Assembly (NCBI GenBank): GCA_019096065.1
Contig: JAGUCH010000007.1
Coordinates: 1,324,501 to 1,388,500, forward strand
Reading direction: 5' to 3'
DNA: 64,000 bases
DNA from: Paracyclopina nana
Lineage: Eukaryota; Arthropoda; Copepoda; Cyclopoida; Cyclopettidae
Positions within the stretch are counted from its first letter, which is position 1. The number at the start of each line of letters is the position of its first letter. This document shows, piece after piece, positions 1 to 64,000 of the stretch. The notes under the pieces are model-generated. The model did not search any database and was not told the DNA's origin. It saw only the letters and a program-made list of their open reading frames with translations. A program made the position numbers and the translations under genes.

Positions 1-23
1 GTTGCCAGTCTGTGCTAAAAATC

Positions 24-3000
24 ATGGGCTCAAGTTGTTCTTGTACAAAGAAAAATGACACTGAAGAGGCCTTTTTTGACCAATATGCTAACTACACAGC
101 AGCTAGGCCTCAACAGAAGCCATCAATTCAAGTTGAAATCCCCAATTTGGCACCAAAGAGGGAAAAGTCTCCAAAGAGAGGTGGGATTGATTGGGAAAAG
201 CTGGAGAAGTCATCCCAATTGATGAACCTTGAGCTGCTCAAGAAAGACTTGAATGACAACCCACAAAACTTCTTGATTAACATGATCATGTTGTCAGTTC
301 AGTTCTTCAAGAATTTTGAAAAGTGAGTTTGTTTTTATAGATTATTAACTTTCTTCTCAAAAATGAGCTATTTATTTTATGGCCTCAGTGATAAATCTGA
401 AAGGAAATTGGTTTCAGAGTTATTTTCAATACACTATTTGCAATCTGTCCTCCTTGCTTATCGCTGCAAAGTTGCCATTTTTTTTTTTTTTTTTTCAAAG
501 CTTTTAAAAGTGAGGAATTTGCTTTGCCTTTAGAGATAAGGAGGCTGTCATGTGCGAAAAGAAGGAATTGGATGACAAAATAAATGATGCTCTAGGAGAA
601 TGCCGCAGGCTGGCCTTTGTAACAGACCTTATATTTGCAAAAGCACAAGAAAACACCAGCATTTTGGCCCAAAATGCAACTGTGTGTGAGCCAATCATGC
701 CTTCAAACTACTACATCAGCTACCAATCTATAGAAGCTAACCGAATTGAGGTACGTGCTAAATGAATGATTACACTGACTCCACATGTTTGTTCTCATGC
801 TTTGATTATCATTTGATTTGCAGGACTTTCATAGCCTTCAAAATGGGTCCCTAGGTTATAGCCACACTGATGACCCAATCTACAGAGTTTGCATTGATGA
901 GTCCAAACAATCAGGAAATGCAAAGCTGAGGTGTCTAGAGGATTATTCCAGGAGGTGCAGTTCATCTGAGGTCTTCCAATTCACAATCACCAGTCCTGAT
1001 GAAGACCCAGAAGAGGAGAAAGACAAAGAGGAATCCCCAGGGTTCCTATTTCTCAAGGATCTTAGGGATCACATTGCTCAAACCACAGGAGTTCTCCCAG
1101 AGCTGAGTTCCACCAAGCAGCAATCTGACACTGAGAGATCAGTCAGGCAATCTGTACCTAGAAGTTTAAAAGCCAAGAGCAATGGCTTGGCAGAAGCAAC
1201 TGTTAACTCTAGCACATCAGGCGAAGAATCAACTGAGGGAACTACAACCTACTTGAATGATGTAGTAGCCAGGCTTGGAGCTAAGGCAACAGTTGCTCAC
1301 TTGTCAAAGCTGCCTTCAAAGTGCTTCAAGATAGTCAAAGTACCAATTCTGAAAGAAGACGATGCTACCTTTGATGACCCCTACCCTCTCATCATCGATG
1401 AAGAAGAAGAGAGGACTTACCTTCAGTCATTTTGTGTAATGCAGCACTTTTTGTCCACCTTTTTTGAGCTCACAAGAGAGTTAGGCATGCCTGAGATTGC
1501 TCCAGGTGCTCAAGTGGCCAAATCTAGGATCCAGTCTAGGTATGAAGCAATTTGTGGTGACTCAAATGAGGCCAAAGAACTGTGGAGGGACTTTATCCCA
1601 ATCATTGATGTTCCATTTTGGCCAGATTCAGGCATAGAGTGGTACTTGAGGAAGCGAAAGAAGTTCCAGCATACCAACACAGGCACAGTATTTCAGTGGC
1701 CACCAGTGGAGTTGACAGAGGGCCACACTGTGCAGCGAATAGGCTCAAATTTGATGCCCAAGTTCTTTGCCAAGTCTGGGAAGAATGGGCAAAACAAGGA
1801 GGCTAACTTGGAGTGGCAATGGGGATTTGCCAAGATGGAGCACACGCTACAGGAAAAGCTGACCCATCCACAGATAAGATTCTTGATTTTCATCAGCCTC
1901 ATGTTCAGGATTCATCTACAAGACTCAACCAGTCTGGAGTCTGATTGCATCAGGTAACATGTATTTTTGATTTAGGTCGTCAACATGCTTGAGTAGTATG
2001 TAGATGACATAATTTGCCTTCCCTTAGATCAGCTAAAAAATAACTACTTTCCAGGCACTTGTTTTACTGGATGCTTGAGGAAGACCCAGCAAGTTGGCAA
2101 GATGAGCTCTTAGGTGACAAATTGATCCTGTTCTTCAAGAAACTGGAGAAAAAAGTGCAAAGGAAAGTGCTGAATCACTACTTTCTGAAGAAGCACAACT
2201 TTCTTGCCAAATTGGCAAGCCATGAGTTGAACCTGATTTTGGCTCAAGTCTGCAGGATGAATGAAAATCTGGTCTTTTACCTCCTCTTCTCTCTGAAGAG
2301 GCTTCAATGTGATAAGGGCTTTTATCCTCATCTTGACTGTGATAAATTAGTGGACATTTTGTCAGCCAAAAGTGAAATGCAACTGATGCCTCATAACCTA
2401 TTGAGCAACACCATGAGGCAGCATTCTTTTGAATCGCTAAACTCTAGGTAAAAATATCTTTAAGCTCGGCCTTGATTAGAAAAAAAGTTTATGGAGTGGC
2501 TCTCAAAAACTGTCTGATCTAGGAGCATTCTTGTAAAGATTATCTTTCTTTTTGCAGGAAGTCCAAAAAGCAATATGAGAAAAAAGACAACTTTCAGAGG
2601 ATCCAGGAAGCTAAGCTTCTCAGAGCTAAAAGGCAACAACAGCTACAAGAAGAAACAAGCAAATCTCAGGCTGCTCAATCAGACGATACCAATGTTTTGG
2701 ACTTGAACTTGAAGATCAAGCCTTTTAGTGAGTTAAGAAAGAAAGCCTTGCTCCTCTTCTTCATTGAGCACTTTATCTGTCTTATAAAAAAGTCCAATGA
2801 GTTCAGAGCTTATGGTCAAAGTTTAATGCTCTTACTCCAAGCCCAGAATCTGCTCCAGATCTTGGATGACATGGGCTATGATCAGTTGAAGGAAGTTGTT
2901 GACTTCAGGATTGAACTGGAAACACTTAAGTATGTGTGCAGGGCTGGCACTCAGGACTACTGGCAAGTCAATTGGGGCTTCAAGCAAGAGTTCAGTGAGA

Positions 3001-3143
3001 GTTTCAGAAAAAGACAAACTTACCCACTGCCAGACCCTCCAGCAGTAACCCCTGAATTGTCTTCAGGAGTAGATGATGGGAGGAGACATAACATTACTTT
3101 TGTAGAGATACATGATGTTCAACAAGAGAGCACAGATATGTAA
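24..3143 (+). CDS. Mab-21-like (cGAS/Mab-21 fold) protein, probably lipid-anchored, 5 exons
   Basis: Proposed exons are 24-322, 534-750, 824-1953, 2055-2447 and 2558-3143. All introns have GT-AG ends and phases match, giving 874 residues. I chose the ATG at 24 because it yields MGSSCSC, a classic N-myristoylation start (Gly2, Ser6) followed by cysteines suited to palmitoylation; this suggests a membrane anchor. Residues ~420-690 resemble the C-terminal half of Mab-21 proteins: a VPFWP segment near 431, a WPPVELTEG segment, a leucine-rich helix, RHLFYWMLEEDP near 549 (compare the LKT..W..E.....W block of the family) and HYFLKKHNFL near 590 (compare HYFIPKHNLL). I do not see the GS-x-D-x-D nucleotidyltransferase signature, so enzymatic activity is doubtful. 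Residues ~195-300 are acidic and Ser/Thr-rich, probably disordered. A charged coiled-coil-like stretch starts exon 5. Function is not assigned. Family call is inference from motif resemblance. Confidence 0.72.
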
Positions 3144-3261
3144 TAAATCCTGATTCATAGATGTCTACCTTGCTAGATGCTAAACTGGTCTAAGTCACTA
3201 ATTAATAGTTTGATACTGGTATAAAAAACATCAGTGCTTTTTCTTGTTGAAAAATTGTTAT

Positions 3262-3267
3262 AATAAA
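3262..3267 (+). terminator. poly(A) signal of the Mab-21-like gene
   Basis: AATAAA about 120 bp after the stop codon at 3143, in AT-rich sequence. This is the first such hexamer downstream. Confidence 0.5.
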
Positions 3268-3568
3268 ATTTTACAGTGGTTAATATTGGAACATGATGTT
3301 TCAACTTCTCCAAACCTCTTATTTGATTTTTTTACTTTTTAGCTGAATGACTTTCTCTTACATAAATAACTTTTTGTTTGCAACCTTAAGCTGTATGTGT
3401 AGCTTAAACCTTTGCTTTGACTTAATTTTTTTCAGTTAATTCCAACTGAGGTCATTTCAAGCAAACTATATAGCAATTATCAGAGCATGTTCAACATCAG
3501 TCTGGAAAATTTTTTCCAGACTTTCCAATCAATGAAGGAATTCAATCCAATTTATTTCATACTATATT

Positions 3569-4957
3569 TCACTTTTTTATAGCTTGGGGAAGCAAAATGT
3601 CTTCCAAGGGAATCATGATTCCACTGAGCAAAATGAGAACTGATCCAATAATAGAAGACACTCCAGGTGTTGAGTCAAACAAAACAATTTGGATTAGGTA
3701 AGCAAAAATCATTTTTTGGCCCCTCAAAACTGCACTTGACTTTGGGCTGAGTGTTTGGAAGGCTGAAATGGCTGTAAAGGCTCCAATGGATCCAAGGCTG
3801 GCCAAAAGGCCAAGCTTGAAGGCCCAATCAAAATCTGGGTCAAACTTGTTGAAAAACAGGCTTGAATTTGACCCATAGAACCAAGCATAAAGGCCACACT
3901 CGACAAGGCTAAAGAGACCAGTCCAAAACATAAGCACATTTGGATCTACAGCCTTAAGTGAGTGGCAAGCTGTGTAATGAAGGCCAAAGGCTAAGGATGA
4001 AATCAAGGCCATAATGAAGCCAAAATTAATAACTTCACTAAATGGATTATCCTGAGTGAAGATGAATGAAGGCTTGACAATCATTAAAATCCCCATTGAC
4101 ATGGTCAAGGCTAGTAAAACTTTCCAAAAGCTCTGCTTTTGATCAAAGATAAAAGAGGCCAAAATCAAGGTCACCAATGGGTGTGCAGAAATGATGGCTA
4201 CTGCATCTCCAAAAGGCGCATGAAGAATGGCTAAATATGAGCTGAACATCACAGCTCCATACAAAGCTCCCTAAAAATTGGTAAAAATGGTCAAACTTTT
4301 CCCAAATTGTTAAAAATTTGTCATTTGATAAAAATTGCTAAATGTATAGAAAATTGCTGAATTCAGTGAACATCCATGAATTTGAAGAACACTGCTGAAT
4401 TTGATGAAATAATTGAATTTGATGAAAATAGTTGAATTTGATGAAAATAGTTGAATTTGATGAAAATAATTGAATTGGATGATTTGGAAGGATTGGCCTA
4501 ACATTGAAGAATTTGTCAAAAAAGAATGAGGAATCATCAAAAATTAAGGTTTTTGACAAAAAAATGAGGATTTTGTCAAAAATCGGGGAAGTGTGACTAA
4601 AATAGAAGAATTTTGTCAAAAGAGGAATAAGTCAAATGTTACCTGAAAAGCAAGCATAAAAAACAGTTGATATCTATGCTTGAATCCATCATAGTAAGTG
4701 TAGTCAGTGCAGGGGCTGCACAAGGCCAAGCTGAGGCCAAAAAAGGCCACCTGAAAGGAACTTCTGGCAAAGGTTACATCCAAGACATCCAGAGCAAACA
4801 TTTTGACCAGAATGCCATATGTGGCAAACAGAATTCCAGAAGTGAGAGCCAAAAAGATGCCAACTGGTTTCTGATTGTAGCCATCATTCAGCCTAGATCC
4901 ATTTTCCAGGACAATGAGTGGAATTTTTTCTTCATCCTTGAAGTGTTTCAATGCCAT
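3569..4957 (-). CDS. EamA/DMT-superfamily transporter, SLC35G-like, 2 exons
   Basis: Exon 1 is 4643-4957 and exon 2 is 3569-4270, joined in phase 0 across a 372 bp GT-AG intron, giving 338 residues. This is close to the usual 330-370 of SLC35G proteins. About ten hydrophobic segments are visible in two halves. The first half opens with GIFLALTSGILFATYGILVK and the second with FGFIMALISSLAFGLHY, the inverted-repeat EamA arrangement. The motifs HAPFGDAVAIISAHPLVT and the following FIFDQKQSFWK match the end of the first EamA repeat, where related proteins have a similar acidic/aromatic pattern. Proteins of this family move nucleotide sugars or other metabolites across internal or plasma membranes; the substrate here cannot be read from sequence. 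The N-terminal ~30 residues are hydrophilic and presumably cytosolic. The gene is convergent with the Mab-21-like gene. Confidence 0.8.
4380..4480. repeat. 19-bp minisatellite inside the transporter intron
   Basis: About four to five copies of a unit close to TTGAATTTGATGAAAATAG lie in the only intron of the transporter gene. The flanking intron (4490-4640) has looser TTTGTCAAAA-type repetition. Confidence 0.75.
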
Positions 4958-4984
4958 TTTTCTGTCTGCAATTTAGACCTTTAA

Positions 4985-7385
4985 AAAGCCAGAAATACAA
5001 GTCAGCATTTTTTTTAACTAACAAGGATGATTACATACATTATTTGTCTTGCAAAAACTGGTGTAATTGGACTTTTTTTAAAAAGGCATTTAGAAAGGCA
5101 TGTCTTTTGTGACTTTCCTCTGTAAAAAGCTTCATTATTAACGAAAAAAATGATTCTGAGGTAACCAAAAGTGTCTAAAGGAATTTATGAGACAATTTGA
5201 AGTTTTTATTTCACTAATTTCCTTCACATTAATTGATTAAGCTTTCAAATTCAGCCCTACCTAATTAAGGTGCATCTACATATTATCCCTAAGTACATTT
5301 TCTGCTTTGTTTTCCATGCTACTTAAATTATGAAAAGCCGTCATTAAAAAATGCCTGAAATTGTCAAGACAGTTTTGCAATGATTAACAAACTAGCACTT
5401 TGACATAGATAGTATGTTTTTGTTGCAATAATGCTTTTTAGTAGTTGTCTCAGCTCTTATTCAATTACTTCTGTTTTTGTCATGAGTCACTATGAGATTT
5501 GTTCCCCCTATGAAGGAAGTTTGCAGTACTTTTGGCCATATTCACCTGCTGCATATTGTAATAGATAGTATTCTTACCAAAAATTATGAAAGCAGCCTTT
5601 TAATGAGTACAAAATTAGGATGAATGTGAAATCAGGAAAAATATTGGAGTCCAAGTAATGCTTGCCAACTTTTTTGACGATTAAGACAATCTGAATTTCT
5701 TATCTGCTCAATAGATAAAACTAGTTTTCTTTTGTCTTATCTCTGTTAATATATTTTCATAAGTATCACAAATGAGTGCACATCTTTTCCTCTCTATATT
5801 TAGCTAATATCATCTTAAGTAACCAAAATTGGGGATTTTTTTGCCTCATTTGAAAACTGTTGAGCTGACTCAGCAAATAAAAGCAACTAATTTGCTGCAT
5901 TACTTATCTCTGATAGAGAAAGCATTAAAGCATTTGATTATGTAGTGTTCATTTACTTCCTGAAGTAATATAATTTGCATCATGAAATGATACATCTAGC
6001 TCAACATTACGCCTGATATTTTTCATAAATATCATTTTCATGCAAAAGAGCAAAAAAATTTATCCTCAGTTTGTTTCATTAAAAGCCAAATTGGGCCAGC
6101 AAAATTGGAAAAATTGGTAGCAATCAGCTCAGTGTGGTAATTTAAGCAAATTGATCATTTAATCTTGTATTGGAGCTTTTTTGCAGGTTCTCTGAATAAG
6201 TTTGAAGGAAGTTTCGATTCAGCTGAAAGCTCTCTTGGGAGATTCAGACAGTGTCAAAATATTGTGAAAGTTTTAGTGCCTTAACTCAAGTGCTGCACTT
6301 TCTTCATCTCAAGGGAATTTTGCTAATATCATTGTTTTGCAAGGAGAAAGCTCAATTATCTCCTTCAACAAAAAAACTCAACACACCATAACTGTTTACA
6401 TCAATATAGTATTGTTAATTGAATTGTTTTCTAAATTTTCTTGTTAAGTAATTAGCTGAGGCCGTAAAAATGGCTTCAAAGCCTTGGTTTTGCAGCTGAC
6501 TTGCTGAGAAATAAAATGGCTTCAGAAAAGCTTGCAAAAATTGCTAAGAGCCATGATATGCAGTTATTTTTTTGCACTCAATCAAGTGTCTAAATGTTTG
6601 GTTACTGACTTGGAGAAGTAAGAGCTTTTGGTAGTCATTGAGATGATCTCCTAATGGAAAGAAAGTGTTTTTAGGCGGTTTTTTGCACCTGTCAAGTAAA
6701 AATAAGATGCTTATCAAACGATAAGTTGTCAAAAATCATTTTTTAATTAGGTACTCTTATATTTTAATTTGATTTAATTGAGTTTACAGGTGATTTTCGG
6801 TCTTTTGGCATTTTCGGCAATATCCTGGGGAAAAGTTGAAAATCCCATCTGGTAACTTTGAATGAGGTTCTCACACATTTTAGGCGGAATTTTTTCATGA
6901 TGCAAGGCAAGTTTCATGCTGGAATTTTGTACTTGGCCTCCAAAACTGAAATGGAATACAAAAGGATAAGATTTCATCACGCCAAGAGAAGATGACCTAG
7001 CTTTTTACTGTTTGGCTTTCTTTTGATTTTGAGGCTCTGATCATTTAATTAAAAGCCAACTAAATTAATTATGGAATGTGCAAACATTGTCGACGCCACC
7101 TGGCGGCAAAAAGTGCAATTATTTATCTTTGATGATTGTTAATTTTCAAATCAATTTCAATCAAAAAAAGAGTTTTAAAACTTTAGAATTAAGATTTTTA
7201 GCAATTTTTTTCTGAGAAATTGGGAAAGCTAAATTCATGAAATGTTTGGCAGTAGTGGTTCATGTCATTTTTCAGCAGGTGAGCTGGGCCTCATAGAGAG
7301 CCCTTTACGAGGATTCGAGTAGAGAAAACCGCTCAGTTTTCCCGCGGGAAGAAGAGAGGAAAACCAGCTTCCAGTTGCTTAGACT
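4985..7385. other. Intergenic spacer, AT-rich
   Basis: No coding pattern, tandem array or RNA gene seen over 2.4 kb. It lies between two divergently transcribed genes, so both promoters should be here. A GC-rich patch with GCCACCTGGCGGC at ~7093-7105 and a CG-rich stretch at 7335-7350 stand out shortly before the next gene. Confidence 0.5.
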
Positions 7386-8879
7386 ATGACAGAAAGCGTG
7401 GAATGCAATGTTAATCCTGATTGCAGGCATGACAAGCTGTTGATCCTGAAAATGCACCAAAACTCTGTGGAAAACGCCATCATCTATGTGTCAGTCATTT
7501 TGGCTGTGTACTTACTGGGACTGGTTGTGCTATACATTCATTATTTGTCAACAAAATACCAAGAGGTAGTAGCAATTTCTCAGAGACTTGTTCAAAAATG
7601 CCAGACTTGAAATTGACAAGAAAATGACTCAATTTTTGGATAAAATTCAGCTTTTAGCTATTGAAAGCAAGGCTGGAAGAAGATTCAATCAAATACTTTA
7701 TTGAGCTTTTTAAGGCCAGAAAAAAGGTGTAGGCAAAATTGCTTAATTGTTGATAAAATTGAGCTTTAATGATCTGGTGAGAAAAGTGTAAATCAAGGCT
7801 TTTTCATTAAAGACAGGAAAGTTTTCGGCATTAAAAAGCAATTACTCCTCAAGTTTCTTTCAGGATAAAGTTTTCCATTACTTTGATGGAAAAAGTGAGA
7901 GCAAAGCTCAAAAAAGTAGATAATTGAAATTGACAGAGTGACGCAGAAAAAATGAGACGTCACTCGTAATTTTTTTAATTGCAAAAAATCTTGTGTCACT
8001 TCTTTTGCATCAGCCTTTATGCAAGATTAATGCAGCTTCTATAAAAAGTTGGTCTCATCAGCATAACAAGAGAGGAAACAAACTTCTTTTCTACCTCAAT
8101 TATGTAAAGTATCAAGGAAAATCTCGAATTTGTAAAATGCACTTTTTATTTGAGACTCAATATTGTGTAGTTGGTCTTCAAAAAAAATAGGAAAGACTAT
8201 GCTAGACAAAAATTAGGTTTTTTAGCCAAATAATGAAAAAAATGGCTGAAATAAGGCATTAAAAAAGTCTTTCTTTGATTGCAGCTTACATTGTATGATA
8301 TCATTTTGGAAGTCTGCCCACGTCGATTTTGTGATGAAACTGTTGAAGAAACAATTAGTGCATCCGTCTCTCATTACCATGGAAATTCCTCTTCAAGGCC
8401 TGGTTCACCTGCTAACTAAAAAATCAAGGATCCTTCTAACCTTCACATATTTAAGAAAAAATATTTGCTCAAATATCCTGTAAAAGCAAATAATTTCCAA
8501 AGATTCATCTTTTTATTGCTTACATATTTTGCAAATTATCAACCTTGGCAATTGATATAAAAGATAATGGAATATGCTAAGCCATTTTTTGTGGATCCAA
8601 TTCTAATTTAGTATATATTTAAAAAAATTTATCCTTGATTGGCAGGTGAACTTGTCCTTTTGTGCCAGCAGAAAAAAGGGCCTCTCATCTTTTTCATCAA
8701 ATGAGCAAGATTTGGCCAATAATGAAAACCTTTACGACTTGGAGGAGAATGACAGTAATGAAGGCTGCAAGGGGGGTCTAGAGGCCAATGTCACCATAGT
8801 GCTCACAACAATCACAGGAATGAGAGTCATTGATGAAAATGAAAAGGAGTCGAAACGATTTCTAGAAACTCACTTGTAA
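7386..8879 (+). CDS. Small single-pass membrane protein, 2-3 exons, function unknown
   Basis: Exon 1 (7386-7565) encodes 60 residues with a hydrophobic span at ~32-52 (AIIYVSVILAVYLLGLVVLY) after a hydrophilic N-terminus lacking a signal peptide. A last exon (8646-8879) follows a good acceptor, is in phase with exon 1, is acidic and Ser/Asn-rich, and ends just before AATAAA at 8883. Between them, 8285-8419 also follows an acceptor in the same phase and reads LTLYDIILEVCPRRF and onwards to a stop. I see no good donor for it, so it is either an alternative last exon or an internal exon with a weak donor. The topology (short N-terminus, one membrane span, charged tail starting with LYDI) recalls small channel-accessory or adaptor proteins, but I do not recognise a family. 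Confidence 0.55.
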
Positions 8880-8882
8880 CGA

Positions 8883-8888
8883 AATAAA
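8883..8888 (+). terminator. poly(A) signal of the small membrane protein gene
   Basis: AATAAA begins 4 bp after the stop at 8879. This supports 8646-8879 as the true last exon and fits the very short 3' UTRs of other genes here. Confidence 0.6.
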
Positions 8889-9574
8889 GGAGAAAAATGA
8901 GTCATTTGATTGATTCAACATAAGATTTAATATACTTAACATGATTTATTATGATTTTTTCCGAAATTTTGGCCCTAAACTCACCTACAATTTTTAAGGC
9001 GATTTTTAATCAAATAAAATATAAAATTACTTCGGTATTTAATCCTTTTGTTTACTCTAGTTGACAAAATACTTAAATAATTCTTTATAAGCTTCATTTT
9101 GAGCATGATTTTCTCAATTTTGATTATATTTGATGTTTTCTTCGAGTGCTGGACTTTGGCTTGTACCTACTTTCGCACCATTGTTGAGGCACAACAACAA
9201 ATGAAAAACCGCAGCATAAACAACAAATTTGAAGAATTGAAAGTAGCGCATTGATTTTGTGCCGAAACAAAGGTGAGTCAATCAGAGAGCTTCTGTTAAA
9301 GTGGATCATGGTGTTGATTATAGCATGAATGATTTGAGAAAATCATGTAGATCAATGGTGCTTTGCTATTTTTTTTTGTTGAGCCTTGATGTCTGCTGAA
9401 TTTTTGTCATGGCGTCCGGCTGACGAAAAGTTTATTTTCTGACGAATTTCTCTTATTGAGAAATGGATAACTTGTGCATATTGTGTACTTAAAGTATGAT
9501 GAGTATGTGTTGTTGATCCTGATCGATTGATTTCCAGTGAATTTGAGTGAACAAGATTTGAATGCTGCTATAAA
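8889..9574. other. Spacer and probable 5' UTR of TDP-43
   Basis: No coding signal seen. TTTCCAG at 9531-9537 could be the 3' splice site of a 5'-UTR intron (or a trans-splice acceptor) 37 bp before the TDP-43 start. Upstream of it the sequence is AT-rich. Confidence 0.4.
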
Positions 9575-10747
9575 ATGTCTGAGTGGGTGGCTGTTGTTCA
9601 AGACGAGGGTGATGAACCCATTGAGATACCAACTGAGAGCGATGGGACCATTTTGCTCACTTCGCTCACGGCTCAGTTTCCAGGTGCGACCGGACTGAAA
9701 TTTAGGAATCCCGAAACCAACACTTTGAGAGGCGTGAGATGCTCAGAAAACCAGTTGTTTCCTCCTTCGGAAGAGGAAGGATGGGGAAATCACACTTACA
9801 TATGTACTCGGCCCAAGATGCCACTGATGCGGTCAGGGATGAAGGATGAGGCTGCTCTCAAGCGTAAATCGGAGCAAGATCCGGACGGCATGAGTTCAAA
9901 GAATCAAAGAGTGGATCAGTATGATGTCGAAGATGATGCCATGGACGATGGAGTCGGCCAAGACAATCCTGGAGGCACGTGTGACCTCATAGTCTTGGGA
10001 CTCCCTTGGAAAGCAACTGAGGATGACCTAAGGTAAGATTTTGTCAACCATCCTTTTGTTGCCGTTAATGCTCAAGATGCTATTTTTTCAGGGACTACTT
10101 TGAGGGCTATGGACCCTTAGCTATGATCCAGCTGAAAACCAAAGAGTCTGGCCAGTCCAAGGGCTTTGCCTTTATTCGCTTCAAGGACTTGGATGTTCAG
10201 GAAAAGGTCCTCTTGACCCGCCACATGATCAAAGAGAGGTGGTGCGATGTTAAAGTTCCCGAGTCTCAAGAGCTCAAAAATGCCAAGGCCAGTGCCTCGT
10301 GCAAGATTTTTGTTGCAAGGCTGTCTGAAGCCATCACACCTGAAGACCTCAAAATGCATTTTGAAAAGTTTGGATCAGTCACTGATGTCTACATTCCCAA
10401 GCCATTCAGATCTTTTGCATTTGTTACCTTTCAGGTAAGTCCTGTTATAATATATTATTATTGCCCTTGAATGACACTCTTTTCGTCGTTCCTAGGAATC
10501 AAAGGTGGCTCAGTCACTTTTTGGCAAAGATCACATCGTCAAGGGGGTCAGTGTCCACATTGGGTCAGCTCAGCCGCGAGCAAAAGGAGGAAATATGGGA
10601 GCCAGTGGAGGAGGAAGTGGCCGAGAAGCAGGTCACTATGGGCAACAGAGAGGCTTTGATTATGGTGGCAACGTCCCCTGGGGAAGTGGGAACAACTATG
10701 GAGGTCAGCGAGGCCGTGGAGGTGGTGGCGGAGGCTACTATCATTGA
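9575..10747 (+). CDS. TARDBP: TDP-43 (TAR DNA-binding protein), 3 exons, short C-terminal tail
   Basis: Exons 9575-10032, 10092-10434 and 10496-10747 join in phase to 350 residues. Residues 1-80 are the TDP-43 N-terminal oligomerisation domain (ending NHTYICTRPK). A basic KRK near 96-98 and a second basic stretch near 109-112 sit where the bipartite nuclear localisation signal lies. RRM1 spans ~136-211 with CDLIVLGLPWKATEDDLR and RNP1-like GFAFIRF; RRM2 spans ~225-295 with CKIFVARL and SFAFVTF. TDP-43 is a nuclear RNA-binding protein that binds UG-rich RNA and controls splicing and mRNA stability. The Gly-rich tail is only ~55-60 residues, has a few Trp/Tyr/Gln and lacks the long Q/N-rich, hydrophobic-helix region of the human protein (414 residues). 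The introns are about 60 bp. It faces the transglutaminase gene tail to tail, 128 bp apart. Confidence 0.96.
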
Positions 10748-10845
10748 AATGGGATCTTCCAGTCGTCAGCGTCTGAAGTACTTCTATCTATTTGTTTCTG
10801 TCAAAAATAGAATCTTGTGCACATATTCAATGACAGCAGCTCAAT

Positions 10846-10851
10846 TTTATT
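10846..10851 (-). terminator. poly(A) signal of the transglutaminase gene
   Basis: AATAAA on the minus strand, 24 bp after the transglutaminase stop. It lies about 100 bp past the TDP-43 stop, so the two transcripts probably overlap at their 3' ends. Confidence 0.6.
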
Positions 10852-10875
10852 CCAAGTGAAAGTGCTTTAGTAGAG

Positions 10876-13778
10876 TTAGGCAATTACGATGATTTTTTTG
10901 GATCCACTAACATTGTAGAGCTCATTCGCATTGAAGGTGACCACAAGCGTAGTTTGGCCAGCCCTAGTTGGAATGATTTCAAAGTCAAACTCAATTTTCT
11001 CCCTAGCCTTGACATTTCTGAATTTTGACTTTGGAGCTGTGACCTTCACACCAGGAGCCTCCATGGTGAAGGTGCATCTCGTCAAGTCCACGTCCAATGG
11101 ATTGGCAAATCGTACTGACACCTTGGCCATTCGCATGACCCTGGGGGTATCTGGAATCACTCTCAAGTCCAGCTTTGGCTTGTCCAGGATGAAGGTGTCC
11201 TCTCCCGTCCAAACCTGGTCAGTTTCCTTGATTTTGACCAAAAACCTGTTGACAAAATGGCAGTACTCGACTGTCTTGGGCATGTACTCCTCTGGAGGGA
11301 CGGTCATGGTCAAGGTTTCTCCTGCAGCATTAATTTTAAATATACATAAATAGTGTTGATGAAACCATCTTACTCTCATAAGGCTGGAGGACAAAGAGGC
11401 CTTCGCCAATTTTGATCTGGTGGGCCTTTTGTCCATTGTAAAAAATGGAGTTGGTGACCATAGTGATATGAACGGTCCTCTCATCTCTGGATTGATTCTG
11501 GTGAAAATGAGAAGCTCAATGAATAAATACTGGACCCTAACATGGAACACAGTACATGCAAGAACAAGCTGACCATGTATGGTTGGCCATATTGGCCCTT
11601 GTCCAAATCAATCATTTGGAAGAAGACATCTTGATGCTTCAGTCCTGGAAATTTGGCCATTTCCTGGTTGGCAAATCCAAGTGCTTTCATGTAGGTCACC
11701 CTCTCATTCAGGCTGCCCTCTTTGGCCTTGTAGTTGTCAGTGATATTTTCATAGTCATTCTCAAAGTCGTCAGACATGTATCCAATGGCTTTGGTGATCA
11801 CCGAGTGGCCCACTCTGGAACAAGAAGAAATTGATTTCATTTACTTTGTTGCTCTTCAGCCTATTCTATACTGAGAAGTGTTGGTTTCTGACAGCCGAAA
11901 TCCCAGGTCAGTGGCAGGATCAGCCACATAGGTATGGATGTCAGCATTGACCTCAGCAAACACAAATCCAACATCGTAACCAAGTCCAAGATCACCTCTG
12001 CGAACAGCCTCAACCGGAGCTGGGCCACACTGCATTTTGTCTGCACAAAATAAGAAATAATCAAAATTGAAAAAAAAAATTTAAAAAAAAAATCACATTG
12101 AGATGGTTCCTGAGGAGTGGCATCAATGACCTGCCAGCCTCCATAAAAGGCTTGGTTCAAGTCCGGCCTCTTCATCCAAACCTCGTTCCAGACATGGAAG
12201 TTCCACACTGAATCCTGCCTTCCCTGGCTGGATCCAGTGCCCAGGGTTTCTCCATCAGTGTCAAAAAACTTGTCCACGCTCAAGCTGCCATCAGTGTCAT
12301 GAGCTGACACATAATTGGTCACACACCTGCAGGGCATTCCCAAGGCTCTGCAAACTGAAAATGGAATTTTAGCCTTTTTTAAAGCTCCAAGCTTCAAAGA
12401 GGTTTACTTGTGGTTGTGACAGCAGCAAACACCCAGCATTGGCCATATTTGACTGGGTGCTCCCCTCCACGTTTCATGTACTCCTCCAGAATGGCCACTG
12501 ATCCAGTCCACTCAAATGGGGCAGTGCCATCACTGTAATTTCCATCCCATCTGCCCACCAGGACCCCATTGTCATCATTGCTGTTGACAATGGCTGAAAT
12601 GGCCCTGGACACCTTGACAGGGTCTCCCCTCTCAGTGTCTTTGATGAGGGCCATTTTATCCAGGAGGTGGCAAACTGCTGGCAAAACCGAGTCCCTCATC
12701 TGGCCAAACACCCAAGGCCTGCCTTGAATGTGATTATGGCTGCCTCCATAGATTTTGCCCACCTCATTCATCACATATTCCTCCCTGCCAGCAGGGTGGG
12801 ACAGGTACACTGGATCACCTAAGAAAAATCCTGAAGCCTTCTGAATTGATTTTCTTCCTGGATTCACCAATTACCTTCCATGAAGGGATTGAAGAGGATG
12901 TAGAGCTGCTCCTCAGTTCTAAAAGTCCTCTGGTGGGTGAACCTGGCTGGGCCTTCTTGCCAAGTATCCACTGCCAGCCTCCACAGGCCCACGGGAGCAT
13001 TGGCAGGGATCCTCACCATGACCTCAATCCTCTGGCCAAGCCTCCTGTCAAACAAGGTCTCCCAGGTGTCTGCACTGATGGAGAAGTCTCTCCTCTGCAT
13101 CAGCTCAGTCACTGCCTTGGTCCCCTTGACCACTGAGGGGTTGGAGCCAAACTCGAAGGTCAAGCTGACCTTGTCTTTGTTGATGTCAAAGCCTCTGTCC
13201 TTGCACTTGATGGCCAAACTCAGCACATCGCCCCTCCGGACAATGCAGGCCTTCTTCTGGGCCACCAGTTCATAGCTGGTGGTCCTGTGCTTTGTGCCAT
13301 TGTCTGCCACCATCCAATCAATCCCTTCCACGGCCAAAACATGACTTTTGACAACTGCAACAGGATCATCAGGAGTAGAGTTAAGACGCTAGATGGAGTA
13401 GGTGCGGCATGACATTTTCTTGGTGCAAAAGTACAAGCCGCCCAAAAAAACCGATCTTTTCAACAGGTTCATCAATAAACCCATTGTTTTGTAGGCTTAA
13501 AATGTTGCTTCATAATCTTCTTTGCAGAAAATATCTCACAAGATGAAGCAGTCATTTCGTTCTGCCAAATATGTTAAACTTTATGCCTAACGCGAGCCTT
13601 AAAAAAATTGTTGCGTTTCGCAAGACCAAATAAACGTCAACAAAATACTAACTTCTGATTGGCCATTGCAAATTTGCACCTGACTTTGATTGGTCCAAAA
13701 ATGTTATGCCGCTCTTACGACTTTAGAGCAGAGTGAGAAATAATTGTCATTAAACAAATATCTTACATGGATCTTCAT
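10876..13778 (-). CDS. Transglutaminase (protein-glutamine gamma-glutamyltransferase), 8 exons
   Basis: Coding exons are 13767-13778, 12875-13388, 12408-12818, 12097-12354, 11872-12040, 11574-11814, 11374-11497 and 10876-11321. All phases match and give 724 residues, normal for animal transglutaminases (~690-750). Order: N-terminal beta-sandwich, catalytic core, two C-terminal beta-barrels. The active site is complete: Cys303 in GQCWVFA, His366 in FHVWNEVW, Asp390 in WQVIDATPQE, plus the core Trp in VGRWDGNYSDG. The enzyme makes Ca2+-dependent epsilon-(gamma-glutamyl)lysine cross-links between proteins, as in clotting, cuticle or matrix hardening. It has no signal peptide and no Met-Gly acylation start, so it is likely cytosolic or released without the classical route. 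The first exon would encode only MKIH; that start is an inference from a good donor and matching phase. Confidence 0.93.
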
Positions 13779-14757
13779 GGCTGGATCCTCGGTTGGCCAG
13801 GACTCTGTGGAAGTGCCATAGTGGAGGAAGGCCGAAAAAGTCACTATGACTGGTCCTCACTCGAAGGCTTGGCCAAGAAGAGCTATTGGCATGATCCTGG
13901 GGAAGAATCCAAGCCTTCACTTTGCTCCAGATGAACAGCATATTTTTAATTACTTACCATGGTACTGGTGCTGACAATGATCACGGTTGACTACCACATT
14001 AGCAATGGTGTTATTGTTTGCCCATGCCACATTTTAAAACAAGCAGACGCCCAAGTGGAAACGTGATTTCACGATTTTTATTATTTCCACACCACCAAAT
14101 AATCAATGGCTTTGGTACGTGATTTTGGTAATGCACATGTACACAGGTGTTGCTCAATTGCCCTGAATAATACTAGGTTGGTATATATTTGCTGCAAATG
14201 AGGCTTTTTTCAGCAGACAACTATTCGAGTAGATTGGCACAGGCCAACTTATGAGGTGTGTAAAGGGCAGTAAAAGATGTGTATAAGTCTGACTTCCTCG
14301 GGTTGGTTAGTTTGTGGGTGGAATTTTTGCTGCTGCTGCTGCTGAATGAATAAGGAGGGGCCATAGCTGAATTGAAGCCTTAAAAATATACATAGCAGTT
14401 GGTTTTCAAAGAAATGCTAATCAATTTTCAACATAAAGCTACAAAGTGTTGGCATCATCCTTCATTGTTCATTTTTCGCAATATATACTGTGGTACAAAA
14501 AATGCAATCTGATGCAAATGTATAGAGCCATTTTTATACCATTTGCCACCTACGAAACTAGTTGAAATATTGGAGCATATTTGCTAAGCCCATAAAAAGT
14601 GCATTTCTGGCCACCAAAAGGCATGAAAAAATATGTTGAAAATTAACATGTGTGCGCATCCTGGCATGTTTTTCTTTGTAAGCCTTATTAAAAAACAAAT
14701 ATTGCAGCTACTGGCTTTGATGTTTTTAAGGTCAATTAAGGTCATTAGATATTCTGA
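13779..14757. other. Spacer upstream of transglutaminase
   Basis: No convincing gene seen. An open minus-strand frame at 13750-13941 overlaps the first transglutaminase exon in another frame and is probably chance. A short CTG run lies near 14331-14344. Confidence 0.4.
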
Positions 14758-14884
14758 GGAGGCACGGCAAAAAATGCGAGTATAGTAAACATAAAACCAA
14801 AACGAATCTCTTCCGAGCGTAGCGAGGTCAAATTTGAGTCGAGGTTTATGTTTACCATACGAGCGCAATTTTTGCCGTACCTTC
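14758..14884. mobile_element. Fold-back / MITE-like inverted repeat, 127 bp
   Basis: Two arms of about 40 bp, AGGCACGGCAAAAAATGCG on the left and the complement of CGCAATTTTTGCCGTACCTT on the right, share GTAAACATAAA further in and flank a ~40 bp centre. The arms differ at several positions. No clear target duplication seen and no coding capacity; superfamily not assigned. Confidence 0.65.
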
Positions 14885-14978
14885 AAAGCTCAGAAAAGCT
14901 GCCAGCACAAATATGCACTTAAACCGAATTTCCAAGTGAGTAATGAACTTGCCGAAATCAAGCGCTATAACTAAACTT

Positions 14979-15246
14979 AGCAAATGGTAAATGGAAACTC
15001 AAGGGGTATTCTTTAATTTAATTTACCATTAAGTAAAAAATAGCCCCAGGGTTTTCATTTGCCAATAAATAAAAAATAACCCCAGGGTTTGCATTTGCCG
15101 TTTGCTAAGTAAAAAGTACCCCTAGGATTTTCATTTACCATTTGCTAAGTAACAAATATCCATAGGGCTATCATTTACTACATAAAGCATCGGGAGCACA
15201 AGAAGGCCGAGTCAACCATGAAAGAGAATTACTCACGAGGAAATTC
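14979..15246 (+). repeat. Dispersed repeat, copy A (about 268 bp)
   Basis: Runs from AGCAAATGGTAAATGGAAAC to ACTCACGAGG plus a few bases, and is repeated with divergence at 15364-15625 in the same orientation. Inside it a short unit around AAAAATACCCCTAGGGTTTT recurs three to four times. Confidence 0.75.
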
Positions 15247-15363
15247 TATTTACAGCGCATAATAGTATTTTGTGTTCTCTGATAATTTTACAGTAGTCAA
15301 TAAGATGAGCTGCCCTGATGTGTTGTCAAGAAGTAAATGTTAACCCTAGGGATGTTTTTACTC

Positions 15364-15625
15364 AGCAAATGGTAAATGGAAACCCTTAGGCCATAGGGGT
15401 ATTTTTTACTTAGTAAAAACCATCCCTAAGGTTTTCATTTACTGTTAGTAAAAAATACCCCCAGGGTTTTCGTTTACCATTTGCTAAGTAAAAAATACCC
15501 CTAGGGTTTTCATTTGCCATTTGCTAAGTAACAAATATCCCTAGGGCTATCATTTACTACATAGCGCATCGGGAGCGCAAGAAGGCCGAGTCAACCGGCA
15601 AAGTGAATGACTCACGAGGTAATTC
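15364..15625 (+). repeat. Dispersed repeat, copy B (about 262 bp)
   Basis: Second copy of the unit at 14979-15246. Shared landmarks are GGGCTATCATTTACTACATA and AAGAAGGCCGAGTCAACC. It ends only about 35 bp beyond the stop of the SDCCAG8-like gene and so abuts that gene's poly(A) region. Confidence 0.75.
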
Positions 15626-15647
15626 AGTGCGTAAAAGCTTTCACAGG

Positions 15648-15653
15648 TTTATT
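15648..15653 (-). terminator. poly(A) signal of the SDCCAG8-like gene
   Basis: AATAAA on the minus strand, 6 bp after the stop codon at 15660-15662, implying a very short 3' UTR. Confidence 0.65.
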
Positions 15654-15659
15654 TTTTGC

Positions 15660-17210
15660 TCAGGTTTGGTTTTTGGCAACTGATGACAAAGGTGAAGACA
15701 TTTGGCCATCTCTCTCAACCACAATGGCTTCTTTTTGGTACTGGTTATGCCTGACACTCCTGGTGTGTCTTTTAGGCATCTGCAAGCTGGACTTTCCTCG
15801 TACCAGCTCCTCAATCTCCTCAGCCAGGCGCACCTTGTCCCGCTCCAAATCCTGGATTTTCCTGCAGCATTGCTCATACATTTGGCCATACTGCCTGCTT
15901 TGCCCATCCAGGACCTGGATTTGGGTCATGCTCTCTCCCAGCTGATGGCTCAGGCGAGACACCTGATCGCTGTAGCTGGAGGACACAGATTCCAACTTTG
16001 TGGCCAAATCTGTGCACTGAGTTCTCAACCCGTCTATGATTTGCTTTTGCTTCTGAACAATGGCTCTCAGCTGATTGACAGTTGCTGGGTTGTCAGCTGT
16101 TGCATTATCATCAGGTGATTTGCTGATGCTCAGCTTGAACAGGTTGAGCTCCCTCTCCAGCGATGATTTGTTGTCGCTCAAGCTGAGCAGATCCGCTCTG
16201 GTTTCCTCCAGGAGCTGCTCAGTTCTCAGCAGCCTGGACTTGTATGACTCAATCTCATTTCTGTGCCTTGCTGAGAAGGAGTCCAAGTCAGACTGGCTGT
16301 GCTCATGGTCAACTCTGAGGCAGGTCAGCTCATGCTCCAGCTGCTGCCTGGCAGACCTCAAGTTCACCACTTCCAGGTGCAAATTTCCTATTCTGGTCTC
16401 ATAGTCATCTTGGACTTTGTCTGACAAGGCTTTCTGGTCTCTCAGCTGCCTCCTAAGCTCCGCCTCCTTCCTGTGGCAGCTGTCCAAGTCAGCCATTAGC
16501 TGAGCCAGCTGACCAGCATGCTGATCAGCTTGCTCCCTCACAGCTGAGTACTCATCCCTGCACCGCTGCTCAGTCTTCAGCCTGACCTCCTCCATCTTGT
16601 CCAGCTGCTCCTCAATGATGCCTTTGATCCTCTCTTGCTGCCTGTCCAGCTGCTGCTTCACTTGACTCAGCTCCATCTCAGCCTGGCTCTTCTCAAGGCT
16701 CATTTGCTCAGCCATGCTGATGCTTTGCCTCACCTGCTCCACTGCCTCAGTTTCCCTTCTTTGCAGCTCCATACTTTCATCCTTGAGGGCTTGCAGAGCA
16801 TTGACCAGCCAGACATTGTCTCTCTTCAGACTCTCATGCCTGGTCTCCAGTTGTTTCTTCAGGCTCTCATTCTCAAGGCTCAGCTTTTGAATCAGCTCCT
16901 GGGTGTCCTTCTCCTGGTGAAGTGTGGCTTCCCTGACCTTGCTGACTGTGTCATTCAGCTGGTTCCTGCAGAAAGACAACTCCTCTTCCAACTGGCTGAT
17001 GTAGTCTTCTTGGTAAGTGACAAGGCTTCTCAACTCTCCTTTTGTGTGGTGAGTCTGGTTCAGCAGATCTTCATGGGAGCACCACCTCTTTTGCTCCCTC
17101 TTCACTGGTTGGAAATTGCTCTCATTCTGGTTGCTAGCAGGAAAGTCATTGGACTCCAGCATGAGCTTCAATTTGGTCACAGCTTCATTGTACTTGGCAA
17201 CATGCTCCAT
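15660..17210 (-). CDS. SDCCAG8: SDCCAG8-like centrosomal coiled-coil protein
   Basis: Single open exon of 516 residues, nearly all coiled coil (human SDCCAG8 is 713). Three blocks line up with the human protein as I remember it: YQEDYISQLEEELSFCRNQL at ~65-84 (human YIHHLEAEVKFCKEEL), the RDNVWLVNALQALKD..QRRETEAVEQVRQSISMAEQ stretch at ~130-170 (human RDDLMSALVSVRSSL..QQREASAYEQVKQVLQISEE), and the LRTQCTDLATKLESVS...QYGQMYEQCCRKIQDL region at ~400-460 (human LKEECCTLAKKLEQIS...QHGRVHETMKQRLRQL). SDCCAG8 sits at centrioles and the ciliary base and recruits pericentriolar material. The human N-terminal ~130 residues appear largely absent. The ATG lies 5 bp after a 3' splice site and 87 bp after the CFAP298 stop on the same strand, so it may be the last gene of an operon. 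Confidence 0.82.
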   Translation of the reverse strand: MEHVAKYNEAVTKLKLMLESNDFPASNQNESNFQPVKREQKRWCSHEDLLNQTHHTKGELRSLVTYQEDYISQLEEELSFCRNQLNDTVSKVREATLHQEKDTQELIQKLSLENESLKKQLETRHESLKRDNVWLVNALQALKDESMELQRRETEAVEQVRQSISMAEQMSLEKSQAEMELSQVKQQLDRQQERIKGIIEEQLDKMEEVRLKTEQRCRDEYSAVREQADQHAGQLAQLMADLDSCHRKEAELRRQLRDQKALSDKVQDDYETRIGNLHLEVVNLRSARQQLEHELTCLRVDHEHSQSDLDSFSARHRNEIESYKSRLLRTEQLLEETRADLLSLSDNKSSLERELNLFKLSISKSPDDNATADNPATVNQLRAIVQKQKQIIDGLRTQCTDLATKLESVSSSYSDQVSRLSHQLGESMTQIQVLDGQSRQYGQMYEQCCRKIQDLERDKVRLAEEIEELVRGKSSLQMPKRHTRSVRHNQYQKEAIVVERDGQMSSPLSSVAKNQT

Positions 17211-17297
17211 TATACCTAAAATAAGAAGGAAATCGTTGTCAAGATCATCATTGGTTGAGTAGTCTTTGCCAAAAAAAGAAGCTTATTTATTATCATT
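17211..17297 (-). promoter_or_regulatory. Intercistronic gap CFAP298-SDCCAG8 with candidate trans-splice acceptor
   Basis: Only 87 bp. On the minus strand the CFAP298 stop is followed by AATAAA (17286-17291), then 68 bp later by CTTATTTTAG (AG at 17216-17217), then GTATA and the SDCCAG8 ATG. Poly(A) signal, short spacer, 3' splice site and ATG in this order are what operons resolved by spliced-leader trans-splicing show. A cis-spliced 5'-UTR exon cannot be excluded. Confidence 0.5.
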
Positions 17298-18222
17298 CTA
17301 GAGCTTGGGTTTCCAGGAAATGTTGTCCAGGCCAAGGACTTTTCTCTTCAGGGACTGCTGATCTGCCCAAGGAGCATCCAGGTAAGAGTCATCAGCATCC
17401 CTTGCCAGGCGTTCAAGCTCCTCTCTCCTCTTTGCACTTTGCATCATGAGCATCTTCTGGTCATGCTCCGAGATCAGAGGCTCCCTGCATGGCTGTCCAG
17501 CTTTCTTGCTGGCCACTTTGATGGTCACTTTGGACTTTTCATTGTTGCCCAAGTATTCCTTGAGGCAAGTGCCCATCAGCAGCTCCTTTGAAGCAAACCA
17601 AAGCTTGGTGTCATTGGGATCAGCCACCTTGGTCAGCTCAGCACTATGGCACTCGGACAAGATTTCCCTGTTCTCCAGCTCCATCCTCACTGGCTCATAC
17701 TCTGGAAGACCCACGGGGTACACTGTTTTGACTGCATTGCCCAAGTCCCTCATCAACCCGGAGATGTCTTGGTGGCTCAGTTGGTGGTGAGGATTCTTGA
17801 GCAGCATCTCAGCATCCTTGACCGCATCCATAAGCACCTGCCTGAACGTGCAAGTTGGGCTTTTGCCAATCCTGAATCCAATGGGGTCCGGATTCTCCTC
17901 ATACCTATTTTCAAATGAGTCATCAGAAGATGTAGATTTTTTCACTTATTAATTATTACCCTCCAGCTGGCTCACAAATCGATGCAGCTTCATCGGTCAG
18001 CTTGAGCTCAAGGATTTGCTCTTCCAGAAGGCCTCTCATGTTTGGTGGCTTTGCTATGCCATGGCTGGCCAAAGCAGTGATGGCGTCAGCCAAACGCAGG
18101 ATCTTGAGCCTGCCATTGATGAGGACACACAAATCTGCCAACACGGAGTCCACTCTGGCACTCAAAGTGGTCTCGTGTAAAAAGAGGAGTTTTTCGCCTC
18201 TCTTCACATTGAGTAGCACCAT
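17298..18222 (-). CDS. CFAP298: CFAP298 (C21orf59/Kurly), ciliary motility factor, 2 exons
   Basis: Exons 17960-18222 and 17298-17904 are joined across a 55 bp GT-AG intron and give 289 residues; the human protein has 290. The start MVLLNVKRGE matches human MVLLHVKRGD. Further matches: INGRLKILRLADAI (human YNGRLKVQRLCSEM), HGIAKPPNMRGLLEEQILELKL (human HGIFLPPNMQGLTDDQIEELKL), VYPVGLPEYEPVRMELENRE, and near the C-terminus YLDAPWADQQSLKR with a final ISWKPKL (human YLNSPWADNTALKR and IKWRPR). CFAP298 works in the cytoplasm in dynein-arm assembly and cilium polarity; loss causes immotile cilia. I chose the ATG at 18222 by this alignment. The gene lies 93 bp after the FPGS stop and 87 bp before SDCCAG8, same strand. 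Confidence 0.95.
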
Positions 18223-18315
18223 TTCGGCACTTGGTTGGATCAATAATTTTCATTCTGCTAAAAAGCTATTGTTCCGACTGAAGCAGGTAGCACCACAAGA
18301 AAGCGCGAAAGCAGT
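18223..18315 (-). promoter_or_regulatory. Intercistronic gap FPGS-CFAP298 with candidate trans-splice acceptor
   Basis: 93 bp. On the minus strand GCTTTTTAG (AG at 18258-18259) is followed by CAG and an ATG at 18253 that is out of frame with the CFAP298 start at 18222. An AATAAA at 18331-18336 lies inside the last codons of FPGS. The arrangement resembles the next gap and supports co-transcription. Confidence 0.45.
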
Positions 18316-19944
18316 TTATACCTTGGTATCTTTATTGTTATGCGCTAATTGAGTGTATTCGTCGATAATTTGAGCCTCCGCCAGGATCTGCTCCGCAGTC
18401 TTCTCAAAGCAGTTGGGTTGAATGAAGCTCAAGACTCCGCCGACCAAATGCAGAGATCCAGCCACATAAATGTCCACTTTTTTCTGGGGAAACTGGCTTT
18501 CAGCCAGGTTGAGAGCATCTTCAATGTAGGTGACAACTTGGCAGGGCACAGCCACGTCACGCCCAGGAATGTCCCTGTTGTTGGCAGCCTTGGCCTCTTG
18601 CAGGCGCTCCCACATCTCCTGGTTGACTTGGCACCTCTTGAGCGAGTAGGCAAAGCTGTAGTTCAAGTTGGTGTTGTCAGACGCCATGTCCTCTTGCTTG
18701 GTCATGTTGGTGCAAAAAATGGCCAAGTCAAAGGGAAACGTGACCAGGGGTGCCAGGAGCACTTCGGCTCTTCTATCACCAGTCGAGTTGAAGATGAGCA
18801 CCTTTTGGGCACCTGTGGTACTCACATGATCGAACCATTGTCTGCAAGCCCACATGCTCTGCTCAGTGTGAGCCCCATCAAGGTAAAACGTCCGAGGGCC
18901 ACACTCGACTTTGTGTGATCTTCCTGGCCAGCTGCACAGCCTCAGCCCCAATGCTTCAGCTAGGCTCAATTGGAAGCCCTTGGCCATTCGGAGGACGCCC
19001 GGGTCAACCCTGTCAGGGTATGTCCGTGACAAGAAAAACCTGGCCAATTGGAGTGCTATGGAAGCGTTGTTTTCATGCACTTGCTTGAACAGGCTCATTC
19101 CCTCCGGAGGAAAGACTGACCAGTCGTACTTGTCCATCTTGGGCGCTCCGAAAATTGGGCAGTTCAACTCCTTGGATCTCTTGGCGAGCACCTCCAAAGC
19201 ACTCCGAGGCTGATTGGGATTGACGAAAGCGACGCTGCCAGCCTTCATGATTCCAGCTTTGTGCCAGGCAATCTCCTCGATGGACTCGCCGAGCACCTTG
19301 ACATGATCGTAATCAAGCGTCGTGATGCCGACTGCCACTGGATTCTCCGTGATGTTGGTGCAGTCGTAGGCGCCGCCGATGCCAACCTCGATGACAGCCA
19401 CGTCCACTTTCTCCTTGATGAACACGTTGAGCGCGAGAATGGTGAGGAATTTGAAGTAGGCCGGCCTGTCATCCGGATTCCTGCAGATCTTGTCATAGGT
19501 GGGCCAAAAGTGGGAGGCAAAGAGGTCTTGACTGATTGGCACTCCGTTGATGCGAATTCGCTCAGTCACCGATACCAGGTGGGGCGATGAGTAGAAACCG
19601 GTTTTGAGACCATGCTGGCGAAGAATCGATTCAGTGAATGCACACGTGGATCCTTTGCCCTTGGTGCCACTGACATGAATGACATTCAGGCCGCGAAGAT
19701 CTGCCAATGACAAGCCGGACTCGACAAGGAACTTTCTCGTCTGAGTGAGATTCTGGTTGGCGTAATTCTTCAGCCTTTCCTCTTTGACCTTTTCCAAGAC
19801 GACAGCATTGGTTTGCAGGCCATTTAGGGCTGCAATGGCTTCGTTGTATGTTTGCAATCTTCTTCGTTCCATTTTGACGCAGCTTTTTACTTGGAGATGA
19901 CAGCTGGTGAAAACTGCTCCTCTTCTCAACTGGCCGAGCAACAT
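18316..19944 (-). CDS. FPGS: Folylpolyglutamate synthase, single exon
   Basis: 542 residues, uninterrupted. FPGS adds gamma-linked glutamates to folates using ATP, which traps folate in the cell and raises its affinity for folate enzymes. Visible motifs: ATP-binding loop HVSGTKGKGS (~91-99), the folate-loop region with TGFYSSPHLVSVTERIRING, the Mur-ligase segment VDVAVIEVGIGGAYDCTNI, TTLDYDHVKVLG and HKAGIMK, and the C-terminal-domain DGAHTEQS. The first Met precedes ~24 residues rich in basic and hydrophobic residues with no acids (LLGQLRRGAVFTSCHLQ). A second Met at residue 25 starts directly at the conserved domain. This mirrors the two-start layout of mammalian FPGS that gives mitochondrial and cytosolic forms; dual targeting here is an inference. 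It would be the first gene of the candidate operon. Confidence 0.95.
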   Translation of the reverse strand: MLLGQLRRGAVFTSCHLQVKSCVKMERRRLQTYNEAIAALNGLQTNAVVLEKVKEERLKNYANQNLTQTRKFLVESGLSLADLRGLNVIHVSGTKGKGSTCAFTESILRQHGLKTGFYSSPHLVSVTERIRINGVPISQDLFASHFWPTYDKICRNPDDRPAYFKFLTILALNVFIKEKVDVAVIEVGIGGAYDCTNITENPVAVGITTLDYDHVKVLGESIEEIAWHKAGIMKAGSVAFVNPNQPRSALEVLAKRSKELNCPIFGAPKMDKYDWSVFPPEGMSLFKQVHENNASIALQLARFFLSRTYPDRVDPGVLRMAKGFQLSLAEALGLRLCSWPGRSHKVECGPRTFYLDGAHTEQSMWACRQWFDHVSTTGAQKVLIFNSTGDRRAEVLLAPLVTFPFDLAIFCTNMTKQEDMASDNTNLNYSFAYSLKRCQVNQEMWERLQEAKAANNRDIPGRDVAVPCQVVTYIEDALNLAESQFPQKKVDIYVAGSLHLVGGVLSFIQPNCFEKTAEQILAEAQIIDEYTQLAHNNKDTKV

Positions 19945-21390
19945 TTCTTGTTTTCATGTCCAAATCGAGATTTTTCTCCTCCGAGCCAAATCTATGTAAA
20001 ATATTGTTGTACCCATGAAGGAGAACAAGTTTCTTCTCCAGTGAGTTTTGTTTGTTGACAAAACAAGCACAGCGCGACCAGACATTTTTCGAACCAAGCA
20101 GCCAAATTGTTTTGAAAAAAGCCTAGACTAAATGGGTAAAATATAAATGATGAAATTAGAAAAAAAGTAGGCTTTTTTTTAGAAAATAGTCAAATATTGA
20201 CACATAGCCATTTGTGTCTACTTACAGAAAAATACTGGAAAAACTAATTTTTTGGCAATAACAGCTAAGGAAACTTTGAAAAATAAGCCGGTTTCGTGAA
20301 GAAAAAACAAACTTCAATATGTAACTTTTGCAATTTTGAGTGGAAAAAGGCTTTTAATATTTATTCGCTATTTTAATATTTTAGTCACGCAACCTCTTCC
20401 AAATCCTCTTATTGATATTCAAAACTTGATCGGGGGGAATTGGTTCAAAAATTTGCGTATGCTGTAATTTACTACTGATCTTTTGCCAATTCATTGATAT
20501 TGCACTATTTTGTCAATCAGCCCAAAATTTGTTCATCATTTGGGAAATACCATTTTTTAAGGTTTTACCCATTTAATTTTGTTTCATTTCTCTAAAGTAG
20601 TAATGCATGAATTGAAAAGATATAAGCTTTTTTAAAGGTTTGCAAAAGAAATCAGCAGAAGCCAAACAATAGTATTCTCTCACCTTTGAAAAATGTGCAA
20701 GTCATTCAGCTTATTTTTCTTGTTATGGTTGCTCAAGATGACTTGCATTTTTCCTTCGGTGACACTCCTGTCAAAAGCCATGTTCTTCTGCAGGTTTCAT
20801 AAAAAACGATTTTCAGTTTAAAAATTGGCCTATTTTGCCCAAGTTGACAAAGTTTTCTCCTCCCTCAATCCAGATCAAAGTTCAGTGTCATCATTTTTTA
20901 TTTGCATTAATTGCAAAGATTTCTCTGCGCAAGAAGTGGTTGCGAAAGTTGGGAAATGGCTGGGGTGTAATCAACCAATTGCAAATTGTGGGTGAATCAC
21001 AACAATGGAAGTTGCATTGCATGCAAAGCATCTTCCTTAATTGAGCCGTGTGTGACAAACTGAAAGAGAAAATTGGAAGAATGTTTTTCATATATTAGTA
21101 AGGCAAATGTGTACTATGCTTCTATTGCTAATGAAGTAATCAAGCAGCCTAAAAGTTCAATAATTTCACTAAAATGATTAACAACAATAATTTTTTTCTC
21201 ATGGTCACCAACTTAAGATCTTTTAAAAGGAGTCCAAGTCACCTAAGCTGTACTAAGTCCTCAATGTACCCTGCAATAACCCTAAAAGCTCTGAAAGTGA
21301 CCTTGTTGCGGTTAAATAACCTCAAAAACGCACCAAGTAGCCTTAATGTTCTTTTGGCAACTTCTCTAAATAATTTATGAGCAACCTACG
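19945..21390. other. Spacer upstream of FPGS
   Basis: The first ~150 bp probably hold the FPGS promoter and 5' UTR. The rest is AT-rich without coding pattern. From about 21190 the sequence drifts into the AGTTCTCCAAGTAACC-type repeat that continues downstream. Confidence 0.45.
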
Positions 21391-22310
21391 TGTTCTGGCA
21401 GTAACCTGCGATCCAAAAGTATTCTAAGTAACCAAAGAGCGCTTGAAGTAACCTAGAAGCATGATGTAACCTTTTGAGTTCTCTCCAAGTAATCTTGGAG
21501 TTTTCATGAAACCTCTAAGTTCACCAGGTAACCTTAGAGCTAGAAGAGCCCTTAGTATTCTCCAACTAGCCTTAGATTTCTCCAAGAAATCATAGAGTTG
21601 CCTAAGTTGTCTTACAGTTCCCTAAGTTGCATGAGAGTTCCCTTAGGTGCCTTAGAGTTCCCTATAAGTTGTCTTAGAGCTCTCTAAGTAACCTCAGAGT
21701 TTTGAAGGAAACATGATAGTTCTTCAAGTAAACTTAGTGTTCCTCAAGAAACCTTACAGTTCTTCAAGTAAACTTAGTGTTCCTCAAGAAACCTTACAGT
21801 TCTTCTAATAGTAACTCAGGAGTTCTTAAGGAAACTAAATTAAGAGTTCTCCAAGTAGCCTCAAAGTTCTCCAAGTAATCCTAGAGTACTTCAAGTAACC
21901 CTTGAGTGCTCCAAGTTACCAAAGAGTACTCCAAGTAACCCTAGAGTACTCCAAGTTACCAAAGAGTTCTAAAAGAAACCTGAGAGTTACCCTGAGTATC
22001 CCTTAGAGCTCTCAAGTAACCTCCGAGTTCTCAAGTTAACTTTAAAGTTGTCAAGTTAACTTTAGAGTTGTCAAGTTAACTTTTGAGTTCTCAAGTTAAC
22101 TTTTGAGTTCTCAAGTTAACTTTTGAGTTCTCAAGTTAACTTTTGAGTTCTCAAGTTAACTTTTGAGTTCTCAAGTTAACTTTTGAGTTCTCAAGTTAAC
22201 TTTTGAGTTCTCAAGTTAACTTTAGAGTTCTCAAGTTAACTTTAGAGTTCTCAAAGTAACCTCAGGGTTCTCAAGTAAACTGTAGAGCTCTCCAAGCAAT
22301 CTAAGAGTTG
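21390..22310. repeat. 20-bp minisatellite with diverged flanks
   Basis: Core at about 22025-22255: some eleven tandem copies of TTTTGAGTTCTCAAGTTAAC with very few differences. To the left (21390-22025) the same theme (AGAGTTCTCCAAGTAACC) is present as increasingly diverged 18-22 bp units. Uniform in the middle and decayed at the edge, as expected of a slipping array. The unit contains the dyad GAGTTCTCAAGTTAACTT. Confidence 0.9.
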
Positions 22311-23030
22311 GCCTGGTAACCATTCAGGTCTGTTTAGCATGCACAAAACAACAGCGCCCTTGACGAGAGAAAACATTGAGATCTTCAATGCAATTATGAA
22401 AATAAGTTAGAATAAAGGAGGCTTTGTACCAACATGAATTTAAAGCCACAACAGTGCTTGGCTTGTTATTTTCTGGGTCTGTGACCGCAATTTTGATGAA
22501 TCATGACAACTATCTCTCTCCAGTGCAATAAATGTGTGTTTACCACTAGCTGCTCTAATCCTAATCCAAAGTGGTGCTCTTGTCATGAGTTGGCATCAGG
22601 TTACATCAAAAAATGAGAAAAAACTCTAAGCAAACACCATAATAAATTCTTGGCTGGAAATTGATATGCTAAGCCTTGAATAAATACTAGTTTTTATTCA
22701 TGGGGTGAACTCGGCTAAAAATTGAAATATTCTTATGTTCAGGGGATTTTAAGTTTAAGTTTTTGCTTCTTTAGGCACATTTTTAGGCATAAAAATATCT
22801 TTGTAATAATCATCATTAATTTGCATGTCTTCAAGCAAGACTATTGGAGTTGGATAACTTTGGTTTTGCAAGGCAAGTTTAACAATATTTGCTACACAAA
22901 GCACAAAGCAAGCAAAGAGAGACGAAGGTTGTGCAACAAGAAGCTCAGATTTAATGGAGATGTCATGCATACATTAACTAGCTTCTAAGCTACCTACAGC
23001 TATGAACTGCTGCAACAAGCCGATAAATTA
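22310..23030. other. Spacer, nothing recognised
   Basis: AT-rich DNA between two tandem arrays; no gene or RNA signal seen. Confidence 0.4.
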
Positions 23031-24060
23031 TCATTTTGTGCCACAATGTGGACTGTGGGCCAAAATGGGGATTTTGAGTGAAAATGCAGATTTTGTGCCA
23101 AACCGTGGATTTTGTGCCAAAAAAAGTTGTTTGTGCCAAGGTATGGAATTTTGTGCAAAATGTTGTGCCAAAATCTGAAAAATGTGCTCTTTCAGCAATG
23201 ACATGTACATGTTTTGTACAGTTACGTGGATTTCGGACAAAAACGTTGAATTTGTGCTTTGTATTTTTGTTCCAAAATTTATATTTTTGTGCCACAATGT
23301 GTATTTTTGTGCCGAAATGTGTATTTTTGTGCCGAAATGTGTATTTTTGTGCCACAATGTGTATTTTTGTGCCACAATGTGTATTTTTGTGCCACAATGT
23401 GTATTTTTTGTGCCAAAATGTGTATTTTTGTGCCAAAACATGTTGTTTGGCCCACCATTTGTTATTATGTTTGTCAAAATGTGCCAATTTGTGTTTTGTG
23501 GGCCAAAATGTGTTTTGTGGGCCTATATGTATTTGGTGGGCCTAAATGAGTTTTGTGGGCCAAAATGTGATTTGTGGGCCAAAATGTATTTGTGCCAAAA
23601 TTTGTTTTGTGGGCCAAAATGTGTTTTGTGGGCCTTAATGTATTTGGTGGGCCTTAATGTATTTGGTGGGCCTAAATGTGTTTTGTGGACCAAAATGTGT
23701 TGTGGGCCAAAATGTGTTTTGTGGGCCAAAATGTGTTTTGTGGGCCAAAATGTGTTTTGTGGGCCAAAATGTGTTTTGTGGGCCAAAATGTGTTTTGTGG
23801 GCCAAAATGTGATTTGTGGGCCAAAATGTATTTGTGCCAAAATTTGTTTTGTGGGCCAATATGTGTTTTGTGGGCCTAAATGTATTTGGTGGGCCTAAAT
23901 TTGTTTTGTGGACCAAAATGTGTTGTGGGCCAAAATGTGTTTTGTGGGCCAAAATGTGTTTTGTTGGCCTAAATGTGTTTTGTGGGCCTAAATGTGTTTT
24001 GTGGACCAAAATGTGTTTTTGTGGGCTAAAATGTATATTTGTGGGCCAAAATGTGTTGGA
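23030..24060. repeat. GTGCCAAAATGTG minisatellite, 20-bp then 19-bp periods
   Basis: 23260-23450 is built from GTGCCACAATGTGTATTTTT (period 20); 23490-24060 is built from GGGCCAAAATGTGTTTTGT (period 19). Variants with TATTTGGTGGGCC form a higher-order pattern: a block containing TTTGTGCCAAAATTTG recurs at ~23590 and ~23830. Open frames read through the array on both strands are an effect of the repeat and not genes. Confidence 0.92.
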
Positions 24061-25020
24061 CTGATAATGATGTATCTCCGAGCCATTAAAGGGAGCATAT
24101 TCTTTGGAACGTAGGGCCAAGATAAAGTAGCATCCGAATGAAACGCTCGAGGCCATGAAAACAAAAACAAACAATTGGTAATCATTAATCATTTCTCCCT
24201 ATATTGACTCGGCTGCTACAATGGACATTCATTCTAATGAAAATATTTGAAACCAAATAAAAAGAGAATTCAGCGAAATTTGTAACCTTGCATAACCACG
24301 AAGAAAGACTATTAATTTCAAATAATCAAAGAAAATCGATTAATCTTCATTGGCCCCAAAATGCTTGTAAACATCAGACACAAAAACAAATTATGATTGA
24401 TTTTCGCCTTCAAAAAAGGCATTTATTCCAATTAAAGAGCATTTTAACTGCACAAATCAATAAGAATGGAGATATTTTCAAAAGCATTGGCAAGATCTGC
24501 AATTGCTTGGTTGTCCATCATTCGCCTGTCAGTGAGTCAAATTCTTGAAATTCATTGCTACTTAAAAGGCGTGTGCCATCAAAAAAGTGCATTAAAAATT
24601 CCTATTTGCTTGGTTTTTTCAAAGCAACAAGTTGCAGCTAGTAAAATGGAGTTGAAGTTATCCATTAGAGAGATTTTCCGTGGAGTTGCTCAGCATGGGT
24701 TCCCAACTACTTGGTAAAACGCTTTTTCACTCAATTTCAAGTACGTGACTCGGCATAAAAAATTCCACCGAAATCAATCCAGGTCAGGAAAAAAGCTGTA
24801 AACGAAAAACATGTTTTCGTTAATTCGGGAATTAAAGCCAATTTGCATTCATTTTGAGATGTGGTTTAGAGCTCAAAATGTAGGTGTATTTTTCAGGTGC
24901 ATTCGTACTTATGATGTTTGGTTTACAAAAGATGTTTAAATAATGATAAGGTGCCCGTGCAGATTCAACTAGGTGTAAGTGTGCTATGCAGGTGTAAGCG
25001 TACACAGAGGTGTAAGTGGA
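24060..25020. other. Spacer, nothing recognised
   Basis: AT-rich, no coding pattern; a few short open frames without splice or codon support. Confidence 0.4.
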
Positions 25021-25400
25021 CTTTCTAACTGCAAGCAAACTTTGTAATTTTCAGGTGTAAGAGTAATTTTAAGGTGTTAGTGTAGTTTTAAGGTGTTAGT
25101 GTAGTTTTAACATGTTTTAACGTAATTTTCATGTTTTAACGTAATTTTCATGTTTTAACGTAATTTTCATGTTTTAACGTAATTTTCATGTTTTAACGTA
25201 ATTTTCATGTTTTAACGTAATTTCAATGTAAAGTCGTAATTTTAATGTTTAGGTGCAATTTTAAAGTGTAAGCATAATTTTAAGGCGTAAGAGTAATTTT
25301 AAGGTGTAAGCGTAATTTATCAGTTTAAGGTGTCTTTCAGTATAGGTGTCATTTTTAAGGTGTAAGCGTAATTTACAAGTGCTAGGTGTTATTCACAAAA
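25020..25400. repeat. 19-bp minisatellite
   Basis: Six near-identical tandem copies of TGTTTTAACGTAATTTTCA lie at ~25108-25225. Diverged relatives such as AAGGTGTAAGCGTAATTTT extend on both sides. Confidence 0.88.
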
Positions 25401-26239
25401 TGGTTAAAATGAAATAAAATGCTATGAAGTATTTAAAGCTGTGTGTAGCTTTTAAATTCCTGAATGAAATCTTGATATTAGCATCTTCCATTAAGCAGCA
25501 TAAATTGGCTTTTAAAAGAGGCCAATTAGGCTGGAATTTGGCTGGAAAATTCAGATACTTTCAGGCGATATTATAGCAAAGCCACCTTAATTTGAAATGC
25601 AAAAACTGGTTTATTGGCTACTTTACTAAAGACTTTTATTGATTCCAAAATGTTCTTTAAACAAGTTTTAAGTAATAATTGACGCACATTTCGTAAGCCT
25701 CCAAAATGTCCTCAGAAAAGGTGGTTGCCTAATAGCGCAATTGGTGCTTGCCTGCATGGTAATATAACAACAGCTAGTTGTAAACTGTTGAGGAAATCAG
25801 GTTTTCAGGCTGAAACTTGCCGAAGAACAGGCAACATCAGGCTGAATTTCCACGCTCACGCTAAGCGGTCTTCTTTAGCTCTCAGCTTAGGTAAAAAGCC
25901 GTCAACTCAAAAGTGTAATGGCTGCTGAGACAACCAATTCTTTAGGTCCACCTTGCATTTCTTACAGACTGTCCTTCCTGTATGGTTTTAGGGAGCTTAT
26001 AAAAGCATGATAAGGACAGTTTGAATAATATTTTGCCCCCACTAAATCTAGTAGCTGTACTAGTATTAAATCCTTTATTTTGCTTGAAAAGTGCAATATT
26101 GTAAATTTAAAACTTATTTGAAAGTGAGGAAATAGTTTTTAAACTAAAGCGTTTACAAAGCAAAGAATATCCTATGGCATGCAGAAAGTAGCATATTTCT
26201 ACGTCAATTTTCTTATAAAATGCATATTTCAGCCATTTT
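25400..26239. other. Spacer, nothing firm
   Basis: AT-rich. A TAGCGCAATTGGT stretch at 25732-25744 resembles a tRNA A box, but no matching B box follows. Confidence 0.35.
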
Positions 26240-26463
26240 ATTGGAGGGCGGGCCGAAGGCCCGCCCTCCACATTTCGCTGTGACCTATGTCGCTCCCCCG
26301 TTTGACACAGGAAACTGCACCAGGAAACTGCACAAGGATATCGACCAGGAAGTAAATTCTAGTCTAGAAAAAGACAGAAAAATGTTTGCCTCTTATGGGG
26401 TTTGAACCAGGGTCAGACAGTATGGCAATCGGACACTCTGTCACTGAGCCATCTTAACATCAC
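26240..26463 (-). mobile_element. tRNA-derived SINE, copy 1
   Basis: Read on the minus strand, 26463-26387 is a tRNA-like head with A box TGGCTCAGTGAC and B box GGTTCAAACCC. A body follows (with TTTACTTCCTGGTCGATATC), then GGGGGAGCGACATAGG, and it ends at a perfect GC-rich palindrome, GGAGGGCGGGCC with its complement, at 26243-26269. Pol III-transcribed SINEs have this head-body-tail order; the palindromic end is unusual. Confidence 0.82.
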
Positions 26464-26800
26464 ACAAAAAGTACAACTTTTGAGCAATTTAATTCAAAGA
26501 AAATGTTGAACAACATTTTGGGATTGCCCCAACACCTAGCAAATTAAAATCATATGCTATGGCCACATTCAGCCCAGTCACTGGGCTGAATGCAACAGTG
26601 TTTGTTTTTCCATAGAGGGCATTTGAAAATTTGTCCCTCAAAAACTCAAATTGCAGTGCTTTCAAAAAAGTGACTGAAGCATATTATTGAGAGTTGGCAA
26701 AAGGTTTGCCCCCTCTCAATTTTTTTGTTTCTCAATTCAAAAAATTATTTTCACAGAATTATATTTATTATGTCAGAAGCCCTTCAATAGCATTGGTTTT

Positions 26801-26943
26801 TGGAGGGCGGGCCGAGATATCGACAAGGAAGTAAATTGTTATCCAGAAAAAGACAAAAAAATTATTGCCTCTTCCAGGATTTGAACCTGGGTCGGACTGC
26901 ATTGCAATCTGAAACTCTGTCACTGAGCTATCAGAGCATCTCA
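26801..26943 (-). mobile_element. tRNA-derived SINE, copy 2 (internally shortened)
   Basis: Same family as 26240-26463. The head at 26943-26867 has A box TAGCTCAGTGACAGAG and B box GGTTCAAATCC. The body is joined directly to GGAGGGCGGGCC, so the region between body and palindrome is missing. Confidence 0.82.
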
Positions 26944-27057
26944 CCATTTTACCAATTCTTTGCATTATCATTGAAATATAAAGTTGAGCAAATGTTTAGG
27001 ATTGCCCTTACACCAAACAAATTATGTTGACAACATTCAACAATATTCAGGCAATTT

Positions 27058-27235
27058 TTTTGGGAGCGGGCCAAAGAAGGCCTGCCCTCCAAATTTCACT
27101 ATGACTTATGTTGCTCCCCTGTTCAAAAAACAGGAAACTGTAAAAAAAAGCGCCACCAGTATACGTGCAATATTAGTGGGAGCGGGCCGAAGGCCCGCCC
27201 ACTCTCATTATTTTGGGAGGGCGGGCCCTCAAAAC
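27058..27235 (-). mobile_element. SINE tail fragments
   Basis: 27058-27150 matches only the body end and palindrome of the SINE (GGGCCAAAGAAGGCC, TTGCTCCCCTG). 27179-27232 carries two more GGGCGGGCC palindrome pieces. No tRNA-like head. Similar decayed pieces lie near 26694-26715 and 27285-27305. Confidence 0.65.
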
Positions 27236-27477
27236 TAATACTGTAATACTATTCACAAACTGATTGATACATATTATTGGGAGTGGGCAAAAGGCCTACC
27301 CCTATCTCCCTGCCCAGTAAGTCCTGTCAATCCAAGGAGTGTGTGTTCTAACAATCAATCCAAGGAGGATCCGTCTCTTTGATCTAGGGACCAACTACTA
27401 TTCTAGCAAATAACATACTAAGTTGGGGCTAAATTGTGTAACCATGGCTGACTTAAATTCACCCCAGCAAGAAGAAC

Positions 27478-28820
27478 TGACTTGTGACTTAACTAGCTAG
27501 GACTGATTTGGTTAAAAACAAACTACTTAGGAGTGACTTAGGTAGCTAAGCCTAATTAAGCTTCACCTTGTGCAGCCACTTAAGGAGTGACTTGAGTCAC
27601 CACCTCTGTCTTTGGAAACCATAGCTGACTTGAGCAACAATAGATTACTTGGATAACCATGGCTGACTTAGATTTGCCAGGACATTTTTAGATTTTGGGC
27701 AGCCAGGTCCAAGAACTGACTAATCTATTAGTTGGTCTTGGTCTTTCAGTTGGTCATGATCAGCATTTGTGATCAAAGACACTAGTCAGTCCATGTGGAC
27801 AGTTGGGACTCCTACCCTTGGATCCACAATGGATCATCCGTGGATAGACTACGACAAATTGGCCTCTCATGGACAAAACAAATCATTCTTAGATCAACTA
27901 CTTTTACAGATAATCCATTGATCAACACGATGGATCATCATAGGATCAACAGTCAGAGCACACAGGCTATAGATAGACCAGGACAGACATATATTGGGTT
28001 AGACAAGAAATACCAACCCACATAAAAAAGCCTTTTCACGCTCACAAGAAATTCGGGTGAATTGGCCAAATTCTCATTTCAAGACCAATTTTCAGCATCT
28101 CATTTTTGAATGAGTTCTTGGCTATCAAAAGTGTCCAAATTAGAAGTTATTGACAAATTAAGATGGAAATTGGCCTTAACAATCAATTTTTCCTGGATAA
28201 AGTCCATTTTTGGAGAAATAGTAGAACAGCTTGGCCATTTTGAGGCAATCAAGATATTGTGACAAAAAAAATAACCAAGACACCATTTTAGGATAATCAA
28301 TTGAAATTGGACCCGGAAATTTGTGGAATGAGGAGCTATGATAGCCTGTTTTTAGCTTAGGGCTATAAGAAAAAGGTGCCATGTCAAATTCGCAACTTTT
28401 TCGGGATGAGCATGAAAGCGGCATTTTCAACCACTACGCAACTGTACTTGAATCAACCGGACAAATTGTCCTTGAATCACATTAAGTTTTTGGATCGACA
28501 AACGGATCATCTTTGGATAGACATAAGGCGGACAGCACTTGTGTCAACTCAACTAATCAGCCTTGGATCGACTGGGAAAACATACTGTTCTTGCATCGAC
28601 TGAAAAATTTCACATTTCAGGCTTTTTTCAAACTTTTCACTATTTTACGTAAAAGAAAAAAAAAGGTGGTGAAAGTCACCATATTTAGCAAGCTTTTTCA
28701 ATTTTCTAGCTTCAAGGAATCTCAAAGTTTGTGCTGTTGTAGCTCAAGCTTTCAAGCCAAGCAGACACACATTCCATCAATAACATTAAAATACTGTCTC
28801 CTGTCTCAAATCTAGCTATA
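27478..28820 (+). repeat. Tandem segmental duplication, unit A (about 1.34 kb)
   Basis: Starts at GACTTGTGACTTAACTAGC and ends at TCTCAAATCTAGCTATAT, directly followed by unit B. Strong match from GTCAGTCCATGTGGACAGTT to TTCTTAGATCAACT and again from ATAAGAAAAAGGTGCCATG to the end. Unit A holds a diverged Transib-like element that unit B keeps only in part. Confidence 0.85.
28022..28437. mobile_element. Transib-like non-autonomous element, decayed copy
   Basis: Colinear with the element at 30671-31128: AAAAAAGCCTTTTCACGC near the left end and GGCATTTTCAACCACTACG at the right. Its terminal repeats have decayed; no coding capacity. Confidence 0.6.
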
Positions 28821-28822
28821 TA

Positions 28823-29891
28823 ACTGACTTGTGACTTAACTAGCTTGGGCTAACTTGGTAAAACACAAACTACTTAGGACTGACTTGGGTAGCCAAGCCT
28901 TATTAAGCTTTACCTTGTGCAGCCCCTTAAGGAGTGACTTGAGTCACCATTTCTGACTTTGGAAACCATAGCTGACTTGAGCAGCAATGGATTACTTGGT
29001 TAACCATGACTGACGTAGATTTACCAGGACGTAGGTAGATTTTGGGCAGCCAGGTCCAAGAACTGACTAATCTATTACTTGGTCTTGGTCTTTTAGTTGG
29101 TCATGATCAGCATTGTGATCAAAGACACTAGTCAGTCCATGTGGACAGTTGGGACTCCTACCCTTGGATCCACAATGGATCGTCCCTGGATAGACTACGA
29201 CAAATTGGCCTCTCATGGACAAAACAAATCATTCTTAGATCAACTAATTTTACAGATAAGCTTTTCATTGCTGAAACTGTTTTTTCTATCCTGGCTTTGC
29301 TGATGAGCCAATCAAACTGCTGCTCCTGATCACATGACAAGTTTCACGTGCTACAGTCTTTCCAAATATGCTTGCCCAAAAAGCGCCATCTAGTGAAAAA
29401 GTTTTTCCCTCCAATGGCTTATAAGAAAAAGGTGCCATGTCAAATTCGCGACTTTTTTGGGATGAGCATGAAAGCGGCATTTTGAACCACTGTGCAACTG
29501 TACTTGAATTGGCTGGACAAATTGTTCTTGAATCAACTATGAAAACATAGTTTTTGGATCTACAAACAGATCATCTTTGGATAGACAAAAGATGGACAGC
29601 ATGTGCATCAACATGACTAGTCAGCCTTGGATCGACTGGGAAAACATACTGTTCTTGCATCGACTGAAAATTTCACATTTCAAGCTTTTTTCAAACTTTT
29701 CACTATTTTACATAAAGGAAAAAATGGTGATTAAGTCACCGTATTCAAATAAGCTTTTTCAACTTTCAAGCTTTTCAAAATTTGGTTCAAGCAATCCCAA
29801 GCTTTGTGCTGTTGTAGCTCAAGCTTTCAAGCCAAGCAGAAACTCATGCCATCAAAAAGCATTAAAATACTGTCTCAAATCTAGCTATACT
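28823..29891 (+). repeat. Tandem segmental duplication, unit B (about 1.07 kb)
   Basis: Second copy of 27478-28820. It is shorter because the region of the embedded element is largely replaced: 29411-29490 keeps only that element's right part. Differences of several percent show the duplication is not recent. Confidence 0.85.
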
Positions 29892-29899
29892 TTTGCTGT

Positions 29900-30390
29900 A
29901 AGAGTCTAAATTTTGTAGCTGAGCACTTTCTCCAGCCATGGTAGTCTCTTTTGCCAGTCTATCCAAGGATAGTCTGCTCTGCAAGTCTTTCCAAGGACAG
30001 TATGTTTTTGTCAATCCAGGGACAGTTTGTTGCTGCATTCTAACAATGTACATACAATACGTTCTAGCTTTCAATCCAAGTATGATCCATTTTTTGGTGC
30101 AGGGACAATCAGTTATGTCAGGCTATCCAGTCACAGTTTGTTATACTTGTCCCAGGTCCTGCTAGGTCATACTAGTCTATCCAAGGACTATCCGTTTCAT
30201 TGATCCAAGGACTGTTTATCTTCAAAGTTGATCCAGGGACTATGAGTTATGTCTGTCTATCCAAGGACAATCTGTTGCAGTCTATCTAAGGACAGTATGT
30301 CCTAGTTGATCCAAGCATGGCAACCTGATAGTTGGTCCTGGTTCTAGCAAACAGTTGGTCCTGGTCTGAGTTCGTCTCAGTTGATCCATG
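29900..30390. repeat. Loose repeat of TCCAAGGACAGT-type units
   Basis: A dozen or more spaced variants of TCTATCCAAGGACAGTCTGTT are scattered through the stretch without a fixed period. The related words GTTGGTCCTGG and TTGATCCA also run through the neighbouring duplication. Confidence 0.6.
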
Positions 30391-30670
30391 CATAGGACAC
30401 AGGTCTTCTTAATATTAGCATATTTGAACCTGAGTGCAACTACTAGTTCAACTGAATATCAGAGAGAGCGGCAATCTTGGCTAGCTGAGATCTACACGAG
30501 CCCTCCAAAATTTGCAAAGGTCGAACTTATTTACTTGGCGAGGTGGAGTGACAGAAAAATTGTCCTAAAAATCCTAAAAATTGCGCCACCTATGACTTTG
30601 ACCAGTTTCAACCTTTGCAATCTGCTCAGCAATGAGTGTTGGAAGATTGCCGCTCTCTCTTATAACATAG

Positions 30671-31128
30671 CACAGTGGGTCAAAAAGCCATTTTCACGCG
30701 CTCGAGAAAATCCGCCAAATCGCCCGAATTCTCATTTAACCACCAATTTACAACTTCTAATTGGGTTGACTTCTAGGCAATGAAAAGAGCCAAAAATGGT
30801 TTGAATTTACAGATACATATTCACATTTGACTTCAAAATCAGACTTTGCTTGAAAACGTGTGCAGCAAGAAAAACGGTAGAATAGCCATTTTTGCTCAGT
30901 TTTTGGGCATACATAACTTTTGATTGGACTCGAATTGAATTGTTCTTTTATGACTGAGAGGTCAATCAGACCCCATTTAATGATTATTCATCAAAATTGG
31001 CTGCGGAAATTTGCGGACTTGGGAGCCCTGAATGTTAGTTTTTAGCTTACGGCCCTATGAAAATTGACTCCTACGATTTTGCGAGTTTTTTTCCCGTGCG
31101 CGTCCAGAAGGCATTTTGAGCCACTGTG
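30671..31128. mobile_element. Non-autonomous DNA transposon with Transib/RAG-type ends, 458 bp
   Basis: Left end CACAGTGGGTCAAAAAGCC and right end the complement of CACAGTGGCTCAAAATGCC: 19 bp inverted repeats with two differences. It is flanked on both sides by CATAG (30666-30670 and 31129-31133), a 5 bp target duplication. Ends starting CAC[A/T][A/G]TG and 5 bp duplications are the signature of the Transib superfamily, the relatives of RAG1; the first seven bases are identical to the consensus RSS heptamer CACAGTG. No transposase frame inside. Confidence 0.78.
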
Positions 31129-31133
31129 CATAG

Positions 31134-33880
31134 TTAAACTAGCAACTACACATATTGTGACTCAGCTCCATTTAAAAGTGAAGGTTGCTGAAGGAAAAAG
31201 CTTTGTGATATGAAGCATGCTTTCCATTTTTTATTTAAATAAAGGGCTACTTTCAAATATTTCCGTAGGCCCGCCCTCCGCTGTCCATTTATGGACGCCT
31301 TTACCTAGTTATAATTGCCATAATGCGCTGTATCGCATTTTCTCGCTTATTTTCAATAAAAAAATTAGTGTTTGCACAATTCATTAATATTAAAATGGAT
31401 TGAAATTGATGATCTTTTTTGGTATTGGGATATTGAAAAAATTGCCTTTTTCATCAGTTGGCGCGCTACTTTGTTGACATCGGCTTTGTTGCTCAAGTAG
31501 TAGCGCGCTAGAGCTTCCTTGGAAAACTCGCGAAACCAAAACAGTTGCTTCTCAGCTTTTGTGGTGGAAACAGCGAAAACCGGCCAATGTTATCAAGTGA
31601 GGAAGAAGATTAAGAATACAGTTAAGTGCTGCTGCTGCATCAGTGTTTTTCAAGCAATTTAAAGTCATCATTAAAGACAGGTAAGACAATGCGCTGAATT
31701 TCCACGTTTTTTTGTTTGTTGTTGTTATTGTGAGAGTTGACGGAATTTTCTGAATAATATTCAGAACTCCATTCGGACTTTGAGAATTGACTCCAAATTG
31801 ACTTTAACTATGGAGAAATTGAGCCTAAACTTGATGACTTTTAAGCTAATTTCGGGTATAATTTGTTCAATGTTGAAAATGGGATTTTTTTGCAATTGTT
31901 GAGCAAAGACAAGCCCTTTTTTGGTATTTAATCAAATAGTCCAAAATTTGCTTAAATTCAACAAAAATAGCACTGATGAATTTGCATGAAATTTTAAAAT
32001 CATGCCCAAAAAATTGGATTGAAAATGTGAATAATTTTTTTGAAACAATTATAGAGAAATGGCTGAAATTAGGTTTAAAATTGAGTGAAATAGAGTTTGC
32101 CAAAATTGGCTGAAGTTTTGACTCAAAATTTGAAAAAGTAATTAAAATCAGGCCTTTGCAAAGGCTTTGAAAGGATTGGCTGAAAATCGATCATATTTGG
32201 TGGATTTAAGCCTAAATGGGCGTACTTTTTGTTTCAGTGTGAGTATCTTATAAAGGCATGTAGTTTCACACTTGCTAAGACAGGTAACCAACAAAGTAGA
32301 ATAGAAGTTGCAGCCCTTATTTGCTGCGAAACGAGGTAAATACTCCCATTGAGGTGATGGTGGTCAAACACTCCAAATTCCTGGCAAAAGTTGCCTGAAA
32401 AGTCTCATAAAGTTACCTTCATGAACTTGCCTTTCACAAGCCTCAAATTCCTATGAAAAAAGCCTTAAAAATAGTTTACTAAATTGATGAATTTTAAACC
32501 TTTTACTTGAAGAAATACTTTGCTAGAAAATCAAGTTAAAATTAAATATGCTCTTTTTTCATGAAAACTTCAAATACCTTAGTATTTTTTAACTGCATAT
32601 TTTTCCATGGCATAAAATAAAAAAGATAAAAAAGCCCAATTTTTTTCCAAGCCAAAAATAGTACCTTAAAATTAGTCTAAGATTCTAAGGTAGAATTGAG
32701 TCAGTTTTGATTAATTTTCAATTTCACCCTTGTTTATCTGATAAATGGTGCTTTTTGTGAAATATATCAAGTATGCTTGTAATAGCTGAATAATTTGTCT
32801 ATTACTCAAATTGCATTTAACTTGACACCTGGAGCGATCTGTCAGCCTTCAAGTAAACACGCGAACCATGACATCTTCATTTTTTCCCGTCAAAGCTCGC
32901 CCAAAAATAAATACTTTTTTTTCGCAACCAAAATTCACCAAGAAAAAAACCATAAAATATTTTGCTCGCCAAAAATTCTCATAAAAGTATTTTTAAAAAT
33001 TTTATTTTCTGCTTTTTTAGGTTACCAAAATTATGTCAAAAAAGTCTTTTTGTATTTTTTCATGTTCATCATTAAATTAATTCCTTAAGTGAATTTTGAC
33101 AGATGGAGTTACTTTTTGTTGCCTTCATGACATTCAATTGAAAGTATAAACCTATGGAATTTTTACCTTTGGGCAAAAGAAGAGTAGTTTTTTACCTGTG
33201 TTACATGACCATGTGTGGTCAGCTGAAGGTGGAATTGGAACCGGATTTTTCGAAAACTTTTTCAATGTTGCCCCATATATTTTACACAACTAAAATAAAT
33301 CTGCTCAAAATTTGGCACTAAAGGTCAATCTTGAAAATGAAGCATGTCAAAAGGGCAAAGTTTACTCATTTTTTATGCAAAATTGATTACACAAAGGCGA
33401 ACACCGCCAATTAGAGTGAAAAATGACAGTCAAAAGAGCTTAGAAAAGTTTTTGTTGCTAGCAGAACATTACATTAACTATTTATTTTTGCAAAAGTGCA
33501 AAAAATAGAATTAAAAAATGAAATAAAATAACAATTAGACTTGAATTCTCTCCCTATTCAAAAAGGTAATTTTAAGCAAAATTTCACATTTTAACTTAGG
33601 AGTTTGGTATGAAAATGGCAAAATCAAAATCGCAATATCAAGGGATGAATTTCACATTTTACGTTTTAGGACTTTCTTGAATTAATTTTATTGTTGCACT
33701 TTTGGCCAGCTTTGGCAGTAAACCCATTTTCCACGTGGGAGACTCGAGTTGCTCAAAGTCATGGTTTTTAAATCTGCTAGTCATGCTTTTTCTTATGACA
33801 AGTTGACTCAACTCAAAATCGGCTTTTGAAGCATTAAAAATTGTGACTCACAACCACTCATTTGGTCTTTTTCCACCATC
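31134..33880. other. AT-rich spacer with a possible orphan first exon
   Basis: No coding pattern. A GC-richer stretch at 31455-31680 contains an inverted repeat (GCGCGCTACT / AGTAGCGCGC at 31461-31510). It ends in a consensus donor CAG|GTAAGA at 31680/31681, as a non-coding first exon would. A short piece of the SINE-type GC palindrome lies at 31267-31280. Confidence 0.35.
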
Positions 33881-34720
33881 TCGATTTGGGCTCAGTTTTG
33901 ATCATGTTTTGTCTCAGTTTCAACTCAGATTTACAAAAATTGGTCTCAGTTTTACATCATTTTTAGTAATTTTTTGCTCAGTTTAATCTCAATCGGGCTT
34001 AGTTTCAGCTCAGTTTTAACTCAGTATTAACTCAGTTTTGATTCACCTTGGCCTCAATTTGACCTCAGTTTTAACTAGTTTGCAACTCAGTTTTACCATA
34101 CTACTGACTGAGTAGTTTTACGTAATTTCTGCTAGTTTTGGCTCAGTTTTGACTGAGTTTGAACTCAATCAAACTTAGTTTCAATTCAGTTTTAACTCAA
34201 CTGAAACCTCAATTTTACCTAAGTTAGAAGTGAATCTTATCTCAGTTTTAGCCTAGTTTCAACTCAGTTTTGACTCAGTTTTGGGTCAGTTTTGACTCAG
34301 TTTTGAGTCAGTTTGACTCAGTTTTGAGTCAGTTTTGACTCAGTTTTGAGTCAGTTTTTACACTCTTTAAAAAATGTTTTAGCTCAGTTTTAAAAGTTTC
34401 ATCTCAATTTTGACTTAATTTTAACCCAGTTTTAGCTCAGTGATGACTGAGCTTATGCTGAAAGTTTTACTCAGTTAAGCTTAATTTTAATTCAGTTTTG
34501 ACTCAGTTTTCACAGTTTTATCTCAGTTTCATCTAGCTTCATCTCAGTTTCATCTAGCTTCATCTCAGTTTCATCTCGGTCTAATCTCAGTTTTATCTCA
34601 GTCTCTTCTTAGTTTTATCTCAGTTTCATCTCAGTTCCAACTCAGTTTCACCATTTTTGTTCTCAGCAGACTCATTCCCTTGAGCTCAGTTTTTGCTCAA
34701 TTAACACTAAGACTCATTTT
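33880..34720. repeat. CTCAGTTTT minisatellite, 11-bp base period
   Basis: Units based on TTTTGACTCAG. At 34255-34350 the unit alternates with its partly inverted form TTTTGAGTCAG, giving a clean 22 bp double unit. Elsewhere TCTCAGTTTCATCTAGCTTC and looser forms occur. Confidence 0.88.
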
Positions 34721-36715
34721 TCTACTCAATTTTTGTCCAATTTCAAATTCATAGGGAGATCGGCTCAACTCTTTTTGGCCGAATTTTGTTGGCTGCTCAG
34801 CATGAGCTGCTGTTGCCTCAAATTAAGTTGAGGATCCAATCGTGGCAAAAAGCCCTTGAGCTGTAGTGGCAAAACTTGAAATGTAGGTCAGGTAGTGAAG
34901 CAACATTTTCAGCTACCTTAAAATGTCAAATTTCTGCCTTGTTACACCAAGATCTTCATAATGTTTACAAGCCATTGAAAGTTAATTAATGCCATTTTTG
35001 TTGTTTATTTGAACTCTTGAATGGGCTCAAGTTTGGCATAGGCAAATGAACCTGCATAAGTTTTCCAACTTTATGAACTCATCCTTTTTTCCTGTGAGCT
35101 ACTCTCCTGCATTTTGACAGAAAATTAGCATATCAATAAGAATCTCTTTGTTGGACTTGACAAGTCACACAATGGGCATTTTGTTGAGCGATTTGACACC
35201 TTTTCTTCCACTATGTTGACATTTCCCTCAGTTGCTTTTAAAGCCAACATTAACCAAATTAATGTTAACATATGAAGTCACTTAAAATCTTCATTACATT
35301 CAACTTTTATAATTCATGCATTTTTATATTCATCTTTAATTAAATAATCAGTCAATTTTGCTAATATGTCAGTCATGTTTGACTAGCTAGTCAAAAATAA
35401 TAAATATTATGTGAAATTGCAATTATTTTCTTTTTTCTCAGTTTTTATAGATTGAAGCTGATACAAAATACTATGATATAGAATTCTGCCTTCTTTAAAG
35501 TTTTAATGAGACTCTTGTACAATTGGGTCATCTTTAATCAAATCCAGTCTTAACTGATTCAAATTTGAATTTATCTTTCCCATTTGCTAATGTTTGACCA
35601 CAAGCTGAGAAACCAGTTTCAATTCAACTAAATCTATTGATCATGCTGAGAATTGACCCATTTACAATCATCTTTCAGTTGAAGCCAGAAAATGTTCTTT
35701 TTTATGTGCATTTTTATCTTGAAAAGAAGAGAGGAAGTGAATTTCTCTCGTGCTGAATTGAAGAAAAAATTTCACAGTAGGAAGTTCACCTCATTGAGCA
35801 ACAACTCGGTGTTTTATACCACTTTCATTTGCATGGGAATTCCACACATATTTTACCCATGCTGTGGTACAACAAAAAGCATCATTTATTATTAATGAGT
35901 TTTTCCTCCTTTTAAAACTACCTAGCTGAAAACGGTTATTTTACATTGTGGGCTGATTCAAAGGATTGAGTGGAGGCCAAATTTTGTAGTTTGATTCAAT
36001 TTGTTTTGTGGAGCAAAGTTGCTTATTTTGTGGTCCAAACAAAGAACACTTTAGGGGTGAATTTAAAAGTGAACTTTAGATCAATTTGTAATTTTTGTGA
36101 ATAAATATGAAAGAATTGTGGAGCAGTTTTTAAGAATTGTGGACCAATTTGTTAGAATTGAGGACCAATTTGTTAGAATTGTCGACCACTTGTTAGAATT
36201 GTGGACTATTTTTAAGAATTGTGGACCAAGTGGTAAGAATTGTGGACCATTTTGAAGGAAGTTTGGGCAGACTTATATGAATTTGTGGTCCAATTCAGAT
36301 GATTAGAAGGTCAACTTAATTTTGTTGTCTAGCAATTTGAACTGACTTTTGACCAATTTATGGAATCCTTTGAGCAATTTGAGGTGACTTTAGCATCATT
36401 TGAATTAACTTACGCCTATATGATTTTGAAATCAATTGATGTTGTTAATTTTTTCCAATCTGACCTAACTTCAGGAAAAATTGCACATTTTTCGGATTCG
36501 CGTAATTTTAGAGGAAATAATTGAAGAAGTAGGTAAGGTGCTGAGAGAGCTTTTCATGGCTGAAAGGTTTTCACTGTTTCATGCTCAACAGACCATAAAA
36601 ATAATAGCTCATCTATTTATTATCAGCAATTTGAGCCAAATGTACTTATTTTCACATGCATTCACATAGATACTTTTTGTCGGTCATGAGCTTTTTCTCA
36701 TCTTAAGCTTACACT
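34720..36715. other. Spacer, with a short diffuse repeat
   Basis: No gene seen. 36110-36260 has about six spaced variants of AATTGTGGACCAATTTGTTAG. Elsewhere plain AT-rich DNA. Confidence 0.45.
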
Positions 36716-37800
36716 CATGCGAGCTCTAACTAAGCACTTAGCACTAACTGAGCAGTTGCTAAGCACTAACTGAACTGAAACTCAGCCCCAGCTGAGCACA
36801 TACTCAGTCATAACTGAGACACTGCACGCTCTCAGATCTAACTGATCCGATACTGACACTCAGCCCTAGCTGAGCACATACTCAGCTATAACTAAGACAC
36901 TGAGCAAGGTCTCAGCTCTAAGTGAGCAAGCGCTCAGCTCTAACTGAGCGAGCATGGGCTCAGCTCTAACTGAGCGAGCAAGCGCTCAGCTCTAAGTGAG
37001 CAAGCGCTCAGCTCTAAGTGAGCAAGCGCTCAGCTCTAACTGAGCAAGCGCTCAGCTCTAAGTGAGCAAGCGGTCAGCTCTAAGTGAGCAAGCGGTCAGC
37101 TCTAAATGCTAAAAATACTCTGCACTTACTGGTCACATCAGCTTTTAATTAGGAGACTTAACACAAAACTAAAACTAAGTCAATGCTTAGCACAAAGTGA
37201 GCGGATACTGAGCTCAAGCTTATCTTTTAATGAGCTTGGTTCTCACTCTCAGATTCCACATAGATTGAGCAAAGACTCTTAAAAATGGATTTTAATGGAT
37301 TAAAGACTTAACACAACTGAGCAAAAATAATCATTCTCTGAGAAGGACTCAGCTTTGGATGAGCAAAAATGGGTTAATATTCAGCATTAGCCAAGTTAAG
37401 ACTCAGTATTCACTGAGAAGAACTCGGTTAGCCTTACAAAGCACTCAGCTTAAACTGAACAGACTCAACAGCAACTGAAGAGACTTAGCAGAAAACAAAT
37501 CTCAGTGTTGACTGAGCATATACTACTCAGTGTTGACTGAGCATATACTCAGTGTGGACTGAGTGTATACTCAGTGTGGACTGAGCGTACACTCAGTGTG
37601 GACTGAGCGTACACTCAGTGTTAACTGAGCGTACACTCAGTGTTGACTGAGCATGTGCTCACTGTTGAGTGAGCATGTGCTCACTGTTGATTGTGCTCAG
37701 TGTTGACTGAGCATGTGCTCAGTGTTGACTGAGCATGTGCTCAGTGTTGACTGAGCATGTGCTCAGTGTTGACTGAGCATATACTCAGTATAAACTGAGG
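36715..37800. repeat. Hairpin-forming 22-bp minisatellites
   Basis: Two main blocks. 36900-37105: 22 bp units around GCTCAGCTCTAAGTGAGC, arms GCTCA/TGAGC. 37500-37795: 22 bp units around GCTCAGTGTTGACTGAGC, arms GCTCAGT/ACTGAGC with a 4-base loop. Arm changes are often matched on the other side (for example CTCACTGTTGAGTGAG at ~37660), so the dyad tends to be kept while the sequence varies. Confidence 0.88.
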
Positions 37801-39365
37801 CAAGGCACTGTATTAACTTAACAAATACAAAACTTTATCTGGGCAATTGAAACTATGGAATGTCACAGTTGTAACTCTGCAATGTCTCATTTGCTCACCA
37901 TAAAACGTGATTGGATTGAAAATATGTGGCAATGGGCAGTTTGTACGTAATAAAAATGCAGTTTTACAGATGCATAGACAAGCAATGTTATACAAGCCCA
38001 TAGCTGTAGATATGGAGCATCATTCAAGATTTATCACAGTTCATTGTATGCAACTTTTGAGATTGTTTTGTATATAAATAGCCTAGCTCTTTCACCTGTG
38101 CACAGTGGATTATTTTTCCTCTGAAGGCGCCCACATGTATAACTGCCGAGTGATGCTATGATTTTCTTAAAAAACCACTCATAAGAAAAGCAAAAATGCA
38201 ACTTGGTTTTTCTCCGAAAAAAAATTACACAATTTATTTTCTCTTAAATTAAGGCAGAAAGCTACTGACTTTTTTCTTAAGTAATAATCATTTTTGACAT
38301 TTTCTCCGAAAATCTTCCTTTTTTCCGACAATTTTATTGAATATTATTTTTGTTTGTGAAGTACTTTTTTGTCTAATTTGTGAGCCATTAAAAAACCAGG
38401 TGTATCAACCGAGCCAAACTTCTCATTGCATGTTAAATGAAGCTCAGAGCAAAACTCGTTTTACTTCTGCTCTCAAATGCCGTTTTTATGGGCCAACCTC
38501 AGAGATAAAGTGCCTCATTTTCCCAGAAAATAACCAGAGCTCATATTCATTTTTGAGGAGCCTACAATTAAAATTTAATGGAGAAAAAGATAACTTTGAT
38601 ACCTGATTTTAGCTGCATTGAAATCTTGGTTGAAAACAACCGAAATAAGGATTGCAATAAAAAATTCCTTAACAAAATGGTCGTTTTTAAGCACATGTTT
38701 ACAATCCTCTTTAGTTCATAGAACTGAGCGCAGTAGCAGATGGTTTTTGAAACGTTTCTCAGCATGTGGCCAACGCCATTATCTCATCTTCTTCATATTT
38801 TTATTTCTTATGGGAAAATCCACTTCTTTCCGGTGAATTTTCAATCCAGCCAAACTGAGAGACAACTGAGTGGCTGGCATCTAAAAGATCTTAATTTCAG
38901 AGTCTTAAAATGAATTTGTCCAAGTTTACTTAGCCTCAACTCAGCAACGTTTTTATTTCAAATGCACATGTGATCAAACGGTTTGGCACCAAAATGATGC
39001 ATTTAAAGTGAGCTCAATTCTGAACAAAGATGATGATTTGGTATGTGGGATTTTGCTTGTTGCCAACTGTCTTGCTAATCATGGCTTTTTGCGATCTTTT
39101 CAATGTGGGGTGCGTTACTTCAAAAAAGGAACAAATATGAGGAAAGCTCCTTTTTCAGATAACGCCCCCCAAAAAAATTGAAAAAAAAAATGAAAACAAA
39201 ACAAAACAGATTCCTTCATGTATCATTTTCAAATGTTTAATATGATGGAAAGCAATTTTCGCATGTATAATTCAGTTTACCAATTTGTCTCAGTTCATAT
39301 AACTACACAGGAATAAAAGTTCTGACGTTTTACTTTATCAAGTGACACGCATTATAAAGTATTTT
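37800..39365. other. Spacer, nothing recognised
   Basis: AT-rich; short open frames without splice or codon support. Confidence 0.4.
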
Positions 39366-39369
39366 ATAA

Positions 39370-39528
39370 GGTGTGTCGCTCCTCTGTTTGACCAGAGACC
39401 ATGAGATTGTCCAAGAAGTAAATCCCATTCCAGAAAAAAGGAGAAAAATGCCTTGTTCTCATATGGGGATAGAACCCTGAACTTTAAGATTAGGGGTCCA
39501 GCGCTCTATTGACTGAGCTACCGAAACA
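39370..39528 (-). mobile_element. tRNA-derived SINE, copy with a different head
   Basis: The body (GTGTCGCTCCTCTGTTTGAC, then AAGAAGTAAAT and CCAGAAAAAAGGAGAAAAATG in plus reading) matches the 26 kb copies. The tRNA-like head at 39528-39453 differs: A box TAGCTCAGTCAATAGAG, centre TGGACCCCTAATC, B box GGTTCTATCCC. The GC palindrome is missing. Confidence 0.75.
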
Positions 39529-39529
39529 G

Positions 39530-40560
39530 TAAGAAATATTGTTGTTAGAATTCCTTTTTATTCATCTACTAAGCTGAGCTCAGCATAGCAGAAGAGTAGT
39601 CTCTATCAGATACCAGACAAAACTTGATCTAACACATCTTTTTGCTCCAAAAAGTACCAAATTCAAAATCTATAATGTTTAATTGATTGATTAACGCTTT
39701 CAACTACTCTTGCACTACTGAGGGCCTCTCAACCCTAGCCCTCAAAGTAATGGATCAGATGTTAAGTTGAGATTGCCTGGTCTGGTAACTTCATTACCAT
39801 TTGCAAATAATGGTCCATCATATGAAATCATTTATATATGTAAACAAATTATAAAACAGGCTTACAAAAAATATGAGCTCATTTTGCAAAGTAAAAATCT
39901 CGTAGCATCACTTGGCTCTTGCAAGCTCGAGCCCGCAAAGTTGCCACTCGATTCTTACTTTACAAAATTTGCTCAGCTATTTTATTAGCTTGTTTTATAA
40001 ATTGTTTACATATATAAATAGATATTAGAGGGGTTGTCACAAATGTCACTCTTTGAATGGCTCGCGCGCATACCGGTCAACAACCAAAGTAACAATTTCA
40101 ATTCCAAGCTTCGATCCTTCATTAGTAAATATAATAACTAACCTTGCACAGATGAACAGGTTTTTTTCATTTGGTAAAAAAGCTCCTCAGAATTTTACCT
40201 TGTTATTGGCTTGAATTCCTGGAGGGCGCAAATGCATAAACATAATTCATCCAGTCTGTTTGCGCACCATAATAAAAGAAGAAGGGCTGGAATTTGGGTC
40301 GAAAAAAGCCCACTGTGCATGCCTGACTCCATTAAGCCGAGGTGCATCATTCATAGTCAAAGGAAATTGCTGACAGGTCTTGTTACACAACTATGCGCAT
40401 TGCAATTAAAAACAGTTTTATACACATTTAGGTATTTACATATGCTTTGGTTACTAACCATTATTTACCTTATGCCAGCAATTATTAGCCAAAATGTGAT
40501 ATTTTTATATATTTATTAGGTTTACAAATTAAATTTTTTTTCAATATTATATTATATATT
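39530..40560. other. Spacer, nothing recognised
   Basis: AT-rich DNA with a few short open frames; no supported gene. Confidence 0.4.
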
Positions 40561-40925
40561 TCAGCCAATTTTGTGCCAATATTTACCTAATCTGGGCATT
40601 TTCAGCCAGTTTTGGTATATTCAGCCAATTTTGGGACCATATTAACCCAATTTTTGGATTTTCAGCCAATTTATGCTTTTTAGCCAATTTTTGCACCTTT
40701 AGCCAATTTTGACACAATTTAGGCATTTTTAGCCAATTTTGGCATTTTCAGCCAATTTTACATGTTCTACTAATTTTCGGCATTCTCAGCCAATTTAGGT
40801 ATTTTGAACCAACTTTCAGCCAAAATTATTGGTCCCCATTTTTCTAGCATCTCAACCAATTTCTGCATTTTTGCCCCATTCCAGCATTTTTGCTATTTTC
40901 GGCAATTATTGCTAATTTTTGCACC
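40560..40925. repeat. AGCCAATTTTGGCATTTTC repeat, about 20 bp, diverged
   Basis: About fifteen spaced or tandem variants of CAGCCAATTTTGGCATTTT, more diverged towards the right edge. Confidence 0.75.
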
Positions 40926-40927
40926 TT

Positions 40928-41540
40928 AAAGGGGATGTCTCAAAATCGGGATTTGGCGCGCGGGATTTCTCCGCATGTACATTAGGTCAGTAGTGAGGCT
41001 GCTTCAGCAGCTCGCTAAACTTCGCTTCTGTCCTCTTATGCATATGTGGAGAAATTTTTTGCATTCATAATATTTCTGGTCGACCAAATTTCAGTTTTTA
41101 TGCCTTTTTTAAGGTAATTTTTGCATTCATGATATTTCTGGTCGACCAAATTTCTGTTTTTAGGCATTTTTAAGCTATTTTTTGCATTCATTATTTTTCA
41201 GGTCGACCAAATTTCAGTTTTTAGGCCTTTTTAAAGCTATTTTTGCATTCATGATATTTCTGGTCGACCAAATTTCTGTTTTTAGGCCATTTTCAGCCAT
41301 TTTTTGCATTTTTGACCCAATAATTTAGGATATTTCTAGTCGACCAAATTTCAGTTTCTGGGCCTTTTTCAGCTACTTTTTGCATTTATGATTTTTCCAG
41401 TCGACCAAATTTCAGTTTCTAGGCCTTTTTCAGCCATGTTTTGCATTTTTTATTTTTCCAGTCGACCAAACGCTACTGTCCTCTTATGCATATGTAGAGA
41501 AATCCCGCGCGCCAAATGCCGATTGTGAGACATCCCCTTT
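40928..41540. mobile_element. Terminal-inverted-repeat element carrying a ~61-bp tandem array
   Basis: Ends AAAGGGGATGTCTCA...GGGATTTCTC are inverted at 41490-41540; the arms match over ~50-70 bp and contain TTTGGCGCGCGGGATTTCTC. The left arm is followed by a second inverted copy of its inner part (TCCTCTTATGCATATGTGGA at ~41033). The interior is seven copies of a ~61 bp unit containing GTCGACCAAATTTCAGTTT (at about 41079, 41141, 41202, 41263, 41339, 41400 and 41461). No coding capacity, no clear target duplication, superfamily not assigned. Confidence 0.8.
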
Positions 41541-43157
41541 CCGGGGAATCAGTATTATGCCAATTTGGCAATTTTTGCAATCATAAGTATATCAAGACTA
41601 TTTGTGCCATTTATTGCTTATTTTTTTCTGATTTAAAGCAATGCCTAACCAGTTTGGAATATTTTTCTCATCTTTTATTGCTTGTTGAGACGAATTTACA
41701 GCGAAGGAATTTATGGGGTTCATTTGAGAGCATGGAAACTTTGCATGGTCACGATTCTTCTTGATGATGATGATGCATCATCATTCCCAGCCTTTTTTCG
41801 GCCCAAAAAGAAACCAATTGCAATCAAATGCCAGCAATGACATACCAAAATATTCAAGTCAAAAGCTTGAAAAAACATTTTTGAATGGATTTTCTTTTAT
41901 TGCAATAATTTTAGTACTTTCAATTTTTCTTGGCTAAAAAGTAAATAAATGCATAAAAAGTTTGCTTTTGGCCTCTTTTTGATGTAAAAGCATGAAGAAA
42001 GTTTTGCTATGGTCAAAAGTTTGCTCATTATTTGGGCAGCAAAAAAAAGGGAAAAGTTGTCTGATGCAATTACTTTCATACCATGCTTCTGGAAAAAGGC
42101 CATCAACGATGCTCTCCATGCATAGGTTTCTACTTTACTAGATTAGGCATCTTTGGCCTCTTCTATGAAAAACATTTGAAGGCTTGATTGACGTGAGTCG
42201 TGTTTATATGCCATGAATCGTTTATCCAGGAACATCAATTTTTTTGCAATCTGCTTTTCTTTTTTCCTTAACTATTTTTTCTTTTAAACATTATCATCGT
42301 AGGAATTTAGGAGAGATTTTAGTGTTGTTGAACTTATGTTTTAGTTGTGGAAGAGTTTTTGAATTTGTGTTTTGTGGAATTTCAGTTATGTGGAATTCGA
42401 GTTTTTTGGGATTGAAGTTTCTGGAATTTGAGATCTGTAAAATTTGAGTTTTGTGTAATTTAAGTCTTGTGAAATTGCGTTTTGTGGATCTTGAGTTTTT
42501 GTGAAACTTGAGTTTTGTGGAATTTAAGTCTTGTGAAACAGAGTTTTGTGGTATTATACATTTTTATAAGGAACTAGTGTTTTGAGGGGTTTTAGTTTTG
42601 TGGAACTTGAATTTTGTAGAGCTTGAGTTTTGTGGAACTTGAGTTTTGTGGAACTTGAATTTTGTGGAACTTGAGTTTAGTGGAATATTAGCCTTTTGGA
42701 TCTTTTTTGTGGAATCTAAGCCCCAAGTTATATAGAACTTCAGTTTTTAGGCTGAATATTTTTAAAAAAAAGTTTCTATTTTTTGGGGATTGCTGCATAT
42801 TTTGAACTCTGCTAGCCAAACCTTAAAAATTGCATTCTTAGTAATGAATAAGTAGCTTTGAAGCTGAACTGTTTGGCAGCATTTTTTGTCAACCTTCATC
42901 TGTCTTTATTTAGTTTTGAGTGATTAACGAGACATTTCTCATTCAGCTCACTGTGAAAGGAAGGCTCAACTCTTTTTCTTTCCCACCAGAAAATCCATCA
43001 TCATCACTTTTCTAGCTGTTGTTGGCATAAATTATTATAAGCATCAACAGTTTCACGTACATGGCTGAATTTGGCATGAAAAGAGCCAAATATGTCCAAA
43101 AATTGCCAAAAAGGGTCAAATCCTAATTTTTTCCTCCCTTATTGAAAAGACTGAAAT
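41541..43157. other. Spacer with a 16-bp repeat
   Basis: No gene seen. 42360-42720 is built from variants of TTTGTGGAACTTGAGT (period about 16-18). The rest is AT-rich. Confidence 0.5.
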
Positions 43158-43161
43158 GATG
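43158..43161. other. Target-site duplication, left (GATG)
   Basis: GATG directly left of the 3' LTR, repeated at 57055-57058 directly right of the 5' LTR. Confidence 0.8.
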
Positions 43162-43398
43162 TATGATGAAATGGAGGTGAAGAACTGGGTTCGAACAGTT
43201 TTATGAGTAGAAGAGTGATGAAACGGGTTTGAGTATACTTTATTTGCTAGGGTGAAGTGAGCGAAGCAAACTTTAGCATACTGAAGCAGAAATGCAGGTA
43301 GAAGTAACATATACCAACGGCGTGCGCGTAGAGCCAAAAAAAGAGAGATCGGGCGTCGTGACCTACTTGTGGTCGTCGTCTGGTTCCATTTCTTCATA
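43162..43398 (-). repeat. 3' LTR of the retroelement
   Basis: 237 bp. On the element's strand it starts TATGA and ends TCATA, a short inverted repeat in place of the usual TG...CA. Same length as the 5' LTR and, read side by side, no difference found. It is preceded on the element strand by a run of six G. Confidence 0.92.
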
Positions 43399-43403
43399 GA
43401 TAT

Positions 43404-43409
43404 CCCCCC
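43404..43409 (-). other. Polypurine tract of the retroelement
   Basis: GGGGGGA on the minus strand, 5 bp before the 3' LTR, in the position where plus-strand priming starts in LTR elements. Confidence 0.65.
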
Positions 43410-43510
43410 GGAAGAAGAAGCTAGCCTTCCACGATGAAGGCTAGGACCAGTCAGGTATGATTGAAGAAATGAATCACGACGTCTATAATAATGTGATTTT
43501 TCCAATTTAG

Positions 43511-43999
43511 GTGTCGATTTGCATTGCCTATGTCGATCTTCTTATGATGATCCATCGTTTGCCCATGGACGAACTGGGGAATGGCGATGGGGTAGACCAG
43601 AGAAGTGTCAATTTTAGGTTGGAGGCCGCATCAGTGGTGAATACGTTGAAAAGGATCATTTTGTCGTTGAAAAGGAGACAGTACGAGGAGGTATGCCGGT
43701 ATTTGAAGAGATCACCAATATTCAGGAGAAAAGTGCGGAGGGCTCTTGAGAAGAATCTTCACATTGACTTGTCATATTTCCGTGATCTGGTTTTAGAGGA
43801 CTCCAACCAAATAAGGGCAGCGTCATCTTCAAAATCCGGATCAGGCATTATGATGGAGACAAGAGAGAGTCTTGAGATTACTATTTCAAATATGGGTGAT
43901 GAAGATGACCAAGTGGAAGCTGTTTCCAGGGAAGTCATGTTGTGTGATGAAATATCATTAGAGTATGATACTTTTGAGAATGAGAAAGATGATGAGTAA
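43511..43999 (+). CDS. Opposite-strand frame 1 in the LTR element, unknown
   Basis: About 160 residues, no family recognised. Basic middle part (LKRRQYEEVCRYLKRSPIFRRKVRRALE) and a strongly acidic C-terminus. No membrane span. Runs against gag-pol. It is the frame closest to the 3' LTR and could in principle be read from antisense transcription starting in or near that LTR. Confidence 0.5.
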   Translation: MSICIAYVDLLMMIHRLPMDELGNGDGVDQRSVNFRLEAASVVNTLKRIILSLKRRQYEEVCRYLKRSPIFRRKVRRALEKNLHIDLSYFRDLVLEDSNQIRAASSSKSGSGIMMETRESLEITISNMGDEDDQVEAVSREVMLCDEISLEYDTFENEKDDE

Positions 44000-44068
44000 A
44001 TCGTTAGTGATGTTTTTGGGCTGATCTTCTCCATGTGGACTTATTGTAGATTTCATTGTGGGCTGGTA

Positions 44069-44596
44069 TTAAAACCTGTTTCTTGCTTCATGTCGGGCGA
44101 GTCCTCTTTGGCGGTTAGTAGTGGAGTTTCCCCTGAAGGCAAGCCCGTAAAGTTTCTGTACTGTGTCTTCAATGGACTTCAATCTGCTTAATTCATCAAT
44201 GTCCAGAATGAGTTCTTCAATTGAGTGCGGTTCACAAATGAAATTGATCTTTTTGATTGACGAATCCATAAGGAAGTGAAAATAGTTATTGCAGAAAGAG
44301 TAGTTGATGATGATGCGACAAAGTGTTCCGTGATATTCTATGGTTGAGTTTGATGAAGCTTCAACAAATGTCACTAAATTGAAGGCTTTCAAGATTTTAG
44401 AGATGCCAATGGTCACATGAATGATTTGAGTTTTCTTCATTTTTCTTAATGAGATAATTTTGGCCACGATTGTAAACGCTCCAATGATCATGCAAATGAA
44501 CGAGGCCAAGGTAAGCCATGTTTGCATGATTAGATTGGTGCTTTCGAGCAATAGTTGCAAAAGATGCATCTTTGTCTGGTAGCTGTTGTCAGGCAA
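44069..44596 (-). CDS. Small element-strand frame with one hydrophobic segment, unknown
   Basis: About 175 residues on the same strand as gag-pol, last such frame before the 3' LTR. One hydrophobic span near residues 30-45 (WLTLASFICMIIGAFTIVAK), then a hydrophilic domain. No family recognised. Confidence 0.4.
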   Translation of the reverse strand: MPDNSYQTKMHLLQLLLESTNLIMQTWLTLASFICMIIGAFTIVAKIISLRKMKKTQIIHVTIGISKILKAFNLVTFVEASSNSTIEYHGTLCRIIINYSFCNNYFHFLMDSSIKKINFICEPHSIEELILDIDELSRLKSIEDTVQKLYGLAFRGNSTTNRQRGLARHEARNRF

Positions 44597-44888
44597 CTAG
44601 CTTGAATTCGGCTTAGGAGTGCACGTATAGCTGAACAGACTTGTGGTGGCAACAGGTGAAGTCAGGAGTGTGGACCTGTAGCGGGCTGAATGGGCTGTAT
44701 TAACCTGTCTCTTGCATGAGGTTGAGAAGCAGGGACATGAGGTCAACTTTTTTGGGTAGCATTCATAAGCCAGGTCATTCGAATTTTCATTCCCGGTCAG
44801 TCACCATTACGGTTTTTTGCGGAGTCTTTGTCAAGGTAAGTTACACTTTAGCATTTTCTTCAGGGCTGTGGAAACATTTGATTCGTAG

Positions 44889-45377
44889 ATGGCTGATTTC
44901 ATAACGGAGCTTATTGCCCATGGCCTCCAATTCTGGATGGCCAACGATTCTAGTCAAGAAGTAATTCGCCTTTTGAAGAGATTCCTTGTGGATTTGGAGG
45001 CGTTGACGGAGGCTGCGTCGGGCTTGTCACCTCGTCTAAGGGCTCTTTGGGTCCTTGCCATGGCCATTCTGGCCTTGGCATCACTTGACTATCGGATGGC
45101 ATGGCGGGATTACTATGGAGGGCCAAGTAGAGTGGAAGCTGGGAGATGGCGACGAAGACTTTTGAGAAGGCTGATCTTGGCACTGATTGGCATCGTTATT
45201 GGCCTGGCTGGAGGCCTTGCCAGCCTTTTCTATGGAGTCCTCGTCTGGTCAGGGTCAACCAGGCGATACGGATTGATGGCTATGGTGTTGATGATCCTGG
45301 TGGTGTCACAAACCATGTCCTATTCGCCACCAGTTTCTCCATTCTGTTTCTTCTTCCCTCTTTTTCCTTTCTGTTAA
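44889..45377 (+). CDS. Opposite-strand frame 2, two membrane spans, unknown
   Basis: About 160 residues. Two to three hydrophobic spans (LRALWVLAMAILALASL; LILALIGIVIGLAGGLASLF; then GLMAMVLMILVVSQTM) separated by a basic segment RWRRRLLRR. Small integral membrane protein of unknown family, coded against gag-pol. Confidence 0.5.
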   Translation: MADFITELIAHGLQFWMANDSSQEVIRLLKRFLVDLEALTEAASGLSPRLRALWVLAMAILALASLDYRMAWRDYYGGPSRVEAGRWRRRLLRRLILALIGIVIGLAGGLASLFYGVLVWSGSTRRYGLMAMVLMILVVSQTMSYSPPVSPFCFFFPLFPFC

Positions 45378-45470
45378 GCTTTTGTAAATAGATGTTTCCT
45401 CAGCCTTTTTAAGTTTGCTAGTTTTGCTTTACTGTCAATCACTTTGTTTAATCATTGACTTTTCAGCGTC

Positions 45471-45725
45471 ATGTCGTCAGTTCAGCGTATGAACGAGTAC
45501 CGGCTCAGTAAGGTGGCATCGGAGGTCGGCGAGATCCGGAATGAGGTGTCCAAGTTTGTGGATCCGGATTGGCTTAAGGCTAATATGTGTCAGCCTGAAG
45601 AGGGTGTGGGGTCACTGTTGATTGGTGAGCTCGGTTTCTTGGTGGTGATGGTGTACATGGTCCTCGTCTTCCTCGTCTTCCTCGCGTACATGGTGTACGG
45701 GTTTTTCACTCGTAAAGTAAGTTGA
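45471..45725 (+). CDS. Opposite-strand frame 3, one membrane span, unknown
   Basis: About 84 residues: hydrophilic first half, then one long hydrophobic stretch (LGFLVVMVYMVLVFLVFLAY). Lies directly before frame 4 on the same strand, with splice-like motifs between them. Confidence 0.45.
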   Translation: MSSVQRMNEYRLSKVASEVGEIRNEVSKFVDPDWLKANMCQPEEGVGSLLIGELGFLVVMVYMVLVFLVFLAYMVYGFFTRKVS

Positions 45726-45763
45726 TATGAATTTTAAAGGCAGCTTTCACTTTCACTGTTCCT

Positions 45764-46375
45764 GTGTTCTTCAAGGCTCTCCGGAATGTGTGGCTTGACA
45801 TCTTTGTCAAGTTTTTGGCGGCTATGTTCTTCCCGTTGACGTTTGGACCATTTCTGGGGTATGTCTTTCATGACATGTGCGGGAAGGAGCGGTTGCCAGT
45901 GAGGCCGAAGCCTACTGAGGCCGCTCAAACGTTGGCCAATTTGGTGCGCGTGGTCTTGCCTTACTTGTTAGCCACGAACTTCGATGGGAATGACGCATTT
46001 GTGAGAGAGGTATTGTCTGGCGAGTACCTCTCTCTCGTTTTCCACCCGCCAGGCTCCACAGAGAGGACAGTGTTGGTCCGTGACCTCATCCTCCCCCGTT
46101 TGCCGAGATGGCCCGAAGATGTGGAGTCAGGTCAATCAAGTTGGCCTACCCCATCAGCACCTTTTGAGGATGTCAACCTCGAGGATGGCATTTATGATGC
46201 TGTCGGCGATAACGGCGAGGTAGTGGCCTCGGCTGGACTGGCCAGTAATGGCAATGGCGTCGTCGGTGACCAGGAGGGTCAAGGGCAGCAGCCCTTTCGT
46301 CAAGGGGGGCCTGGATTCTTCCAGCCAGGTTGCCCCAACTCCAATGGAAGTCCCGAGTCGGAGGATGGCCATTAG
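45764..46375 (+). CDS. Opposite-strand frame 4, unknown
   Basis: About 200 residues: a hydrophobic N-terminal part (KFLAAMFFPLTFGPFLGYVF), a central globular-looking part, and a Gly/Pro/Asn/Ser-rich acidic tail. GC content and codon use look higher than in the host spacer around it. No family recognised. Confidence 0.45.
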   Translation: MFFKALRNVWLDIFVKFLAAMFFPLTFGPFLGYVFHDMCGKERLPVRPKPTEAAQTLANLVRVVLPYLLATNFDGNDAFVREVLSGEYLSLVFHPPGSTERTVLVRDLILPRLPRWPEDVESGQSSWPTPSAPFEDVNLEDGIYDAVGDNGEVVASAGLASNGNGVVGDQEGQGQQPFRQGGPGFFQPGCPNSNGSPESEDGH

Positions 46376-46992
46376 GGCCAAGATGGCCCAAGAGAGGAGG
46401 TCAGCTCGAATGGCTGTCCTTTTACAGAAGAGGAAGCTTTAATCTAGTCACTTTGTTTAATAATTGTTATGATGTTAAGCCAGCAAATGACCAATATATG
46501 CCAATTACTTTTGAAAGGTGTGATGTGACTGATTTTTGAAGATTCCTTATAATTGACAGATTTACTTTCCTTATTATGGCGTCCTGAAGTAGGCCTGAGA
46601 TGACTTGTCAAAACATCAGCTGATAGATGAATGAGGATGAATTTTCCCACGGTCCACATGACAGTTGTTGTTGTTTACTAATCATCAAGCCGTGTGAATC
46701 GAGCAGTTATTTTTAAGGCTAATTTGGGAAAATTCTTGCTTTGATGGTTTTGATCATTTTCGAAGATTTTGCGAAAATATAATCAGAGAATGCCATTACG
46801 CCATCGAGGGCGCCAATTGGTGAGGATTTTGGCGTTTGGATCCATGGAGAATCAGGTTGGAAAATGAAGTGTCTAGATCGAGCTATTTTTCCGACCAACT
46901 TAATTTTTGTTGACATTTTCCTAAAGCATGGCAAAACAAAGTGATTTTGTTAATTTTATTCGAAAGTGGATGCAAGTGATTCCAAATGCATT
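46376..46992. other. Non-coding gap between opposing frames of the LTR element
   Basis: About 0.6 kb between the end of the opposite-strand block and the end of the second membrane frame; both converge here, so their transcripts may terminate in it. Confidence 0.4.
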
Positions 46993-48306
46993 TTAATCAG
47001 TTTTACACTGGGCCTTTTCAACTTGGGAGGCCGCAGTGACATCAGCGACGATTTTCTCAGTGGAAGAAGTGTTCACCTCAATGTTGTCGTCATTTTCGAC
47101 GTTGTTGCCGTCAGAATTGTTGTCATCAGCGACATGAACTTCAACTGCGGTTTCAACGTGAATAGTGGGAGTGTTGGGTAGAGTTGAAGGTGAGTTTCCA
47201 GGTTTTGGCATCATCTCCATGAGCTTGGCCTTTTTGTGCTTCATGGCCTCAAGTTTACGCTCGTTTTTGATAATGCTTTTCTCCACAGACTTTAAGATGT
47301 CCTTCGAAGGGTCAAGAATATCCTCGTCGAAGTTTTCATTTTCCATGGAGTCCTTGGCTTTCCTCATCTTGGTAAGTCGTACTTGGATTCTGGATCTCAA
47401 CTTTTTGTCTTGACGTTTCACGTATTTTCTAGCTCTGGTTCCAAGCTGTCTCAGAAGGAAAAAGTTGTTCTCTGAGCACTTATGAAGTAGATATGTGAAG
47501 AATGCCAAAGCCAGGAGGACTAAGATCGAGGTGGGGATGGTGAGCCACATCGTCAAGGTGGGATTGTTTCTCAGAGCGGTGTCGAATCCAGGGGTTCCAA
47601 TCAATTCGTCATAAATGGGGACCGTACCAGTCTTGACATCTTCTAGTGAGGCAATTGTAGCTTGGAGCTCAATGTTGAGGACCTTTTGATTGGATAGATC
47701 CTTTTGGAGGTTAAGGATTTCTGTATTGAGGCGTTCTTCTTGAGCTGACATGGTAATTAGCATATCCTCAACCTTGGATTTGGCATAATCATAGAGTTTT
47801 TCCAGGATGATGACTTTTCTTTGACAAGGGACATCACGGAGACCTTGATTGGGATTCAATCTGGATGAAGCATTGATCAAATCTTGAGAGGCCACACTTA
47901 TGTTTTGAAAAAGAGCCTCTTGCTCCTCAAGATCGGTGTCTGCCGTTGGATCCAGATAAGTAGATTTGTTATTCTCCTTCTCTTCTGTTATCATGGCAGC
48001 ATAGGTTGTTTGGCACTTGTCAAGTTGATCAGTCAAGGTGGTAATTTTGGTCTTCAATTCCTGGTTGTTTTCCTTGAGTTCAGCTTCGGATGCAAGACAG
48101 GTGGTTAGTCGTTGTTGATTGAGGACATAGTTGTTGAGGAATTCAATCTCAGAGATTGATTTGGCTTCTATGGCAGAAATCAATCTTAAGGTGATGACGA
48201 AGAATTGGAGTGGACTCATGTTGCTTCTTCTTGGTAGTAGATGAGACTGAGGTTTTGCAATTTGATAGTGTATCTTCTTCGTGCTTAATGTGCAATAATG
48301 GCTCAT
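46993..48306 (-). CDS. Second membrane-protein-like frame of the LTR element
   Basis: About 437 residues. An N-terminal hydrophobic stretch (PLQFFVITLRLISAIEAKS, signal-like) is followed by a long Glu/Lys/Gln-rich coiled coil, one membrane span (LTMWLTIPTSILVLLALAFF) and a basic then acidic cytoplasmic tail. This is the layout of a type I membrane protein such as an envelope-like or stalk protein. No known envelope family recognised. Confidence 0.6.
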   Translation of the reverse strand: MSHYCTLSTKKIHYQIAKPQSHLLPRRSNMSPLQFFVITLRLISAIEAKSISEIEFLNNYVLNQQRLTTCLASEAELKENNQELKTKITTLTDQLDKCQTTYAAMITEEKENNKSTYLDPTADTDLEEQEALFQNISVASQDLINASSRLNPNQGLRDVPCQRKVIILEKLYDYAKSKVEDMLITMSAQEERLNTEILNLQKDLSNQKVLNIELQATIASLEDVKTGTVPIYDELIGTPGFDTALRNNPTLTMWLTIPTSILVLLALAFFTYLLHKCSENNFFLLRQLGTRARKYVKRQDKKLRSRIQVRLTKMRKAKDSMENENFDEDILDPSKDILKSVEKSIIKNERKLEAMKHKKAKLMEMMPKPGNSPSTLPNTPTIHVETAVEVHVADDNNSDGNNVENDDNIEVNTSSTEKIVADVTAASQVEKAQCKTD

Positions 48307-48388
48307 TAAAATTGCTGTTGTGTTGAACTAGATGTAAAATGCTTGGCTATACTGTATTTGAAGGCGAAAAGTTGATGTTGCATATCCA

Positions 48389-50032
48389 TTAGTCATAGTA
48401 GGGGTGAATTTTGCTTGCTGCTTGAATTTCATCCTCACTTGTGTAACAGGAATAGTTGCTGTGTCTCCTGGGATCAATACTATGGACATGAGCAACATCA
48501 ATCACTTTTACAGATCTTTTGGCTCTTGGGCTTCTTCTTGGTGGTCTTGAAGGTTTTGTGTTATCCATTTGTTTCTTTGATTTTGAATCTTGAGTCACAA
48601 AATAGACATCACTTTTATCATTTTCCCCCTCGCTTGAAGAGTCCTTTTTTGATGGGAGAAAAGTGGCCATTTCAGTTTCATTACGATTGGTAGTTTTGGG
48701 ACTCGCCTTGTTGGCAGGTACTTTAAAAGCAACAAATCTTTTTCTTTTATGGCACATAAATCCATCTTTCCGACAGCTTCTTATGACGAGGAAAAGGCTT
48801 GTGATCAAGGTGACAATTCCAGATATACCGCCTATGATACTAAATATAATATCCAGCACTTTAGGATTTGTATGTTTAGTGATCCAATCTGGCAGTTTTT
48901 CTTTTGCCTTATCAAAAATCTCAGTGATGTTGATTGATGGCTTATCAGCTGGAAGTGTTTTTATCACCTTTGGCCTTTTTGTCTTAGTGGGTATAGAGCC
49001 ATTAATAACTGTAGTAGGAGGGTTGATTTCAGCGGAGTTTTGTTTTTCTTCTTCATCACAAATGCAAATTTGGTTTCCATCCATAGATTTTGCACTATTA
49101 TCCAATCTCTGAATAATATTGTCCGCTGTGACATAATCATTCACTAGATTAGGAAGAAGGTCAAAGATCAGCTCCATATTGGGTGGAGTAGATTCTAGTA
49201 GATTCTTCACTTCTTGTAAAGGGTGGTCCAGAAAGAGTTCATCCACATTGCTTTCTTGATATTGATCGCACCAATCAGCTTGATTCAACTCTTGGATTAA
49301 CTCTTTTCCATTTGGGAAGTTGTCTTTGATAGTAGTGAGTTCTGCTGAGTAAACTTTTCGTAGGGAAGTGTACTTTTCATAATTGTCCGGAATGGCAGCT
49401 TCACACAGTGTCAAAGCTTGTCCGTTCCTGCAAGCCACATCTTCAATTACAAAAACAGTGTTGTCGTCGTAATTGTTTGGTACGACGATCCGATAGCACT
49501 TGTTTTCATCAAATGAAGTAGGCTTGACACTTAGATTCTCAACATTGTCTCCCCAGTATAGTGGAAATGGTTCACCGTCGAAGTAGTAGGAATCAGTTCT
49601 TTTGTCATATTGAAGATTTACCCAGATTTTCTTGTCATCGAATTTGAAGTTAGGTGGGTCTCTCACACCTGCCTCTATCTTCTTTAAAACAGATGCAAAA
49701 TCACCTTTGGGCTTGATGAAAGTCATCTTCTCGATCTCGCAGACCAATTTTGAAGTGGCAAACTTGTCTTGAACATTGATCAGCTTGTAAACTTTGTCGT
49801 TGACAATGCGACCTTTTGCAAAAGTCTCCACATCAGTAATTTGGTTCGAGATGGCATCAACTAGAGGCTCTAGGAGCTGATGTAGTTGATGGAGTGTTTC
49901 TGACAAGGACACAATGTTGTAAGCCTTGCAGAAGGGAGTGCTTGTCACACTCGTGTTGTGGAGCAGTGTTGCCAACGCCAAACTCCACAGAAGTTGTTTC
50001 ATCCTTGTACTCATAGTTGGGCTAGAAGTCAA
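48389..50032 (-). CDS. env: Envelope-like frame of the LTR element
   Basis: About 547 residues: a signal-peptide-like start (MKQLLWSLALATLLHN), a Cys-containing ectodomain of ~370 residues, a hydrophobic span at about 395-420 (IIFSIIGGISGIVTLITSLF) and a basic cytoplasmic tail. It sits right after pol, where Gypsy-type errantiviruses carry env. Assignment rests on position and topology; I recognise no specific envelope family. Confidence 0.6.
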   Translation of the reverse strand: MTSSPTMSTRMKQLLWSLALATLLHNTSVTSTPFCKAYNIVSLSETLHQLHQLLEPLVDAISNQITDVETFAKGRIVNDKVYKLINVQDKFATSKLVCEIEKMTFIKPKGDFASVLKKIEAGVRDPPNFKFDDKKIWVNLQYDKRTDSYYFDGEPFPLYWGDNVENLSVKPTSFDENKCYRIVVPNNYDDNTVFVIEDVACRNGQALTLCEAAIPDNYEKYTSLRKVYSAELTTIKDNFPNGKELIQELNQADWCDQYQESNVDELFLDHPLQEVKNLLESTPPNMELIFDLLPNLVNDYVTADNIIQRLDNSAKSMDGNQICICDEEEKQNSAEINPPTTVINGSIPTKTKRPKVIKTLPADKPSINITEIFDKAKEKLPDWITKHTNPKVLDIIFSIIGGISGIVTLITSLFLVIRSCRKDGFMCHKRKRFVAFKVPANKASPKTTNRNETEMATFLPSKKDSSSEGENDKSDVYFVTQDSKSKKQMDNTKPSRPPRRSPRAKRSVKVIDVAHVHSIDPRRHSNYSCYTSEDEIQAASKIHPYYD

Positions 50033-50090
50033 AGTAGAGTGTAGAGGTTATCATTCATCCATCATCATTTGTATCACATTTGTCTAATAT

Positions 50091-53000
50091 TCATTCTGCG
50101 AAATGTACAGTAGGTTCATATGGCATAGCTTGTTCATCTTCTTCATCATCCAGGAACATCTGGTCAATGATTGGAAGCTGAGAGTTGACACTTTGAGCTT
50201 TTTCTTGCTCCTTTAGTCTTTTTGATTCACCACGTGTCATTACACGGCCCTTTTCAATGGGCTTGAAAATGTCCTCATCGAAGAATTCGGGAGTCTTTTG
50301 GATTTCCATGTACGGTTCGAGAGACTCCAATGTGAAGTGTGATCCAAGCATGAATCTAACACTTAATGGTAAATTTCCATAGAGCTCAGCGAAGCGAGGA
50401 GAGCATTTCTTCAGGAGATTCTTGTGAGCAGGAAAGACAACTCCATTGAAACTTTTTAGAAGGCATGTGTTTTGCAAGTTCTTGAGGACCAGGTAAGGGC
50501 TCGTGTGATAACGTACCCAAATCTTTGGCTTTTCGTGTTTTCTCTTATCAAGCATGAAAACGTAAGTGCCAGGCTCATAGTTGATGTCTTTTCCAGGAAT
50601 CTTTTCTCTTGCTTGCTTTTTGAGCTGAGTGTTCTTATTGATTGCTTCTTGTATAATGGCGTCATGAGCTTTCTAGATGTCTTTGATAGTGCTTGGTTCG
50701 ACAATGTCCTTTTCTGTAACTGGTCTTAGTCTGTCGTGATCAACTCCAAAGTAAGCATAAATGGGGCTAATGTTGCCAATTCTTGGTGAGGGGCGAGTGT
50801 TCAAGGATAGTTGAACAAGATACAAGAGTTTGATCCAGGGTAGTTTAAGTTGATTGGTCAAAATCCGGATGAGGTTGCTGACTTGTTGAACTGCATTTTC
50901 CACAATTGAGTGAGCTTGAGGAGAGTATGGCATTGTCACATGTGGGTGGATGTCATAATACTCCAGAAGTCTTCTGACTTTTGATGAGGAGACAAGGTTG
51001 GAGGCACCATCAGAGATGAGGACTTTAGGTGGTGAAAACACTGCAATGATGTATTGTTCAATAATCTTGGCAATTTCGTCACCAGTCGCATTCTTGACGG
51101 GTACTATGATCTTGTAACCAGTAAAGTACTCAATCATGACAAGGATTTTGGAGCTTTTATAAAACTCAGGATAGCCTTCGAGGATGTCAATTGAAAAGGT
51201 ATGGCCTTTTGGTGATTCTCCATATGAGATAGGTTTTAGCTTGGCCTTTCCAAGTCGATTGGGTTTGGCGAGTTGGCAAAGATAACATTGGATTGTGAAG
51301 TTCAAAGCTGACTTAAATAACTTGGGATGATAATGAGTCATAGCAGCCATTCGTGCCAAGCTTGTTCCTCCTATATGACAATCCAAATGAAGATAGGCTA
51401 AAAGTACACCAAGAAGAGAATCGGGAATATAAATAAGGCTCCTTTCAGTGGATTGGTCTGGATTCTGAACAGTTTTGTATAGAACATTTTGTTCAAAAGC
51501 GAAGCCTTTTGGTGGATTTCTCCTCATTTTTTGAATATTGGCATCCTTTTCTTGTTCCATTGCGATGTTATCAAGAGTCAGCAGTTCAGCAAGTTCATGT
51601 TTTGGATTTTTCTTACCAATGTAGTTAATTTGGATCTTCTCCGGAATCGAATCAATGTAGGAAAAAGTCTTTTTAGGTTCTTTCTTGCGCGTCCCAAGCT
51701 TTTGTTCTCCATTGAACTTGGGCTCAAAACCTTCTTCATAGACTTTTTCTAGATATTCTTGGAGATCATTTAAAGTGACAACCTTACCAAGCTTGAACGG
51801 TGAAGTGATGAGAATAGGTTCTAGTTGACCATCATTTTGAACAGCTTTATACACTATGGGAAAGTTTCTAGTCATGGCATCTGCACACAAATTGTATTTT
51901 CCTTGGCAATGTAGGAAGATGCATTTGAATGGCATTGAGCTAATCGTGATGCACCATCTCACTAGCTTTGGAGGTGGATTTGGGGACAGCTTGGATGATT
52001 TGAGGATCCACAGAAGTGCCATGTTATCACCACAGACAAAAGTTGTCGGAACTCCATGAAGTAGATGAGCAAAATGTTCAAGTGATTTCACAAGGGCAAG
52101 GCATTCAAGTTCCAGAATGGTATATCTGGATTGCTGCTTGTTGAGCGTTGCACTGTAAAAACCCACAGGACAAATTATGTGTAATTTGTCCTTTTCCTGA
52201 AGATATGTAGAGATGGGTTCCAATTCGTCAAGTTCTTCATGTCTGATGTCTCTGATGAAGAGCTCTTCGTTGTTGGTTTTCAAGTTACTTTCATATTGCT
52301 TCAATGCTTCATCTATTGGTGACAGTGTTACCATTCCTGGATTATTTTTTCCAGATGGAGGGATGACTGGATGTTTTGTGTTCAATTTTGACTTGCTATC
52401 GAGGGATTCCTCTTGATAAAGTTCTTCATGCCATTTGGAGACTTCCTCCCTGGAGAAGGACTTGATCTGATAGCAATAGCCAGCGATGGCATTGAGGCTG
52501 CTGTCATAATGGAGATAGAGCGGTTCGTTATAGTTCACAAAGTACACCGTTGTAGAGTTGATAATGGCATTTTTAATATCGTCAAAGGCTTGATCTTGTT
52601 CGGTACCCCAGGCAAAGTCTTCATCTTTCCGTAAAAGTTTGGTGAGTGGCTTCAATTTTTCAGAAAAGGCATAAACTAAGTTAGCGTTCCATTGAGCCAA
52701 GCCGATGAAGGACATCAAAGTGTGTTTGTCCTCAGGCTTTTTAAAGTTCTTGACAGCAGACAAGTGTCGAGGAAGAATGGAAAATCCATTTTGGTCCAAG
52801 TGTTTGCCGAGAAGTTCGATGCTTTTTTGGGCAAACTGGAATTTTCTTGGTCGTAGTTTGATTCCAGCATTGTAAAGTGTTCTGAGTATGATTTTGGTTT
52901 GCTGAATGTTGAGTTCAAAGCTTTTTGAATAAAGACAGACATCATCAGAGTAGTTGCACACAAAGTTGCTCTTACACGGAGATTTGTCTGCAGTATCAAG

Positions 53001-54587
53001 GATGCGGCTCATGCAGTAATTGTAGTAGGATGGAGCATTAGAGAGACCAAAGATCATTCGAAGGGGAAGCCACTGACCTGAATTGGTGACAATTGCACAG
53101 ATCTTTTGTGCTCTCTCTGTCATGGGAATAGAGAGAAAGGCTGAAGCAATGTCAATGGTGGTGAAATATTTGGGATTGGCCAATGAGATTTCTTCGATGA
53201 TAGTGTTAATTGGCTTATAGGGGAACTTAACAGGTTTTGTAACCTTGTTCAATTCACGAGCATTATACACTGCTCTTAATGTTCCGTTCCTTTTTGTGAC
53301 CAAGAAACATGGCATGGCCCATGGTGAAAATCCTTTTTTCAGAACTCCAATTTTCTCAAGTTCAGCGAGTTGGTCAGCCAGTTGAGCTTCTCTGAGCGGG
53401 TCTAAGGTGTAAGGTTTGATGTAGACAGGTTTTTCAGTTGTAGTTTCTATGTCAAAGAAGATTTCAAACTTTTCATGGATCTTTCCAATGTCGGATTCAT
53501 GTGTGCTGAAAAGATTGGGTGTTTTCTTTTCGATGAATGATATGATGTCTTCAACTGCAGATTTATCGATGTGAGAATGATTATCACGAATAATCATTTT
53601 CCAGTCATCTTTTTCTTCTGTAGTCAAGCATGGGAATCCGGTTGGTTCAACTGTCTCTTCATCTATTTGCTTGGTGGCTTCATCCTCAGTGGTTACTTTT
53701 CCAATGATTTCATTGCAGGAAAGTGGGAATCTTGAAGTAGACTTGTTTTCCATGGTGGTAGTGAATTTTCCCCCTCTGACTGAAAGTGATCCAACTGTCT
53801 TTAAGGGTGATTCACGGGGAATTGACAAGCTATATTGGCCATCCGGAAGATCCAGAGTGCCAGTGACCTCATTTAATCCGGGTAGAACTTCGATCTCGTC
53901 CACTGAAACCCATGAGTCTAAGCCTTCCGGAGATGGCAGAGACTTTTGTTCAGATCTTTGCTCAAAGCTTATGATGAGGTTTGTTCTACCTTTTTGTTGG
54001 ATTATTTGAAGGTTGTGAGTGGTTATGAAATCTAAACCAAGTAGATTGCTTGAAGAGGCAATGAAAAATGTGTGCTTAAACTGAAATCCTTGTAGTTTGA
54101 AGGTTAGTTCGATTGGACACTGGTATTGTGGTATTTCATTCTTTTGGACATCGACCAATGTGAGTTTTTCATTAGAAAGGGAATACTTGTCTTTAGGAAG
54201 CTCTTGGAAAGTTTTGACGGAGAGAATTGAGACTTGTGCACCTGAGTCGACAGTGAAGTCGACTTTTAGGCCAAAGTCTGTTGTCAAAGCTGTTTTTAGA
54301 GGACTTTCGTTGATCACTGGAAGATCGAGTCCTTCTAAAATGATATCTGGAGTAAGAACTTTTGAGACTTGCGAAATTTCTTGATAGTCTAATGAGGATG
54401 CGATTTCCAAGGCAGCATCTGAATCTAACCAGTCAGGTTCGATTGAAGAGGAAATGGTGGGATTGTCATCATCTTCAGTGTCAATATCTGCGAGTGAAAT
54501 GTCTGAGAATGTGACTAATGATATTTCTTCTTTTACAGTTGCTGTATTTGGAAAGGGCCGAGCTAGTTTAAAGGAACTGCTCGACAT
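50091..54587 (-). CDS. pol: pol region of the LTR element (PR-RT-RH-IN)
   Basis: Protease with DSGAQVS; reverse transcriptase with VYNARELNKVTKP, YFTTIDIASAFLSIP, FGLSNAPSYYNY and the catalytic YSDD; RNase H with YLHYDSS and the later FVCGDNMALLWIL; integrase with HLDCHIGG...CYLC zinc site and the D, D, E residues in SIDILEG, ISDGASN and VENAVQQ. Integrase after RNase H places it with Ty3/mdg4 and not Copia elements. YSDD is an uncommon but allowed form of the RT Y-x-D-D box. Region end includes an integrase C-terminal-like stretch. About one break. The start overlaps the end of gag by about 25 bp, fitting the frameshift or read-through expression known for the family. Confidence 0.88.
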
Positions 54588-56455
54588 TGGTGATCAAGAT
54601 GGAAACCTTGCATGCATTTGGAGCATGCATTGAAGCTAGGAGTGGAGCTCTTGTAAATGCAATTTTCAGCGTTGAATCCACACAGTAAATGTCCACATCT
54701 CGCACAAGAAATAGAGATTCGTTCAAGAGTTTTCAAAGAGATGCGATACTTTCCCGGTTGAGTTTCAACAAATACTGGAAAGTCAATTGGCGCATTTTCA
54801 GGAATAATGCGTCCAAGATTGTCAAACTTGTAGGGAATTCGCGCATGTGGATCATCCAGCATCTTGAGCTTTGGGCCTCTCTTTCTGGTGTTTCGTTCAT
54901 ACGAATCGATTTCCATGAGAAGAACATTCATAAGAGGGCCTTTTTTGTCAAACTTGGCTGCTATTTCAGAAAATTTGGGGTCTGAAATTTTGTAGACAAT
55001 CAGCTTAGACTTTTGAGGTCTGTTGTATCCTCCCTTTTCGTTTGGGTAAGTCTTGGGCTGATTTTCGAGTGCAGCCACAGTTTTCATCAATAACTGGTTC
55101 GTTTCTTTCATTTCAGAGATGATTTGATTATTAGCAGCGAAATGGCCATTGGAGTGGTTGGAAGAACCGGTTTTTATGCTTGCGGTTGTGGTATGCTCAT
55201 TATTTATGGCTTGAGGGGCCGCTTCCAAGTTTTTTACTACCCTTTTTGTCATGGAAGGATGGGATGTAACCATGTTTTTGAACGTGTTCAAATCCATGGG
55301 TGGAACAAAGGGTGATATTTTTTGGAGTTCCGCAATCTTTGTCCGTTCAAGGTTAACTGCCTTTTGTACCTCTGAAGGCAGCTGGGGAATGACATGATCG
55401 ATAACTAACTTAGTCAAGGCGTCGTTCCTTTGTTCTGGGAAGGCCAAACGAGCCTTTTCGACTATCTTGGTTAGCGAGTCATCGACCTTTTTCGTGTCAA
55501 TTTTGGAGTCATAAAACTCGCACAAGAGTTCGTCTGGTCTCTTGCTGCAACAATAGCTCTCAAGGATTTCCTTGATAGCTTCATTAATATCATCATGACT
55601 CTTGAAAATGTTGGTGAAAGTGTCCTTGAGTTGAGAGTTAGTCTGGTGTATAATGAGGTTGGCAAACTGCTTGGCTGTTAGCTCGCCTGCGTGTCGCTCA
55701 GCCATAGCTTCAATAATGTGCCTCACATCTGGGCTTGCCTTGCTCAACCTTGGGAACTCTTTCAAGTTTTCTCTTTTTAGTTGGACAAAAAGCGCGTTGG
55801 ACTCTCTTGTATCAGATCCGGGAATGAAAGGGACGGTTTTCAGGCATGGAATTCTTTGCGTTTGGATGAGTTTTGGAATGAGTTGAAGGAAGTCGTTCCT
55901 GAGTTCTGCTGCGATAATATCTCGTTCCATTTCCACCCTGTTTTGGACTGAATTGTGACGAGCATATTCCTTCAGATCCTTAAGGGACTTTTCATATTTA
56001 TGAGTTTTCCCTTGGAGAAGGTTGCTAGTTCCATAAGCCAAGCTTTGGAAGAGTGGGGCTACTCCAGCATTGGCATGAGGAGATGGTGCTCGAGAGTCTC
56101 CTCTGATGGAGGATGCCACACTTGATCGGCAAGATCTTCTTGGCTCAGGTTGGTCTTGTGGAGGTGAGTCCGGAGATGGTTCCATGCGCTGTAGAATGGC
56201 CTTGTTTGACTCATGAACATCATTCAATGCTCTGGTGATGGTTGAGAAGCTGGTGTCGACGTTTTCTTGCATTTTGAGGAGGTTTCTCTCAAGCTTCTCA
56301 ATTTTCCTGTTGGTGGCAAGTTTTGCTCTGCGATCTTGTGAAACTTCATTTGGAGGCACGGCCATGCGAGCTGCAATGCCTAGTAGCTCGTTTTGTATGG
56401 CGTTCTCTAAAGTCTCTTCGTGGTGGTCATGATGATGAGCACCAGATTCAGCCAT
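54563..56455 (-). CDS. gag: gag of the LTR element
   Basis: About 630 residues. A coiled-coil N-terminal part (KLATNRKIEKLERNLLKMQE), a Pro/Ser-rich linker near 95-130, a helical capsid-like region at about 200-370, and a C-terminal Cys/His cluster (CARCGHLLCG then CSKCMQGFHLDHQC) that resembles a zinc-binding finger more than the usual CCHC knuckle. First frame after the leader. Confidence 0.8.
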   Translation of the reverse strand: MAESGAHHHDHHEETLENAIQNELLGIAARMAVPPNEVSQDRRAKLATNRKIEKLERNLLKMQENVDTSFSTITRALNDVHESNKAILQRMEPSPDSPPQDQPEPRRSCRSSVASSIRGDSRAPSPHANAGVAPLFQSLAYGTSNLLQGKTHKYEKSLKDLKEYARHNSVQNRVEMERDIIAAELRNDFLQLIPKLIQTQRIPCLKTVPFIPGSDTRESNALFVQLKRENLKEFPRLSKASPDVRHIIEAMAERHAGELTAKQFANLIIHQTNSQLKDTFTNIFKSHDDINEAIKEILESYCCSKRPDELLCEFYDSKIDTKKVDDSLTKIVEKARLAFPEQRNDALTKLVIDHVIPQLPSEVQKAVNLERTKIAELQKISPFVPPMDLNTFKNMVTSHPSMTKRVVKNLEAAPQAINNEHTTTASIKTGSSNHSNGHFAANNQIISEMKETNQLLMKTVAALENQPKTYPNEKGGYNRPQKSKLIVYKISDPKFSEIAAKFDKKGPLMNVLLMEIDSYERNTRKRGPKLKMLDDPHARIPYKFDNLGRIIPENAPIDFPVFVETQPGKYRISLKTLERISISCARCGHLLCGFNAENCIYKSSTPSFNACSKCMQGFHLDHQCRAVPLN

Positions 56456-56817
56456 TTTTGAACCTAATGTACGTGAAAGTAAGTTGTTGATAGGAAAGAA
56501 CTTCTATGCTCCGCCCAGATTGCCTTAAGGGCTTTGTTTGAGCTGTAAGTCACAACACGGGACTCTGAATTAAGGGCCTCTTTTAACTTATATGGGCGCG
56601 TAGCCGGAAGTGTCCTTTTTTGAGGTAGCTAATCTCGTCTAAGGCAAGGTTACCTTTATGGTTCAGATGGAGTGATGGAGCACTGTACGACTTTGTTGAG
56701 GGAGTCGATCCAAATTAGACTGGCTAGGTCTTCTTTAGATGATATTATTTCTCCCCCGCTTTGGAAAAAGCACTTCACTTCCACTAGTGATCTTGATTCA
56801 ATTCCGTGGGAGCCAAC
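56456..56817 (-). other. Leader of the LTR element with primer-binding site
   Basis: About 360 bp between the 5' LTR and gag. TGGCTCCCACGG on the minus strand (56804-56815), 2 bp from the LTR, starts with TGG as expected of a site complementary to a tRNA 3' CCA end; the tRNA is not identified. Confidence 0.65.
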
Positions 56818-57054
56818 TATGATGAAATGGAGGTGAAGAACTGGGTTCGAACAGTTTTATGAGTAGAAGAGTGATGAAACGGGTTTGAGTATACTTTATT
56901 TGCTAGGGTGAAGTGAGCGAAGCAAACTTTAGCATACTGAAGCAGAAATGCAGGTAGAAGTAACATATACCAACGGCGTGCGCGTAGAGCCAAAAAAAGA
57001 GAGATCGGGCGTCGTGACCTACTTGTGGTCGTCGTCTGGTTCCATTTCTTCATA
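56818..57054 (-). repeat. 5' LTR of the retroelement
   Basis: 237 bp, same termini as the 3' LTR and no difference seen in a base-by-base reading. Short for the length of the element. Drives the sense transcript in elements of this kind. Confidence 0.92.
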
Positions 57055-57058
57055 GATG

Positions 57059-57420
57059 AAAAAATGACAAGCTAGCAAATGGCATGTTTTTATATCCACT
57101 TTTTACAGCTCGCAGTTTGACAAGATTTCCTGACCTTTAAATATTTTGAGTGACTTCATTAGAAACGGAGGAATTTTTGACGTGGAAGCGAGTTGCATTT
57201 CATGAATTTGCTCCTATATTTAAAAAGTTGACATTTAGCGTACTTCAGTTTCGCACACTTGTGAAAACGTTACAAATCATATCCACCTGGAAAGTCAGAC
57301 TATTACGGATCACTGCTCCTTTCAGCTTTCAAAAACAGGGATTTTCCTTTACAAACCATTTGAGATTGAACTTCCTCAGCATTTTTTTTTATTTATTATA
57401 GAAAGCAACCTTCTTTTTAT
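57059..57420. other. Spacer right of the LTR element
   Basis: AT-rich, no gene seen. Together with 42750-43157 it is the pre-insertion locus. Confidence 0.4.
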
Positions 57421-57790
57421 TGATATTTTCAGCTTTCCATTTATCCCGATTTCTATCACCTCAGCCTTCCATTACCTCAGCTTTCCATTACATCACAGCT
57501 TTCCTTTACCTCTTAACTTTCCATTACCTCACAGCTTTCCATTACCTCACAGCTTTCCATTACCTCAGTTTTCCTTTTTATTACCCTTCCGTTATCTCAG
57601 CTTTCCAAAATATCAGCTTTCCACTAATCCAGCTTTCCAAAATATCAGCTTTCCACTGAATCAGCTTTCCGCTTCTGCAATTTTTCATCAACACAAGCTT
57701 TTCAAATTTAGCTTTCAGGCCCAGCTTTAAATTACTTATGCATGCCCTGCTTAGGATTTTAAGCTTTCCATTATTTCGGCTTTCCAGCAA
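57420..57790. repeat. AGCTTTCCATTACCTCAC minisatellite
   Basis: Units of about 18 bp (AGCTTTCCATTACCTCAC) and shorter relatives (CAGCTTTCCAAAATAT), diverged outwards. Confidence 0.8.
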
Positions 57791-58230
57791 ATAACCTACG
57801 TCACAATGTGAGTCAACTCCTGCTATTTTTGGCATCGTATTTCACATTATATGCTGCAGCTATCTCAATTTTGTGCCTTATAAGGCTCAAGTTATGGCCC
57901 TCAAAAAGTAATTAGGGAAGAAGCTTGGTATTTTTTTCTTGTCTAAAATTATGGCAACTTTTGATGTGGCTGAAATTAAACTCTCCTCCTTCGTCTTCAT
58001 CTTTTTGGGATGATGGAGAAAGCAAGGAAGGAGAGAAAGCCCGAGGTGTGTGGTTCCTATAGCTCGAGCCTCATATACATATACTACTTCTGCTATGCAA
58101 ACGTAAACGGAACATTATTTGATGACTTCTGCACAAAGCCATGCATACCCATCCACTCGTGGACTCGTTGGCCTTCCTTTCCTTGCTAAGATCGTTCACA
58201 ACTTTCCATTTAACTTTCTATCTAATTATG
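57790..58230. other. Spacer, nothing recognised
   Basis: AT-rich between two arrays of related sequence; no gene seen. Confidence 0.4.
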
Positions 58231-58700
58231 ACTTTCCAGCTGTTTAAGCTATCCTGATTTTCAGCTGTATGAGCTTTCCAGATTTTCAGCTGTATGAGCT
58301 TTCCAGATTTTCAGCTGTATGAGCTTTCCAGATTTTCAGCTGTATGAGCTTTCCAGATTTTCAGCTGTATGAGCTTTCCAGATTTTCAGCTGTATGTGCT
58401 TTCCAGCTGATCGAGCTTACCAGCCGTTTGTGCTTTCCCACTGTACTGCGATTCTGCGGTCTGAGCTTTCCATTTGTTAGAGCTGTCTTGTTATTTGAAC
58501 TTTCTGGCTATTAGAGCTGTACAGCTGTTTGAACCGTCTGAGCTTTCCATTTGTTTGTATTTTCCATAAGTCAGAACTTTCCATTTGCTTTGACTTGCCA
58601 TTTAATTCAGCTTTCCAGCTGTACTGCTATCATAGCTTCAGCTTTCTGAGCTGTCTAAAGTTTCCAGCAATTAAAGCGTAGCTTTGGCTTTCCAGTTGCT
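58230..58700. repeat. 25-bp minisatellite of the GAGCTTTCC family
   Basis: Six near-identical tandem units of 25 bp containing GAGCTTTCCAGATTTTCAGC at ~58243-58395. Diverged relatives run to about 58700. Shares AGCTTTCCA with the 57.4 kb array, so both may descend from one older repeat. Confidence 0.88.
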
Positions 58701-60235
58701 TGAACATTCCAACTAGTCTTCAATGTAGCAATGTTTCTGATATTTTGTAAGATCTATTTCCAGTTGCTAAACATACCCTTGTTTTTATGAGCTCTCCATG
58801 AAGGATCTCCAGTTTCAAATTTGGCTCATTCAAATTTCATCTCGGTTTCTCTCTAAATAAAGTATTAGCAAGAGAGAATTATTCTTTATGAATGTACATG
58901 GCTATAAATTCTCTTTTTCATCTCTCTTCGTGGCTCTCAGCTATCATTTGGAATAAATGAGGGTGGAGCTCAGAATTCCAATTCAGGCTGCACAGTTATC
59001 TTTTATCTTTTCTTAGCAGACAAGACAACAGCAACAACATTCTATGAAAGAGTACAACACACGAAATTCTAGACGTTACCCCCTTCATTAAATCCTTTTT
59101 CAATTGAATTTCAGCTAAAATTGTAAATAACAGCAAGCCCACGTGGCGCGTTCAAGGATGCGCATAAACATAAACAAAAAAGTAAACAAACCCACGTGAC
59201 TCTAATTTATATCTATTAACTCTTTTACAATAAGACATAAAATTTCAATTCCAATTTGTTTAATATGTTTTATTTAGCTTTTTTCTACTTTGAAATAGTG
59301 GATTAGAATGAAAAGATATTGAAAAGTTTGTTTATGTACCCTTAACTCTTTCACCAAGTTAGCAATTAATTTGAAAGGCTTTTCCCAGCTTTTCTCCGTT
59401 TGATTCAAGTCTGAAATGAAGGTAATTTCCACTCTGCTTTTGTTTCACAAAACTCACTCAAAGAAAGAGAAAAGCCCAAATTAAAAGCCTTCAATACCAG
59501 CTAACTGCCAAAGAAAAATAAGTTTTTTGCAATTTCAAGCCTTACTCTTCCTCTATTTCAATGCATAAACCAATTTAAGCCCATTCTCAATTTAAGCCCA
59601 TTCTTAATTCAAGCCTTTTGTTTTAAGCCCATTCTTCATTAAAGCTAATTTTTAATGAAAGCCCAATTTCAATTTTAATCAAGTAATAGCCACTGATTTA
59701 TTCAACCCATTTTCTAAGCCCATTCTCTATTTTAAGCCTATTCTTTCCTCAACCTAGCATTTGAACTCATTTTTGCACTTTTTAGCATTTAACATTGAAA
59801 GGAAGCAATTTAAAGGATCGTTGCTTTGCAAGCAGTTGAATATGCAACAGTTGAAAATTGGATTATTTTCCAGTTTTGCGGGTGAGTTAAGCCAATTTAG
59901 CTGCTCTTCTCTCTCCTTTTTTGCGCCAATGATGAATTGTAGCAGCAGGTGTGCTCATGTTTTTGCTGCAACCCACATCTCAATCTCACAATTGTGCTAG
60001 TACATACATACACTTCGAGTTAGTTAGTCCATTTGCCAATTCAGAGTAATTGACCTGTTTTTGCATGCATGGCAACCAACAAGAGCCTGACTAAAATGCC
60101 TGCTTGCATAAGCCGCAAAAATACTATTTTGAAAAATTATTTATCAGGTTGAAATTGAGTTAAAAAGGGTTTTACTAAGTGAACTTTATTTACTGTGGAA
60201 TTGTTTTTGATTCAGTTAGTATTGGCTTTATTTGA
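58700..60235. other. Spacer, with a loose TTTAAGCCCATTCT repeat
   Basis: No gene seen. 59570-59750 has five to six variants of AATTTAAGCCCATTCTTAAT. Two CCCACGTG words (E-box core CACGTG) lie at 59139-59145 and 59211-59217. Confidence 0.45.
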
Positions 60236-61090
60236 AAAAAGTAGATTTAAGTTGAGCCTAATTTTGGGTTAAGTTAGGTTTAAAATTGGCTTGGCTTGAC
60301 TATAAGTTGGCTTAGTTTGAGTTAGAGTTGGCTTAGTTTTAACTCAAGTTGGCTTAGCTTGAACTAAAGTTGGCTTAATTTGAACTTAAGGTGGCTTAGT
60401 TCGAACTGAAGTTTGCTTATAGTTTTAACTTAAGTTGGCTTAGCTTGAACTAAATTTTGCTTAATTTGAATTTAAGGTGGCTTAGTTTGAACTGAAGTTT
60501 GCCTAGTTTTAACTTAAGTTGGCTTAATTTGAACTTAAGGTGGCTTAGTTCGAACTGAAGTTTGCTAATAGTTTTAACTTTAGTTGGCTTAGCTTGAACT
60601 AAATTTTGCTTAATTTGAACTTAAGGTGGCTTAGTTCGAACTGAAGTTTGCTTATAGTTTTAACTTAAGTTGGCTTAGCTTGAACTAAATTTTGCTTAAT
60701 TTGAATTTAAGGTGGCTTAGTTTGAACTGAAGTTTGCCTAGTTTTAACTTAAGTTGGCTTAATTTGAACTTAAGGTGGCTTAGTTCGAACTGAAGTTTGC
60801 TAATAGTTTTAACTTTAGTTGGCTTAGCTTGAACTAAATTTTGCTTAATTTGAACTTAAGGTGGCTTAGTTTGAACTGAAGTTTGCCTAGTTTTAACTTA
60901 AGTTGGCTTAATTTTAACTTAAGGTGGCTTAGTTAGAGCTGAAGTTGGCTTGGTTGGTTTAAACTTATGTTGGCTTAATTTGTAAGTTATGTTGGCTTAC
61001 TTTGTAACTTATGTTGGCTTACTTTGTAACTTATGTTGGGTTACTTTGTAACTCATGTTGGCTTAATTTGTAACTTATGTTGGACTGAGG
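60235..61090. repeat. GTTGGCTTAGTTTGAACT minisatellite with a 235-bp higher-order unit
   Basis: Base units of about 20-30 bp around AAGTTGGCTTAGCTTGAACT. A composite block starting at GCTTATAGTTTTAACTTAAG at 60415 recurs at 60650, a 235 bp higher-order unit whose two copies are almost identical. 60950-61085 has a separate run of TTGTAACTTATGTTGGCTTA. Confidence 0.88.
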
Positions 61091-61900
61091 TAAGTTGAAA
61101 TTAAGGTCGCCGAACTTGAATTTGAATGAAGCTTTTGTGATGAATTCAGCTGAAGTTAGCTGAAATTAGGCCTCATTTTCTGCTTAATAGCAGAGCAAAA
61201 AAAGAAGTCTCTTGCAAAACTGATGATAAGGAGGCACACAATAGGAGAATATCAAGTTGACAAGAGACCATTTCTCAATGTGCCACACAAATGCTCTTCT
61301 CTTGTGTTTTGTGAAGAGAGCTACAAGTAACTTTCTTTTGCATTTATGTGGTGTTCATGTACTTTTAGAATGATTATTAAATATCCTAGGTCTCCAACCT
61401 AAAATTAGTTTACCAGCTTTAGTTCCAAAAAGTATTGTTGAAAAACTTTTTAAGATAATTTTGAGTTTATAAATGAAAAAATACAATTTTTAATGAGAAA
61501 CAGCAATTTTTCTTGTAATGAAACAAACAATCAGTTATAAAGAGAATTTCTCGTTATGCCAGGATATGCAAATAGATGGCTTTAAGTGGCCTTAAAAAAG
61601 TAGGCCAAGTTTTGGTTAGGAGTATCTTTTTTTGGCTTAGGAACCACCATAATGGATTATGTCAGTTTATGGGACCAGGAGAAGACATTGAGTTAAATTG
61701 CCATAAAGCATTCTGTGAAAGTCATATCAAGCTCAATAGTGTGCTATTTCATGTCTATAATGATACCACTGCACTGAGTCTAAGGCAAGTTCCAATTCAA
61801 TTCAGTTCAAGTTCAAGTTGAGCCAATTCGATTAAGTCTTTGTTGAGCCAATTCTGGATTAAGTCAGTTCAAGTCTAAATATTGAAATGAGTTAATTCAA
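61090..61900. other. Spacer, nothing recognised
   Basis: AT-rich; the open frame at 61576-61821 has no splice or family support. Confidence 0.4.
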
Positions 61901-62215
61901 GTCTGAATTCTGAATTGATTCAACTCAAGTCTGAATTGAGTCAACTCAAGTCTGAATTGCGTCAACTCAAGTCTGAATTGAGTCAACTCAAGTCTGAATT
62001 GCATCAACTCAAGTCTGAATTGAGTCAACTCAAGTCTGAATTGCATCAACTCAAGCCTGAATTGCGTCAACTCAAGTCTGAATTGCGTCAACTCAAGTCT
62101 GAATTGCGTCAACTCAAGTCTGAATTGCGTCAACTCAAGTCTGAATTGCGTCAACTCAAGTCTGAGTTGCGTTTATTCAATTTTGAATTGAGTCAATTCA
62201 AGTCAAAAGTCAATA
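61900..62215. repeat. 21-bp minisatellite, TCAACTCAAGTCTGAATTG
   Basis: About twelve tandem 21 bp units; variation is concentrated at the last two bases (AG, CG or CA). Because 21 is a multiple of 3, frames stay open on both strands; these are not genes. Confidence 0.93.
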
Positions 62216-62990
62216 ATGCAATTTTCAGGTCAATTTTCCTCAAGTGTTCGAATGTTTTGGATCACTTCTGGCCTTGGCTCAGTAGATGTAAATTGTTGAT
62301 TATAGAGTACCACAATGCATAGCTGAGAAAAGCAGGTGAAGGGGAAAACTTTTTCTCTGTTGGCCCAGTGTGTAGTAGCACAACAACTAGGTTGTACTAG
62401 CAGGAGAAGTCGTAAAGGGAGATATATAAGGCTTTTCTCATGCTCTCTTATAGCTTCTTGCGTAAAGGTTAGCTTTAGGAACCCACATGTACATTTCAGT
62501 AATATAAAAGTACACATAACCTGGAACAGAGCCTTACAAATCTCTATGTCATCAAATTGGAACTGTTATAGGTGAAAACCAAAGAATTTTGTTAGCCTAC
62601 ATTTTTTAGAAAAACTGACAAGCCTGGTTCAGCCAGATGTCAGCTGTTACTTAAGTAAAGCATGATATTAAAGACATAGGGGTCTTTTTTTCAAGTATTT
62701 TTGTGTGGAACTTCCATTCTGAAAAAAAGACTGGGCTGTGAAATAGATGCTCACACTCAATTTCCTGCGCGAAGAAAAGTTGTTGATTTGATCAACCCTA
62801 ACCTACGTACAGCAGTGCCTTCTTTTTCTGCTTCAGCTGATAAGTTACCAATGCAATGTAAAAATCAGGCTACCCAATTGTCAGAATTCGTAAAAATTAA
62901 ATTGGCCTGATTAAATTCAATCTATATCGGTTTCGAACATATAGAGCTTGGTATTCATTAGTCAGCCAAAAATAGGCAAACAGAAGACAA
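62215..62990. other. Spacer between two 21-bp arrays
   Basis: No coding pattern, RNA gene or array seen. Confidence 0.4.
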
Positions 62991-63740
62991 CTTTGGCTCA
63001 AAGTTGGTCTACTTTGAGTCAAATTTGGTCTACGTTGAGCCAAAGTTGGTCAACTTTGAGCCAAAATTGGTCTACTTTGAGCCAAAGTTGGTCTACTTTG
63101 AGTCAAATTTGGTCTACGTTGAGCCAAAGTTGGTCAACTTTGAGCCAAAATTGGTCTACTTTGAGCCAAAGTTGGTCTACGTTGAGCCAAAATTGGTCTA
63201 CGTTGAGCCAAAATTGGTCTACGTTGAGCCAAAATTGGTCTACGTTGAGCCAAAATTGGTCTACGTTGAGCCAAAATTGGTCTACGTTGAGCCAAAATTG
63301 GTCTACGTTGAGCCATAGTCGGTCTATGTTGAGCCAAAATTGGTCTACTTTGAGCCGAAATTGGTCGACTTTGAGCCCAAGTTGGTCAACTTTATAGCCA
63401 AAGTTAGTCTACTTTTAGCCCAAGTGGGTCTGCTTTGAGCCAAAGTTGGTCGACTTTGAGCCAAAGTGGGTCTACTTTGAGCCAAAGTTGGTCTACTTTG
63501 AGCCAAAGTTGGTCTACTTTGAGCCAAAGTTGGTCTACTTTTAGCCAAAGTTGGTCTACTTTGAGCCAAAGTTGGTCTACTTTGAGCCAAAGTTGGTCGA
63601 CTTTGAGCCAAAGTTGGTCAACTTTGAGCCAAAGTTGGTCTACTTTGAGCCAAAGTTGGTCTACTTTGAGCCAAAGTTGGTCTACTTTGAGCCAAAGTTG
63701 GTCGACTTTGAGCCAAAGTTGGTGCTCTGTGATTTGAGCC
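62990..63740. repeat. 21-bp minisatellite, GAGCCAAAGTTGGTCTACTT
   Basis: About 35 tandem 21 bp units. Variant blocks are clustered: units with CTACGTTGAGCCAAAATTGG run from ~63170 to 63320, units with CTACTTTGAGCCAAAGTTGG from ~63460 to the end. A 105 bp block near 63006 recurs near 63090. Long open frames on both strands follow from the period. Confidence 0.94.
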
Positions 63741-64000
63741 AATTCAGGATATGAAATTCCCCCAAAAAAATCTCTCCGAGGAGCAACGTATCGGCAGATT
63801 TTCAGCTTTTTCTGAGGTGAATAGTTCTTCATGATACACTGACAAGCCTGAAATTGAGGCAGCCTTAATAGGTTGTTTTTGTAGTCAAACACAGAAAATG
63901 TAGCTACAAAGTGAGAAAATATGGAGAATGTTTTCCCCAATAATCCTATTTTCCCCATCAATAATAGGATTACTATTGCTTTTAATCCACTTCTTGAGGC
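63740..64000. other. Spacer at the window end
   Basis: AT-rich, nothing recognised. Confidence 0.35.

What the first reader, a model, noticed from the sequence alone, without database searches (positions are those of the whole stretch)
43162..57054. Very large, apparently recent Gypsy-type LTR element coded on both strands
At 13.9 kb it is well above the usual 5-9 kb of Gypsy elements. After gag and pol it has two consecutive membrane-protein-like frames and then a ~3 kb block with four frames on the opposite strand. Two-way coding is rare in this group; antisense genes are known in a few retroviruses (for example HTLV-1). The combination may define an undescribed lineage.
Basis: partly seen in the sequence, partly recalled or inferred. 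Interest (0 to 1): 0.88.

Follow-up and report, generated by a model that had tools for sequence, protein, structure and literature searches.

The report
Animal retroelement with spliced antisense genes
A large, recently active virus-like jumping element in an animal genome carries, next to its usual genes, three extra genes read in the opposite direction, two of which show the mark of natural selection, an arrangement known from some plant and fungal elements and a few retroviruses.

Summary
The window carries a 13,893-bp LTR element (43162-57054, coded on the minus strand) with identical 237-bp LTRs, a 4-bp target duplication, gag, a Ty3-like pol and two membrane-protein frames. The genome search found 11 copies; 10 keep the whole opposite-strand block and the eleventh has an internal deletion. 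None of ten LTR pairs compared shows a substitution, although copies differ by about 1.2%.

The block is coding. The four opposite-strand frames resolve into three genes: A (two exons), B, and C (two exons), with GT-AG introns of host size. B and C vary mainly at third codon positions (38 of 56 sites, P=1.4e-7); A is not significant. A sense gene (S166) lies between A and B. Decayed relics of B and C lie elsewhere in the genome, in the same order at three loci, and C keeps its intron at the same position and phase, so the cassette appears older than this family. The introns could survive reverse transcription because the genomic RNA is the other strand.

My searches listed none for an animal Gypsy element. 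Transcription and function are untested. New variant of a known kind.

The parts
43158..43161 (.). target-site duplication GATG (other copy 57055-57058)
   Evidence: read; 4-bp duplications also read in the other 9 copies compared there
43162..43398 (-). 3' LTR (sense orientation), 237 bp, ends TATG...CATA
43404..43409 (-). G6 run just inside the 3' LTR, purine-tract candidate
   Evidence: sequence read
43434..43454 (+). antisense gene A, exon 1 (7 codons, ATG start)
   Evidence: open frame and GT donor in 10 of 10 copies
43455..43510 (+). intron of gene A, 56 nt, GT-AG
43511..43999 (+). antisense gene A, exon 2 (162 codons; basic centre, acidic tail, no TM candidate)
   Evidence: open in 10 of 10 copies; constraint not significant, P=0.12
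44069..44569 (-). sense gene S166 inside the block (166 aa, one TM candidate)
   Evidence: pN/pS 0.09, P=0.0002, 18 of 23 variable sites at codon position 3; open in 8 of 10 copies
44836..44888 (+). candidate leader intron of gene B, GT-AG, 53 nt
   Evidence: upstream exon probably untranslated (one copy carries a stop there)
44889..45377 (+). antisense gene B (162 aa, 2 TM candidates, basic)
   Evidence: pN/pS 0.09 without the indel-rich copy, 0.35 with it; P=0.0004; open in 9 of 10 copies
45471..45716 (+). antisense gene C, exon 1 (82 codons, one TM candidate)
   Evidence: P=0.0018; open in 7 of 10 copies
45717..45775 (+). intron of gene C, 59 nt, GT-AG, same position and phase in two relics
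45776..46375 (+). antisense gene C, exon 2 (199 codons; one TM candidate near its start, acidic tail)
   Evidence: P=0.0002; open in 9 of 10 copies; a relic matches it to its C-terminus
46993..48306 (-). ENV437: membrane-protein frame, one TM candidate near residue 256
   Evidence: no Pfam family reaches its cut-off; open in 6 of 10 copies
48389..50032 (-). ENV547: membrane-protein frame, TM candidate near residue 399, long tail
   Evidence: unnamed relatives at 98% and 56%; no Pfam family; open in 8 of 10 copies
50091..50555 (-). C-terminal part of pol (integrase tail), a separate frame in this copy
   Evidence: compared by eye with the tail of P0001; open in 8 of 10 copies
50673..54587 (-). 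pol: protease, RT (YSDD), RNase H matched in two stretches, integrase
   Evidence: Pfam RVT_1 1.5e-18, RT_RNaseH 4.6e-15, rve 3.7e-7 just under its cut-off, protease families weak (0.02); Ty3 is the best solved relative, 6e-46
54563..56455 (-). gag, 630 aa, no CCHC family match
   Evidence: P=0.0002 for constraint; open in 6 of 10 copies
56806..56815 (-). primer-binding-site candidate, 2 nt after the 5' LTR
   Evidence: sequence; tRNA not identified
56818..57054 (-). 5' LTR (sense orientation), identical to the other

Best explanation
This is a recently active, envelope-type Ty3/Gypsy element with an ambisense layout. Shown by sequence: one strand encodes gag-pol, two membrane-type proteins (ENV547, ENV437) and a small membrane-type protein (S166); the other strand carries three genes A, B and C beside the 3' LTR, with conserved GT-AG introns in A and C and before B, and B and C evolve as proteins under purifying selection. 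[quoted passage not shown] Their introns persist because the packaged RNA is the sense strand, on which those splice signals are unreadable. Guessed: A is a soluble regulator (basic centre, acidic tail), while B and C are small membrane proteins that help assembly, exit or cell-to-cell transfer alongside the envelope-like pair.
For: 11 copies found; the block is full length in 10 of 11. No LTR substitution in 10 of 10 pairs compared and 4-bp duplications in 10 of 10. B+C variable sites by codon position 12/6/38, P=1.4e-7, in the 7 of 10 copies with all antisense frames open; a neighbouring non-coding stretch gives 4/3/5. Relocation test P=0.0004 (B), 0.0018 and 0.0002 (C exons), 0.0002 (S166), with the indel-rich copy left out. 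In one search each true frame has the lowest ratio of the six frames; the nearest rival at B and C, the wobble-mirrored sense frame (0.18-0.34), contains 6, 2 and 7 stops. GT and AG present in 10 of 10 copies for all three introns; two host TDP-43 introns are 59 and 61 nt (read). The C intron has the same position and phase in two relics (read). Relic pairs give dN/dS 0.13 and 0.14 for C, and 0.32, 0.28 and 0.52 for B.
Against: No transcript was seen: no RNA data are held. Gene A lacks significant constraint (P=0.12). No AATAAA or ATTAAA lies between gene C and 47000 on the antisense strand, only AATATA at 46493 and 46776. C exon 1 is broken in 3 of 10 copies. With the indel-rich copy included the ratios rise to 0.35 (B), 0.33 and 0.23 (C). 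None of the 8,000 candidates scored for C reached E 10, and A, B and C match no Pfam family at its cut-off, so the functions are guesses. In the relic at C7:5.62 Mb the ENV547-like and C-like fragments lie on the same strand, which does not match this layout and may be a rearrangement.
Confidence: 0.75

Rival explanations
1. The block is a host gene fragment (or gene pair) captured in antisense by the element's founder and carried as passenger DNA without function for the element.
For: Antisense capture explains retained introns; no viral family matches. Plant work lists transduction as one origin of extra frames (passages).
Against: Selection on B and C within the family, comparable to that on gag when the same copy is left out (observed against expected counts). 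B-C relics are collinear at three loci, as expected of a mobile lineage, and the genome searches with B and C showed no intact host copy that I recognised; one weak B-like hit among host genes (C7:1666346, 28%, E 0.014) remains open.
Confidence: 0.1
2. The B-C cassette is an independent mobile or viral unit that has inserted both into this element's ancestor and elsewhere.
For: Relics of B and C sit at five places without a recognisable pol of this family in the stretches fetched (other Gypsy pol matches at 18-29% do lie in some of them). Relic pieces over 50 bp are 73-89% alike.
Against: No repeats of its own were seen around the block; the relics are too decayed and the stretches too short (10 kb) to show their borders. 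An ENV547-like relic lies beside one C relic, which favours a related retroelement as the source.
Confidence: 0.12
3. The antisense frames are shadows of sense-strand constraint or chance open frames.
For: The sense frame whose third positions face those of the antisense frame also gives low ratios (0.18-0.34 at B and C). For gene A the contrast with other frames is small (0.36 against 0.45 for the next) and not significant.
Against: That sense frame holds 6, 2 and 7 stops in B, C exon 1 and C exon 2, so it cannot be the source; third-position excess P=1.4e-7; splice sites and relics support the antisense reading.
Confidence: 0.03

Closest known systems
Plant Retand / Grande / RIRE2 Gypsy elements with antisense extra genes
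   Same: [quoted passage not shown] in Retand the long region carries them in all clusters of recent elements (passages; section 5)
   Different: Retand antisense frames mostly encode TRP28 and its sense frames there lack transmembrane regions; the Grande protein is nuclear. Here an animal host, three genes, introns, two membrane-type antisense proteins, and two envelope-like genes
Fungal Boty (antisense brtn)
   Same: LTR element with an antisense gene before the 3' LTR (section 5)
   Different: One gene named there, fungal host
HTLV-1 HBZ / HTLV-2 APH-2 (deltaretroviruses)
   Same: Spliced antisense transcript from the 3' LTR (passages); gene A here starts 35 nt inside the 3' LTR and has an intron
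   Different: No bZIP or other Pfam match in A exon 2; Ty3-type pol; two further antisense membrane-type genes; transcription here unproven
Insect errantiviruses and other env-bearing animal Gypsy elements
   Same: gag, pol, envelope-type gene, short target duplications
   Different: No Baculo_F match in ENV547 or ENV437, though another family in this genome has one; antisense module
Drosophila MDG1-group elements with sORF2
   Same: Small accessory membrane protein in an animal Gypsy element, reported to serve cell-to-cell transfer (passages incl. abstract)
   Different: sORF2 has one transmembrane segment; B and C are antisense and no relation was tested

Membership tests
Ty3/Gypsy (Metaviridae) | pol order protease-RT-RNase H-integrase with Ty3-like RT | tested here: met
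   the protease match is weak (E 0.02) and rve is just under its cut-off (30.8 against 32.6)
Ty3/Gypsy (Metaviridae) | paired LTRs and 4-6 bp target duplication | tested here: met
Ty3/Gypsy (Metaviridae) | TG...CA LTR termini (usual, not universal) | tested here: not met
   ends are TATG...CATA
Ty3/Gypsy (Metaviridae) | gag CCHC zinc knuckle (usual, not universal; recalled) | tested here: not met
   no such Pfam match in gag
Ty3/Gypsy (Metaviridae) | RT falls inside named Ty3/mdg4 clades | tested here: inconclusive
   29-row tree without named animal clades; pairs with P0001 only
Errantivirus | baculovirus-F-like envelope | tested here: not met
   no PF12259 match in either frame
Troyka | 3-bp duplications and CG...CG termini | tested here: not met
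   4 bp and TATG...CATA (definition from abstract)
[quoted passage not shown]
   10 of 11 copies
Antisense-gene Gypsy elements (Retand-like layout) | TRP28 domain in the antisense protein | tested here: not met
   no Pfam family reaches its cut-off in A exon 2, B, C exon 1 or C exon 2
Deltaretrovirus HBZ-like gene | antisense transcript from the 3' LTR | not testable with these tools
   no RNA data
Deltaretrovirus HBZ-like gene | bZIP domain | tested here: not met
   no match in A exon 2, B or C

The most novel reading that the evidence does not exclude
An animal retroelement lineage with a true ambisense genome: an old, spliced antisense gene cluster (a regulator plus two membrane proteins) older than the split of two element families, working with a two-protein envelope system. 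It would be the first such case known to me in animal Metaviridae and a natural record that antisense introns can be inherited through reverse transcription.
Probability: 0.5. Interest if true: 0.75.

Novelty: new variant of a known kind. Interest (0 to 1): 0.62.

Why it matters
In the papers seen, antisense genes in LTR elements are mostly single frames of unknown function. Here selection, splice sites and an intron shared with relics of another family make a multi-gene antisense module testable with ordinary host RNA data. It would extend antisense coding from retroviruses, plants and fungi to animal Gypsy elements, and it suggests why such genes may keep introns when sense genes cannot.

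Tried and rejected
Nested one-off insertion: rejected, same block at the same place in 10 of 11 copies. Chance frames: rejected for B and C. Errantivirus and Troyka membership: features not met. Primer tRNA: a pattern for a tRNA with the matching acceptor stem gave 10 places on each strand against 4 in the reversed control; six of the ten share one repeated sequence, none was tested as a tRNA, and the primer stays unknown. IMG/VR scans with ENV547, pol and C exon 2 found no relatives. An N-terminal extension of B across the leader intron: doubtful, one copy has a stop there. A B-like hit at C7:1666346 (28%, E 0.014) was set aside: it lies among host genes by eye and may be a chance membrane match. 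A homologue of A or S166 in the relic loci L039, L040, L044, L045: no credible one (best E 0.026 over 17 residues). Host species was not identified.

Rows dropped: the copy at C1:13.08 Mb (L013, L023, L032) was left out and of the later sets, because it carries 25 small indels in the block. I take it for an unpolished assembly stretch, but it also has 125 substitutions against the window where others have 44-66, so true decay is not excluded. With it included, pN/pS is A 0.40, B 0.35, C 0.33 and 0.23, S166 0.10. L018 was also left out of the control frames. The ratios for gag and the envelope frames include all copies. One search used the 7 of 10 copies with all antisense frames open. The truncated copy at C3:9.80 Mb was in no alignment, and its LTR pair was not compared. 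The RT tree used 19 of the 25 pol hits plus 9 rows from this genome and the window.
Full report
Setting. The window is G000:C7:1324501-1388500 of a 92-Mb genome held in 10 contigs. Neighbouring genes match the TDP-43 N-terminal and transglutaminase N-terminal families, which by general knowledge points to an animal; the species was not identified.

The element. It spans 43162-57054. LTRs are 237 bp, TATG...CATA, identical in this copy, with a GATG duplication. On the minus strand lie gag (630 aa), pol, ENV547 and ENV437. Pol matches RVT_1 and RNase H families well, rve just under its cut-off and protease families weakly; its best solved relative is yeast Ty3. The RNase H family match falls in two stretches, as it does in the closest pol found, P0001, suggesting a shared insertion. 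P0001 is 34% identical over 99% of the 951-aa query region and comes from a JGI contig of unnamed origin. In a 29-row RT tree the window pairs with P0001 alone (100/100) on a long stem.

Copies. A 1-kb probe finds 11 copies of this end, 11 second LTRs, and one further LTR-like match at 80%. The antisense block is full length in 10 of 11. The eleventh, at C3:9.80 Mb, keeps 826 bp of it and 196 aa of ENV437, so it has an internal deletion. In ten copies (window plus nine) no LTR pair shows a substitution; one pair has two single-base indels (one search compared 236 of the 237 bases). All ten show 4-bp duplications by reading. Yet nine of these copies (the indel-rich one left out) differ by a mean of 1.18%, range 0.03-1.88%, over the block. 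So each insertion looks recent, from a source pool that is itself diverse.

The antisense genes. The plus-strand frames resolve with the splice signals visible. Gene A: exon 43434-43454, intron, exon 43511-43999. Gene B: 44889-45377, with a candidate leader intron just before its ATG. Gene C: exon 45471-45716, intron, exon 45776-46375. GT and AG are present in 10 of 10 copies at all three introns. Intron lengths of 53, 56 and 59 nt are close to two host introns of 59 and 61 nt in the TDP-43 gene (read). Frames are open in 10 (A), 9 (B), 7 (C exon 1) and 9 (C exon 2) of 10 copies. For comparison, gag is open in 6, ENV437 in 6 and ENV547 in 8 of 10.

Selection. Without the indel-rich copy, pN/pS is 0.36 for A, 0.09 for B, 0.15 and 0.13 for the C exons and 0.09 for S166. 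With all copies included the values are 0.40, 0.35, 0.33, 0.23 and 0.10, next to gag 0.26, ENV547 0.34 and ENV437 0.42. In one search's frame controls the true frame is lowest in each case; for gene A the margin is small (0.36 against 0.45), and one control ratio is undefined for lack of synonymous changes. Relocating each mutation at random among sites of the same base gives P=0.12 for A, 0.0004 for B, 0.0018 and 0.0002 for C, 0.0002 for S166, 0.0002 for gag, 0.0012 for ENV547 and 0.007 for ENV437. In the seven copies with all antisense frames open, variable sites in B+C fall 12/6/38 over codon positions 1/2/3 (P=1.4e-7), in A 3/6/7, in S166 4/1/18, in a neighbouring non-coding stretch 4/3/5. 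The sense frames opposite B and C contain 2 to 7 stops each, so they are not the source of the signal. The counts treat sites as independent, and copies share ancestry, so the P values are approximate. Gene A is open everywhere, but its constraint is not shown.

Relics. Searches of the genome with C exon 2 and B found diverged matches. A DNA search with the C3:1.09 Mb locus found further pieces at C3:5.76, C3:6.19, C7:5.62 and C8:6.74 Mb. They are decayed, with frameshifts or insertions. B and C relics are collinear on one strand at three loci (L039, L044, L045). C relics L039 against L038 give dN/dS 0.13 and 0.14; B relics give 0.32 (L039 against L040) and 0.28 and 0.52 (two parts, L039 against L044). 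So C at least, and B less clearly, was once selected as a protein there. Protein identity to the window is about 23-42%. In the C relics at C7:5.62 Mb and in L039 (apart from a repeat inserted there) the exon junction lies five residues before a WLD motif in phase 0, as in the window (read). I take this as the strongest evidence that C was a spliced gene before the families parted. Which way the relic block lay relative to its own pol is unknown. At C7:5.62 Mb an ENV547-like relic (26%, E 3e-10) sits beside the C relic on the same strand, which I cannot explain; the spot also holds an insertion of another family.

Other families here. The downstream sides of three other Gypsy families were listed (L053 with a second copy L056, L054, L055). 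L053 and L055 have pol followed by an envelope-type frame on the same strand: Baculo_F-like in L053, a Monjiviricetes-type fusion glycoprotein in L055. Opposite-strand frames of 130 aa or more do occur in these stretches (for instance L053:4943-5710 and L055:2125-2694). The L053 one has no counterpart in L056, and the borders of these copies were not determined, so this is a weak comparison, not a survey.

How it may work. The 3' LTR must supply or sit beside the antisense promoter, because gene A starts 35 nt inside it. Antisense introns would not be removed from the sense genomic RNA, so they pass through reverse transcription intact. This is inference from layout; the conserved junctions support it and no RNA was available. 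B has two transmembrane candidates and C has one in each exon; A exon 2 has none, with a basic middle and an acidic tail by eye. Roles in regulation (A) and in assembly or transfer (B, C) are guesses by analogy with HBZ/APH-2 and with sORF2 of Drosophila MDG1-group elements.

Literature. [quoted passage not shown] PMC11963269, passages) and antisense transcripts for retroviruses (PMC10186651, passages). Bdelloid rotifer elements with extra frames (PMC5408684, passages) mention antisense only for small RNAs in the passages seen. The annelid paper PMC8220671 gives antisense extra frames only as background in the passages seen. Troyka (PMC12440569) was seen as outline, abstract and passages. The searches listed no paper that I recognised as describing an animal Gypsy element with antisense protein genes; I judged by titles and abstract openings of the rows listed, and the library holds open-licence papers only, so this is weak evidence of absence.

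Verdict. The claim that two-way coding is rare in the group is too strong outside animals. The thing is a new variant of a known kind: a recent animal Gypsy element with a multi-gene antisense module that has conserved introns and, for two of its three genes, clear selection.

Noticed in passing
L055:4093-6582 and L038:2111-3991 (G000:C6 and C7): A Gypsy family found at 40 places (40 of 157 candidates scored) carries a Monjiviricetes-type fusion glycoprotein (PF24664, E 2e-75) downstream of an integrase, with a pol open frame of 1,493 aa at C6:6.805 Mb. A 2023 paper (PMC10084718, passages) found no clear evidence of such capture by Gypsy elements.
   Followed up: partly
L053:1760-3643: Another Gypsy family (C4) carries a Baculo_F-type envelope (E 6e-9), so this genome holds two recognised envelope types in Gypsy elements besides ENV547/ENV437.
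   Followed up: partly
G000:C1:13076280-13090216 (L013, L023, L032): This copy has 25 small indels in the block, all more than 1.4 kb from the block-side end, and more substitutions than the others, but no LTR substitution; perhaps an unpolished assembly stretch rather than decay.
   Followed up: partly
L037/L038, C7:5619358-5622346: ENV547-like and C-like relics on the same strand, the C relic flanked by 113-bp direct repeats 99% alike (C7:5620888-5621000 and 5622234-5622346).
   Followed up: partly
window 40560-42714, 58208-58432, 59557-59754, 22990-24198, 61891-63737: Many AT-rich tandem arrays of short units (16, 17, 25, 61 bp and others) around the element; some give long repetitive open frames.
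   Followed up: no
L039:6741-6869: A 129-bp repeat with 36 further places listed at 93-98% (40 of 183 candidates scored), many with an inverted partner beside them, inserted in the C relic; looks like a small DNA transposon.
   Followed up: no
L038:7847-9196 and 5640-7561: Frames of 450, 256, 213 and 224 aa without Pfam match near the glycoprotein-bearing element; possibly viral.
   Followed up: no
window 52941-52952: The RT active site reads YSDD rather than the usual YMDD/YIDD/YVDD (the usual forms are recalled).
   Followed up: no
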